Assembly: GCF_000003815.2 (NCBI RefSeq)
Contig: NC_049990.1
Coordinates: forward strand, 12,950,771-13,014,770
Reading direction: 5' to 3'
Length of the DNA: 64,000 nt
Origin: Branchiostoma floridae
Lineage: Eukaryota > Chordata > Leptocardii > Amphioxiformes > Branchiostomatidae
In this document: positions 1 to 64,000 of the stretch, one piece after another
How the letters are laid out: every line of letters starts with the position of its first letter
Position numbering within the stretch: position 1 is the stretch's first letter
Position numbers and translations under genes: made by a program
The notes under the pieces: generated by a model
What the model was told of the DNA's origin: nothing
Database searches by the model: none
What the model saw: the letters and a program-made list of their open reading frames with translations, nothing else

Positions 1-774
1 TTCAATTTTCGAAATACAGCTAACGTTACAAGGTATGTATGAAGATTGGATATTGTGCCCATTTAACTAGGTTTGTCTACAAGGTCTCTCTTCCATTTGT
101 TTCCTTTTCACAGACTAGTTGCAAATACATGTTTGTAAACCACACCGCTAGATCTGTAATGTTTCACCAATAAACTACCACTTCAATATATTTCAATTAT
201 TACACAGAAATGGCACAAATAGATAGTATCAAGAAGGTCATTATGAAATGTACACAAGAAGCAAACCCTTAAGAAAGCAAAATGTCAATATGAACGACCG
301 TATAAGTGTTGAATAGTGAAATATTATCGAAAAGAACTTGGATTCGAGCCCAAGGCCATAAGTTAAAAGTCTAATCGTTAATTTACTACGCCACGGCACA
401 TTACTATGTATATAGGTTTGCTAATGGGCAACTAAAGTGACGGAGCGCGTGATGATAGGAAACCAAAATTGTTGCAGGTCCAACATTTCAAAAGTATTTC
501 TAGTCTCTTCACCTTTTGGTCATCAAGCAAACCGTTATAAATAGAACAAGGAGATTATTTAGATGAACTGTTTGTGCAAAACTCCCACACAGTGCCTGCT
601 TGGTGTGTGTTTATGACATTTACATGATAGACAGGGTGAGAATGGCCCGCCACTCATTCGGGCTATTCACACCGTAGTAATTGTCGTTGACCTGTCCTCG
701 CTAGAAAGTTACTGGGTGTTTTTTTAGTGAACACGGGGGGGGGGGGCTGACTCACATTTAGATAGATAACTTTA
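1..774. other. No recognisable gene; AT-rich intergenic DNA
   Basis: I see no coding exon or RNA gene here. There is a G homopolymer near 735-747. A box-B-like string near 335-350 lacks a supporting tRNA fold. The stretch abuts a LINE 3' tail starting near 775. Confidence 0.5.
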
Positions 775-1400
775 AAGAGATAACTTCATTGCACAACAAT
801 TGTACGAGGTACAAAGTATGGCATCTACATAACTAAAGTTCTATAGCTTAACTAACTAATACAGGAGTTGTAGTATGGGATAAGCTTCTTACAATCATTG
901 GAAGCTTTTACAATCAGTTGAGGACTTTCTAATATCCAAACCTTCTTTGATATATTTTCCTATATCTGCCATGCAGGGATTGTCACATGTCATGATGTAT
1001 TTGAATTTGCACTTCAGGTCCATTGAGATAAATCCTTGTGTATAAAATGACAACCTTCTGTATAGAGAATTGCGTATTTCAGAATATTTGGGACATACAA
1101 TCATAAAGTGATATTCGTCTTCAATTAACTCTGGACAGAATGGACAAACCGATAGGGATTTTTTTTTAATCTCCCGGTTTCTATATTTAATTTGTGACAG
1201 CTAATTCTGAGTTGTGTGATTGCCCTACGAATGTCAAGGCTCTTTATGGTTGAAATGTAATTTTCTTGCTTGTAATGCTTGTTCAATGTAGAAAGAGAGG
1301 AGAGTTTAGAATTTAGATATCTTATGAGACTGAATTGAACCTACACATGGATTAAGCTGCATATGCCCATACGCCACATGCTTATTTCTGCTAAATCAAA
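775..1400 (-). mobile_element. CR1-type LINE fragment, 3' end of ORF2 and tail
   Basis: On the minus strand the reading around 1150-890 gives a CPFC...EDE.HF..C zinc-knuckle-like motif. It is followed by residues similar to the C-terminus of the large LINE at 31-37 kb (the CDNP..ADIGKYI region matches [13 protein letters not shown]). The 3' tail near 800 contains a GTGCAATGAAGTTAT-like string resembling tails at 40.83 kb and 30.92 kb. It is strongly 5'-truncated and frame-broken, so this is a dead copy. A short AAATC repeat follows at 1393-1412. Confidence 0.75.
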
Positions 1401-2475
1401 TCAAATCAAATCATGCTTTCTTTTTTCGTTTCTGGAGTGCAGAAAGATCTGAGAGGTGTGAGTTGAAATCAGAGTGGTCGTATTTGTGACTAAAAGTTTT
1501 TGTAGCATATTTCCCCATTTGCTAAGTGGGATCAAAGTTGGCACATTTCTTAGTCATTAGAAAGTTACAACTGTTTCAAGTTTCGCTTCTTTTGGTTAAT
1601 GGATGAACTAGTCTACAAAACCTTTAATCAACAAATCACGTATTCGCCTATGTATATGCGTCAATCCAACAGGCTCTAACATCACACTGTAGCTGAAGCT
1701 GCAAAAGAAGAACTATTAGAAGTTCAGAAATGAGAGTTGACAAGTAACATTCTTCATTCTATAGGTGTAATTTCAGCATTCCACTGATCTTCTGACAAAC
1801 TTCCAATGGTGTGGTTATTTTGAAATCAACTCAGTCACTCATAAAAACCTGAAGGAAACATTTAGAACGAACAAGCCTTCAAACTCGGATCGTCATGACT
1901 TTTGGTATAGCTTAAGTCATATGCCATATGGGTCAAAATTGATTATTTAGATCTGAATTTAATTTTACAGAATTAATGAGCAATTATGCAAATTGGGACA
2001 TCATTTACATAGAGTATCAGAAATTGCTATTATAGCCCTCTTTCTTAACATAGATTTTGCACGTGTATTATTTGGATGGAAGACATGATTAACTAACCCG
2101 GTTTATGCAAATGAGGACCTTATTTACATGACAAAAACATAGTACACCTGTTATAAAGGTTAAATCATTTGGCGAAGGTATGGGATCATGGAACTCTAGT
2201 ATTGATTGTGGTAACCATTTCCCAAGTGGGCGTCGAAAAAATTTGACCTTGTAATTAATCAAACACCAACCAACCCCCTAACGGGTGCCAAGAAACGTTG
2301 AGTCGATATATTAGAAATATTGATGATTGCTAGGATGCTCTCATCACTTTGTTAGTACTGAAACGACAACAGTCTCAGTCAACAAAATGAGACAATGTCT
2401 TCAACGTGACTCACCTGTGAGTTCTCGATTATCACATACAAATGTTCAGGAAACAAGGGAGATTTCTTTACGCAC
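1401..2475. repeat. Non-coding DNA with one copy of an octamer-containing dispersed repeat
   Basis: From about 1800 to 2200 there is a repeat with paired ATGCAAAT/ATTTGCAT-type octamers (for example near 1985 and 2105). It ends with a GGTATG...GGAACTCTAGT string near 2176-2198. The same combination recurs at several places in the window. The rest shows no gene. Confidence 0.5.
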
Positions 2476-2887
2476 CTTGAGCGTTTGCCGGGTAATAAAC
2501 ATTCAGATACAGACAGTCTTCACTCATCTTGGTTAAGAATGGGCGCATGGTATTCAGCGTTCGACGTACCGAAGCCGGGGACTTGTCAATGTCTGCGAAC
2601 TCTACCCTCTGTGGACAAGATGGTCCCGGTACAGTAGAATTTTTTACTCCCGTCCAGGAAGAAGGGCGGTCTGCATAGCGGAATCTTTCCGGTTTGGTGC
2701 CATAGGGAATCCCGAGGAATTTTACCACCGGCTTGAGGCTATCGTTGGAGAGGTCGAATCGCATCCCTTTGACACGGCCATACTGGGTACGAACCACAGG
2801 GTACAGATCCTGCTGTCGGAAGCTCGCGCTGCTGAGAACGGCCACGGCCAGTATCAGCTGCAGCACCACCATACTGGTCACATTCAT
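2476..2887 (-). CDS. Neuroligin-like / type-B carboxylesterase family protein, first coding exon
   Basis: This is one open exon of 137 codons plus 1 base. It starts at the ATG at 2887, giving MNVTSMVVLQLILAVAVLSS, a good signal peptide. Mature sequence follows with YGRVKG, then PVVKFLGIPYG, a W.GV.N.T...PSCPQ block and EDCLYLNVYYPA, the type-B carboxylesterase signature (SEDCLYLNV). The exon ends in CTCAAG followed by donor GTGCGT at 2475-2470. A possible 5'UTR acceptor (CCGTGCAG) lies at about 2900. The PV..FLGIPY and EDCLYLN spacing with an intron just after it resembles neuroligins, which are cholinesterase-like synaptic adhesion proteins, but cholinesterase or neurotactin-type relatives are possible. 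The catalytic serine region is not in this exon, so activity cannot be judged. No further exon is visible at lower coordinates, so the gene continues beyond position 1. Confidence 0.72.
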
Positions 2888-2899
2888 CACAAATATCGC

Positions 2900-4079
2900 C
2901 TGCACGGAAACACAACAGTTCGGCTGAGAATTCGCTCTAGATACAAGCTAATAATAAATCACCTTTACTGCTGCCCATGGCAGCACAACCGTTGTCCTTC
3001 TTAACGACATAACGAAGGTAGCGGTTGAGAATTTCCGCTGGGAAGGTCATTTTTACAAATGTTGGAAAATCGCCAACTGGCAAGGGTTAAATGATGAAAG
3101 AAATGACATGAGGAGAATACCGCGCTTCCTCTTACTCAGCTCGCCTCCGAGAGGCAGCCCATTAAATTCCTCTGACGGAAGGATTATTCGGCGAGGGAAG
3201 GTGAGAAATTGCGTTAGCCGGGTCGGGAATTAAAGCGCGCGTATCGCCGCAGTAATCGAAGTAACCGTGAAATAAAGTAGCCCAATGATTTTAGAAACAC
3301 GTGAATAAAATGAGAAACTACGAGAGAGTGCTACTGCGCACTAAATGGATACCCGATTGGCAGGTTGGCCAGGAAATGTGCAGCCAGGAAACTGTGATTA
3401 CCAAGAGGTCGTGGATTTCACACCTTTGTGAAATAATGTTTGTTAGGGTGAACATTAAGTATGGCCATTGACCCAGGCTCTTAGAGAGCCCTTTGTTCCC
3501 TCGCTATAATCTCACAGTAAGGACATACCAGATACTTATTGACGACAGAATTGTGTTCTTATCTTTTTAATTTGATTAGGATAAACATCATGGAAATGAA
3601 GACCTAATTTGCATAATAAATGAGAAATTGCAATAATCTCACTGTGGTAAATGACGGGAATTTATTACTTGTGGAAAGGTGGATGTTATTTACGGATGAA
3701 CATCATTGGACATAAATTATGCAAATGAGGATTGCTGAACTGATTCGCGAAGAAAGTGAACTGTGCATATATGTTCTTTTTATTCCCCTGGGCTGATGCT
3801 GACCGACACTTTATCCATTAACCATACTTGCCATGAACTACGCCCTCTGACTACGCTGTGTCTGAATGATACGATCTAAAACTCGTGTCCAGTGAATTGT
3901 CGCTAGATGGCCTCAGCAGGAATGTCCCGCTGATTCCACATAGTAACAAGCAACGCAACTAAAGACAGCTCGACTTGAGACCACACACAGGATTTGCTAA
4001 CACTTTGATGTGGTGTTTTTTTTTGGCTGTGACAAACATTGTAAATTAAAGTAGGCTATGTCTGGTATCATCATTAACA
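2900..4079. repeat. Non-coding DNA with a second octamer-type repeat copy
   Basis: No exon is seen. Between about 3400 and 3760 the repeat with ACCTAATTTGCATAATAAATGAG and TTATGCAAATGAGGA strings occurs (near 3600 and 3718). It belongs to the family at 1.9, 9.4, 10.3, 13.6 and 40.4 kb. The stretch 2950-3400, upstream of the neuroligin-like exon, is slightly more GC-rich and may hold its 5' flank. Confidence 0.4.
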
Positions 4080-4099
4080 TTGACTCAACCAGTGCGGCA

Positions 4100-4880
4100 G
4101 CCTACTAGGGAGATCAGCGACCCATCATTAGTGATTATCCTACACCAACTCAGTAAGACTTCTGACCGACGAGGGCAGATGCAGAAACAGACAATAAGCA
4201 ATGTAGTCCTGACTGATTTATCAAAGGCTTTTGAGACTACTAGAACTTGGATGCCGACCGTCGTTGTTACCTTGGATCTGCGACTTCCTATCTGGCAGAA
4301 AACAATGCGTATTCTACGAATAAAGGAACGCTTACTCAGAGTGGGAAGTACTTACATGGGGCCTATCTCAAGGCGCAGTCCTGGTACCCGTCATATTTAT
4401 CGCCGTAATCAACAGCGCCACAAAAGACTCAAGAGGAGATACCTACAAATTCCTCACCCTCACAGAGAGCAGACTTACCCGCCAGTCCTCCCTCCGATAA
4501 CAAGACCTAAACTCGCTCACTAGACCGGTGGACCACAGAAAGCTCGTTGAAATTATACCCTGCAAAATGTAAGACGATGCACGTCTACTTCACAAAAACT
4601 CCACTCCCACTACTCCACATCAGCGGCCTCCAGGATGTTTGAGTTGTCAAGTTACTTGAAGTATGGTTGGAGGCTGACCTGAAGTAGGACTCACATGTCA
4701 CCAAACAAAGTTCAAAGCGCCTCTTTCTCCAAAGACAACTAAAAAAAGTTCCACCTCCCTCAGGAAGACCTCCGTACGGCCGCTCATTGGATACGCTGCA
4801 CCTGTCTGTAGCCCAGGTCTCACCAGTACCCAAGCACCACAACATCGCGCGTGCCGTATACGTAAAAGGAACAGTTTGAA
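4100..4880 (+). mobile_element. Degenerate LINE reverse transcriptase fragment
   Basis: Around 4205-4235 the plus-strand translation reads VVLTDLSKAFETT, a decayed RT motif (D.SKAFD). From 4540 to 4860 it reads YPAKCKTMHV...KTPLPLLHISG and SKRLFLQRQLKK, then a PPYGRSLDTLHL block. This is the typical C-terminal half of LINE RTs with KC..MHV and ASKRLYFLRQLKR. Stops and shifts interrupt it, so it is inactive. It belongs to a different LINE lineage from the CR1-type copies in this window. Confidence 0.65.
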
Positions 4881-5440
4881 ATGAACTGTGCTTCCTCTTC
4901 CACCATGTTTGACGTGCAGTATATACAAGTTCCTTCGCACGCAGGTTACTTCTTGTCTAATGGGGTGGGCGTTGATTCTAATTTGCTGATTGCGAGGCGT
5001 AGATCAAAATTGTCTAATTCTATTTATTTTTCAATCTACAATCTAATATTTCTTTTACCCTTTGTACATGTATCAGGCTTCGTCTACCTCTTATTTTCAA
5101 CGTTGCAACATATGTGCATCAGCTCCGAATCAATCCGTAACAACAAGCTAAGGGTAGCCAATAATAAATCAAGCGCACAGAGATATCTAGGTCTAAAGTC
5201 TACCTAACTCTGCTCGAGATGCTAAGTTGCTACAGTTTCTAGAAACACCAAGAATATTCTTACAAAAGCGGTGATGCAAAATTTCCATTGGAGAGCTGGT
5301 CTCTGTGCCCCATACTTTCAAATGTGATCAGTACATATAAGGGTCTACAGACTATAGATTATGCTATAACATTGACCGTACAATACAACAAGGAACAGTT
5401 GATACAACTTTCATTGCGATTAATCCTGTAGTTAACAAAC
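4881..5440. other. No recognisable feature
   Basis: AT-rich sequence between two LINE remnants. Short ORFs here show no family motif and no paired splice sites. Confidence 0.4.
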
Positions 5441-6150
5441 ATCTTACAAAAGTACAGTTACTTTTGTATGGTCAAATATAAACTACAACAAAGAGAAAGA
5501 ATACAGAATATATCGTACAATTCTACTAATTATACAGTAACTAGGAAAGTGATATTCTACTAATTAAACAATATAGGATGATAAGGAAAACCCTCTTACA
5601 ATCAGGTGGGGCTGAACGTATCACTATCTTTTCTAATCACAAAGCAATCTTTTATGTATTTACCTATCTTAGCATTATGGGGGCTGTCAGATCTAAAGAT
5701 ATTGTCAAATCTACTTCTGGTATCTAGAATCTTGAAATCTGTAGTATTTAGACATAGGAATGTGAATAACTTATTACGTTACATCTCATACATTGGGCAT
5801 TCCATGACGAAGTGAAATTCAATTTCAATTTAGTTTGGACAAAATGGGCAGAAGCTTTGGTCAGGGGCTAAATTGTGGTATCTTCCGGTTTCAATGTCTA
5901 ATTAATGACTATCGATTCTTAACTGTATTATGGATTTACGAATTTTGAAGTTATTCATATCATACAGATGTTTTTCTTGTTTGTAGCAATTTTTGAAGCT
6001 GTTCCAAAGGGAAAGTTTTGAATTCGTTTTGATACTGCTGAACCGCTTTTGTATGTGTAAATCTTGTGGCCGGAGGCGAAGTTGGTCCGCAATATGATCT
6101 GTTTTAAAAGACTGCGGTTTCCTACGATTCACCACGTGCACATAATCGTC
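5440..6150 (-). mobile_element. CR1-type LINE fragment, C-terminal ORF2 plus 3' UTR
   Basis: Minus-strand residues from about 6090 down to 5905 (DQLRLRPQDLHIQ, NSKLSLWNSFK, FKIRKSIIQLRI) match the large LINE's [24 protein letters not shown] and [12 protein letters not shown]. Below that a decayed RYH...DQSFCPFCPN zinc motif is readable at about 5880-5840. It is truncated at its 5' end and interrupted by stops. Confidence 0.75.
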
Positions 6151-6588
6151 AAAGAATTGTATGCATTACCTGCGCGTGATACTGGATCTAACACACAGAA
6201 AAAGTAGCCTTGAACGCAGCCTCTACTACGGGTGCGCTGTGCGCTCTTATTGCTACTATGATCTGATGGCTCCAGTTTTCACCAATATCGACAATATCAG
6301 GGAAAACTGAAACCATCAAGGTTGAATTTTTTTTTACATCAGTATTAGAAACAAAGGATCGTAGAAAATCCTAATATGGGGGCAATAAAAATTGCACGGC
6401 GAGGGAGAAACTTTGAACATGTTCTTTTATTCAGTTCAGCTTAATTTTCAGATCCCCGATTTTTCATCTACGATTTGCCGTTCGTTTACCTGCGATTGGC
6501 GTAGGTACGGCGTTTGTAAACAAGGATTTATATGTTTCACTATTGCGCTCGAGTCCTCTCAGATGTACGACGTACATTGACGACACTA
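6151..6588. other. No recognisable feature
   Basis: Short AT-rich stretch between a LINE fragment and a MITE. No exon or RNA gene is supported. Confidence 0.35.
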
Positions 6589-6796
6589 CTGTAAATGCAG
6601 GAACTTTCGCGGTGGATTAATGTTCGCGGTTTTCGCGGCGGCCGCTTTACCGCGAATTTAAAGACACCGCGAAGATTTTTCCTTAATAGTAAGAGACTAC
6701 AGTGCATGGTGCTACCGCGAAATTAAATCCACTGCGAAAAGTCCATTTTCCCGCTACCGCGAAATTAAATCTCCGCGAACTTAAATACATTTACAG
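6589..6796. mobile_element. Short MITE with TA flanks (Tc1/mariner-like)
   Basis: The ends are inverted: CTGTAAATGCAGGAACTTTCG at the left and a CGAACTTAAATACATTTACAG-type sequence at the right. The element sits between TA dinucleotides. The inside is a run of CGCGG/CCGCG strings, giving a GC-rich palindromic core with a GCGGCCGC site. A diverged, longer relative lies at 38138-38810. There is no coding capacity. Confidence 0.65.
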
Positions 6797-6839
6797 TATT
6801 ACCGTGCATGAAATCCCCATCGGTGAATCTTGCCCGACT

Positions 6840-7325
6840 GACCTTGGCTTTGACTTGACTTTGACTTTATTGACAATGAGACAAGTCATTACAAGGGTCT
6901 GCCTAGGCAGCTTTGGGCTGGTAGCGGCAGAACCTACAAACATGTGGACGAACATACAAGAATTTATAACAAGAAACAATGCAATATAATGCAATAAAGA
7001 TAATCAATAACTATAAAATGTCATGCAACTACAGATATGGAAGAAATTGATCTATACCATATATAGCAATAGCATACCTAAAAGATTTGAGTAGGTGGAA
7101 GGTCAGTATGAGTTTAATTTTAAAATCATGACAAGAGGTGGGTTCTGCAACGGGCTTTGAACTGTGGGAGAGTGGTAGAGTCGGTGACGTGTTTTGGAAG
7201 GCTGTACCAGAGCCCGGAGGTGTAGGGGATGGAGCTGTTTTTGTAAATGGTGGTTCTGCATAGAGTGATGTGGAGGTGGTTAACAAAAACGCACAAAGTT
7301 TCAGCCAGCCGCTGGTACATGTTCA
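6840..7325 (-). mobile_element. LINE 3' fragment with (TTTGAC)n-type tail
   Basis: Minus-strand reading 7245-7130 gives YKNSSIPYTSGLWYSLPKHV and TTLPQFKARCRTHLLS, the usual RT C-terminus (W.SLP..., FK...) of CR1/L2-like LINEs. The 3' end near 6870-6845 reads TCAATAAAGTCAAAGTCAAA, a poly-A signal followed by hexamer repeats, typical of this group. The insert is in minus orientation and 5'-truncated. Confidence 0.7.
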
Positions 7326-7840
7326 GTTGTATCAGAAATTCTTAGAGTTAGCTTTCAGACTAGAGTAGACATATTCTATACTGTTGTACGCTGTTTGCTT
7401 GTCTCCTTTATCATGTTAACTGAAATTAGGCCTCGGGCAGGAATTTGCAAATAACTGTTAGCTATTAACAATTAATAACATTTATTGTATAACTAGGGGA
7501 TATAAGTGTTGTTTTCTATATTGTATATTACGATTTGATTACATTATGTACAATTTTTTGTTGATTTCCTTTGCCAATAAGTAGAAATGTATGCGTATAT
7601 AAGTATAAATGCCAAATGTGTTTGTTTATATACTTGGTGTCATGTTACAGAAGGAAGGTGTTTTAGGATCATAATATAATTATGGTAATGTGAATTGGGT
7701 GTGGGAAGATTATGGCCAGGTTTAATATTGGGATCAAAATGTTAAAAAGTATCCCCCAGTTTGGCTTATTAGTTGTTTCGAACGATGGCTGCCTTTTTTT
7801 ATCATCAGCCAGCAGCTTACTTGGTGGCCAACTCAAAATC
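7326..7840. other. No recognisable feature
   Basis: AT-rich non-coding sequence. I see no ORF with family motifs, no tRNA boxes and no clear repeat ends. Confidence 0.4.
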
Positions 7841-8192
7841 CCTGCCTCAATGAGATAGACATTGTTACCACAGTGTTGTTTTAGCCTGCCTCAATGAGGT
7901 AGACATTGTTACCACAGTGTTGTTTTAGCCTGCCTCAATGAGGTAGACATTGTTACCACAGTGTTGTTTTAGCCTGCCTCAATGAGGTAGACATTGTTAC
8001 CACAGTGTTGTTTTAGCCTGCCTCAATGAGGTAGACATTGTTACCACAGTGTTGTTTTAGCCTGCCTCAATGAGGTAGACATTGTTACCACAGTGTTGTT
8101 TTAGCCCGCCTCAATGAGGCAGACATTGTTACCACAGTGTTGTTTTAGCCCGCCTCAATGAGGTAGACATTGTTACCACAGTGTTGTTTTAG
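7841..8192. repeat. 44-bp minisatellite, 8 copies
   Basis: Exactly eight units of 44 bp (8 x 44 = 352) run end to end. Unit landmarks in order are CCTGCCTCAATGAGGTAGAC, ATTGTTACCACAGTG, TTGTTTTAG. Only a handful of substitutions separate the units (the first has GAGATAG, two late units have CCCGCC, one has GAGGCAG), so it is young or homogenised. Each unit contains the near-palindrome CCTCAATGAGG. Confidence 0.95.
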
Positions 8193-9200
8193 CCGATCAA
8201 AAAGTCGATGCTTAATCACGAAAACGACATTAGTGCTCAAGCTAGATATCCAAGTGCGTTTGATTTATAACCAGTCCACGTCGATGACTGTTTATCGATT
8301 GGGTCTGGACAACTGGAAACATCTGGCAGGATTCTTAGAGCGAGGTTTACGCTTCAAAACGTAAATACAAATTCTGTACTGTACATGTGTCTATCCACTC
8401 TTCAGTAAAGATATGATATAGTTAATATAATCTGACAATTTTACAAATGTTGATGTATCAATGAAGTCCAAAATTTTCTAATCCATGCTTAATGATGTTC
8501 CCTATTTAACTTTCACATGTCACATGAGATATGAAATTTCCCAAAATGCTTTTTTCTTAGATTTCTATTTATTATTGAAAATACGATAACATTTTCTTTT
8601 TCAATGCCTCTAGTATAATACGGAATGAGCTTCTCTTCTCCGTAGGTTCTAAAGAAAATTCCATTTCCTGTCCTCTCACCGCTCACCAGCAGGGTACAAA
8701 CGCAGGAGTAGGCCATCGCGATCCCCCTATTGCCTTCGCCATAAGGTTATGTTCGCCATAAGGTTAAGGTTAAGAAATAAGTGGCGGACGTGCCCCCACC
8801 CCTCCACCCCCAATAAAACGTATGGACAAATTGCACGTACGGTGGATTGTGCCCTTAGTTTAAGTCAACAGCATCACTCGGTAACCTGTTGATGGATTTC
8901 ATGGCAGTTTGTATGTCAGTAGCGGAGGCGGAAAGGGATGTCCAGTTAATTCGAAAATGGTCCACCTGGCATTTTCCGTCGATACTGCAGCAGGCTGTTT
9001 ATGTTGGTGTTTTTGTTTATTAATAACAAGAACTCCAGAAGCTGTGGATGGTTTTGCATGATAATTGGTAAATATGTAGGGGTTGGGAACAGGACAGTTA
9101 AGAACTTAAGATCTATAATGGGCATCCTAGCGGCCAGTGATGAAAGCAGCTAGTTCGTGGCCTATGCCCAAGGATGGGCACGCAGCAGGCCTAAGTAAGT
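8193..9200. other. Non-coding; partial inverted-repeat element end near 8780-8870
   Basis: No gene is supported. Around 8780-8862 the string GGCGGACGTGCCCCC, then ACGTATGGACAAATTGCACG and GGATTGTGCCC, matches the right end of the GGGCACAACCC element at 53576-53870. A tandem CGCCATAAGGTTA pair occurs at 8738-8768. Confidence 0.4.
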
Positions 9201-9640
9201 AATTAAGTAGCGGCGAGTAAGTAGTGGTCAGGTCTGGGGCAAGGAGTGAGTGCTACAAGTTTGGACTCCCTAGCAGCTTGTTTGGAACTGCAGTGAGCGT
9301 TTTTGTTTTGACGTTTTGACATGAACTCCAGAAGGAGTTGACGGGGGTGACGGATTGTCATGATTTTTTGGTATGTACATACCTTTGGTGATGTTTTACA
9401 CAGTATGAAAATCATGACCTAATTTGCATAGTTAGCAAGAGAAGTTTATATACCCGTTGCATTTCATAACGTGACAAAGTCATGTGACTGAAAGATAAGG
9501 AAGCACCAATTGACATCAATTATGCAAATCTCTACCTAATTTGCATTATCAGTAGTGTCGTGATTAACAATGGGGATTTAATTCTTGTGGTATTTGGAAG
9601 CTACGTGCCTGCTACGAGTTAGGATTTACACCTCTTGACT
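9200..9640. repeat. Octamer-containing dispersed repeat, copy
   Basis: Shares with the copy at 13.5-14.2 kb the blocks GAGCGTTTTTGT, ACTCCAGAAGG, GGATTGTCATGATTTTT, GGTATG...CCT and then ATGACCTAATTTGCAT and ATTATGCAAATC...CTAATTTGCAT (9416-9545). The block order is conserved between copies, so this is one family about 0.5-0.7 kb long. It is non-coding. Confidence 0.6.
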
Positions 9641-10079
9641 GGTATGTCATACTTCCGTTTCTTAACGAGAAGGGGATGCGTTATCCATTCATTGTAAGGA
9701 ATCCGATCTCGAATCGAAGAACATCTTAAAGCATGCGTAAAGATGCGGTTTCTAAAGGAAGTATGCATTACGCATGGCATGCTTACAAGTGCCTCACGTG
9801 TGCGTAAATATTAGTTTCGTGTTATGGTTGTCCCTCAAATGCATTATCACTAACTTGCCATACGTTTGCACAGTATTGCTAATTCAAATTCAGTACCGGT
9901 GCCAATTTTAGGCTTGATTTCTTTTAACAACCTCCGTAAAATCGGCATTTATGAAGAAGATTTTATTTCACTTTACGCATGCCAACTTATATCCAGGTTA
10001 TCGGTCTGTGTTCCTGGATATTTGAGGTCGGCTCCCGGATGAATTGTGCTGATCTTTGGTTGGTGTGTAGATCTTGAGA
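9641..10079. other. No recognisable feature
   Basis: Non-coding; GCATGC-type strings recur between 9730 and 9980 (GCATGCGTAAAG, GGCATGC, ACGCATGCC) but no unit could be defined. Confidence 0.3.
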
Positions 10080-10400
10080 GGGTAAAGGTCAAGGTGGTGT
10101 TATGACCCCCTCTTGGGGACCTCCCTTAGTACTGCACAAGAACTTCCGGTTTTTGAATCGTTTGCTCCGGGCATACAATGGCATTAGTGTTGTTATATTT
10201 TTGCGGCATTTTTTTAATGTAAAGAATACAGTAAACTGAAGAAAGGACTTGGGGAATTCCAAGGTTTTCAAGGTATACAAGTAAATCATATACGGATGTA
10301 CCCCCATTAAATCCAAGTTATGCAAATAAGGGCCTTATTTACATGATCGATGATGAAAATTGTACATTTTCATGTTTTCCATTAGAGGACTTCAATATAT
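10080..10400. repeat. Partial octamer-type repeat copy
   Basis: Contains AAGTTATGCAAATAAGGGCC and TTATTTACATGATCGATGA near 10315-10350, matching the other copies' TTATGCAAATGAGGACCTTATTTACATGA block (compare 2100-2130). Confidence 0.5.
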
Positions 10401-11299
10401 GTAACGTGTATAATTCATGGCAGCTGAAACAATAGAAGGTATGTGTTCGGGGAACTGTAGTTACATGTATGTCATGTTTGAAGCTAGTTCAGCACACACA
10501 GATTATAGCCATTTGCAGACTCTGAACTCTGGTTTGTTTGTTTTGGGTCTATCTTCCATGTAACGCTATAAATGAAGACTAATTTGAAGAAATAGTTTGT
10601 TTTTTTCGAAAATAGGGGTTTTATGGAAATCTGGTTATTTTTTTATCTATGCTGTGTCCACCGCCTCATCATTAGCAGCTGTGCTGATATGACTAACATT
10701 ATACAACACTGCGCGCTGGCGAGTAGTGGTGAGGTGGGCATTTACTTTTCGTTTGAAGTTCTGTAGGTCTCAATTATCATAATTTTAAAAGCTCCTTGTT
10801 TTAACTGGTCCATTTTAATTGGTACCACACGAAGAGTACATTCTCACTAGGGGTTGGTTTTCTTTAAATTCACTTTTGGTACAGTGCATTTTTGTTTTGC
10901 ATGGGTGAGTGATGGTTGAAATTTTCTGTATTTGGTTGCAAATGTTGCTGTCTAGTTGGTGTTTGTTGGACTGCCTATTACACAGAGAACATGGCTTTCT
11001 CGTCATCATCGTTTTCTATAAGCATAGAAATGATACTAATTCACTACAGTGCACTTAATACATGTTGCACAAAATACGGCCATAGTGTTTCGTTTGTTTC
11101 GACAGCTGGGAGTTATTCCAAAATTGCTGGTCTGGTCGCGTGAGTTTCCAGCTAGTTGTGGTTTGGTCTGATGTCCTTCAACAGTGCGTTGGCGCCTTGT
11201 GGGTGAATGGTCGGTCTAAGTGACGGTATGAAACTTCCCGTACCGCTTGAAAACATAGCCGGTGTTTGATTCTTCCTTCATTTATATTCAATGCGGTTT
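10401..11299. other. No recognisable feature
   Basis: AT-rich intergenic DNA. Small ORFs here have no homology I can recognise. Confidence 0.35.
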
Positions 11300-11656
11300 C
11301 AACGTAGCCTCTGTCGCATACTTCGAGCGGGGCCGTTTTTTTGTGGGGGGGGGGGGCGGCGTTGGATTTGCGATTATGAACGTTGGCTGGGTTCTCTTAT
11401 GCCGGAAAGGGAGTTTGCCGAAACTCCCTTTCAATGGAAACTCCCTTTTCCCAGCCAAGGTTAAAAACGAGAACCAACCCCNNNNNNNNNNNNNNNNNNN
11501 NNNNNNNNNNNNNNNNNNNNNNNNNNNNNNNNNNNNNNNNNNNNNNNNNNNNNNNNNNNNNNNNNNNNNNNNNNNNNNNNNCCCCCCCCCCCCCCCCCCA
11601 AGCACAAACACACACAGAAAGCAGCCCCGTTCGAGGACTGCAACGGAGGCTAGCTT
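11300..11656. mobile_element. MITE-like inverted-repeat element containing the assembly gap
   Basis: The left end reads GTAGCCTCTGTCGCATACT then TCGAGCGGGGC. The right end, read on the other strand, gives TAGCCTCCGTTGCAGTCC then TCGAACGGGGC: an imperfect terminal inverted repeat of about 29 bp. Just inside lie a G run (11345-11354) and a C run (11582-11599), plus GGGAGTTTGCCGAAACTCCC, an internal palindrome (about 11410-11429). The gap has swallowed the centre. Confidence 0.55.
11482..11581. other. Assembly gap (100 N)
   Basis: Exactly 100 N, the usual placeholder for a gap of unknown size, flanked by a C homopolymer on both sides. Any ORF across it is meaningless. Confidence 0.98.
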
Positions 11657-13499
11657 CCACGTATCTTATTGAATCCATCTGCTTCTGTGGCATGGAACAA
11701 GGCTCTGCAGTATCGATTGACTCGGCAGCTTATGTCAATAAAATATCCCCTAATCTACTAGATGGACTTGCGCTTTATCATCCTGTCCCGTTTGTCAAAG
11801 ATGCATTTCATAATTAGAAGTGCAAATAACTTTTGCACAGGACATCCCAGAAACGCTTCATGTGCATGCGCTCCTAATGTTCAGTGTTGGACTACCCCAG
11901 CGGATTGAGAGATTCCTGTGATAACAGAAGAGATGTAGATATGTCGCGACAGGAAGAAACAGAAGCATGGCGCAATAAACAAACCCAAATGTCCCCGCCC
12001 GTGGCGGCAATTTCACTCATGAAAGTTGATATTATTGAACATACGACAGAACACACTGCATTATCTATTAATCATGAGAGTGAGTATTGATCGTAAACGT
12101 GTTTCTTTGTTCACCTGGATTTGTACGTTTCGGAAAAATCATATGTGAAAGCGATGTTTTCATAGCTTCGGTGCATATCAGCAGCTTGAAAGGCCCCTAA
12201 TGGAGTTTTACACGTTTATCGGTCTCTTATTCGTTTGTCACATTTTGTGCTCTGTGCAATGCAAACATTTCCCTTCACGTGTGCTGCTCTAAGATTAAGG
12301 TACATCTAACAGGTGTATAGCTCGACAAAAACGAGCAAAGCCTTCAGGGGTGTGCCTTGCTTATGTATCTGTTAAGGTCCCAGCACAAACCGCGTACATA
12401 CTCCGTACATACTCCGTACATACGCGCCGTCTGAACTATGTTTCCTGGAATTCTCAAGGGGATCGTTGCATACAAGTCGAGGCGATCTACAGCGACGGAC
12501 TGGCGTATGGCGCATCGTAAAAAGCTGTAGGCAATTGTAAACACATTCCCAACGTTATAACTATAAAAAATTGTTGAAGACAACTCTTACATTGCATGCC
12601 AGGAACAGCATAGTATAGAAATGGCGCTAAGGACTTGTATTCAGGACAAAGGACTATAGAATTATTGCATAAAAGTGGGTATTTTTTGGGAATGTTATAG
12701 TAAATAGATTCCCTGAATTCAATACACATCAACATTCCGTTTGTCCTGTGAACTTCCTGTGGGTAATGCCCTGCATGCTACTTGGGTGAATAATTTAAGG
12801 TTGCAGATGTAGTTAGAATTACATGGAATATCCTCCTACCTGAATAAGCTGTGTCGATCCATAACAAGTGGGTTTGGTGCTGAAAGCCGAGACGCTATTA
12901 AATTGATGCCCAAGAAATACGTGGTTAATGACGTGGAGCGCAGCCCAGCTCGGGAGCCCGTTAGCTCTGGCCTTTTGAATTGGCCTGTCGGCTCAACGTC
13001 CCCGTCTCAATGTGCCAGACCTTATTTCTTGGCGATGGTGAAGCATGAAACATGTTAGAGGGAAACATACAACCTTCTGGTGATTTTGTACAGTGGGTAA
13101 TGCCGGCAGATTGCCGTATGCAATCCCCGAAAAAAGGGCACACTAAACTGTGCCAATATTTTGATGAATCTATCCATATAAATTTTCATTATATACAACT
13201 AGAGATGGGATGTCATGCGCCATCGCTGTGTAAACGGCTTACAGAAAAGTCTTGTGAAGCAACGTATTAAGCCGAGGACACGTTTATGGTTTGCGCAACA
13301 TAATCCTCACGTGATGTTGTACTTTCTCATGCTGCACGACCATGCTGCTACTGAGGAACCCGACATCGTTCTATAGATCGTTTCACGTGACGTCACAGTC
13401 TCGTTCGAACGGCCATGTTGAGTGATGGTTTAGGTTCCCTTTCCACTGGACGGCAATCGCTGAGAGACGGCTGAGTGACCAAGTATAAGAGGATACGAG
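11657..13499. other. Non-coding stretch; small tandem CCGTACATACT motif
   Basis: No gene is supported. At about 12388-12424 an 11-bp unit (CCGTACATACT) is repeated about three times. The rest lacks recognisable repeats or exons. Confidence 0.35.
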
Positions 13500-14190
13500 T
13501 AACTCATTTTCATGATTTTGGGTATTTAGGTACCTTAGACAATGTTTTACAAAATAAAATACTAATTATGCAAAATAAGAGTGCATAAGTAATGAGAATA
13601 TCATATCATAGCAGTTTTTTTTCAATGTATCTCTTGTACCGGATATGATATGATCTTGACATTTAGGTGGTAGATCGCTTATAACATGATGACAATGTAG
13701 AGCAAGTTCCAGCCCGCTAACATGTAATTTCGGAACTACGGGAGCGTTTTTGTCAAGAGATTCCAAAGAGGACAACTGCAGAAAGGATTGACAGATTGAC
13801 ATCATTTTAGGCATGCGGGTAGCTTAGACAAGATGTTCATAATGGTATACATGTTATACAAATGATGACTTAATTAACATAATTAATTAGGAAAGTGTAT
13901 AATTCCATTGTTTTCAATACCTGGACTTCAAGAAATGTGAATTTGAATTGTGGTAAGTGGAATATGAGCAGATACCAAATATGGTAATGAGGAACTTATT
14001 TGCACAATTTATTTAAAAATTGCAAAAACTGTTTAATGATGGGAATTTTATAATTGTGACATATGTATGTAAGTCAATGATGAACAACTCCATGCATATA
14101 TCATGTTAATGTGTTAGTCAACTGCATGCAACTTACAAAAGCTCTAAATATTTCATGGAGGTATGAGGTCGCCGAACTCTAGTTATGAAT
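13500..14190. repeat. Octamer-containing dispersed repeat, tandem or nested copies
   Basis: Two partial copies follow each other: TCATGATTTTGGGTATTTAGG...ACTAATTATGCAAAATAAG (13510-13580) and ACATCATTTTAGGCATGCGGGTAGC...ACAAATGATGACTTAATTAAC (13798-13885). The distal block ends TGGAGGTATGAGGTCG..GAACTCTAGT at 14156-14183. This shows the family's full order: GAGCGTTTTTGT block, CATGATTTTTGGTATG block, octamer pair, GGTATG...AACTCTAGT end. Confidence 0.6.
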
Positions 14191-14326
14191 CATTCTCGAT
14201 TTTGTCAATCAGGAAGACGAAGAAACCGGCACACCTGGGTAATCAAAGCACATGTACTGTCACATATTCAGCACATTGGGGACCTGCCAGGTCGGACAGA
14301 AAAAACAACAACTGTGAATGTCTTAA

Positions 14327-14977
14327 CCCTCAAGCACCCGACCATTGTTCGCAAAAGTTTTTGGTCAATAAAATAAGTTTATCATTTTTGGGGGTTGCCA
14401 TGGCAACCATATTCTAATAGGCATATTTTTGCCAAAATTTGACAATTTCAATTTAAACAAGGTTTTCTCGGTAAACTACACCTGTTTTCTGACAACAATT
14501 AAATTCTATGAAATTCAATGTAATTTTCATGACTGAAAATTTATAATTTATGCTAATTTTATGACATCATTGGTCAAAATCCAAGATGGCCGCCCTGATT
14601 AGGTAAATGACGTCATAATGTCGTCACATTACATGTTGATGACACAGAAATTTTTGTGAGGATTAAGGTTTACAATCTTATTATCGTCTGAATGTTTGGT
14701 TGTCATACTATAAGTGGTTAAGGAGTTATCCTTCAAAGTTTGTTTTAAAAACTGCACATTTTTGCTGGGGTCCGTTGGACCCCAGAGGGACTGAACACAA
14801 ACTTTCTTTGTAATTTCCAAATAATTGTACCACTCTTTGCGAAAACTTAGGAGAAGGTATAAGACATATTGACTGACAAATTCTCGGAAGGATTTTTTCT
14901 TCAGATCAAAAATGTTCAAATGGCACTTCAAAATGTACGCCTGGGGTCCAAATGGACCCCACTCGGGTGTTTGAGGG
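14327..14977. mobile_element. piggyBac-type non-autonomous element
   Basis: It is bounded by TTAA on both sides (14323-14326 and 14978-14981), the piggyBac target duplication. Termini are CCCTCAAGCACCCGA and, inverted, CCCTCAAACACCCGA (14 of 15 match). GGGGTCC...GGACCCC inverted strings lie near the right end (14768-14785 and 14943-14960), as is common inside piggyBac ends. At 651 bp it has no transposase motif; a 100-codon minus ORF inside shows no DDD-like signature. Confidence 0.85.
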
Positions 14978-14981
14978 TTAA

Positions 14982-17054
14982 TGTCGTAAGGAATGACTCA
15001 CCGTAGAAACGATGTGACATGCTGACATTTCAACATATCAAATGGCGGTCGCAGCACTCGTTTACAGAAGGCGGCATGTCCGTCCAACATGCCGTCTTAT
15101 TCCTTTTGGGGCTTGACTAGAATATTGACGTAGATATGACATCAAACTCAAGTTGACACATAAATATGTCTTCACTTCCAGCATTATTTTGCCTACTGTA
15201 GCTAAAGCAATGACATTATGGATGGGTCTCTCAGCTACGTGTTTCTGTTTTTAAACATGTTATTGATATCATCCAAAGTTATATTTCAATCCATACATAG
15301 TATTGATTGAAATATATTGTCTTTTGTCCTGTTTCTTCTCCTGACAAATCTTATACGTCTCGCTTCGAAGGATGATTTAATTCCATTGGGGTCAGTTTAA
15401 CATGAAATAAGTATGGCAATAAAAACCATTGCCATGGCGACGGTTTTTTTTTTTAGTATTAATGATTGTTTTTTTTTTAAATATTAATGATTGTTGTTGT
15501 ACACTTCTTGTTGCCATTTAACACTATAATAACACTTTCTCATTTATTATGTAAATTACGTAATAATTTGTATAATTGATGTCTATCGATTTCTCTTTTT
15601 CCTAGTTAATATGTCATGTTTAAGTGCCCTAGTAGTAATGAAATACTGTCGCTTAATAAACGGTGCTCATTAATTATGCAAGATCCCACCTACCGTAACT
15701 CTTTGTGACACTCTTGTTGTTTTGGGCGCTCTTAGACACTATAATCAAAGTGGCACACCTGCGTCTGCTACAAAGACACAGTATTTACTTTTCTTTACAT
15801 GCAATAAAAGTTTAGAATTACAAAAGACACCTACTTTTAATTCCCATTTATGTTTGTGTAGTGACTGTCATGGAAGTTACACTGTTTACTTGGGGTCTTC
15901 TTATTGCTTGAAGATCACACATTAAAGGTCAACTTGGTAAACTTTGTCCATGTTGATTTGATTATATGGATCACGCACATCACTTTAAAAATGTTTTCAA
16001 GCAGAAAATTACTTTTAATTACAAAATGTTCTCAGAATTCATCAAAAACAGTAAATTGTACAAGCCTAAAACCATACTGCTACATGACTGCATCAAGCTA
16101 TACACAATGTAGTGCAAGAATGAGAAACAAAAATATATGGTTAACAGTAATGTGTACCACTAGTCACAACCTTCTCTAAACTACCATAATGCTCTACTTA
16201 CATCAAATGGGAGAAAAACTACAACAGATTGTTATAACTACATCATTCTGTGTAATCATATCCACAATTTTGCCTGTACCATATAGCAGCTGTCACACCC
16301 ATCAAACATCTGAATGTCACTTATCTGTACTCATTACTTTCAAAACTATTGATTTTGAGAGATCTTTCAATGCAGCCCCTAGTACATGTACATTCATGTT
16401 AACGCTAAGTACATTCTTGATGAGACTTGGATAAACATCATTGTGATCATGAAGGAAAATAACAAAATATCAACATCCTCTAATGCTACCAGCCTGCCTG
16501 CCTAAACATGTATAGTACTTGTAGTTTGAGGAAGGTAGTATTGTAGTATTTAAAAAAAAACTGTTGTTCGCAGGAATAATGAATGCCACATTCTTTTATC
16601 AGCTTTCCCAGACTCCAGGACCAGCCACAGTAGGACATGTGAGTACATAGAAACAAGCTAGGCAATGAGTATATCACCAGCAAAAACCAGCCAGAGTAGC
16701 ACTGGATTCAAAATTAACAAGAGTCCATCAAAATTTGGCTTGGGACAACTCGATGTGTGCTTTAAGGGAAAATCTTGGGACATTTGAAAACTGAAGGCAC
16801 ATTTGAAGTGTGTCTGGTCAATACGAGGCCAAAACTTGTTAACCAAGTGTTTTCTAAAGGTAACATTGGCCAGAAAAACTATCAGTAATAACTTCTATCA
16901 ATTTTTCCTTCAAAGTTCTGTTTAATGATATGTTACAAAGATAAACTTGTTAAACATACTCTTTGATCTGTAAGTAAATGTCAATGCAATTCATAGTACC
17001 AAATTCTTTTTAGAAGGCCTTGGAGAATTCAAGCTAATTTTGGGACAGTTGTAA
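14982..17054. other. Intergenic AT-rich DNA downstream of DAW1
   Basis: I see no exon, tRNA or bounded transposon. Poly-T tracts lie at 15446-15454 and 15470-15478 and are followed by matching strings (AGTATTAATGATTGTTxTT / ATATTAATGATTGTTGTT). There is a poly-A at 16551-16559. Confidence 0.4.
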
Positions 17055-17060
17055 TTTATT
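17055..17060 (-). terminator. Candidate poly(A) signal AATAAA for DAW1
   Basis: The minus strand reads AATAAA here, about 347 nt after the DAW1 stop codon (17409-17407). It is the first canonical hexamer I found downstream, giving a 3'UTR of about 0.37 kb. Placement is inferred without transcript data. Confidence 0.45.
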
Positions 17061-17406
17061 TTCAGACCACTGTAGGGAATTTTGATACCAGAGTAGCATC
17101 TACTTTGAAAGCTAGGAAAACTGTATAAATCTTGTACCTGTTCATGACGGGTTTACAACAGTCATACGAAGGATTCATTTTGAATGATACACCTAGTATT
17201 CTCCAGTATATTTTCCACTTTAAATCTTATTGACTGTGCAATGTTTGTAGAGTCTAAAGTATATGTCTGACTGTTGTGTCCATTGCATTAGGATTGCATG
17301 ATAACAACATGGCATTAGTGTATGTCTATGACAGGGTTGTACCTTTGACACATAAACCGTCTGGTCTGCCAGCTCCTCTCCCCACTCTCATGCTTCATGC
17401 CCGGTA

Positions 17407-20400
17407 TCACCGCCATATCCTACAGGTGTTGTCTTTACTTCCTGCAAAATAGGAGTCATCAATGTTTCTTTCAAAGAAATCTCAGCAACATTGTACCTAA
17501 AATTTACGTTTACTAGATGGGCAACATTTGTGAGCAAATACAGTACATTTCAACCATCTCCCACCCCACACAAAAATATCCCTAAAAATCCCCATATAAA
17601 TCATTCTGAAGTGTTTATGCCATATGTATTCTTTGGAAGTTTGAATAAATTTTTGTATGACTAACTTGCATATGCAAGCCTGGTATTCATTCCATAAGTT
17701 CACAACCATAATGACTTTGATATCATAGGAATTAAAAGGATTTCTGTCGATATATGAATTATAATACATTAAAATTGAGGCAGAAGTTCAAAGTTCTAAA
17801 TTTTTGTTCAAAATTTTTGTGCCAAGTTTAGGTTACGTTTTCACTTTGTGGCTGACATTGTCTGTTTATGTGTGTCTTAACAGCATAAATCATGAGTTAT
17901 CATTAAGGGATTGTTAGGAATTTTGTTGGTAGGTGTTAACAAAAGAACTAGTTTGATAATCGGCCTCCTGACGGTATTCTCTAAAACTGCTGCAAATTTC
18001 AGCTTTTGGAAGCAAAATTTCAGTTATGAACATTCAATGGTCCTGATAAGGGGTAGGGACTGGTACACCATAACAGTATAAACCTTTTTTTTCTTTTTGG
18101 ACCATTAAAAAAGACCTAAAATTTTGGAGTGATTAGAAAATAAACAAACTAAGGCCATACCAATTTAATTTGTTGGTTCTCGGATTTTTTCATGAAAAAT
18201 ATGAAGCGACAGGGCGAAAAAAAAAAAAAAAAAAAACTTCTCTGATGGCAAAGCCATTGCTGAATCTGGCCATGGGGGCTCTCGTATCATACTCACTGAG
18301 ACACTAACGGTACAGTAAGTGCTACCGGTACATACATTGCTATTTTCGTATGTTATTTTCACGATAATTGATTTTATTGATTTCTTTAACAAATTGTACT
18401 AAAATATTAGAATTATGGTTATTGATAAAAGGTGACATTGTAATTATGAATTTTATATGTACCATCCTGGTTTGATTCAATTGGAAACAACAGTCTGAAA
18501 ATGCAGTCTTCATTTTTGTCTTTTATTCATGGAGGTCAAAAACCAAGTGTCCATCTTACAGTAACTGAAACTTATCAACAAACCCCAAGGGGAACTCAAA
18601 ATAATTTAATATTTGCTCTGCTTGACAAGAATTCCCAGTCTTACTGCAACTCTGTGCTACCTACTTTGTCAAAGTTCTACTCTTTAAAAGTCAAAAACCC
18701 CTGTGAACTTACTACTAATTACTAGTACTTTGGGTGTATATGAACAAGCCCCAATTTGGCCAAGGGAACTCATATTTTTCTGTTGGCTAAATACTTCGAA
18801 ATAATTTTTGGTTTGTCCATCAAATATCAAGGAAATTATATTTCATCAAACCCACCTGCACATCGTTTGGGCCCTCGATGCATATCTGTTAATTATGTGA
18901 CAGAAGAAGAAGACATGTTTTCATAAATAAATTTTGTCTGTTGGCCAAGAAGTTTCTTCTGACTTCTGTCCCCGGTTAAAAACTGTACACACCACAAAAA
19001 ATGTGGCTTTCCTGGATCCACAGACATGGTATTTTCTTCTCCTGCTACTGCACTACCTTCTACTACACTTCTTCAAGCTCCAATTCTACTCTATCTGTAC
19101 TCAAAATTATCCGACTCCGGTACTCTTTCCCCTTCTATTTTTCTAGTGGCGCCATTTTGATTTTAAGACTGATGCTTCTGATTGGCTAATCTCCGTCACA
19201 TGATCACTTAGGTCACAACTTCAAAGAGAGACACCTATCAACTGATTGAAAAACTGCAGCCTTCAGATAGCCTGGGTAGAAAAAAATAATTTTTTTTTTT
19301 TTTTTGGTTTTGCGATTTTTTGAAGCGGCGATTCCGAGAACCAACGAATTAAATTGGTGTGGCCTAAGCAGGCATTCACATGTCTCTTTACTGCTTACCT
19401 CTGCTGATGTACAATGCAGTACCTGATGTACAATGCAGTACCTGCTGATGTAATTGTTATCCCTCTATTGTGAGGAATTCAGCACCAACGACAGGTATAT
19501 ATGGTAACTTGTGTGTGGAGGGTTTTCAGCACCAAGGGCAGGTATGATAACTTTTGTGTGGAGGGTTTTCAGCACCATGGGCAGGTATGATAACTTATGT
19601 GTGGAGGGTTTTCAGCACCAAGGGCAGGTATGATAACTTTTGTGTGGAGGGTTTTCACCACCAAGGGCAGGTATGACAACTTTTGTGTGGAGGGTTTTCA
19701 GCACCGAGGGCAGGTATGATAACTTTTGTGTGGAGGGTTTTCAACACCAAGGGCAGGTATGATAACTTTTGTGTGGAGGGTTTTCAGCACCAAGGGCAGG
19801 TATGACAACTTTTGTGTGGAGGGTTTTCAGCACTGAGGGCAGGTATGGTAACTTTTGTGTGGAGGGTTTTCAGCACCAAGGGCAGGTATGATAACTTATG
19901 CAGTGCTCGAAATACTTTTTCAGCCAGGTTGCGCCATCAACATTTCAGGTTGCCCCAATTTCAAGTTGTTACTTTCTTTGAATGGGCTACTTATCCATTA
20001 TCAATTCTTCCAGTTATATGTAACTATGTAATATGTCTTATGTTATCAAAAAAATAGATACAAAAGCTTATGCATGTATGTGCGGGAAAAGCAGTGTCCA
20101 GCTGCAAAATTTCAGGTTGCCCAGTGTGCAACCTGGGTTTAAAATTAAGTTGCGCAAAACAAAATGTGGTTGCATTTTCAAGTGGGCAAGTGGGTATTTT
20201 GAGCCCTGTTATGTGTGGATGGTTTTCAGCACCAAGGGCAGGTATGATAACTTAGGTGTGGAAGGTTTTCAGCACCAAGGGCAGGTATGGTAACATGTGT
20301 GGAGGTTTTTCAGCAACATGGGCAGGTATGGTAACTTATGTGTGGAGGGTTTTCAGCACCAAGGGCAGGTCTGATAACTTATGTGTGGAAGGTGTGTACA

Positions 20401-23400
20401 TAGGGTCATTATACTTCTTGCCTGTGATGATTGTAGAATTTTTGTATATAGCTGCTAGTTCAATGTAAAATGTACATTAGGGATATTACTTGCCTGTGAT
20501 GATTGTATTGCCCTCATAGTTAAAGGCACAGCTGAAGATCTCATCAGAGTGCCCTGCCAGAATCTGTTGACATTTGCCAGTCTGGGGGTCCCACAGCCGA
20601 GCAGACTTGTCTGCACTGGCAGTCAAAATCTTGTTGCCTTGGGGGTTAAAGCACACCTAGCAGAGGAAACAGACCATGGACATTTAAGGGCAATATATAT
20701 ATCATATAATTATACATTTGTATATATAATGATACAGCGATATACACATACTGAACATAACACTACCGGCTTGCCCCACTTACATGTACAAGAGCATATT
20801 TGTCCTCCCAGTATATTTTCACCATGTCCAGTGCATCAGCCTTCGCAAGGGAGGTCCTGGAAAAACTTTAATCTGGACCCTCTGAAACACTATTTCCTGC
20901 ATTTTCAACTTGAGGGGCAAATTTTGCTGTTAAACTAAGCTAAGTGCAATGATTTTTTTACTAATGAGAAAGGTTTTTGAGAGCGACGCTCCCACCACAT
21001 CCTGTTCACCATGTCCAGCGCAAGCCATCGTAAGGCAGGCCCGGGAAATTTTGAAATCTGGCCCCCCTCCCGACAGGAAACAAAATTAAGTAATACTATG
21101 ACTTACCTTGGAGATTTCCCCCTCATGTCCTTCTAACTTCATCAGACACTGGTGAGTCACAGCATTGTACACACGACCTGTGCCTGGGACAGATAGAAAC
21201 AATCACCATTTCTCCTTAAATAACTTAAAGATCTGAAACATTTACACTGATAATGTTGTGTTCTGCCATAGGGCTGTACAGATTATGCTTCCACATGTCA
21301 CAATCATGATGGGCAGCCCTGAACCTTGACTTGATCCTGCTTTGATTATCCCTGGTAGTAAGTGTATCTTAGGCCATACCAATTTAATTTCTTGGTTCAC
21401 GGATTCGCTCGCTCCAATTTTTTGGAAAAAAATAAAAATTACCACTCAGCAAATTTTCACCATTAATGAAACCATTCACCAACTTTCTGGTGTAGCAAGC
21501 TGGCCTTAATGTTATAAGCTCCTTAGCATGTGGGTATTATTATTGCAGTTATATTTTTCATTCATGAAGAATGGGACAAACTTAAAAACTGACACTACTT
21601 TTGTAATTTCCAACCAACAGGTGCTGTTACTGTACAGTAATTATAGTGTTTTTGTACTTTTTTCAAGCTGAAAACTTTTTATTCTTTCTGTTTTGAATTA
21701 GCCCTTACCTTTACCCCAACCATTTTACAATTTTTATTTTTATTTCGCCCTCTCTCCATATTTTTTATGAAAAAATCCGTGAACCAAGAAATTAAATTGG
21801 TGTGGCCTTACATGCACATTTAGATCCTCAGAAACTCTACACAGCAGTATGAGGTTACAGAGTTCATATCTCTGGATAGTAAAAGAAGTCCCAGTTACTG
21901 TAGGCCATGTTGAAATGTATATGGATGACATCTGCATGTACCTGCATCATTTTTTTCAGTTGTTTCAACAACAAAAAAGTTTTGAACATGTAAATGTACA
22001 AAGCAGCAAAATGGACAGCCACATACATTGTGTATATATGCTGTAAATTAAAAACTTTTTAAAAAATGGCATACATGTAATTTATTGTTTCCAAGTTAGT
22101 GTTTTACATTATGTCAAATATTTGTTGAAGTGATTAATGTAGAGAACAAATCTATCATTATACAGCAGTTTCTCCACCAATATTGCAGTAGACTGCCTCA
22201 AACAAAGAATCCATTACTCATCCGGCTTTGTCTTCACAATCTTACTAGGCAAACTGGGCGATTTTATGAAGATTTCCATATAGTTCTGATTTGAAAAAAA
22301 TTGATGTGGTCACCAATTGGAAAATAACAAAATCTAAGTGGTCATCATGGGCAGAGATTGGAAACTTGTTCGGACCCCATTCAACGTAGCCATGGCCACT
22401 TTGGAGAGGTGACAGTCACTTAATGCTTTTATCTATGGGGAAATTTTTTTTGGACTGAGAAAAAGTTGCTGACTTGAAGGGGTGACCACATGGGCAGGTT
22501 TGTCTGTACAGTGTATTTCATCCACTTCTGGAATACAACTATCACCAACCTATCAAAAACAAACGCATGAATGTTGAGACTAAAACTTGTGTGAAATCAA
22601 TGGTTCCTTCAGACCTTCAGTACTGTAAATGGTACTTACTGTCTGCTGATGCAGTAGCTAACAGCTGTCCTGTGTAGTCAAAGGCAACATCCAACACTTC
22701 ATCTTCATGGCCTCGCAGTGTGCCTATGCACTGCCCTGTGTGGAAGAATCTTTTTTTATTCAAGTTGAAAGACTTTACAGACATAGTGGTGGTGCACTCA
22801 AGTTGACACACTTACAACTCACACTTACATCTATCTGTCACTTATATTCCTTTTTTTGTTCTAAACCATCTAAAACCTTCCATAGACAGTGAAATTTGCA
22901 CTGGAAAAAGACGAAAAACATTTTGTGTATATTACTGACCTTTTCTGTTTACACTAGCTGTATATAATAATGATATTGTATTATTCACATTACATTTCAA
23001 TTCATGCTAACATACAATTTGAGCCACACCTCAAGTATAATATACATGTAGAATTCGAGGAACCCACCACACTTATAGAAAAGAGTAGAGGTCCTTCCTG
23101 TAGGATTAGATCAACTAAATCTGTCCAGATATGCAGCTTGTACTTTTCAGTACAAACCTGGTGTGTAAGGCCATGCACAAGGTGATTTTCTGGGTATACA
23201 ATACAAACAATAAATGCACATTAAGTAGGTCTAGTAGAAGGTCTACAGGTCCAGTTGTGGTCTGACCTGTCCTGGCATCCCAGATCTTGCAGGTGTTGTC
23301 CATAGAGCCTGTTGCTATCAGGGAACAGTCCCAGTTGAACTGAGCACTACTGATCTCACCACGGTGGCCAATCAGAGTGTGGATTCGACTAAAATGGACA

Positions 23401-26400
23401 AAAACATTTTTTTAGTTTTTGCAAATTTCTTTTCTTAAAATCTTGAATGTATCTTATGCTTAATGCAAATAATGATGTAATAAGCATATTATTAATCAGT
23501 GTTTATTCATGGTCATTACTTCAACTGTACAAGTCATGTAAGTGTGAAAATCGTAAGTACCCTTTCACAGAATGGGTTGATTGAGGTTAGACATCCAAGT
23601 CATAAGACACGGCAAATACATCATACAATGTAGCAATTACTGAAGCAACTGGATATAATCATGAAAATGTTCAAGACGTTTCAGATAACATCGTTCAACA
23701 GTGGCGCTGAAGAGACCTTGAGGGACATCCGGTTTTATAACCTTACTATGAATTGATATGCAAAGGAGATGAAGACAACTATAGTAGTCTAATAGGAATC
23801 AAACTTTAAGGTAAGACTAATTAAAACGATGTTGATGCAATGAGTTAATTAGCTCCTGTTGTTTGAACACTACAGGAGCTAAAGTTTAAACTTGTAATCC
23901 ACACTGTGAAGAACCCAACTGTAACAACACATACATCGGCGATACCAGCTAGCCACTTCAAGAAAGGTACAAAGAATTCTTCTGCCATTTTCTGCCACCT
24001 ACAACACAGTCATCACTGCCTGCTGTCGTGGAGCCACTACGACCACTGTGGTCATGAGTGAGTGAGTGACAACACAACCAGGGACACTCTTTCAATCTCA
24101 CATCCACAGATACATGTAGCGTACACCACGAACCCTGCAGATTTGAATGGCGATTTCGAGAGGCTATATACAAGAGAATTTAAAATCCAACCCTCGACAG
24201 GAAGAAAGGCCTACGTATGGAACTTTCCAGCACTTGGGATTTAGCGCCCCACACCCGTGACAAAACATAAGCTCCTGTAATTCTCTTGTGCATCTTCTTG
24301 TCTATTACCTTTAGTTTGTTTCCTACTGGACTACTGAAATTGTTTTCATCTCCTTTGTACATCAATTGATACTTACGATATAAAACCAGATCTCCTACAA
24401 GATCTCTTCAGTGTCACTGACGAAAGATAACAGATGTCATCTGAAACCGCGTCTGACAATTTCCAAGATCATAATTCAGTTGCTTGTCAATGAGTAATTG
24501 CTATCTGGCTTTTCACAGAATGTTCCTTTGTCCTTTCTTTCATGATTAATCACAATTTCAGAATCATTAAAATCACCAGTTTACCTTAAACAGCTCAGTA
24601 GCGACTAGCGGATTGATACACACATAATCGTTTTCCCCTGCACTATACCAGAGAGGAATGCCCTGCCTGGCATGGTCGTGACAATCCCCACAGTTGGGTC
24701 CTTCTGTCAGGCTGGAGCCTATATAGCCTGGGACCTTTAATCACCCCTTGATCATAGCATGATGTAAGATGCAGATTATAGCCAAATTTTCCTGTCCAAA
24801 ACCTCTGCATGCTAATGTTCAGCTGAGTGATGACACCTACCTGCCTGACCTGACGTCCCAGCATGTCACTGTGTGGTCAAAAGAGCCAGTGATGACTTGG
24901 TCTCCTTTTGTGTTGAAGGACAAGGAAATAATTTCTGCTGAATGACCCTGCCAGGAAATAAGACAAACTTTATTAACATGACTGACAGTTACTGTAGTGG
25001 TCCAATAACAAGTTGTTCAAAACCCATCCTTAATCTGTGCATTAGAAGCCATTTGCCCTTTAGCTCAACACACTTGTCCAGCTGATTGGTTCATGGATTT
25101 GTAGGACGGCACCAGGGCTCTAGCCAGCGTCCATTTTTCCGTCAATTGCCGGAAATTTGCTTCGTCTGACGGAATTTTTTTAAAACCAATCTGTCAACAT
25201 TGACGGACAAAAATCCTTGGTGGAAGCTACAGGCGGCTTGGGGACGCTGTCCACGGCCGTAAAAGCCACACACTGTTTGTTTTGCTATTGTTATGATAGT
25301 TGACAATGTGTGTCGGCGCCCTTTCGCATACGATAATCTCAGACATTTAAAACCTGTTTTTCAAGGTCTCAATGGCAACATTTGCTACTTTGTAGTGTCA
25401 TAGGGAAACTGAATTTTCGCGGTTTTCACGACGGTTGGAATTGGCTGACGGAAAAAAATTTCGAGCTGGCTCGAGCCCTGGACGGCACAGAAATGTTTTG
25501 GTCAGCACCAAGCCCAGGAGAATTTTTCCTGTGAACTTGTTTGTCACACATGTATGTGCACCCTGTCCCTGCCTTGATTGTTCTCCGAACAGGACATTTA
25601 ACAATTGTTATTAGCCTTCATTGGAGTCAGCCCCATGCTGAAGCTTCATACTGATAACAATGGATGAGTGTATCAAAAGTACAAAATGGGACGAAATGGA
25701 AAGTACAGAAAGTGCAAAATTGAACGAAATGGAAAGTTCAGAAAGTACAAAATGGAATGTAGTGTACAGAAAGTGCGAAATGGAACTAAATGAATGAAAA
25801 TGGAATGAAATAGAATGACATTGTGTAAAATGGAACAAAATTCTTTAGTCACTGAGAGACCAACGAGATGACCTATACCTAAAGTTTGCTGACAAACTCA
25901 GCCCTAAACTCCTCCCACCATGATAGTAGTGGAACAGCAGGAAACTCCATGGCAGAAACACAAGGAACTCTAAGAAGAAGAAGCTCAAAACTGTAAAATG
26001 CAGAACGAACCTATATTTGGTTCTGCTATCTGTCTGGAGACCTATGCATTCAGACCTTTTGGTAGTAACGTCAGTTAATTAGCAAATTAAGGAATGGGTT
26101 CTAGAGCACTTGTTCGATGACAAGAGGCCCTCTCGAAGGGCGATTTGGGTGTTGGAACGCCTGTTCGAATGAGCGCTTGAACCCTCTCCTTAATTCGCTG
26201 ACATGTGTTGGGACCAATCAGCGCCCTCGTCCAAAATTTGGACGATTCCAGACGTTAACATGGTCCGGGATCCCAGACCATGAACTAACCTGCATATGCA
26301 GGTGGAATTTGAGCCCTGCAACCGCTACTCAAATACCAAATAACATGAAATTCCATCCACAGCTACTACAAGTTACATGTATATGGGGTTGACATTTTGA

Positions 26401-29400
26401 GAAAAAAAACACAGTCACTTTTTCTACCCAAAATATAACCTTCTTGGCAATGGTCCTCTTTTCAGTTTTTAGTTAGCATAAAAAATGTCTGATCTACCCA
26501 CAATATAGATGCTTTTAGCCAAAGACAAGAGTTATTTACCATGAGTGTGGAGATCTCTTGTCCTGTTTGCACATCCCATATCTTTGCTGTGGTGTCCATA
26601 CTGCCAGTAGCCACTATGGTGCTCTGAGGATTGAATGCTGTACACACCTAGAAGCCAGAAAACAACACATCTCTAGCATTAGACACCTCTATATTCAAAT
26701 GGACAAGACTATTAGTCAACTCACATTCAAAGGTGCTAAAAGGGGTGGGTATCATGAACAAGAGTACAAAGTACTTTGTGCTGAATGGGTCGGGAAAAAA
26801 TGGTTGGAAAGACGATTTTTGGACCAAATAGAAAATGAACAGCACATCAATGAGACCACAGCCCTAAAAACACATATAGCACTCAGTCATGTTTTGGAGA
26901 CAAGGCAAAAACAGAGCAGATTTAGATAGATGTATTTTTATGACTGTATACTCCAGGGCTTTAGCCAGCTCGAGATTTTTTTCCGTCAGCCAATTCCCAT
27001 TGACGGAAAATTCCTGTCAAGAATCTTTTTTTTTCCGTCATCGCGTAAAAATTTCCGTCATTGACTGCAAAAATGTCTACCTCGTCCGATATAAATGTTG
27101 TCATTGGGAGAAAATATGTCACCACGCTGACGTTTTGTAATAATGTGAACAGTAAAACATCGTTACTGTGCGTTTTCTTCCCCGCAAAAACACGGCGCTA
27201 AAATCAACTCGCGGGGTATGCAAATCTAACATTACATTCTCAATACGCACTGTTGATTGGTTGATCGTAACATCTGGAGGGGCGTCTCCTCAGATCCCGC
27301 GCTCTGATTGGTAAAGCTATGGATACCGACCCACGATGCACCGCACGCACCAGCGTTCAAATATTTTATTTGTTTGAAAATGTTACATTTGTAAAGGCAG
27401 GAGAACGCTATATTCTTCTATTACACGACAATTTTCTAGTTAAGAACACAATTAGTCAAAGACTCTTTTGAGAAAACATGCATTCATATACGGATTTATG
27501 GTGCATTTGGGGGAATTTTGGCGTTCAATTAACCCGGAAGTGTGCCAACAACAACGTGGCGTGGGTATCTCATCTGTGTCGCTGCAAAATAATTTAGCGT
27601 TTTCTCGTCAAAACAAAAACAAAATTCCCGCTGAAGAGAACCGTGCAACATTTTAGATCCTAAAGATTATGTTTTTGATCAAACTATTTGTGGATAGCAT
27701 GATGTGCCGGTTCTTTTAGCTGCGACTGGCACCTTGCGTTGTCGCAAGCGGCGCGGCTGGGCGAGCGAAAATAATTTGTACGGCCAGCCCCGGCACGCTA
27801 GCGTACAAGTTAGGTTTTGATGAGTGTCAAGATTCCAAACAAAGTTCGTAGAATGCACTGTTCTTGGAGTGAGACCTTGAAAAACGGGTTTTTAATGAGA
27901 TTATCGTATGCGAAAGGGTGCCGACACACAATCGTCAACAATCATGACAATAGCAAAACAAACAGTGTGTGGCTTTCCGACAATGGGCTGTCCGGGCGTC
28001 CCCAAGCCGTAGCTTCCCTCTTTTCAACTTGGCCTCCTTGCTTCAATCAACGATTTTTTTTCCGTCAAGGTTGACGGATTGGTTGAAATTTTTTTCCGTC
28101 ACACGCAGCAAATTTCCGTCAATTGACGGAAAAACGGACGCTGGCTAAAGCCCTGGTATACTCTCTAACTAAGACATTTTTTGGTGGTAAGTTATATAAA
28201 GAAACACAAGATGAGTCTACAGATGGTGAGTTGAGTGTTGTAAGTTCCAATATATGCACTTGCACTCAAATTTACACCAAGTGAAAAAGGAACACACAAT
28301 CAAACTGTGAATCAGGTTTTTTAGCAATAGTTTTTCCCATCTTGAGTATCCATGGTTGTTTTTTCATGAGCTCTATAATTCAACAATTGGTTTTGTTTCG
28401 TTATCATAGACTGGGACCTGAGTTTTCAGGATGACAATTTTTGTGTCTGAGCTGACAATGACAAGCACAGGTTCTAGTGGAGGTGTTTGGGTCAGAGAAA
28501 GGCAACAGAGTCTACAATATGCAGGATGTTTCCCTCTCAGGAAATTTCCTTTTGTACTCGCACAGAAAACCTGTCCATGAGATGTTGCCGTAAATTTACC
28601 ATAGATATGTGATAATTATGATACTCAAAGTAGAACCAAATTTGTCAGGAACCAGAAACAGTTGGTTGGTCCATGATGTCAGCTGTTGTCGTTACACCAC
28701 GAACGAACATTTGTTCAATCAACGTCTGTAATTTCCGCCGCATCGGTTATAACCGAAGATATTGACAGTCCCAAACATCGAATACGAACATCGAATGAAC
28801 AAAAAGAACAAAACGAAACCCAAATGATCCAAATAACAGAGAATATAGCGGTGATTTGGGAAATATTACGAGCGGACGACATGCAAAAGAAACGTGCCGG
28901 TACAAGCACCCTGGTATTTTTTCCTCTCCCGGCATATTTTCCTTTCCCGTCGTATTCCCGCATAAAAATCGCGAATAGACTTCCAAGGCCCCAGAGACGT
29001 CGGTGAAGGAGGCTATGACAAAACGACGTGCACAAAACATGCAAATCACGCAGCATCTGCTTGACAGTATCCAATTACCGCATGGCCTAGATAACACAGA
29101 CTTGGACCAATACACCGAAAAACGTACATTTTGTAGGGGTGACTTCTGAAATTATTACATCGATTATAAAAACAGCCACCGCGAAAAGAAAGGAACGCGC
29201 ATCATCGCGCAACAGAGTACAGACGACGGAGGTTACCCTCCAGTCACAAAGTAAAAACTTCGAGCTGGCTAGAGCTCTGTTCCATATAGTATTACATAGA
29301 CTGTGATAGAGGGAAACATAACAAAGCATTTTTTCCTTACAATTTCAGCAGTATGGCCCCTGAAGGTATGGTAACATTTGCCAGTCTCGGAGCTCCACAG

Positions 29401-32400
29401 TTTACAAGTCTTGTCGAATGATCCAGTAGCAATCTTATCGCTGTAGTGTGACAAGAACAGACTGTCCATTAGAGATACACATACAGTATACATAAAGAAC
29501 ACTGGGAACAAAAAGAAATTGAAAATCTCATTACCTGTGTACCTGTACATGTGTACCTGTAGCATGTGTACCTGTAGCATGTGTACTTGTAGCATGTGTA
29601 CCTGTACATGTGTACCTGTACATGTGTACCTGTAGCATGTGTACCTGTAGCATGTGTACCTGTACATGTGTACCTGTAGCATGTGTACCTGTACATGTGT
29701 ACCTGTACGTGTGTACCTGTAGCATGTGTACTTGTAGCATGTGTACCTGTACATGTGTACCTGTACATGTGTACCTGTAGCATGTGTACCTGTACATGTA
29801 CCTGTACATGTGTACCTGTAGCATGTGTACCTGTACATGTGTACCTGTAGCATGTGTACCTGTACATGTGTACCTGTACATGTGTACCTGTAAATTGTTT
29901 AGGCACAGGTCCAAATCTGACCAGCTGGTGTACCTGTACCTGAGCAAACTAAATACTACAGGACACCTGGTGAGGATAATCAGAAATTAGTTACACATTT
30001 CCAATAGTTTAGTATTGTTTTGAGACTAAAATATGTAAATTCTCATTAAAAAAATGACAATTTACCACTAAAGAAAACAGTCGGGCACGTATTTAACAGG
30101 TTGGGCAGGAGGTAGGCTCTGGGACTCAATATGGCGAAATGCAAAACGCAAATAACACCATACAGGGGCGCAGCGCATAGCGCCTTCTGGAGGCGAAACA
30201 TGAGTTTTTGATTTCTTCCCTTGCGAACGTTTTGCACATTTGGTGCCAATCGCATTTCGCCATATCGGGTCCAATGGCCTACCTGTGGGCAGATCGGAAT
30301 TGCTTTCAAATTGGTACAGGACTGGTGCAGATCCGGACTTGTACCTAATCTCAATGTACCTGCATGTATCTATCACAGCTTTTATCCCCAACTGTTTATT
30401 TTTTTATTTTTTTTTAATTCACATTTCTTTAAAGAGGATGAGACGGAAAGCAGACCCTGCTTATCGAGGTCTTCTCCTCATGTACAGAAGGACACACATA
30501 CATGACTACAAAACGTGAAATGACAAAGTCAAGAGGTAATGATAACGACATGAAATCAAACAACATGAAATCAAATAACAAAATGACGTGTAGCTGGCAT
30601 ACAAACTTAGAAGTAATCAAATAAGGTTATAAATCAATTAAAACAACCTGTCTATTGAACACACTTGACATAACTATATGAAAATAAACAAGGAATCAAA
30701 TAACAGAGTGACATGTGGCTGACAAACAAACTTAGAAATAATCAAATAAGGTTTAGCTAAAACGATCTGTCTGTTGGATGAACTTACTAGTAAATACAAC
30801 TGTTCATCATCAAATAAATGACAGTTTCACGACTTATTCCAGACCCTGTCTAGTTTCTCAGCACTTACAATTATATGTATAAAATCTAAGGTCAATTTGC
30901 GAGACAGTTGCAGAATCATAATATAACAACAATCTTTATTGACACGACAAAAGTACAGCGACTTTCGTAAGGTCTACATGTATAACAACTACTTACAGTA
31001 CAACTAAACACACATATATGGATATCTATAGGTATGACTAAATCAACATATAGGGTCTAGCATGTCATTAACACTATTAGTTCTACGGTATAAACATTCG
31101 TGGATATATTTGCCTACTTGTACACAGTGAGGGTTATCGCCTCCCAGAATGTAGTTGAATTTATCTATCGAACAGAGAGTAGCAAATTCTTTAGAACAAG
31201 CGGAAAGTAATGTGAACAGCTCTGTGCGTTTATCATTATATCGAGAACAATCCAGAACAAAGTGACGTTCGTCTTCGATGTCATTTGGGCAAAATGGACA
31301 AAACCTCTGGTCACGGGGAATTTTAGTATATCTTCCGGCTTCTATATTTAGTTTGTGACTACTGATTCTCATCTTTGTAATTGCTCTACGAAGTTCGAAA
31401 CTGTGTACATTCGAAAGATACTTCTTTTGTCCGTATCTTTCCTTTAGCGTAGAATAAATGCAAAGTTTTGAGTTATTCTGGATAGAAGAATGCCATTCTT
31501 GTATGTATATATCCTGTAAGCGGAGTCGTAATTGGTCGGTTAGCATATTAACATGATACAACCTCGGGTTTGTCCATACATGTCCAAAACCATTATAGTT
31601 GAGAATGTCAGTTACGTGATTTGTCCAGTCGTATTCGCCGGAAAGTAAAACATCATATGCTTCACGTAGTAAAGAATCTTCGGGTAAGTTTGCTAGACGG
31701 TGCCAGTATTTAATTAATTGTATCTCAGCATTGATCGAAATGGGAAAGGTTCCTAACTCACCACGGATGCCGTCATTTGATGATTTCGCATGTACTCCGA
31801 GTAAAAATTTTTGGAAACTCATGTCAATGGTGTCAAATTCTGGGATACTAGTATGTGAAGGAAGACGTATATTTTCAATTGCGAAGTTGTCATTTTCTAA
31901 TTTCATTCCTGATGCCAGTCTCAATAATCTATCCTTGTCTGATCTTTTCTTAAAATGGATGACGTAAGTATGAGTGAGGTCCGAAGACACACTCTTCCTA
32001 ACAGTTGCTGGGAGACCTCCCTCTAGATGGAGTTTGTTTAAAAAGGAAGAGAAAACAGTTTTGGGTGAAGATTCTGGAATTTGTTTTGATACAATAATTT
32101 TGATTGCTTTAGAAGTTTGGTCAAAACATGTGAGTTCGGCTCCGTACAGTAAAATAGGCAGTACAAACTTGTTGAAAAGGCTCATTCCTAGGTGAATTGG
32201 AATGTTCTTTTCTGAGAATAAAAGTGACTTTAGTTTGAATAAAGCTCTCATGGCTTTATTCTTTAAATATTTCCTGGCTGCTTTAAACTTTCCCGAAGAA
32301 GTCAGGGGAATACCAAGGTATGTATAACTGTCGGTTACTAGTATTTCTTTGCCATATATATAGAATTTGTTTGATAATCTCTTAATAGAACCTTTTGTAA

Positions 32401-35400
32401 AAACCAGTACTTTCGTTTTAGATACATTAACCCTTAATTTCCATTTGTTGCAATAAGATTCCAGGTTATTGATACAATTCTGAAGCCCCTCTTTCGACAA
32501 TGAGATCAAGGCTAAGTCATCTGCCCAAGATAAACAGTTGAGTGATTTATAATTCAAAATTGCGGCGTCACATTTATCAGCAAAGCATTGAGGTAGGTCG
32601 TTAATAAAAATATTGAATAATAATGGACTGAGATTGCAGCCTTGTCTTACTCCGCATGTGGAAACAAAGGGGCTTGACAAACCATTTTGTAGTCTGACAG
32701 TATAGTTAACATGGAGGTACATGGATTGCAATACATTGAAGAATTTCCCACCAACACCAAGATTTAACAATTTGTAGAATAAACCGTCCCGCCATACACT
32801 GTCAAAAGCTTTCTTCATGTCAACAAAGCAAACATATAATTTCCCTCTCTTTTTTTCAATATATTTCTCAATAAGAGCTTTCAGGATAAATACATTGTCA
32901 GAGGTTCGGCACTTTCTTCTGAATCCGAATTGAGTGTCCGCTAGCAGACAATTGCTTTCAACGAATTTCTGTAAGCGAGTATTTAAAAGGAATGTGAACA
33001 ATTTGGACAGACAGCTTGAGATGGCGATTCCTCTATAATTATCTACGTTAGATTTGTCGCCAGATTTAAAAATTGGTGTAAGGATACTTGTGGTCCAGTT
33101 AGATGGAAATTTGTTGTTGGAAAGGATTGTATTAAAGAGAATGACCAGTGGTTCGCATATCTTTTCTGCCCCATATTTTAACATCTCGTTTGAAATAGAG
33201 TCAATACCACATGCTTTTCCAGATTTTAGTGATTTCAAACCAGTCATAATTTCTGGTGTCGTGAAAGGGTAATCTAATGAATTTTGGGCGTTTTTATCTA
33301 AATGTTTAAGAGAATCAGTGACACTTTTTTCAAAAGAACTGTCAAATTCATTGTTTTTTACCAGATTATTTAATCCTTGAAAGTGTTCTATCCATTCTTT
33401 ACTTGTGATATTAGGATCTATGTTACCGTTATATTTGTGCCGTTTACTTCCTTGTCAAGAGTATTGAACAATGACCAAAATTGTTTGGGGTTTTTCTCAT
33501 TTAATGTTTCTAGATCACGTAATAGATTGGCTTTATAATTCCGTTTAGAATGTTTGATAATTTTTTGTCTTTCGCCGCGCTTCCGCGGCGAAAGGCAATC
33601 AGACCGATATTAGATTTCTGTCCGTCTGTCCGTCCGTCCGTCCGTCCGGGTCGACCATGCCATACCGTTTTGATCAAACCAAATTTTGTTCTTTTTGATT
33701 TGTGTCTTTTTATTGTTTTGTATCTTACGTCTTATTCTAAGAGAGCTTTTGGAAACATCTAATAAAATTTCAGTGAAGCTTGTTACGGCCTCCTCTGACG
33801 AGTGAAATGTTTTGTTGCAGAAATCTCTCAGTTTTGAATGCGTGTCTTTGTTGTTTATAGTATCTAAATATAATTGTTTTGATTCGTCAGTCCAAATGAA
33901 TTGTGTTGGTTTAGGATTATAACATTGGCTATCCTCCTTCAGGACTAGAGGAGAGTGCTTTGCAGACAATGAGAAAGAGATGTGACAGTGATCGGAAAAT
34001 GGCGATATAGAATTAACATTCATATATTGTATATCGGTTAACATCGACCTTTGAGTGATGCAGTAGTCCACAACACTTGAACCATTATAATGATAACATG
34101 TAAAATCACCTTTTAGATCCCCCGCGAATCTGCCATTCAAGATGGTCAAATCAGCCGACGAGCACAATTCTATAAGGCGTTTACCGTAATTGTTTACTTT
34201 AGAATCTCTATTATTCCTTTTCTTTGTATCTAAAACATCTTTTGTCAGGGGGTCATCCGGGGAATCAATACTAAAATAGGTTTCCAAAACAGATCCTGTT
34301 CTAGCATTGAAATCCCCTAGGATGATTATGTCACCAAGATTGGAGAATTTGCAGATATCAATGGATAATGTATCAAATGGGTCGACTTGTATGGACTTTG
34401 AGGATTCGGGAGGGATATAAATGTTGCAAAGGTATAGGTCTTTTTCGAGTCCAAAGAATTTTTTGTCAAGTTTGCACCAAATGCTGTCGACTGAACTACT
34501 CTCTAATTTTGTAATCCCCTTTCTGAACGAACTTTTGAAAATAGTCGCAACCCCACCCGAATTACGTTTTGCCCTCTTATTCCTACATCTATTACTACTA
34601 AACAAACTATACCCTGGGAACTGAAAATCTACATAATTGTCTGCCCAGGTTTCCTGTATACAGACAATATCACTATTTCTAAAGTAATTACAAAACTCTA
34701 CATCGCTAAACTTTTTCTTAACACTGCCTTGGATATTCCAACTTGAAAAAACTAGCGCAGATTTTTTCTCCATGTCCTTGAAATTAAAGATATTGAAGGT
34801 GTAAATACAGCTACAAGAAGTAAGACTTATACTATATTATTATATCAGTAAACAAGTATTCAGATATTACCTTGAAGGTGATGTAGAATCATATGAGTAT
34901 TAAGATATAAGAATGTTCCAAACTTTACGGAGTCGGTGTCCTAGCTGTCTCCACTGTGGGCTGGGATGTCCGTTCTTGCCAGCTTTCCACCAGGCGGGCC
35001 TAACGACTTGTCCGGTACCGCTGGTCGTGTCCCCGCTCCTCGTCGTCGGTCCAAGCTGGCCGGGAACTCCGATGTTAGCTCCCTTCGACAAGCCAGGTGC
35101 AGCTTGTCCTGTTCCAACCGCTGTGTTCCTATGTGCTTGTTTCACGGTTGGCGGCTGGTAAGGTGGCTTCCTAGACCTCGTGACTGGAACTGGAACAGGG
35201 CGCGGAAAAGAAGGTCCGTTTTGCCACCTCATGGGCGTCCGCTGGTTGACACTGGCAGGAAGACGGGCGGCCTGTGTATCTGTCCAGGCGGGAGACTGTC
35301 TCACGGCCCCGGTCCCGGATGCCGGGTACAAGGTTCGCTTGACGTCCGACACAAGCATCTTGGTGCCGCTATTAGGATCCAGGTGGATCTGGTCGGGGAG

Positions 35401-38400
35401 GTAGAGATGCCTGTCCTGTGTCAGTTTGCGGTGTTTGATGTACTTGAAGTTGCCACTCCTAGACAGATTCAGAACTTCTTGGTTATAGTTCTTGATGTTG
35501 GTATTGAGTGTGGAGTTATCATTTGATCCCCTCTGGAGCACCTGTGAGACTGCTACCTGCGCTTTAGGGAACGATGCTTTGGTCACCTCCAGTAGTCTGC
35601 GGGTGTTGTTCAGGGTTGTACTGACTGAGTCATTTCTCAGCTTGCTATTATCAAGATCGTTGGAACCGATGTGAAGTATAACTTGCTGAGTTGTCGAGTC
35701 GTTGATTTGTTTGATACAGTCAATGGCTGCTGTCACTGTGCTGGTTCTGACCAATCTCGTGGACTTTCCATTGAAAGCACGTTTCACATCTACATCTCTG
35801 AAGATGGAGTCCGCAAAAATTCTCACTTCGTACCTTTGATGCTGACTTCCCGTACTAGTGTTAGTTGCCGACTCTTTCACACTCGTGGCTGGTGAAGGGA
35901 CTTCACGGCTCTGTGTTGCAATTGTTGCATTGTCATGGGCAGAGGGAATCATGTTTGCAATCTGCTTGACAATGGTTTGGTTGGTAGCAGCATTGTTATC
36001 TTGTTTGTCGCCAGGGATGTCATTGTCATGCACGTTGTTCAAGTTTTGCATGCCCGTGTGTGTTGGTTTTGTACAGCCTCGGCAGGTACGGTTTTCTTCA
36101 ATCTGTTTTATCCTATCAAACAGATACTGAAGTTCTGAGTCTTGAATTGTGATGGCCTGCTGCAACTCTGCATTCGATGCAGACAAGGCGTCCACTTTGA
36201 TGGACAAGCCACGATTCCTCTCCATCCAGATGTTCCGCTCTATTGTCATTTCTTGAACTGTCGCGTTTTTTTCTTTCGCTAGCTCCTCTCTTTGCGACAC
36301 TAGATCTTTTTGGACATGACAGATGTTGGTCTGTAATTTGTTGACTACCTTCTTGATGTGGCTCTCTAGTGACTTCTGTGCTGCTTCAACTTTAGTGGAC
36401 AGTTCTTTAAGCATGTTGGTTTGAGACTCTTCCCTCTCCCGTTCTTTTGCAAGCAGCTCATCCCGTAGCGCGTTAAGATTATGAGTCATGTCGACAAACT
36501 GTTTCTGTAAATCGCCAAAAGCAGCATCGCTGATTCTCTGGGATTTCTCAACCGCAGTCAACCGCGCTAAGTTTGGAATATCTACGGCTTTTGTTGTAGG
36601 CTCACTTTGTTCGCCATTCTTAGTATCAGAGACCTGTTTGGCGCGTTTTTCAATCCTACTCGGCCCTTGATCTTCCGCATCGCTACTTACAGGCACTTCT
36701 ATGTTCCCGCTATGTTTTGTGCTTGTATCAAACACAATCTGTATCTCTTCTTCCATATCTTCACTTACGGGTGCTTGCAGATCTTGTAGGTTTCGAGGAT
36801 TGGCGCACTTGGGTAAAGTTGGTGTTTCATGGACACCGCTATTAAAGACTTGCTTTGGTGTAGTCGATTCTAGTGTTACCGTAGGAAAGTTGTCTATGGC
36901 GTCCCTGACGCGTAGGACGCCATCTTTGATCGTTGACCTTGTCTGCATATCTACTTGGGCGTTTATGTTGACTAAGAGTTCAGGATACAAAATGTTCATC
37001 CACCACTTGGTGCATTGCCCTTGTACCATCAATCCGTGTTTCTTGTGATAGAAATGTACAGAGAGAAGACCTTTACCTGACTTCCTTGTGGCTGTGGTGG
37101 TCTGGACCGTCATACATGTAATGCCAGGTGTGCTTTTCCAGGTGACAGTTGTCTCCTTGGTCCTTTCAAACGTTTCGTTGAAAGCGTCCTTGTGGGCTGT
37201 GATCCATTTGTCCAGCTGTTTGGACCGCAGTTTAACCCCGCAGAAACGGGATTTATCTTGGTCTTCGTAGTCGAAGGCAAGAGACTCGTCCGCGGGAAGT
37301 TGGTTCAGGTTGACATTCCAGAACTTCGTACCCGGGGTCTTGCGTTTCGGCGTCTTGGCGTGGGTCTTGGCGTGGTCCTCGGCGTGGTCACCCATTTTAC
37401 AATTAAAGTTCTCCTAACAGTCTTCAAAATCTCCAAATCATATACAGAATATGCGATGTATATATAGAATTAGTATAAAGTTCCGATAACTCACTTCCTG
37501 TAGCGTTAACACCTTCAATATAGAATCAGAACCGGAGACCTCGTGTTGCGTGACCGTACTCGTCCGCCATACAGATCTTGCTACGTAGATGTAAGGGTGG
37601 GGGCCAAAATCAATTTCCAGCCATCTATCATGCTTTTTAGGTAACTCAATGTAATTTTCCATCAGATTGTGAACTAAGTAATGGATAACATCCTGTTATG
37701 ACCTTTCTGCCATGCACTACCTGGTAAGCAAACCACTTTTGGGGCAGAATTGTAGAATCTATATCCTCCAAATTGAATGTACTTGGCTAGCATTTAGAAC
37801 CAGAAAAGGTGGCTAAACTTACCCATATGGATTGTTAAAAGCTATGGCATAAACCACATTTCTGTGTCCCTCCAGAGTGTGCAGTTCTTCTCCTGAAGCT
37901 GTGTCCCAAACCTTACAGGTTCTGTCATAGCTTCCTGTGATAAACCTGTGTGGTGAATACAGTCACATTCAACTCAAACACAGTCTTCTGTATTAGACAG
38001 GGCACAAATGTTACATAATGATTGTAACCTTCTTTATTTACAATGTCTACATCACAATGACTACATTGAGGGATAAGTCTGATGAGATTAATCATGCCAT
38101 GTAAAAATTGCACAAACCTATAATAAGCTACATGATACTGTAAATGCAGAAACTTTAACTTGTGGTGGTTTTATGTTCGTGGTTTTCACGGTTACTTCAC
38201 AACACACACACAACCGCAAACTCACAACTACGGCAAACATTTTCTGTCTTCTGCTCCCACTGCCTGGGGCACTCCCTTCTCACTACATGTATGTACTACA
38301 GTAACTACTATATACATTGTCTCTGGTGATCGTCAATGCCGATGGATAAACAACATAATAATGAAATGTTTGCGGTACTTGCCATGGTGAAGACACACGA

Positions 38401-41400
38401 AAACGTACAATCAACAATTTTTTTGAGTTTGCATCCATTCATATGTCCATACAACCTTCTGTATAAAACCAAGGTAAAAAAGTAGTCATTTAAAAAACTA
38501 CTTATTCAGAGAATAGATACGGTTAGATCAGTGACAGTTGATCACACTGTTTAGCACTGTCAAATACATGTATAAAGCTGGACTATTCTATTCTTTTGTA
38601 GCACCTTTGCAGAGTAACCTGAGTAAGTTGGTTTGTAGAGAAGGGCTTTCCATTATAGTATGTGATTACAGTACAGTATTGTAAAAAATAGATACACTAA
38701 ATTTATTTAAATTTGCAGGATGGCGCTACTACAAACTCAAAACCGCCGCAAACACTCATTTTCCCGCTACCGCAAAATAAATCCCCGCCAACTGAAATGC
38801 ATTACTTTGTAGGGATGTGTAAGTTAGAGGAATACGTACAATGTATGTCATGTGGATGAGACTTACATTGATCCAGACTTGTTGAAGGCAACATTGGTGA
38901 GTGGAAGAATGTGAGCCCGGAGCACCTACATCAAAATACAACATTAAACTTGCAAATAAAAAAATTGCGTTTCATAAGCTATATGTCGATCAGATTCTGA
39001 CTGGACCATGGCTGTTGCACGTTACACTTACCTGACACAACATGCTCATTTTACCGGCACAACCCTCTTGCCGCTCAAGTTTTTTGGCGACGCCTCAGGA
39101 GCTAGCCTAATACAGTAGAAGCCGCTTATTAGGGAAGGCCATTTGCCAGCTAAATTTTCCCGGCTAACCGGCGTTCCCGATTAAAAGATGTTGCTCGAAA
39201 TGACCCGATGGGGGAGGGGGGCATCGGTGAACGCATCGCACGCATTGACACAAAGAATACAAAACAATCATTTCTACCACAAATAATCAAGTCCATAATT
39301 TCATTAAACTCCACAAATATACTTATTAGCCACTTTCAGCGGCAAATTTATCTTTTATCGGTAATTGTGATATTGTTATCACATTTTAGTGTCGAAGAAC
39401 GAATCGCGATGCATCAAAAGATCTGTTACGTCTCGTCTATAGTATCGGCTTGAAGAAAACAAAGAAATTAACACTGCTAAAACACGTTAAGCTACCGAAA
39501 AAAAACGAGGTACATATGCAAACGTATTCTAAATTTGCCAAATGAACAATTGTTTTGATTAATAGAGGACTGATCAAGGGTACAGTGCACGCGCTTACTA
39601 CGTAAGATTTGTCGACATGTGATACACAGACGAAAAACATCGCTACGTTGTAGGACGAAAACGCTCTTGGTTTTCAGACAAACTTTATGTACTAGGCGAA
39701 AATACTCATGACTAACGCATAAATAAACTGTTAATCTTCATATCTACAAATTTTCCAGTTACGATGTCCACAGATTACACTGAAATTTTGCAACAGCCGA
39801 CAGCGTCATTTTCAAAACATTTCCATCACGAAAACAAAGATGGCGGACGCGGCGTCATGTGTAGTATCCCATGATTCCCTGCGGCAACCGCCGGGCCGCG
39901 CGCTAGCGACGTAAATTGAATAGAAATCGCGGCCTTTTCGGACTCAAAACAGGCAGTTTTGATACTTTTGGCGATCTGATATCTTTATACGGGAAAATTT
40001 TGGTTCATTCCTGCTGATTCTGGTGATTTGTTTGGCATATTTCGGGGTTAACATGCGTTGTTACTTGAATTTTTTTCCCGATTAGCCGATTTGGGCTTTG
40101 CAAATATGGGGTGCTGTAAACAATAGCGCCAATGGGAAATGGTTTTGGATTTCAGAATTCTTTGCAACTAACCGATTTTTGCGACTAAGCGTATTGCAAA
40201 TAGCTGGCTTCCACTGTAGTATAGTGTGTGTCCATTTGACAAAAACTCCTAAAATTCAGCAGGCATGTCAGGAATTTTTCCATGCCTGCGTAGTTGTATA
40301 ATCCCTTTAGAAGGGAATATGTCGGGAACGGGTTGAAAGATCTCCATGATATTTGGAATGTAGATAGCTTCAGAGATACCTTACATAGTTAAATGCTAAT
40401 CATGCAAATCAGGGGCTAATTTGCATAATTGATGAGGACAGTTTATGAATACACTGCATTTCATTTCACAATAGTTGTCTGCGTAGAATATGTAACATCT
40501 ACTGCAAGTAGTACAAAACAGTAATGAAGAACTGTATGGAAAAACAAACACAAGACAATTATCTGCTGAAATTGCCATCAGAAGACTAAAATGGCTGGGA
40601 CATGTTGTACGGATGTCGGATGACTTTATCCCCAAAGTTGCCCTACATTGGGCCCGAGTGGAAGAGGAAACAGGGGTGTCCTAAAACTACAGTATATGGA
40701 GACTGTGGCTAAAGATCTAGTAGCCATTGGGATACCTGAGATGCTGCTTAGTCCCTAATACCCGTCACATTTGGCAAAAATCGATCGGACAAAGATTCTG
40801 CAGCAATCGCCCGAGCCTTGCTTATAACAATAACTTTATTGCACAACAATTGTACAAGGTACAAAGTATAATTATATGTGACAGGGACGGTTTTCAGGTG
40901 AAAAATACGGGCAACCCTCTGTCGATCTAGGTCTTCCATCGATACGCCTGTGGTTAATGTGACAGGGGTATAAGTAAAACAGGAGGAAACTCATCATAGC
41001 ATTGTGTCCATCATGGGATGAAAAGTCTCAGAGTATATAAGTAAGTAAGTATGCCATCCTGCCTGCCTACTGTCCTAGTCATACCTGCAGTGACACAGCG
41101 GCTGTGCCGTGCATTCAGTCTGTGGATGGCAGCATAAAAGCTTCAGTAACTTTGTACATTGATGCTTGAAACATGCGTGACAAGTCGGAATGAAATCTGT
41201 AGGTCAGCTGGGACTATTTTGAAAATTTAGACATCTTGTTTTCTTTAATCAATTTTTTTTTCCTCACACAGTAAATTTGGAGTCTGTAGAGGATGACATT
41301 CATAGAATTTACTTGCTGTTGGGATTCATTTTAAAGGTTTCTGCCTACATATATAACACTGCATATTGTGGCCATACAGCGGCCATATGTCACCCTGCAT

Positions 41401-44400
41401 CGAGTTTAAAATTGCAAGTTGCGAGGACTTGGAGTTCCCGACATGGTCATTTTGGTGGTAGCGGAACGTACGCGGGTCTTGAACGTTAAAATGCCTTTTG
41501 TCAAGCTACACGCACACATTACCATACCAATAGGCTTGCCACTCAGGCCTTACAAAAAAACAAAGGCCCAAAAGTTCAAAAAAGAACACACCTGGTCCAG
41601 CAAAAAAATATGTTCATATGTTATATAATAAAACAATTTAATTATGTTATGTATATCACATACAATTAAGAAGTCTTCACAGGTATTTGGAAAAGATTAT
41701 TCATCCTACCTTGAACAGGTAGAAAGCATGGTCATCAGTGGCAGCAAGCTTCTGCTGGAGTTCTAATGGCTAAGTTAAGGATGGGGATCAAACTTAAGGT
41801 AAAGTATTCGCAAGAAAATGCTACATTTATCCCCTCCCATCAATAATCCCCTTAGTATGTGTAATCAACAGTGTCTCTGCCAGACTTCAGCTGAGAGGGC
41901 GTCCAGCTGGGAATGGAGTGTCATGAAAGCCGCAAAAATTAACTGATCCCGCTATGACACTACAATGTAAATGTTGTTACTGGGAGAAAAATATGACACA
42001 CATACACTCCGATGTTTTGAAAGACAATTTTTAAAAACAACTTTGACAGTCTCTTTTAACATCATGAACCAAAACACACTGAAACATGCCAGCCAGGTGC
42101 ACAGGGAATCCTCTACCGAGTTCTAAGTGTCCTATTGGCAGAGCGGTGGAAAAATAATTTGCTTACATAAAAAGATTGAGACGTAAGAACAACAAGTATA
42201 ACTTCACTCTCCTTATGATATGCGTTTTGAGGCCGCAAGATCTCCAAAACAGCAGTAATTTGAGGTAAACATCAGCAAGAAACGTGGCGGTCACAAGCTG
42301 GGATGTCTAAGCAAGGACGATATATCACCCTTGATTTAAGCCAATCACATAGCTAGTTTCCTTGATGTCACACAGATCTTGCGAGCAGTTGTGACATTTT
42401 GCAAAATTTTATGAGACCACCGCTGGCTGCCAATGTACACCATGTTTTTCCTCACTTCTCAGCACAACTTTCTACATTTGTGAAAAAAATATAGATGATT
42501 TATAACAAAAAAGAGAATATACATTAAGTGCTAGATTGCAAGTCCAAGAACCAGTCAAAGGATACTCTAATGACAAAAACTTAACTAACTTATTATCATG
42601 ATTAAAGGAAAGTTGGGAGTTACCACATGACTTTAGCAGTGGCTCAAATAGCATAAGTGCCAGGTGTTGCCCCATGTCTCTGTTCAAAATTGGACAGTGA
42701 CCGGGTGAGCCAGAGTCTGACTTGCAAAGTAGTCAGACTCTGAATCCAGGATTCTGACGTGTTCAGTTTGAAGTCAGGTTATCTGACACACACATGTACA
42801 ATCAGGGCTCGAAATACTGGGTGCACGTGCACCAAGGTGTACCCAAAATTGGAGATGTGCACCCAATCTTTTTCTGTGGGTGCACAGGGTGCACCCAAAT
42901 ATTTCTTATGTTTATGTATAAAAGATATCAAGGATACTAGTATGCATCATATTCTTGACATCTAAGTGTTAGAAAGATGATAAAAATGTCTGTCATCTTA
43001 CTTGTTTGAGAATGTGATAGCTTGTAACTAAGTTTTGTTATTAGTTTTTTTTTACATTCTACTTAAATTTAAGTGGCGCACCTGATTTTTTACGCTGGGT
43101 GCACCAGTGCACCTAATCCCAAAAATGAATTTCGAGCCCTGACAATGTATGACCCTTTGCTACAGTCACATGGTTCCGACATGGTTCCACCCATTCTGTG
43201 AGCAAGGCTGAAGGAGTCAGCCGAAAACTCCCGCAGAGTTAGTAAAGTTTTTGTCAATGTCATTTGCCAACACAGATGAACTTTCATGCTAAAAGGATAC
43301 TTTTGATGAGTGTTCTGACTTGATCCATACGAGATGGGGTGATGAGTGGTTCCTTGCGTGAAATCTCATCTAATACTGCATCAACATCGGTTCTACAGAA
43401 GAAAAAATCATTTGGTTAAACTTTCATGTCCTCTAGAAAGGCATCATTTTCGACAAAAATGCAGAATTCTTTCCACCCAGTAACAAAGGCAGTATGAAAC
43501 GGTTCACTACATGAACAATGTTCCCCCTGGTGGCTCCAACTGGTAAATCTGACCTAACAAACTTGATTCAAGCAGAACTAGTTATTGTCTGATGAATTAT
43601 AATTATAGTATCATACCTGCTTATGGAGTGGAATGCCCTTTGAAATGTATTTAAAAAGCTGAAGAGGTACAAACTACGTATACCTTCCATACTCCAAGAT
43701 GAGTGCCTCCCTGCTATGTGTACACTGTAAAGGTCGGTCCAAAAATGAATTCCCTAGAGAATGCATGTGTTCAATTGTTATAAAATTTTTGTCCCAATCG
43801 CAGTACTAAACTCCGTCCCTGAGGCATTGCCAAAAAGTTTGCTAGTTACTTACTCTGGCTTCAGGTCCAACAGGTCCACTGACTTGGTCTTGGTCTGGCC
43901 ACCTTGTTCATACTCCAGGATGATACCTGCAAGTCAAGACAGGAATTCTACTGGTGAATTATGCAACATGTATTTCTAAAACAATACTCATCACTAAACC
44001 CCATACAGACCCTAGTTCCTAGCCATGCATTTCCTATATGTACGTGTACATGTAGATACTTCCATCATGAATATTTTCAGCACAAATGAGGCACACCAAG
44101 AAGTCCTATGATGGAAAACACTGTAAATATAGATTTTCCTCATTAAGTATGCAAATTAAGTTCAAATTTGCATTTCATTATGTACATCTCTGCCAAAGAT
44201 ACCTGCATGCTAAACAAAATGGAAATTCATCGTTCCTATGTTCTGTTTTGCTCCTTGGACGATTTTGACATATTTGCAGTTTCAGAGCAAGCTGCTAGGA
44301 GGCCCAAACATACATCACCTCTTCCTTACATCACAAGCTATCTGCCACCAAAAAATTGTTGTCTGATCATGCTACTGAAGCAAGTAATGTTAAATACTGA

Positions 44401-45178
44401 CTGGTCAATGAAGGTTAGACATCCAGGTAATAATATGCACCTAATAGCAATTCAGGATATGATTTTGGAAACGGTCTGACATTTAAGATAACACCCTTTA
44501 TCTTTCATTAGTCACACAGTGTCACTGACAAAAGATATTGAATACTTCATACTTATTATACTGACAGCTGTTAGGTTGAAAGCGGCTATAAATCGAGTTG
44601 TACCACTACCTGGTCGCATAGCAACAACACACAGATACTGTCTTTCCATAATGGTATTACTACATAGGACCAGTGCCCATGCGTGCAGCATCATTCGCTT
44701 CTCCTGGTACACTTCACCTGGTACTGGGGGTTACACAGATACGTCTGATGAGACTTATTCCTGCGACAAATTTACATGCATTTAACGTCATCACTCGACT
44801 TTGTTTGGGGAGCTGGTGTGCTCTGACAAAGGAGAGTAGCGCACGTTTCATACTATTTAGTTTTTGATACTAAACGGTCGGAACTAATATGCACCTATTT
44901 CTTGACCACCAGTTATGTCAGCCGAGAGCACATAACGTCTATAAAAAGAGATAAAGTTGTTATAGAACTGTGTAAAAACGAAGTCGAGCTTCTGGGTGAA
45001 AAATCTCTGGTCTCCACAAACAAATTTTCTGTCTAAACTTAGTATCGGAAGGGTGGTGGACCAGCATTCGGCCCCGTGCATGCAGTTTTTCTTCCTCTGA
45101 AGAACCTTCCCATAGTCATAACAGCATTTTCTTCTTACCTGGAGGGTAATAGCGAAGCAGAAATCTTTTGAGACGCAT
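17407..45178 (-). CDS. DAW1: DAW1 (WDR69/ODA16): dynein assembly factor with WD repeats, complete
   Basis: Fourteen coding exons on the minus strand, in transcript order: 45178-45139, 43926-43854, 43392-43301, 41762-41710, 38925-38867, 37945-37823, 29440-29341, 26647-26540, 24947-24841, 23388-23267, 22735-22640, 21183-21107, 20656-20494, 17441-17407. Lengths sum to 1248 nt, giving 415 residues plus stop, the length I recall for the human protein. All splice phases agree. The start reads [14 protein letters not shown]. Then come an N-terminal helical region ([15 protein letters not shown]..) and eight WD repeats with [77 protein letters not shown] and the final [14 protein letters not shown]1/ODA16 family proteins act as cargo adaptors that bring preassembled outer-arm dynein into cilia with the IFT machinery. 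All introns are GT-AG except the last, which is GC-AG. Introns hold a sense-oriented LINE and many MITEs. NME7 lies divergently 4.5 kb away. Confidence 0.97.
18153..19364. mobile_element. PIF/Harbinger-like non-autonomous element in DAW1 last intron
   Basis: The target duplication is TAA on both sides (18150-18152 and 19365-19367), fitting the TWA rule. Terminal inverted repeats start GGCCATACCAATTTAATTTG and continue through GTTGGTTCTCGGA. The right end is the complement with GGTGTGGCC. Poly-A (18220-18237) and poly-T (about 19289-19305) tracts lie just inside the two ends and are themselves complementary. No transposase is visible. A sister copy is at 21372-21807. Confidence 0.82.
19480..20400. 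repeat. 43-bp minisatellite, interrupted by a MITE
   Basis: The unit landmarks are GTGTGGAGGGTTTTCAGCAC, CAAGGGCAGG, TATGATAACTTTT, period 43. About ten units run before 19900 and four more after 20208. Unit differences are single substitutions such as ACCATGG, ACCGAGG and ACTGAGG. The array lies in the GC-AG terminal intron of DAW1, in antisense direction relative to the reading given. Confidence 0.9.
19901..20208. mobile_element. hAT-type MITE with 5-bp duplication, inserted in the 43-bp array
   Basis: The ends are CAGTGCTCGAAATAC and GTATTTTGAGCCCTG. TTATG flanks both sides (19896-19900 and 20209-20213) and is part of the minisatellite unit, so the target duplication is certain. The element at 42803-43141 has the same ends and also a 5-bp duplication. 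CAG...CTG ends with 5-bp duplications resemble the hAT5 group of hAT transposons; that assignment is inference. Confidence 0.82.
20488..20494 (-). promoter_or_regulatory. DAW1: GC-AG 5' splice site of DAW1 terminal intron
   Basis: The minus strand reads ATCATCACAG then GCAAGT: a GC donor with an otherwise perfect consensus, as is usual for GC-AG introns. The acceptor is CCTGCAG-like at 17442-17445 (TTTTGCAG before GAAGTAAAG). Reading through gives TIITGK and a stop at once, so retention would remove the last 10 residues ([10 protein letters not shown]) of the final WD repeat. Confidence 0.85.
21372..21807. mobile_element. PIF/Harbinger-like MITE, sister copy
   Basis: The TTA duplication is at 21369-21371 and 21808-21810. 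The ends are GGCCATACCAATTTAATTTC then TTGGTTCACGGATT, and its complement ending GGTGTGGCC. This is the same family as 18153-19364 but shorter (436 bp). It lies in the DAW1 intron between the exons at 22735-22640 and 21183-21107. Confidence 0.82.
23570..24500 (+). mobile_element. Penelope-like element remnant with GIY-YIG region and inverted flanks
   Basis: Plus-strand reading near 23895-23960 gives [19 protein letters not shown], the cysteine cluster and Y-I-G block of Penelope GIY-YIG endonucleases. After a frame break come [15 protein letters not shown] and then [15 protein letters not shown], the usual KEAIYIR...PSLN tail. Flanking segments 23680-23820 and about 24440-24300 are inverted copies of each other (shared TTTCAGAT.ACATC, GCTGAAGAGACCTTG-like, AAAGGAGATGAAGACAA-like, AGTAGGAAACAAACT-like strings), as in the terminal repeats of Penelope elements. 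It is inactive and sits in a DAW1 intron. Confidence 0.62.
25113..25480. mobile_element. hAT-type MITE with perfect 8-bp duplication
   Basis: GACGGCAC flanks both ends (25105-25112 and 25481-25488). Termini are CAGGGCTCTAGCCAGCGTCC and, inverted, CAGGGCTCGAGCCAGCTCG. TTTTTCCGTCAATTG and related CCGTCA/TGACGG strings repeat just inside both ends. Internal sequence (ACACACTGTTTGTTTTGC etc.) is shared in opposite orientation with 26954-28155. Confidence 0.88.
25676..25843. repeat. Degenerate purine-rich GAAATGGA-type repeat
   Basis: A run of variants of AAATGGAAAGTACAGAAAGT, with units of about 17-35 bp, all purine-rich on the plus strand. The minus-strand ORF over it ([11 protein letters not shown]..) is a by-product of the low complexity. 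Confidence 0.55.
26954..28155. mobile_element. hAT-type element, 1.2 kb, perfect 8-bp duplication
   Basis: GTATACTC flanks both ends (26946-26953 and 28156-28163). Termini are CAGGGCTTTAGCCAGCTCG and, inverted, CAGGGCTTTAGCCAGCGTCC. CCGTCA/TGACGG strings repeat near both ends. Internal sequence 27830-28010 is the inverse of the 25.2-25.35 kb part of the sister element. The extra central 0.8 kb contains no transposase I can recognise, so it is probably a non-autonomous derivative. It lies in a DAW1 intron. Confidence 0.88.
28680..29280. mobile_element. Probable truncated hAT-family relative
   Basis: The right end reads AACTTCGAGCTGGCTAGAGCTCTG, close to the AATTTCGAGCTGGCTCGAGCCCTG end of the 25.1 kb element. 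No matching left terminus or target duplication was found, so the boundary is uncertain. The interior is more GC-rich than its surroundings and has minus ORFs up to 122 codons without recognisable motifs. Confidence 0.4.
29530..29892. repeat. 14/15-bp minisatellite (TGTACCTGTACATG / TGTACCTGTAGCATG)
   Basis: About 24 units of two kinds alternate irregularly: a 14-bp unit and a 15-bp unit with an added G (TAGCATG). By my reading the order is A B B B A A B B A B A A B B A A B A A B A B A A. The units are near-palindromic (TGTAC.TGTACA), so the region can fold. It leads directly into MITE-like sequence at 29893. Minus-strand ORFs of the [16 protein letters not shown] type are artefacts of the repeat. 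It lies in the DAW1 intron between exons at 37945-37823 and 29440-29341. Confidence 0.92.
29893..30365. mobile_element. hAT-type MITE copy related to 58832-59235
   Basis: Shares with the NME7-intron element, in order: AAATTGTTTAGG.ACAGGTC, TGTACCTGTACCTG, AAACTAAAT/ACACTAAAT, ATGACAATTTA.CACTAAA, and near the right end GGTGCAGATCCGGACTTGTACC / GGTGCAGGTCCGTACCTGTACC and AATGTACCTG.ATGTATC. It also keeps an internal block (30100-30270) with ATGGCGAAATG...CATTTCGCCAT inverted strings. Its left end is replaced by the 14/15-bp array. Confidence 0.6.
30366..30914. repeat. DAW1 intron DNA with a 65-bp direct duplication
   Basis: Segments near 30562-30628 and 30692-30756 are diverged copies (AATCAAATAACA..., GTGTAGCTGGCATACAAAC / ATGTGGCTGACAAACAAAC, TTAGAA.TAATCAAATAAGG), offset by about 130 bp. 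A T tract lies at about 30399-30417. No other feature is seen. Confidence 0.55.
31043..33440 (-). pseudogene. LINE ORF2, reverse transcriptase and C-terminal part
   Basis: A 734-codon open frame from the Met at 33247, with the same frame open upstream to about 33440 ([13 protein letters not shown]...). RT blocks from that Met: [15 protein letters not shown] (about 70-84), [16 protein letters not shown] (141-156), [16 protein letters not shown] (199-214), and the catalytic [11 protein letters not shown] with ADD at 242-244. A thumb region and [13 protein letters not shown] follow, then the FCPFC...[10 protein letters not shown] zinc-knuckle-like motif near the C-terminus. All catalytic aspartates are present. 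It is separated from the endonuclease part by a frameshift near 33430-33445 and an insertion at about 33560-33670. Confidence 0.9.
33560..33670. repeat. Palindrome plus TCCG-repeat insertion inside LINE ORF2
   Basis: The plus strand holds CTTTCGCCGCG, a CTTC loop, then CGCGGCGAAAG: an 11-bp perfect inverted repeat. About 40 bp on lies a (TCCG)n run (33623-33648), then GGGTCGACC. This GC-rich segment is unlike the AT-rich LINE around it and interrupts ORF2 between ...NKIWFDQ and ...[12 protein letters not shown]. Confidence 0.75.
33610..34773 (-). pseudogene. LINE ORF2, endonuclease part (broken)
   Basis: This 387-codon frame starts at the Met at 34773. It has the exonuclease-endonuclease-phosphatase fold motifs: SWNIQG (N13), IQETW (E41), [10 protein letters not shown] and [10 protein letters not shown], so the catalytic Asn, Glu, Asp/Asn and His are intact. 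In CR1-type LINEs this nuclease nicks the target to prime reverse transcription. The frame ends in [13 protein letters not shown], translated from the TCCG repeat of the insertion, so the protein no longer joins the RT part. Confidence 0.9.
34900..37395 (-). CDS. LINE ORF1 protein with coiled coil and SGNH/GDSL-type esterase domain
   Basis: Intact 831-codon ORF. Residues 1-50 are basic and hydrophilic ([11 protein letters not shown]). Residues 80-150 hold a conserved-looking block with [15 protein letters not shown] and W...YPEL. Residues 285-440 are charged and heptad-rich, a likely coiled coil for trimerisation. Residues 522-690 match an SGNH esterase: FADSIF (Ser 530), HIGSNDL (Gly 577, Asn 579, Asp 580) and LPDQIHLDP (Asp 668, His 671). 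The C-terminal 130 residues are Pro/Gly/Arg-rich, likely nucleic-acid binding. Esterase-bearing ORF1p is known in CR1-group LINEs; its biochemical role is unclear. The spacing to ORF2 is 126 nt. Confidence 0.9.
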   Translation of the reverse strand: MGDHAEDHAKTHAKTPKRKTPGTKFWNVNLNQLPADESLAFDYEDQDKSRFCGVKLRSKQLDKWITAHKDAFNETFERTKETTVTWKSTPGITCMTVQTTTATRKSGKGLLSVHFYHKKHGLMVQGQCTKWWMNILYPELLVNINAQVDMQTRSTIKDGVLRVRDAIDNFPTVTLESTTPKQVFNSGVHETPTLPKCANPRNLQDLQAPVSEDMEEEIQIVFDTSTKHSGNIEVPVSSDAEDQGPSRIEKRAKQVSDTKNGEQSEPTTKAVDIPNLARLTAVEKSQRISDAAFGDLQKQFVDMTHNLNALRDELLAKEREREESQTNMLKELSTKVEAAQKSLESHIKKVVNKLQTNICHVQKDLVSQREELAKEKNATVQEMTIERNIWMERNRGLSIKVDALSASNAELQQAITIQDSELQYLFDRIKQIEENRTCRGCTKPTHTGMQNLNNVHDNDIPGDKQDNNAATNQTIVKQIANMIPSAHDNATIATQSREVPSPATSVKESATNTSTGSQHQRYEVRIFADSIFRDVDVKRAFNGKSTRLVRTSTVTAAIDCIKQINDSTTQQVILHIGSNDLDNSKLRNDSVSTTLNNTRRLLEVTKASFPKAQVAVSQVLQRGSNDNSTLNTNIKNYNQEVLNLSRSGNFKYIKHRKLTQDRHLYLPDQIHLDPNSGTKMLVSDVKRTLYPASGTGAVRQSPAWTDTQAARLPASVNQRTPMRWQNGPSFPRPVPVPVTRSRKPPYQPPTVKQAHRNTAVGTGQAAPGLSKGANIGVPGQLGPTTRSGDTTSGTGQVVRPAWWKAGKNGHPSPQWRQLGHRLRKVWNILIS
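38138..38810. mobile_element. MITE, diverged relative of 6589-6796
   Basis: The left end reads TA then CTGTAAATGCAGAAACTTTA, followed by GTTCGTGGTTTTCACGG. The right end has CCCGCTACCGCAAAATAAATC and AATGCATTACTTTGTA, matching CCCGCTACCGCGAAATTAAATC of the 6.6 kb copy. CpG decay (CGCG to TG/CA) explains the differences. It lies in the DAW1 intron between exons at 38925 and 37945. Confidence 0.55.
39113..40216. mobile_element. pogo/Tigger-like TA-flanked element, non-autonomous
   Basis: The ends are CAGTAGAAGCCGCTTATTAG and, inverted, CAGTGGAAGCCAGCTATTTG, flanked by TA on both sides. CCCGATTA...GATTAGCCG strings also recur inside both ends. It is 1.1 kb long with no transposase signature. 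The interior has a GC-rich block (39840-39930). Confidence 0.6.
40310..40460. repeat. Octamer-type dispersed repeat fragment
   Basis: Contains TCTCCATGATATTTGGAATG, then GATAGCTTCAGAGATACC and the octamer pair CATGCAAATC...CTAATTTGCATAATTGATGAG (40399-40428), the same order as copies at 9.4 and 13.5 kb. Confidence 0.55.
40495..40820 (+). mobile_element. LINE C-terminal fragment
   Basis: The plus reading gives [40 protein letters not shown] and LHWARVEEE, then after a frame break GCPKTT and a DLVAIG-like block. This is the typical LINE C-terminus (RRWRWLGHVLRM...IPK.AL.W.P.GKRKRGRPK.TW). It is followed at 40805-40875 by a minus-oriented CR1-type tail (GTGCAATAAAGTTATTGTTAT) from a separate insertion. 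Confidence 0.65.
42803..43141. mobile_element. hAT-type MITE with 5-bp duplication
   Basis: ACAAT flanks both sides (42798-42802 and 43142-43146). Termini are CAGGGCTCGAAATACTGG and, inverted, CAGGGCTCGAAATTCATT. Inside are GGTGCACGTGCACC and GGTGCACCAGTGCACC palindromes. It is the same family as 19901-20208. It lies in the DAW1 intron between exons at 43392-43301 and 41762-41710. Confidence 0.85.
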
Positions 45179-45374
45179 TGTGTCGCAGGGAATCCACCCT
45201 CAAATCTGAAGAAATCGCTCAAGAAACTTTCAAAATGGCGCCCACCACATCCGGGACTTTCCTACCTATCCCATCAAAATTTTGGTACGGTCCATGGTCT
45301 AACTAAGCTCTTCTGCTCTATGGTCTCTCACCAACTACAATGATGGTCTCACAAACAACCTGTTCGCACAACCC
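45179..45374 (-). promoter_or_regulatory. DAW1: Likely DAW1 promoter and 5'UTR
   Basis: Immediately upstream of the DAW1 ATG (45178). The plus strand has AAAATGGCGCCCACCAC near 45233-45249, close to a YY1-type AANATGGCG element, and ACATCCGGGA, an ETS-like core. No TATA box and no full RFX X-box was found by eye. The region is slightly more GC-rich than its surroundings. Confidence 0.35.
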
Positions 45375-45705
45375 CCTATAAACAGAAGTGGGCTACACCA
45401 GTCCCACCCATTAGCAGAAGTGGAATATCCCAATACCACCTGTTAGCAGAAGTGGAATATCCCAACACCACCTGTTAGCAGAAGTGGAATTTTCCAGCCC
45501 CACCTGCTGTCCCCAATCCCAGCTGTTCACTTAGTGCAATATCTCAGTTGCAACTTGCACATTTAACAGAAGTGGCATATCCAACATATCCCAGTCCCAC
45601 CCGTTAACAGAAGTGGAATATCCCAGCCCACCTGTTACCAGGAGTGGAATATCCCAGCCCCACCTGCTAACAGAAGTGGAATATCCCAGCCCACCTGTTA
45701 ATGAT
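45375..45705. repeat. About 32-bp tandem array upstream of DAW1
   Basis: About eight units of the type CAGAAGTGGAATATCCCA then (GC/AT)CCCACCTGTTAA, with indels. A stray unit at 46098-46130 (TTGGAATATCCCAGCCCCACC) suggests that LINE-derived sequence at 45715-46090 was inserted into or next to the array. It lies 200-530 bp upstream of the DAW1 start. Confidence 0.8.
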
Positions 45706-45714
45706 TTATGGCCT

Positions 45715-46060
45715 CGGTCAGTATTGACCATGGTAAAAGCCTAATCGATATCAGCCCTTCAGCGTCGACTGTGGCTAAGCAGTCAGTCCTATACGAGAAT
45801 GACAATGTCTGTCACATAGGGCACATCTGTAATCTTATTCAGGTCAAGGATCCGCTTTTCTTCTGCCATGCACATCATTCTGGTTTCTCCTGATTTTAGC
45901 AGCTTGGACAGTGTTCATCTCCATCTGGACCTGTCATTTGCAAGGTCCTCCCAGTGCTCTGTGTCAATATCAACAGCCCGTAAGTCCCTCAGCAGAAACG
46001 CCGCTGTGGCCATCCGGTGTTTCTCTCTTTCCTGAAATAAGTTCTCCGTAGAGAAAGCCT
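45715..46060 (-). mobile_element. LINE 3'-end fragment with C-terminal zinc-knuckle-like motif
   Basis: The minus reading gives DLANDRSRWR then, in a shifted frame, RCALCDRHCHSRIGLTA, the C..C...C.SRIGL..H motif at the C-terminus of some LINE proteins, followed by a stop in place of the next His. It is heavily decayed. Confidence 0.6.
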
Positions 46061-46229
46061 TCGGGGATTAGGCCATCCTCAATGCGACTTGCTGTTAAAA
46101 GATTTGGAATATCCCAGCCCCACCTTAACAGGGATTGGATCGCAATTTAGAGTTGCGTTGGGAAACTGTTCACTCTCATATAGTATAACCCTCTGCAACA
46201 CTCTCTAGAAGATTTATATCTTTTCTATT

Positions 46230-47560
46230 GTCTCCCTTTCAATCCAGATCTAGACCAAATTTCCGGACAAGTGACAAAATCTTCGTGCTTAAAACTATCA
46301 TCAATGAACAGTTGTCTGAACCTGGTGGCAAATTATACGCATATTTTCTTTATTAAAAAAAAAGCATTTGATTCTGTTTGAAGGGATGGCTTATACTACA
46401 AACTGTTATCATCAGGCATAGGATGTACAACTCTTCGAAGTTATCACTCACTCACGGCCCGTAACCTCAGTGGTCGTAGGGCTCCTCGACATCCAGTAGC
46501 AGTGATCCGTGCCCATCTCGCTCTGTCCTCTGCCCCTCTGATAAGCTGTTCAGTGCTTAGGCCAGTCCAAGTTATACAATCCATGTATTCCACCGTAAAA
46601 TATTGTGTTCAAACTCACAACTCCCAAGACTATAAATCAATTTGCGACGTACGCCAAGGATGTAACCTTAGCCAACTTCTGTCAAGGGCTTCTTTCAAAC
46701 TTAGATCCCTCCTTCTGTCAAACTGCAACCCACCCATTCCTCTAACCCTAAATTGACTAGTATTTAATAGTCCAGTTAAAACAATTCTGCTCTATTGTAG
46801 TGAGATACTGGGACCAAACATTCAGTCATGGGATCTCATGCTTAATGGAATAACGGAATATCCAAATGAAAATATAAGGCAAATAATATCCAACATAACA
46901 TCTCCGATATTGGGACAAGATATCGACGTAAATATCCGCAAGGCTACTCGTGTCGTGCTAACCCACCATCCAATCGCTCTGTTCTGATTCGATTCACCAA
47001 GTACAGTGATAAGTTACAGATAAAATATATCAATCCAATACATTAGCCAATCAAAACATCACAGTAGTCCAGCCTACAATCTCTTATGAGATTTCCGACC
47101 TAGAATACCTCCTCCTTAACTTCTCCGCGTTCCCAAAAATTGGGATTATTCCCACTACACTATTGGGATTATTCCCACTACACAGAGATATTCGGACTCA
47201 GCTAATGAAATATTGGTTATGATTGAACGGCCTGCCTGATGACAGAATTGTAAAAAGGCGTATAATGAAGCTATACGACAAGAACAAGACTAGGTTGTTC
47301 ATTTATGTGATACTCTCTCCAGACATGGGTTAAAAAATATTTGTCTGAACACCACCATAACCGCCAACTATATCGGAAACATGTTCAAGAAGCGCCTTAA
47401 AGACGCTGAGTTTCTGTCCGATTGGAAGTAAATTCGAAATATATTCAAAAATAACGACTGAATTTCACATCGAAAAATACATTTTGTCAGTCCAAAACAA
47501 ATCCTCTGTATCCGACATAACAAAAGTCTGAAACTCGTGCACTCTTGACAACACGATACA
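46230..47560 (+). mobile_element. Degenerate CR1-type LINE reverse transcriptase copy
   Basis: The plus reading gives RTSDKIFVLKTIINEQ-like, KKAFDSV, RDGLYYKLLSSGIG, then after a foreign segment at about 46440-46575 MYSTVKYCVQTHN and [13 protein letters not shown]. Later blocks are PVKTILLYCSEILGP, LMKYWL.LNGLPDDRIVK and LSVQNKSSVSDITKV, all in the order of the intact copy at 31-33 kb. There are many stops and shifts. A 22-bp piece (ATTGGGATTATTCCCACTAC..) is duplicated in tandem at 47139-47183. Confidence 0.8.
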
Positions 47561-49499
47561 CTTGGCTTTTTTATTAAGTACTCTAGTACACAACTTGTAC
47601 GTTCACTCGTCTAAAACCCTTTTCAAATAAAGGGGAAAGAATGCCACCTCCCCGTTACACGGGTTGACAGACCACGTGTACTCTTAGACTAGTAAACAAC
47701 CTGTACGTTCAGAGTCATAACAAAACTTGCCCCCAGTACTGACGTCCCTGACACGTATTCGGAAGAACGGGAAATTCTATCCGTCCGGGCATGTGCTTAA
47801 ACATTTCATGACTCATGATATTCTGAGACATAATGAATTGAAAATGTCACCTGACAATGGCCCAGAAATAATGCACATCATGCTTCGTGCAAACTCTTAA
47901 TTTGTCCGGGTATGCCTTATCGAAATATATGGACCTTGGATATGTAAAGAATGTAGAACATATCACGTATTCGGAGGCAAGAAACGTCAATGGCGCGTTT
48001 CTTGAAAAACCTCTTAATTGTCCGGATACATAACAAGACAATTCCTGACTCATGATATTTCCAGATATGGGAAATATTGAACATCGTGCCAGGACACAGT
48101 CCGAATATTTAGCATGTCCAAAATATGTCAACTCCGACTTTGTCCGGAAATCACACCCTTTCGCACAGTGTGGGGTTCCCAGATATCCAGACACCTTTGA
48201 AACAAAGGGTACTAGTTTGATATTGCGTTTTAGTTACTTTACTATACAGTTACAATAACCCCATGAATGTGTATATCATTGAAAAGCTAACAATGTGTAC
48301 TATCAGCCATAAAGGTTAACAGTGGCAATAAATAAATACACATTTTCATAATTTCATTACACTTTTGTATTCTACTTTCATACCCTACTTTTTCAGTGTG
48401 AATTTCTTGACAACCATCTGTCTAAAGACACATTTCCTTGCCCACGTGAGAGAAAAAAAATAATGCAGGTATTGCTACAGGTGAGTTAATGATTGGACAT
48501 TGTCCTTGGTGCTGAACTGACTTCTCCATATAATCACTATTCCTTTAGCGTTGAATAAACTTCATTCTGGCACTCTGGCAAGTGGAATATAAGCTTGCTG
48601 TACCATAAATAAAAAACTTTTAGTGTCTATTTTATCTGAACCGATTATTTTTTATCTTTCCAGAAAAACCCGTGGGTTGAATTGTTTTTGTGGGCGGTGT
48701 AGTTGGCCGGCCAGCGACGCCTTTTGTGTATTAGTCCGCGGCAACGTAATGGTGATGCGGCTTTTTCGCCTCATGACCGGCAAATAGCGCCGTTTTTCAT
48801 CCACTTTAGATGAATTTACGTCATCGGAGATTGCAAAAAAGTTATCACATCTTTTTTATTATTTTCATTTTTCAAAAACATGAAGAATGTAGCTTCTCTA
48901 CCGCATAGGCCGTTATCCTTGGAAAATTCTTTTTTTTTTTCAAAGCAGCTTCTATCAAAAAAGTGTTCAGAAATTATACTTTTCAGGTCCAAAATCAAAA
49001 ATTCACTACGTATTCTACCCGAAATGAACAGGCAACAAACGATATCAATATGTTTGTCGGAAAGGAGCAGGAAACGGCTTTCCATCGTATTGATTGATTT
49101 TCGCGTCCTACGTTTCTTAGCGGAACTGTGGCCTTTCCGCCTGAGGTTGTCCGCCTACCTCCGAAATCGTCAGAAACTCCGGTCCAATATATTTTAGCAG
49201 ACGACTAACACTCATGAGCTCGCAAAGGCTTCTGGGATAACGTGCTTCCGGTTGCATACCGGGCGTTCAACCTCCTAGATTTAATGGTTGTGTTTTTTAC
49301 GGAACATACGTTTTTCATGAAAATGTCAATTAAGCCTATCAATCAGTGAAAAGGCACGCCTTTCCATCGGAAACGTTGAACTGTCTGAAGAGCGTCACGA
49401 TTAGAGAAGCGCTAGCGCCTTTCTGAGAAAGAGTCAGACCGCCCCAGACCGCCCCCATTGTTAAGAAAAACTCCGAAACGAGACCTTCAAGGACTTCTA
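47561..49499. other. Intergenic DNA between DAW1 and NME7
   Basis: No exon is supported. From 47770 to 48200 the strings TGTCCGGGTATG, TGTCCGGATACAT, TGTCCGGAAATC and ATGACTCATGATATT recur in two loosely similar blocks, perhaps an old duplicated repeat. From 48680 to 49560 CpG is more frequent, probably approaching the NME7 promoter. Confidence 0.35.
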
Positions 49500-49659
49500 T
49501 ACTTCCCGTCAGCCTTTTCGCGACACACAGTTCATTTCCGGTTCAGTTGCCTAGACGCTGTTGTAAACAACGTAACGTTACATACAATATTCTTACTTTG
49601 TAAGCAAAGCGGAGTGTAATTGTCGGTGTGGTTCCAAATCTAACACCAGTCGGTCAACT
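49500..49659 (+). promoter_or_regulatory. NME7: Likely NME7 promoter / 5'UTR
   Basis: Upstream of the NME7 ATG. It contains GTTGCCTAG at 49546-49554, one good half of an RFX X-box (GTNRCC), without a matching second half (the following bases are ACGCTG). The pair AACGTAACGTTAC lies at 49568-49580. No TATA box is seen. The transcription start is unknown. Confidence 0.3.
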
Positions 49660-52600
49660 ATGGTAAGTTTTATTTCAATGTAAACTGCTGCCAAATGGCT
49701 TAAGCTTGGCGTCTTCAGTTTAGCAGTCCTTGAACCCCCGGCCGGTGACTGTTACAGAGACAAGTTTTGTTGGCGTTCAGGGATTAACGTTAACCTAACG
49801 TTTTGTCAAGTTCTCAGTCATAATGAATATATCTAACGTTACCTTGAGGATACCTGTGGTGCCACGCCTGTCTCAGTCCGAGACCTGCATGACTCCTTCA
49901 CCTCCAGTAGAGTAGAGACTAGAGTAGCAGTAGAGTAGAGACTACTAGCAGTAATAAGCAGTAGAGTACTGAGTAGACTATCAGTAGAGTAGAATAGAGT
50001 AGTGTAGTGTAGAGTAGAGTAGCAGTAGTGTAGAGTAGAGTCTGACTTCTACAGTAGAGTGGAGTAAAAACTCAGCTTTGCAGCAGGGTTTTACATGAAT
50101 TTCTGTAAAGATGTTTTCAGCACAACGGTTCCGGCATGGATTAAACCGAAAGAAGTGGAAAATCATCAAGGTAGCACTATCAAAGGGGTTTTCGGAAAAC
50201 CCTGTCCAGTCCAAACAGGGAAATGGGGCGGAAAACCCTGTCCAGTCTAAAAAGAGGGTCTGCATAGGGGTTCCTGTCAATGCTTAAAACTATTACTTCA
50301 GACAGAACCTACACTAAACTGATACACATAACTATAGAATCGGCAGCATAATGAGTGATCCAAAGGTACAACATGCACACAAAGTCAGTTCTGTCAAATG
50401 CAAAGTACCCAATTAACACTTATCTGGTAGGACATGAGGGGAGAGAATTACACCCATTGTCCATCAAACAATGGATAGTGAGTGTCCATCAATTTCGGGT
50501 TGTTAAATAGTGGCAATACGTTACAAAGACAGGCTTTGAAAGGTTTTCTTTGAATGATAAGTGTGCAGCACTCATTTTGAGAGCTGGTCTGTTTAAATCC
50601 TGGTTTAAGAATGACCTTAGTACACAATGTTAAAACATTACATATATTTTACAATGCACTACAATAAAGCCGAGATGGTATTTTTCAAACCCTAGTAGAA
50701 GTTGTGAGCTGTATAGAACTATGTATCCTTTTAAAAATAATGTGTTTTATTTGCAAAATTATGCCGTAAGGCTAATAGCATGTTCAGTCTCAAAGAGTAG
50801 AAGTTTTTTATATGATGCACAGAAGTATCAATGATGGATGATTTTTGTTAAGTTATAATTTTTGTATGACATTGTGTCACACTTCAAGTTGATGTTATTT
50901 CTGTGCTTAGCCATATCAAAGATAAAAAATGTTGTTGTATACTAGTACTTAGTAGCTTACAACGTATACCCCCATGCAGACCCTCTTTTCAGACTGGACA
51001 GGGTTTTCCGCATTCCGGACTGGACAGGTTTTTCCGAAAACCCCTATCAAAGAACCTGTATCGTTACTTAGGCGTCGACATCGGAATTAGAACTATGCCG
51101 TATATGCTGTGTACCTGCCCTGTAAACTGACTATTGGCTAGCCTGGGTACCATTCTCTGCTGGTTGGCTTTGGGTTGCTTTACCCGGCCCAAGGCTAAGG
51201 CACCGACCTGCTTTTGTCAGCCTGTCTGATTAGCTGCCCTTTGAGATTTGGCAGCCAGAGCTTGTAGCCGTGGGTTGTTTAGAGTGGTGTGGCTCTCCTC
51301 AAGCATGGAACGAAATTCCTGTTCGAGAGACAGCCTTAAGCAATGCTAATCATTTTCACTTGTCTTCATTATTGAGGAAAGTTGCACATATTGCCTTTCC
51401 CAAGGACCCAAGCTTTGTGTCATATTAACAGATTCAAACCCAGAACCTCCCGGTATGAGTGAAACACCCTGCCGTTACGCCACACAACGCCACGGTGATG
51501 CCATAAATGTCCTGACAAGCCACCAAAAGACTGGAGATGCTACCCTGAATGGTTCATACCAGCCCCCAAATCAGTGATTCATTTGTTAAGGGGATGCAAT
51601 TAGAAATAATATGGTACAATCAATATTTATATAATAAGCTATTACAGTGTATTAGACCTTTCAAACACTTTCTGAAGGTGTCTTGTTTGTGAGTGTGAAC
51701 TTTTGTGGACTGTTTATTTTCATACTGCATTATTTACAAATTTTTAAAATAGTCTTCTTCTTCCTCCACTACAGTCTACTGCCCAGGATGATCGATACTC
51801 CTTCATTGCAGAGTGGTACGACCCAAATGCTGCTCTGATGAGGAGGTACCAGTTCCTGTACTATCCAAAGGACAGTTCCATTGAAATGGTGAGATCTAAA
51901 CATTTCAGATAGTCTAAAAGTAATTAATAGCAATTCGCAAGCAACTAGATATGATTTGGGAGACAGTCCGATGTTAAGCATCTACTACGTTACATTACTG
52001 ACACGAAATCATGACATAATTTGTCCCACTGAGATCAATTAACCCAACAAACATGTACCATATAGCACCAAACAAAGTACACAGCACTGGACAAAGTTAT
52101 TTTGTATTGAAAGTGGTACTGGAAAATTAATTAGCACCTACGAATTATTATCCTGTTGAATGTTGCTTTGGCAGCACATTGCAAAGGGCAAGATTTTTCT
52201 TGTCCTTCCCCCTCTGAAGGCCGCCACCCCAAATAATTTTCTGAAGGAAGTTCGAGATGTAAGAATCCAGCTGATTGAATGTATGTATTGTATGTATCAC
52301 GTCAACATTTTCTGTCAGGCATGTTTGGTGGTACTGTTTTTATGACATTGTACAATAATCTATTATTTCCTTTATTCTAGTTTGACATCAAGAACCATCG
52401 TACATTCTTAAAGCGTACTAAATACGAGGGAGTTAGCCAGGAAGACTTGTACATCGGAAGCACAGTGGAAGTATTTTCTCGGCAACTGCACTTTGTTGAC
52501 TATGGAGACGGCTTTACAGCCAGGAGCCTTGGTGACAAAAAGGAAAAGTAAGTCACTTCTGGTATCGGACTGGAGTTTCCCTTAAGATTTAGGAGGTTAG

Positions 52601-55600
52601 CGGACAGCACAAAATTGATACAACCCATGGGCTTTTCAGGATATACAACAAATCTATGCTCAGCTGTAACGATCACCAAGCAATAGGGAGCAAAAGTTAG
52701 ACAGACAAGAGTGCACTTCCAGCCTATTACACCAACCTTCCGCCAACTCCGGTCAGATTTGAACTCCGACCCGGAACCTTCTGAACACCTGTGAGACAGT
52801 GGTCATGATTTATCGTATCTAATTATCCAGATATTACATGTATGTGATAACTAGAATTTGGCAACCCTTTTTTCAGAAATGCAGAAAAGAATCTGTGTAC
52901 TGCCTTTTGTCGAACTACTCGCACACAATATCATATCATTGTCTCATTGGCCCAGGCCGTATAGTATTGACCAAGGTCACATACCAAAGAGCCCAAAATC
53001 GATCTTGACCTATGTCTTCCCAACATCTATCACATCGACCCACATACCAAATATCATATTCATAAATTATTAATGATTGTAATCCACCAAGAGGTTCATG
53101 CATTATGTAGCAGACTCCACCCTGCAGTAAATCTGGCTTAACCTCCTCACAAGGTAGATCTGGCCCATCATGACTAAATCCTTCACTGCCAGATTTAGAC
53201 TGTCCATACCTGTTGCAGGCTTTACGATTAATATTTTCTACTTTCTAACTGTCAGTGTTAATTTCTGATGACAGGACCCTGGGAATGATCAAGCCTGATG
53301 CATTGGACAGGATGGGCATGATCCTGGACATGATAAGTCACAAAGGGTTACTGGTTACAAAGGCAAAGATGGTACTGTTGTCCAGGTAGGTTGAATCATT
53401 CTCTCACATTCATTGAATTATGTTTTCATATTGTTGTAAGTTTTTGCTGGTGTGTGTTGTATTGATTTCTTTAATGACAGAATCAGGAGGGATGAACACT
53501 GACGCAAGGTACCACAGTTTGGCAGTGGCTAGAGAGTTTGCCACTGTCACTTTGGCAGTAAAGCTAAGGCAGTAAGGGCACAACCCACGTACGTGCAAAT
53601 ACATGCTGTCTACATGCAAAAACGTGGGCAATCATTTGGGATCCGTAAGTAGTATAAGTAACCGCCTCCGTACTTGTAGGGAATACGACTGATTTTGGAG
53701 CATGCAGACACAGCATAGAACTTTACGTGCAGGCAAAACTTCATGTTTCCGTGTTGACGTACTCCCTCCCTGCTCTTGCCAGTCGTTCCCCACGTTTTCA
53801 GAAATACTTGGCGGACATGGCCCCCCCAAAAAAACGTATGGACAAATTGCACTTACGACGGGTTGTGCCCATAGCTTAAAGGAGGGATCTGGCTCCCCAC
53901 CCTTGTAAGGTTTTGACAAATTTGCATCTACCTTGAAGTTCCTTCCCGTTGGTGAAGGGCATAACACAATGTTGCCAAGGACACTGCCAAGCTATAGATT
54001 GGCCCAGATGTCCATATTGTATCTTTACCGGCCTGTCAGGACTCCATTCTCCACTAATCGTATGGGTTACTGTACATGTTGTAGACAGTACTTTAAAAAT
54101 GGTTTTACCCTTGGCCTGACTGTCTGTAAACTGCTACCATCAAGTTTAACTCTCATTATTCCACAGGATACAATGTAGCAATGCACTGCCAGTTGAGAAA
54201 AATTGAATTTAAAGAGATTTAAAGAGATGTACCAGAATCAGTAATGCTGATGAGCTATGTACACTTCAGATACTTAGGTGTTCAAGACTAGGCCCCCTTA
54301 ATAATGTTTTTTTATGTGCCTGTATTATGGCACCCGGTGCTGGTGGAATTATGAGTTGATGTTACCCCAACATACCGGTAGTAAGAATATGCTTTATGGC
54401 AATATCAATAAGTGGTGTAGGAATTCTGAAATTGGTAATTGTTACGACCAAAGGGCATTTATACTGGCTACACAAATACAATAACTTACTGAAGTAGAAT
54501 TTTTAGTAGATTGTATGTCACTGCCAATTTGACTGGAGGAATACATCAATAAGAAGAACTTGTTTTTCAGGGCAGAGGCTGCACAGTTCTATATGGAACA
54601 TCAGTCCAAGCCCTTTTTCAAGTAAGTGCTATCAATTTAAAATCTGACTCATCAAAATTCCTTAATATCTCACTAAATGTCAATTTGAAGTTGGTAAGTT
54701 TATCTTCCATACAAATTATTAATTTGACAATTTTAGGAAGTAAACCAAGTTGTAGTTTCAGTGCAAATTCAATGTTTATCCCTTTCTTAGTGGACTTCTG
54801 GACTATGTGACTTCTGGACCTGTAGTTGCCATGGAGATTATGGGAGGTAATGCTATCGGAGTGTGGAGAGAGATGATTGGCCCAACCAATCCCAGTGATG
54901 CTCGTAGTCAGAACTCACAAAGTCTGAGGGCTAAGTATGGTACAGGTGAGACACACCTGCTTTTTTCTCTGATCTAGTGTAATACAGGTGAGACAACACC
55001 TACTTTTTTCTCTGATCTAGTGTAGTACAGGTGAGACACACCTGCTTTTTCCTCTGATCTAGTGTAGTACAGATGAGACACACCTGCTTTTTCTCTGATC
55101 TAGTGTGCCTAGGTGAGACACACCTGCTTTTTCCTCTGATCTAGTGTAGTACAGGTGAGACACACCTGCTTTTTCCTCTGATCTAGTGTGTCCAGGTGAG
55201 ACACACCTGCTTTTTCCTCTGATCTAGTGTAGTACAGGTGAGACACACCTGCTTTTTTCTCTGATCTAGTGTGTCCAGGTGAGACACACCTGCTTTTTCC
55301 TCTGATCTAGTGTAGTACAGGTGAGACACACCTGCTTTTTCCTCTGATCTAGTGTAGTACAGGTGAGACACACCTGCTTTTTCTCTGATCTAGTGTAGTA
55401 CAGGTGAGACACACCTGCTTTTTCCTCTGATCTAGTGTAGTACAGGTGAGACACACCTGCTTTTTTCTCTGATCTAGTGTGTCCATGTGAGACACACCTG
55501 CTTTTTCCTCTGATCTAGTGTGTCCAGGTGAGACACACCTGCTTTTTCCTCTGATCTAGTGTAGTACAGGTGAGACAACACCTGCTTTTTTCTCTGATCT

Positions 55601-58600
55601 AGTGTAGTACAGGTGAGACACACCTGCTTTTTTCTCTGATCTAGTGTAGCACAGGTGAGACAACACCTGCTTTTTTCTCTGATCAAGTGTAGTACAGGTG
55701 AGACACACCTGCTTTTTCTCTGATCTAGTGTAGTACAGGTGAGACACACCTGCTTTTTTCTCTGATCTAGTGTAGTACCGGTGAGACACACCTGCTTTTT
55801 CTCTGATCTAGTGTAGTACAGGTGAGACACACCTGCTTTTTCCTCTGATCTAGTGTAGTACAGGTGAGACACACCTGTTTTTTCCTCTGATCTAGTGTGT
55901 CCAGGTGAGACACACCTGCTTTTTCCTCTGATCTAGTGTAGTACAGGTGAGACACACCTGCTTTTTTCTCTGATCTAGTGTGTCCAGGTGAGACACACCT
56001 GCTTTTTCCTCTGATCTAGTGTAGTACAGGTGAGACACACCTGCTTTTTCCTCTGATCTAGTGTAGTACAGGTGAGACACACCTGCTTTTTCTCTGATCT
56101 AGTGTAGTACAGGTGAGACACACCTGCTTTTTCCTCTGATCTAGTGTAGTACAGGTGAGACACACCTGCTTTTTTCTCTGATCTAGTGTGTCCATGTGAG
56201 ACACACCTGCTTTTTCCTCTGATCTAGTGTGTCCAGGTGAGACACACCTGCTTTTTCCTCTGATCTAGTGTAGTACAGGTGAGACAACACCTGCTTTTTT
56301 CTCTGATCTAGTGTAGTACAGGTGAGACACACCTGCTTTTTTCTCTGATCTAGTGTAGTACAGGTGAGACAACACCTGCTTTTTTCTCTGATCAAGTGTA
56401 GTACAGGTGAGACACACCTGCTTTTTCTCTGATCTAGTGTAGTACAGGTGAGACACACCTGCTTTTTTCTCTGATCTAGTGTAGTACAGGTGAGACACAC
56501 CTGCTTTTTTCTCTGATCTAGTGTAGTACAGGTGAGACACACCTGCTTTTTTTCTCTGATCTAGTGTAGTACAGGTGAGACACACCTGCTTTTTTCTCTG
56601 ATCTAGTGTAGTACAGGTGAGACAACACCTGCTTTTTCCTCTGATCTAGTGTAGTACAGGTGAGACACACCTGCTTTTTTCTCTGATCTAGTGTGTCCAG
56701 GTGAGACACACCTGCTTTTTTCTCTGATCTAGTGTGTCCAGGTGAGACACACCTGCTTTTTCCTCTGATCTAGTGTAGTACAGGTGAGACAACACCTGCT
56801 TTTTTCTCTGATCTAGTGTGTCCAGGTGAGACACACCTGCTTTTTCCTCTGATCTAGTGTAGTACAGGTGAGACAACACCTGCTTTTTTCTATGATCTAG
56901 TGTAGTACAGGTGAGACAACACCTACTTTTTTCTCTGATCTAGTGTAGTACAGGTGAGACAACACCTACTTTTTTCTCTGATCTAGTGTAGTACAGGTGA
57001 GACAACACCTACTTTTTTCTCTGATCTAGTGTAGTACAGGTGAGACAACACCTACTTTTTCCTATGATCTAGTGTAGTACAGGTGAGACAACACCTGCTT
57101 TTTCCTATGCACTTTTTAAAGTTTTCAAAATTAAAAAATCGCTACATGTAACAAGTTGTTTCCAAAGTTAGGGTGCATACTTTATTTGAGGTTATTGCAG
57201 CAATAAATGGTGAAAGAGGCTAAAATAGGGCAGTGATTTTTATAAGCTGCAGCAGGCAAATGACAAGTTTGTAGAGCCAATGACATTAGGCATTTATGCA
57301 AAATAACCCAGGAAAAACATCTGATTTAGAAATTTCAATTCACCCAGTTCAAGGTCTGTTCAAACTTAGTGTAGAATTGGTGCGCATCTTATTTGAGTTT
57401 TTCCAATGATTTTAACTTTCAGTCCCACAGATCTGTCTGAGACTTGCCCCAAATCGGGTGCGTACTTTATTTGAGAAAATACAGTAGCTGCATTACTTTT
57501 TGAAGGACCCTCATATGAGTACCCATGTCTCCTTATCTGTCCGCCCGAGTCTGCCAAATCTGCAAAAGATTGCAGAAAAGGAGATCAGTGTTTTTGGCAC
57601 ATCAACTAATGATGCAAGCGAATGATTGATTGAAAGAAACATATGAGTTCAGGCAAAAGTCGCAATGCACACTTCTCACCTCACCTCACCTCACCGGTCC
57701 CATAGCCTCACCGGCGGTAGGGGCAGCACATCCATCAACATGGATGCACACTTACCAGCTCAAAACTACCTAATATGGGGGTGGTTCAGGATTTGGCCTG
57801 TTTCATTGCAACTAGGAGCGTTCAGACGGGGCCACATTAACCATGCTCTGGTGGTTTTGGCTCGGAACCCGAGGTGTAAGGCTTGTGCATGTGAACAGGA
57901 CATAAAATACATTCTGTAAGATAATGCCTGCACAATGTTGCACTCTTGTGTTTCTCATAATGATTGTTTTTCTATTTCCTCTGTATTTATCTAGTGGAAC
58001 CCATGATGTCGTGGGTTTCAACAATGTGCATTACATCATCGCAATCATCATATTATATTAGATATAGTATAATTTTTTTATGAAAACATGTTTCATTCTT
58101 TGAAGATAACACCAGAAATGCAGTACATGGTTCAGACTCCAAGGAATCTGCTACAAGAGTAAGTATCCCCAAGTCTGTCATTTTGTTGTACTGCAAAGTT
58201 TATCTTCTAACACTGTAACAGGTTTGAACTGAAGATATGGTTACCGTAACTATTGTGATGACAGGTTAAAAAGCTAACCAGCAATGTACATTGTATACTA
58301 TAAAAAAAAGGCTCTCAAAATCTCATCATTATGTTGGGCCCAAATATGTATTCAATTTGTCAAGTTTAGTTATGCAGCCCTAGTACAGGCTTTATTATAT
58401 CACCATGTATGCCTTGGAGTAGGAGTTGCAAAAAAGTTTAAACATGTACTTTTTTATTTTATACATGTATTGCATGTACATGTAACTATTTGTCTTCAGC
58501 TGTTTTAAGACCTGTGACATGCTCTCAACAGTTGTTGTTTGTCCACTGTGGATGTCATTCATAGTGCAAGTCAGTATATGGTCATATATGTACTTAAGTG

Positions 58601-61600
58601 CAGGAAATGTTCCATCTTCATTCTATTAGGAAGCTGAGTTTTTCTTCCCATCTGCTGGCCCGAGTCGTGCCAATACTGCCCAGTTCAGCAACTGCACCTG
58701 CTGTGTCATCAAGCCTCATGCTGTCCTGGCAGGTGAGCAGCACTGTGCAGAATGGTCACCTGCAATCAAGCATTTTAATGCTATTATTGATATCAAAAGT
58801 GACCATTCTCTGCAATTGTCAAACTACCAATTAGGGCTGTGTACCTGTGTACCGTACCTAAAAATTGTTTAGGTACAGGTCTGGACCTAAACATCTGTGT
58901 ACCTGTACCTGTACCTAAACACACTAAATCACTTATTTTTACCAATTTTTAAGATTGCTGGACAAGGAAATCCCGAATCAACAATGACAATTGTGATAAT
59001 CTTATACAGTTGAAACTCAACAAAACTTGTTTTGGGATTCAAATATGCAATTCCCTGTATAAAGATGACAATTTATCACTAAAAAAGACAGTTAGCTACA
59101 TGTTTAACTTACATAAATTATACAGTCATTTGTACTTGGTTAAAATTCTTTAGGTATAGGTGCAGGTCCGTACCTGTACCACCCATGTACCTGTATCTGT
59201 ACCTGTACCTGAAATTTGTTTAGGTACACAGCCTACTACCAATGAAGTTGGGAATATCAAACTTTGATTTACTTTGACTTATATTTGTGTATAATAACAA
59301 GTTTATTGATGTCCAAAACAATGCCCAAGGGTTAATTGTAACTTGGTCAGGATTATCTTGACACCTGGTATTACCTTGAAGATCGCTAAGCAACTTTTGT
59401 TCCTTCCTTGGCTTAGGTAACGATAGTTGACCTTTATCCGTGGGGTAACCTACATGTATATTCGTTGTTTTCAAAAGCAGGGTATTAAATGGGGCTATCA
59501 TGCCAACGAATGTGAGTTCAAACTGCTGTAGCGCTATGTTTTGAAACTATTACAATATGAAGCAACCGTCCGTCGACTTGATATCTCCAAATGTGCTGTT
59601 TTGAACGGATATAGGTTACCCCACGGATAAAAGTGAGTTTGTCGAGTTTAGGACCCCTTTAAAAATTCATCAAAACTTGACCACTCTCTGGCAACTAGCA
59701 ATGGAGTGCCACGAGTTCGAGTGCATGACAAAGCGTGCCATGTTAGGGCACCTACCGTAACGGTTGTAATACAGTATGTGTTTTTTACCTTCATTTGACA
59801 ACTTTTAATAAAACTACAGGAAATGCACTAACTTAAAGGTCATTCATCTTACATGTATGTTGAGCACCTGTACCCTACATCATGTAAAAATTTGCCAACT
59901 ATATATATGTTGATGGCAATTACAAACTGCACTAACATGTACATGAATGATTGTAGCTACATCACACAGCTGCAAGCGTAAGACAGCACCAGTCAAAGTC
60001 CAGGACTGTGCATGTCTGAGTTAGCATGACGTGTCTCTGCATAATTTTACCTGGCAGTGCTAATTTCTTCAGTTGCAAACAAGTTTCGTCAGTTTGATGC
60101 TTCGAGTCAGTTGGGATGGATAAAATGGACTTTCCAACCGCTATATAAACACCCTTTCATGCAGCCGTTTACTTTTTGGTTACTAGGTATTCTTTTGATA
60201 ATACATTTTTATGTCCTTAAAGTCTTTGATAAGGGCACTCTCTATAATAATAGCCTTCAAGTTATTATTTGGTGGAGGTATGTGTTTGTGGAACTCTAGT
60301 TTGTAAATAAAGCTTCTTTGTTTCTCCCCTTCAGGCCAGACAGGGAAAATTGTCCAGGCTATTGTGGATGCTGGGTTTGAGATCTCTGCTCTGCAGATGG
60401 TAAGTTCATTTGCTATTCATCATAATCCTAATTTTCAGTGTTGTGAAGAACATCATTATTATCATGTTGCTGTCTTGCAGTATCAACGGCAATAAATGTT
60501 ACCTAGCACTGTGGATTTCACCCAGTCATGCAAAACACTCGCTGACTGGAACAAGTTACTTGTTAATGAAAATTTACTTTACTTCAATCAAAACAGACCG
60601 AGGTCATGTCAATGTAAAAATAAGTCCTCTCTCCCAGTCATCATTGCACTGTTCAAAAAGATCTTCTAACACCCATACCATATTTTCTCGATTAACTTTT
60701 TAGACGTTCAAAATCCAAATTAAAGGGGTCGCATTTGACACTGGTAAAGTCGGGTTGCTTCATTTGTAAAGTGTCTTTCCCAAGTCAATCAGAATACATT
60801 TCTTTCCCATACAAAGAACAATTTGGAGATATGTCCACCCGCCACTGGTTGCAAAATTTCAGAAAGGCTGACAATAGTATTAGGTCAAAAGTATGTCTAC
60901 ATGTATCAGATTACTTTACAGCTAAAGAATTCCTTGCATTCTAAATGACTCTGGTCCCTTTCCTTTTCATTGTGGAAAAATTATTAATTATAATAATCAT
61001 AAATTATTGTAACAATTTTAGACGGTTAAAATGTTCAGAACCATTTTCCTACTGTGCCCTTTACCAGAACTGCACTTATTGTACGACAGTTACTGTTGGA
61101 TGCAGTTAGTCAACTTTGGTCCCCTGTTGTACCTCATCATGCTTGTACCTTAAAGTTTGTAGTTGCCCACAAATTTAAAGCGTCATGCAAACCTGGGTCA
61201 CAGTCGCCTTACAAGATTTGTAGGTGTTCAAGGCAGGCGCAGAACACGGGAATATTCAGGCCGGACAATGAAGGCCGGAGTAAAACACACTCCACTGTTC
61301 AATTGTACATTTTAAATATGTATTTACGGTTATTATTATATTTTTTAATAACATATGCTATGTAAAAAATGAAGGCGAAAATGGCAAAATTGATAAAAAG
61401 TGTACATTCACTGAGCAAACTACAAGAACAGTGAAGTCATCACCCAGTTTTGAGTTTCAATTGGCTGCCACTCTTTTCTGAGTTTTGATTGGGTAAATTC
61501 GGAACAAAATTGAAAACCCTACAAAAACAAATAGTTTACCTTAAATATTCATTAAATATAGTGAATGATTAAAAAGAGTTTGACTTCTGTTTGTGATGTG

Positions 61601-63615
61601 CATGTAATGTTTTCCAATTCCAGTTTCACCTGGAGAGGGCTAATGCTGAAGAGTTCATTGAGGTCTACAAAGGAGTTGTTGCTGAATTCAATGTAAGCGT
61701 AGAAAAGTAATCTTTTGTGAGCAAAGTTCTCTAAATAAACTAAAGGAAAAACAGTCATCTTTTATTCAGGTTAAGAAATGCCAGGAACATAACATTTGCA
61801 GTGACCTCCTTACCTATAGAATTTTTAAATTGTCGGCATGAATCAATGTCCAACAAGAATCTTAAAGAAATACTTCTACATGAATTTACTGCCTATCACT
61901 ACCAAAAATGCTTTTTCTTGTTTATCTTGTTTGGCTTCCTCACAGAAAATTTATCTTCCAGGAAGAAAATTATTCTGTCCCCAAGAAATGTTAGAAAAAT
62001 GTGCTTGTCCATGGGGCAAGCAAATTTTTTCTTGTTAAGTTTTTGAGAAAATTTGAGATTTGTTTTCTTGTCTTTCTCAAAATGCCTTTTCTTGTTTATC
62101 TTGTTTTGCTTCCTCATAGAAAATTTATCTTCCTGGCAGAAAAAAATTCTTGTATTTCTTAAGAGTTGAATCTGGTTAGAAAAAAACAAGAATTTCTAGA
62201 TTTTTGTTTCTTGCACTGTAAGAAAAAATAAGGAGATTTTGCTTAAATGTCTAAAAAAAATTTTTTAGTTTATCGTTTTGCTTGAATTTTTTTTTACATT
62301 TTCTTCCTGCAAGAACATTTTTCTTCATACAAGAATTGTCCATGGGGCAAGCAAAATAAGAAAAAATCATTTTTGGTAGTGTGTATACATAGTATACTTT
62401 CTTTTTGTGCCAATAACTTGGGGGGGGGGGGAGGATATAGGGGTGTGGAAAACAATAGTTACCTGAATCCAACTTCTAAGTATGTTGAGTTAATCTGTTC
62501 TTCCTCCCTAAAGGACATGGTGAGTCAGCTGTGTGCAGGGCCTAGTGTTGCCATGGAGATAAAGAGCAAGGATGGAAACACACCCCAGAGTTTCCGGGAG
62601 TTTGTGGGACCGGCTGATCCTGTAGGTTTATGCTTCTTTAATGGAGTCCTATATATAAACTCTGGAAAAGTGTTATTTTCTGATCATAGCTTGATAATAT
62701 ATACAATAAAGTACCCACTAGTCCAGATGAATGACTGCATTAAATGTGCCTAACAAGGCCTGACAAAAAGTTAGCTCACAAAGCCAGTTTCAGAAGCAAT
62801 ACACATTGAAAGAAAAACTTGAACTATATCATTATGACCATTTGATATCTTGTGCAGTTGGCCTTCTTGTGTTGGCCGATTATTTTTACATTGAATCTAT
62901 TGGAAAATAACAATGCTGTCTCCATGGAGCTGCATAATTTGATGTTCCATTCCCATTATAAAGAAATACACTGGAACAGTTGCACTTCATACAGTAATTG
63001 CTCATTGACATGAAATACAGTTACAATTCATATGATTGAGCAAGGTACGAATGTCAATATCAATGACAGTGTTTAAATGACCATTCAGTTTTTAGTGTAT
63101 TTATTGGACCACCCCTTGATTTGACTTAGTAAATAGAGAAATACGGTGGAGAAATTCACAAAAAATACACATTGTATGGAAGTTTATCTTTTGAAACACA
63201 TGAATTTATTTCCTTCTGCAACAAATTGTTAGGCAACAAAAAAAGTCTAATTCAATATGAAGCTCTAACACACACACACACACACACATTTTCATGTACA
63301 CACACAAATACACAAAATGTGCACACGCACCAAGACACACACATGAACACACCCTCTGAGGCTGCCACGCTGACTTACAAAAATACAGGTATCGTACACT
63401 TTGAACTAGGTTACAGATAACAATTTTTGTACATTCATCAGGTGCATTGCTATTCACCGTCAGTGTCAATAATAATGACATATCATTTTCTTTCATGTGT
63501 ACAACAGGAGATAGCCAGGCATCTGAGACCACGGACCCTAAGGGCCATATTTGGTAAAGACAAGATCCAAAATGCTGTTCACTGCACAGACTTGCCAGAG
63601 GATGGACTTCTTGAG
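49660..63615 (+). CDS. NME7: NME7: nucleoside diphosphate kinase 7 (DM10 + two NDK domains), 3' exon outside window
   Basis: Twelve exons on the plus strand: 49660-49662, 51775-51888, 52381-52547, 53275-53385, 54571-54621, 54791-54945, 58106-58158, 58630-58732, 60335-60399, 61624-61692, 62514-62621, 63508-63615, all GT-AG with matching phases, 369 residues so far. It begins [20 protein letters not shown] (DM10 domain, about 1-92). NDK-A follows with [11 protein letters not shown] and RNAVHGSDS (catalytic His about 208). NDK-B has CCVIKPHAV and [13 protein letters not shown] (His about 358). The sequence stops at LPEDGLLE; the usual short tail after this point must lie past 64000. NME7 family proteins bind the gamma-tubulin ring complex and are inner proteins of ciliary doublet microtubules. 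Exon 1 carries only the ATG. Intron 6 opens with a 2.1 kb minisatellite built on its own splice donor. Confidence 0.96.
49905..50050. repeat. Irregular TAGAG/AGTAG microsatellite in NME7 intron 1
   Basis: A run of AGTAGAGTAGAG variants with CAGTAGAGTAG and GTGTAGAGTAG interspersed. It is purine-rich on the coding strand, with no regular unit length. Confidence 0.8.
50185..51043. mobile_element. Inverted-repeat DNA transposon derivative in NME7 intron 1
   Basis: CTATCAAA flanks both ends (50177-50184 and 51044-51051). The terminal inverted repeats are about 90 bp: GGGGTTTTCGGAAAACCCTG then TCCAGTCC, a second GGAAAACCCTGTCCAGTCT, and AGAGGGTCTGCAT..GGGG, mirrored at the right end. Each end thus holds two copies of GGAAAACCCTGTCCAGTC. 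The centre is AT-rich and non-coding. The superfamily is not certain; an 8-bp duplication fits hAT. Confidence 0.8.
51140..51500 (-). mobile_element. tRNA-derived SINE-like element in NME7 intron 1
   Basis: The minus strand starts near 51491 with GGCGTTGTGTGGCGTAACGG (box A TGGCGTAACGG at 51482-51472). Box B-like GGGTTTGAATC follows at 51440-51430, about 31 nt after box A. Downstream comes CCTTGGGAAAGGCA...ACTTTCCTCA, a body seen in several invertebrate SINEs. No clear A tail is seen and the 3' limit is approximate. Confidence 0.5.
53576..53870. mobile_element. Short inverted-repeat element, Harbinger-like ends
   Basis: The termini are GGGCACAACCCACGTACGTG and, inverted, GGGCACAACCCGTCGTAAGTG. 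The left flank is TAA and the right flank ATA, so the 3-bp duplication is imperfect. A related right end occurs at 8780-8862 followed by TTA. It lies in NME7 intron 4. Confidence 0.55.
54941..57108 (+). repeat. 41-43 bp minisatellite built on the NME7 exon-6 splice donor
   Basis: About 50 units (2.17 kb at roughly 41.5 bp). Unit landmarks in order are TACAGGTGAGACACACCTG, CTTTTTCCTCTGATCTAG, TGTAG. The first TACAG is the last five bases of NME7 exon 6 (ends 54945) and the GTGAGA after it is the functional donor, so every later unit copies the donor. Unit variants are a 5- or 6-nt spacer (AGACA/AGACAA), T5-T7 tracts, TGTAGTACAG versus TGTGTCCAG before the GTGAGA, and rare CCATGTGAG and GATCAAGTG. 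A block of the array is duplicated with a 709-bp shift. Minus-strand ORFs ([13 protein letters not shown]..) are repeat artefacts. Confidence 0.95.
57109..58105. other. Rest of NME7 intron 6
   Basis: No exon before the acceptor at 58105. A GGGTGC.TACTTTATTTGAG string appears at 57170, in diverged form at 57379, and at 57458. A CCTCACC run with CTCACCGGCGGTAGGGGCAG is at 57678-57725, similar to a segment inside the LINE copy at 46.45 kb. Confidence 0.4.
58832..59235. mobile_element. hAT-type MITE with perfect 8-bp duplication in NME7 intron 8
   Basis: CTACCAAT flanks both ends (58824-58831 and 59236-59243). Termini are TAGGGCTGTGTACCTG and, inverted, TAGGCTGTGTACCTAAAC. Subterminal GTACCTGTACCTGTACC strings occur at both ends, plus AATTGTTTAGGTACAGGTC. 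The element is 404 bp and non-coding. It is the relative of 29530-30365. Confidence 0.88.
61897..62381. mobile_element. Inverted-repeat element with CACTA-type ends in NME7 intron 10
   Basis: The ends are CACTACCAAAAATGCTTTTTC and, inverted, CACTACCAAAAATGATTTTTTC. Inside, a segment of about 80 bp is directly repeated (61907 and 62080: TTTTCTTGTTTATCTTGTTT, then GCTTCCTCA.AGAAAATTTATC), and GTCCATGGGGCAAGCAAA occurs at 62010 and 62338. Flanks TAT and TGT do not give a clear 3-bp duplication. There is no coding capacity. Confidence 0.6.
63268..63288. repeat. (AC)n microsatellite
   Basis: About 10 AC units followed by an imperfect CACACA/GCACAC-rich zone to 63345, in the last visible NME7 intron. 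Confidence 0.9.
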
Positions 63616-64000
63616 GTACATGTGAGAACTAATGTCCTGTGCAGACATACATTGTACATTTTACAGTGCACTCATTCTGTAGCAAGGTTAGACATTCCTC
63701 GGCCATTTCCAGTCAGTGTCCCAACCAGGTCCATGTACTTTACTCAGTTTGCAGTAATTAGAAGGCTATGCAATTGGTTGAGCTAGGGCTTGTTGGGTCT
63801 GTGTGTAGGTCCACAGAATATAACTCAAGAGGTTGTGGATAGATCTCAATTTGGTATGTGTGTAGCAGTTGTGGAAAGTTCAAAAATGGTTTACCTGGAT
63901 TGTTATTTTACTATGGTACTGCAGCGGGCTTTGTATATTTGAGTGTTGTTTTATTCTATATATCGTATACTATTAGACACAAAAAATTGATGTTTAACAC

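Follow-up and report, generated by a model that had tools for sequence, protein, structure and literature searches.

A probable 'mirage' minisatellite at an NME7 splice donor in amphioxus, and a genome-wide excess of tandem CAGGTRAG

The tandem array that begins at an exon-intron boundary of NME7 seems to be a further case of the 'mirage' minisatellites described from amphioxus, a class whose arrays look common across this genome and seem to favour one splice-site sequence. Judged from sequence, the array very probably sits within the intron and is removed with it in one piece, with the first donor in use. New here is a genome-wide excess of tandem CAGGTRAG, which is sharply reduced by one-base changes. 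The window, i.e. the whole stretch of 64,000 nucleotides that was analysed, comes from an amphioxus, probably Branchiostoma floridae, and hence from a host of the kind in which mirages were reported.

Structure of the NME7 array

NME7 exons were mapped by tblastn with the human NME7 protein as the query; four matching exons lie upstream of the array (near 51790, 52381, 53275 and 54573), and the designation 'exon 6' for the boundary exon follows the numbering of the first-pass annotation. The exon boundary at 54945 reads GGTACAG/GTGAGAC (the slash marks the splice junction), the exons joined from 54945 to 58106 translate in an open NME7 frame, and the translated exon pieces resemble solved NME7 chains (best 7ung, E 2.1e-77). 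The features of the locus are compiled in Table 1.

Table 1. Features of the NME7 locus, in window coordinates
Feature	Position	Strand	Basis and remarks
NME7 exon matches, extent within window	51790..63639	+	tblastn
NME7 exon ('exon 6'), ends ...AAGTATGGTACAG, phase-1 end	54791..54945	+	tblastn, sequence, frame check, solved-chain similarity
Donor-spanning minisatellite (putative 'mirage')	54940..57103	+	52 donor cores, 40-43 bp units; TRF, unit list, counts
Inverted pair CAGGTG-(5-6 nt)-CACCTG around donor, first of 42 perfect ones	54943..54959	+	RNA hairpin about -8.3 kcal/mol
First donor GTGAGA	54946..54951	+	frame check: sole open NME7 frame among 51 GTGAGAC sites
480-bp block	55170..55649	+	letter-for-letter second copy 709 bp downstream, 55879-56358
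Next NME7 exon, 18 residues given, 5' boundary AAG/ATAAC	58106..58159	+	tblastn, frame check

The minisatellite was confirmed by TRF (period 42, 51.6 copies, 94% matches). TACAG/GTGAGAC recurs through it with the first copy beginning inside the exon, such that the repeated unit spans the boundary as in a mirage. A count over the array gave 52 TGAGAC cores, 47 of which are CAGGTGAGA, with CAG/GTGAGA kept, while one reads ATGAGA. The acceptor-like CT[CA]TGATC[TA]AG occurs 51 times, a pyrimidine tract and TAG standing 9-10 nt before CAG/GT, and the micro-exon-like pieces comprise 36 TGTAGTACAG, 9 TGTGTCCAG and 6 variants; an intron from one unit to the next would span about 32 nt. These counts bear out the first-pass annotation, which had described a minisatellite seeded on, and phased with, a genuine exon-intron boundary, a donor amplified about fifty-fold, and a stretch resembling an acceptor just upstream of the donor copies, which is indeed present in almost all units. 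The exact 480-bp repeat reflects either a block that was duplicated recently or an error of assembly, and given this block the copy number may be misassembled.

Other arrays in the window include one at 29532-29892, about 90 bp from a mapped DAW1 exon start, one at 20209-20393, about 100 bp past a DAW1 exon end, and those at 7841-8194, 45383-45701 and 49905-50041. Scanning the window for Rfam families and for tRNAs returned nothing at the respective thresholds.

Relation to known exon-edge repeats

According to the accessible text of the reports, amphioxus mirages occur at Adh3, troponin C, the globins BflGb6 and BflGb9, and PGBD5; those of Adh3 and the globins leave splicing undisturbed and mirages have been suggested as a way in which new introns arise (PMC3087553), and the mirages of Adh and troponin C likewise leave splicing undisturbed. 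NME7 is absent from the genes named in the accessible portions of this literature. The described arrays are, like that of NME7, tandem repeats which take an exon-intron boundary as their starting point and multiply its splice site, and they come from the same animal group. The NME7 array differs in its size (about 52 copies versus 6 and 3 reported, in the text available, for two BflGb6 haplotypes) and in that an inverted donor pair, together with the acceptor-like site, is present in most of its units. Human duplicated genes also show repeat variation at exon edges, in the form of internal tandem repeats that lie across their exon-intron boundaries and can create introns (PMC2812944); as far as that account is accessible, these repeats sit in segmental duplications and partly alter transcripts, whereas the NME7 array is described here at the level of DNA. 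The literature drawn on comprises accessible parts of PMC3087553, PMC3902484, PMC2632668, PMC5802833, PMC2206037, PMC7269912, PMC2812944 and PMC4039745. In the literature searched, with most subscription papers outside its scope, no genome-wide survey of mirages was found.

Introners, or mobile intron-generating elements, are also repeated sequences with splice signals, spread by dispersed insertions. An element of this kind, or a dispersed satellite, might be suspected from the donor-containing arrays at many places in the genome, but the units of the other arrays examined differ from the NME7 unit, and in a genome search that skipped very common words all eight matches of that unit fell inside its own locus (C12:13005690-13007873). 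Near-identical dispersed copies, as expected of introners, were thus not seen in this search, and the unit is private to its gene, as expected of a mirage; a mobile origin can hardly be credited.

Under the mirage reading, the seed would have been a short duplication of at least the last five NME7 exon bases and the first ~24 intron bases, a span that does not take in the final ~13 bases of each unit, and growth would have proceeded by replication slippage and/or unequal exchange (unequal crossing-over). The exon tail was also considered as ancestor of the whole unit and rejected: the anchored similarity between the non-TACAG part of the unit and the exon tail was marginal (p 0.03-0.06), and free local alignment of the two found none (p 0.34-0.60), a result that weighs against the mirage reading.

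Choice of the donor

Sitting in the intron, the array would be removed entire by splicing. The first donor would be chosen through exon definition, being the only one with an exon body, and the acceptor of that exon, ahead of it, and also because transcripts from any later donor would carry a stop and be lost; in the frame check, all 50 later GT donors led to a stop 10 codons past the exon. On this reading, use of the first donor would be what makes the array tolerable. The copying mechanism, the use of the first donor and the absence of function are what we infer from these features. On the other hand, when both donors were occupied in classical duplicated-donor experiments, the intron-proximal one was reportedly able to prevail; by that rule the last array copy would be the one used, which counts against first-donor use.

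The first-pass annotation had suggested that copy number could tune NME7 via donor choice, micro-exons or recursive splicing, and occupancy of the sites might act likewise. Such a role could draw on the 47 identical donors, on the pyrimidine tract and TAG of nearly all units, and on two genuine NME7 acceptors which likewise read TAG/T. A yUnAy motif 46-48 nt upstream of 49 of the 51 array sites can be added, with an outcome that depends on the cut-off: at 15-45 nt the motif is found in 0/51 array sites and at 15-50 nt in 49/51, in both cases versus 7/11 real NME7 acceptors. Against tuning stand the stops from every alternative donor and from the common 10-nt piece, which if included would read GTG TAG. 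The earlier claim that a 10-nt inclusion shifts the frame is correct as to the shift but not as to its being a shift only, since UAG comes after one codon; the 9-nt pieces would stay in frame. Recursive splice sites consist of AG/GT with a pyrimidine tract nearby, and NME7 units share both elements, but tract and AG stand 9-10 nt before CAG/GT and are not joined to it. Splicing is, moreover, normal in the mirages reported, as far as the accessible accounts go. Micro-exon inclusion, recursive splicing and copy-number tuning thus appear unsupported in view of the predicted stops, and we regard a regulatory array as improbable.

Alternatively, the decoys could be self-quenched, each donor being hidden in a fold with the complement that its own unit carries (CAGGTG...CACCTG), so that the array grows harmlessly. 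The perfect pair is present in 42 of the 52 units, with a hairpin of -8.3 kcal/mol. Genome-wide, donor-ACCTG-donor was found 596 times versus 46 for donor-GTCCA-donor, the one permuted control, and among the 14 arrays on contig C1 there are 3 in which ACCTG comes after the donor, versus a mean of 0.32 over the 60 permutations; single donor sites with ACCTG number 4122 genome-wide, a count without a permuted baseline. However, the 42-nt unit is no more stably folded than its shuffled versions (z -0.22), the donor-pairing z averages 0.7 over 17 units, stems are longer than in shuffles at p<0.1 in only 2/14 donor arrays (2/28 arrays in general), and the same hairpin forms at NME7's first donor. 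As a general rule for donor arrays the hairpin is unsupported by the stem-length and donor-pairing tests, and we doubt strongly that it explains the harmlessness of the NME7 array.

Tandem donors across the genome

Arrays of the Adh3 type are present in the same genome: a class III ADH exon (E 6.1e-36) carries arrays at both edges, as described for Adh3, with a donor-side unit ...ACAAAATCAG/GTGAGAACC. The tail and donor of an INO80 exon (E 2.1e-40) are present eight times, in an array found when 20 stretches of 10 kb were picked by position; it is the array to which the exon-edge check there refers. By manual reading, five of the six tandem-donor arrays fetched lie on exon edges, two with a firm family match; three of the six are plain sense donors, and in two the octamer lies in the acceptor region on the strand opposite the gene. 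The case can no longer be called singular, as had been supposed, given that the array matches a class already known from amphioxus and tandem donors occur genome-wide. A GFP family profile found no match, an uninformative outcome, but in a separate protein search a lancelet-derived fluorescent protein gave 68 matches in the genome, in gene clusters and with exons up to 88% identical; these clusters and the ADH exon with its two arrays mark the host as a cephalochordate.

Three tandem copies of CAGGTRAG gave 5095 matches genome-wide versus 20 for the backwards control, 654 for CAGGTYAG and 335 for AAGGTRAG, match counts which overlap and in part derive from few long arrays. As single sites the three octamers are about equally common (24, 26 and 18, respectively, in a 246-kb sample). 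Arrays counted by hand over the initial 1.83 Mb of C1 number 14, 2 and 3, and extrapolation from the first 100 matches listed puts the CAGGTRAG arrays of the genome at roughly 700. Acceptor arrays are far rarer (TTTYCAGG x3: 131 versus 23 backwards); this 8-mer is estimated to cover a smaller share of acceptors than the donor octamer does of donors, so the donor/acceptor ratio is not a clean measure. Among arrays in general, in a 264-kb set, there was no enrichment of MAGGTRAG (1/28, that one being NME7; p 0.13), a motif that overlooked the INO80 array, or of AGGTRA (2/28, p 0.45), and in this set, therefore, no overall excess of donors among minisatellites was found, a point against the mirage reading.

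The marked preference for CAGGTRAG over AAGGTRAG is not accounted for by random seeding on any donor and counts against the mirage reading as framed. CAGGTRAG is the 5' splice site that pairs most fully with U1 snRNA. It is conceivable, and compatible with a mirage, that the octamer itself promotes tandem duplication, as DNA or via U1 snRNP/R-loops on nascent RNA; the arrays would then sit at exons because donors carry it, and what drives amplification might be the octamer and not donors at large. The triple counts set against the near-equal single sites, the C1 arrays, and the two arrays with the octamer opposite the gene point this way. They are weighed against the overlap of the matches, the extrapolated totals, the three sense-array examples, and a comparison that covered three 8-mers, their backwards controls and a single acceptor 8-mer. 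Only tentatively, then, may CAGGTRAG be viewed as a genome-wide hotspot of tandem amplification in amphioxus, where U1, an R-loop or a CAGGTR-binding DNA factor would turn exon edges into minisatellites, with NME7 as a large example.

Implications

Gene-by-gene reports of mirages can now be set against thousands of tandem-donor matches in one chordate genome, strongly dependent on splice-site bases -3 and +3. Two questions become testable, namely what holds a gene to a single donor when dozens of identical copies are on offer, and whether repeats and introns can be seeded by the splice signals themselves. If true, an octamer hotspot would link splicing signals with genome instability and new introns.

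The NME7 Array

The minisatellite at the NME7 donor was resolved by Tandem Repeats Finder as a single array with a period of 42, 51.6 copies and 94% matches; split at its conserved core, it yields 52 units of 40-43 bp, the final one truncated. It starts in the last bases of the coding exon 54791-54945, which upholds the proposal in the first-pass annotation of a roughly fifty-fold donor minisatellite seeded on this exon-intron boundary. Exact CAG/GTGAGA occurs in 47 of the 52 units, and ATGAGA in one; the acceptor-like site that the annotation had placed just upstream of the copies was recovered as CT[CA]TGATC[TA]AG, with 51 occurrences in the array. A frame check gave an in-frame junction between exon 54791-54945 and exon 58106-58159, and the translated gene pieces match solved NME7 chains (7ung, E 2.1e-77). 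Additional Tandem Repeats Finder rows with periods of 83 and 125, together with an exact 480-bp repeat, point to a later block duplication within the array or to an assembly fault. According to PMC7269912, Sanger shotgun reads underlie the published B. floridae assembly, and its haplotypes were merged; should that assembly be the one analysed here, the exact number of copies would not be reliable.

Positions of the NME7 array and of related features (bare coordinates, window; L-numbers, fetched genome stretches)
Feature	Position	Strand	Remarks
NME7 exon matches	51790-63639	plus	human NME7 protein as query
NME7 array	54940-57103
Exact 480-bp repeat in NME7 array	55170-55649 and 55879-56358		offset 709 bp
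DAW1/WDR69 gene	45180-20490	minus	opposite to and upstream of NME7
Two arrays of one 43-bp unit, TTTTCAG...GGGCAGGTATG	19500-19897 and 20209-20393		acceptor- and donor-like on plus
Class III ADH exon arrays	L009:1125-1529 and 1715-2038		acceptor and donor edges
INO80 exon tail and donor, eight copies (...LLLTGTPIQNTMAE/GTAAGG)	L022:5087-5446	minus	found within 20 sampled stretches
L037 array			3' of open frame with acceptor; no family match, no solved chain found
L038 array			3' of open frame with acceptor; no family match
L039 array			3' of TALPID3-matching exon; Pfam E 7.1e-8, above cut-off
L040 array			octamer antisense to gene, acceptor region of P-loop open frame; family match below cut-off, no solved chain
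L041 array			octamer antisense to gene, acceptor region of dynein heavy chain exon; E 7.3e-12

The units hold the inverted pair CAGGTG-(5-6 nt)-CACCTG, perfect in 42 of the 52, which as RNA would fold at about -8.3 kcal/mol; the folding of the 42-nt unit is not exceptional (z -0.22), shorter stretches round the donor giving z -1.3 to -2.0. Genome-wide, donor-ACCTG-donor was matched 596 times versus 46 for donor-GTCCA-donor, the one permuted control. The hairpin is not supported as a feature of donor arrays at large: stem length exceeded that of shuffles at p<0.1 in 2 of 14 such arrays, and donor pairing, averaged over 17 units, lay 0.7 standard deviations above shuffles. The E-box-type words CAGGTG/CACCTG number 94 in the 2164-bp NME7 array and 43 across the remaining 61,780 bp of the window.

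Predicted Consequences for Splicing

Splicing from any of the 50 later GTGAGAC donors would bring a stop 10 codons past the exon, and the frame argues against use of these copies, as far as can be judged from the sequence. Translation of all seven types of candidate micro-exon gave a stop after one codon (GTG TAG) for the 10-nt pieces, whereas the 9-nt pieces would keep the frame and insert Val-Cys-Pro or a variant of it; inclusion of 10 nt, previously proposed to shift the NME7 frame, would also bring in this early stop. The branch-point motif yUnAy lies 15-45 nt upstream of none of the 51 acceptor-like sites versus 7 of 11 real NME7 acceptors, a relation that reverses at 15-50 nt, the outcome turning on the distance allowed; 49 of the 51 have yUnAy at 46-48 nt, within the preceding unit. 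The first NME7 donor would win through exon definition.

Probable Membership in the Mirage Class

Assignment of the NME7 array to the mirages, amphioxus minisatellites whose unit spans an exon-intron boundary, is well supported, because its unit crosses such a boundary as theirs do, is without a match elsewhere (8 of 8 genome DNA matches lie at its own locus), and the host is a lancelet. A protein derived from a lancelet fluorescent protein also has 68 exon matches in the genome, with identity of up to 88%, mainly clustered on contigs C4 and C17. Mirages are marked, besides, by length polymorphism and normal splicing. That the NME7 array is simply a mirage is regarded as highly probable. The name was given to the Adh3 arrays of B. 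floridae and B. lanceolatum (PMC3087553; also PMC3902484); as far as these accounts are drawn on here, splicing is undisturbed by mirages in Adh3 and globins (PMC3087553), and likewise in Adh and troponin C (PMC3902484).

In the same assembly, a class III alcohol dehydrogenase exon on contig C6 (E 6.1e-36) is flanked by an array on each side, the acceptor-side unit measuring 59 bp and containing CAG/GTGCTGG, the donor-side unit 33 bp (...ACAAAATCAG/GTGAGAACC) in an array that extends to an N. This agrees with the Adh3 mirages described, in the portions of PMC3087553 and PMC3902484 used, for the two species. The INO80 array is a mirage as well, in a gene absent from the mirage genes named in those portions of the cited papers.

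Within the window, GCAAGT, on our reading a GC-type donor, follows a DAW1/WDR69 exon that ends near 20492. The two arrays of the 43-bp unit, with about 300 bp of different sequence between them, are not on a mapped exon.

Tandem Donors across the Genome

Three CAGGTRAG octamers with 15-45 bases between them, overlapping matches being counted across the whole genome, gave 2374 + 2721 = 5095 matches, and the reversed pattern 9 + 11 = 20. With a pyrimidine at +3 (CAGGTYAG) the total was 654 (reversed control, 199), and with A at -3 (AAGGTRAG) 335 (reversed control, 104); in 246 kb the three octamers occur as single sites 24, 26 and 18 times, respectively. Hand counts among the matches listed gave 14, 2 and 3 arrays, respectively, in the first 1.83 Mb of contig C1, a segment richer in triple matches than the genome mean and hence atypical, the 14 CAGGTRAG arrays coming from the first 100 of the 5095. 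At about 7 matches per array, extrapolation gives roughly 700 CAGGTRAG arrays genome-wide. C1:1-1834748 holds these 100 matches, about five times its even share, and tandem-donor arrays may be denser towards this end of the contig. In a small, 264-kb sample, MAGGTRAG was not enriched among arrays of all kinds (1 of 28).

Six of the 14 C1 arrays were fetched (L036-L041), and five of them, on our reading of the sequence, appear to lie on exon edges, two firmly named, with L036 as the sixth. In the acceptor-edge arrays L041 and L040 the sequence is CTTACCTG or CTCACCTG, complementary to the favoured donor octamer, which is also present antisense at two acceptors.

Both AAG/GTRAG and CAG/GTRAG donors are common types, and CAGGTRAG is the octamer with the fullest pairing to U1 snRNA. 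If mirages were seeded by any donor, AAG/GTRAG arrays would be expected at about the frequency of CAG/GTRAG ones, which is not what was observed, although a comparison over three octamers alone is a thin basis for a preference. It is conceivable, if rather doubtful, that CAGGTRAG itself is prone to amplification or that a factor reading it is responsible; such octamer-driven amplification and the mirage reading of the NME7 array can both be true. The strong preference for CAGGTRAG is nevertheless at odds with mirage seeding by any donor, and the genome-wide count of tandem donors represents a wider result that reaches beyond the NME7 array.
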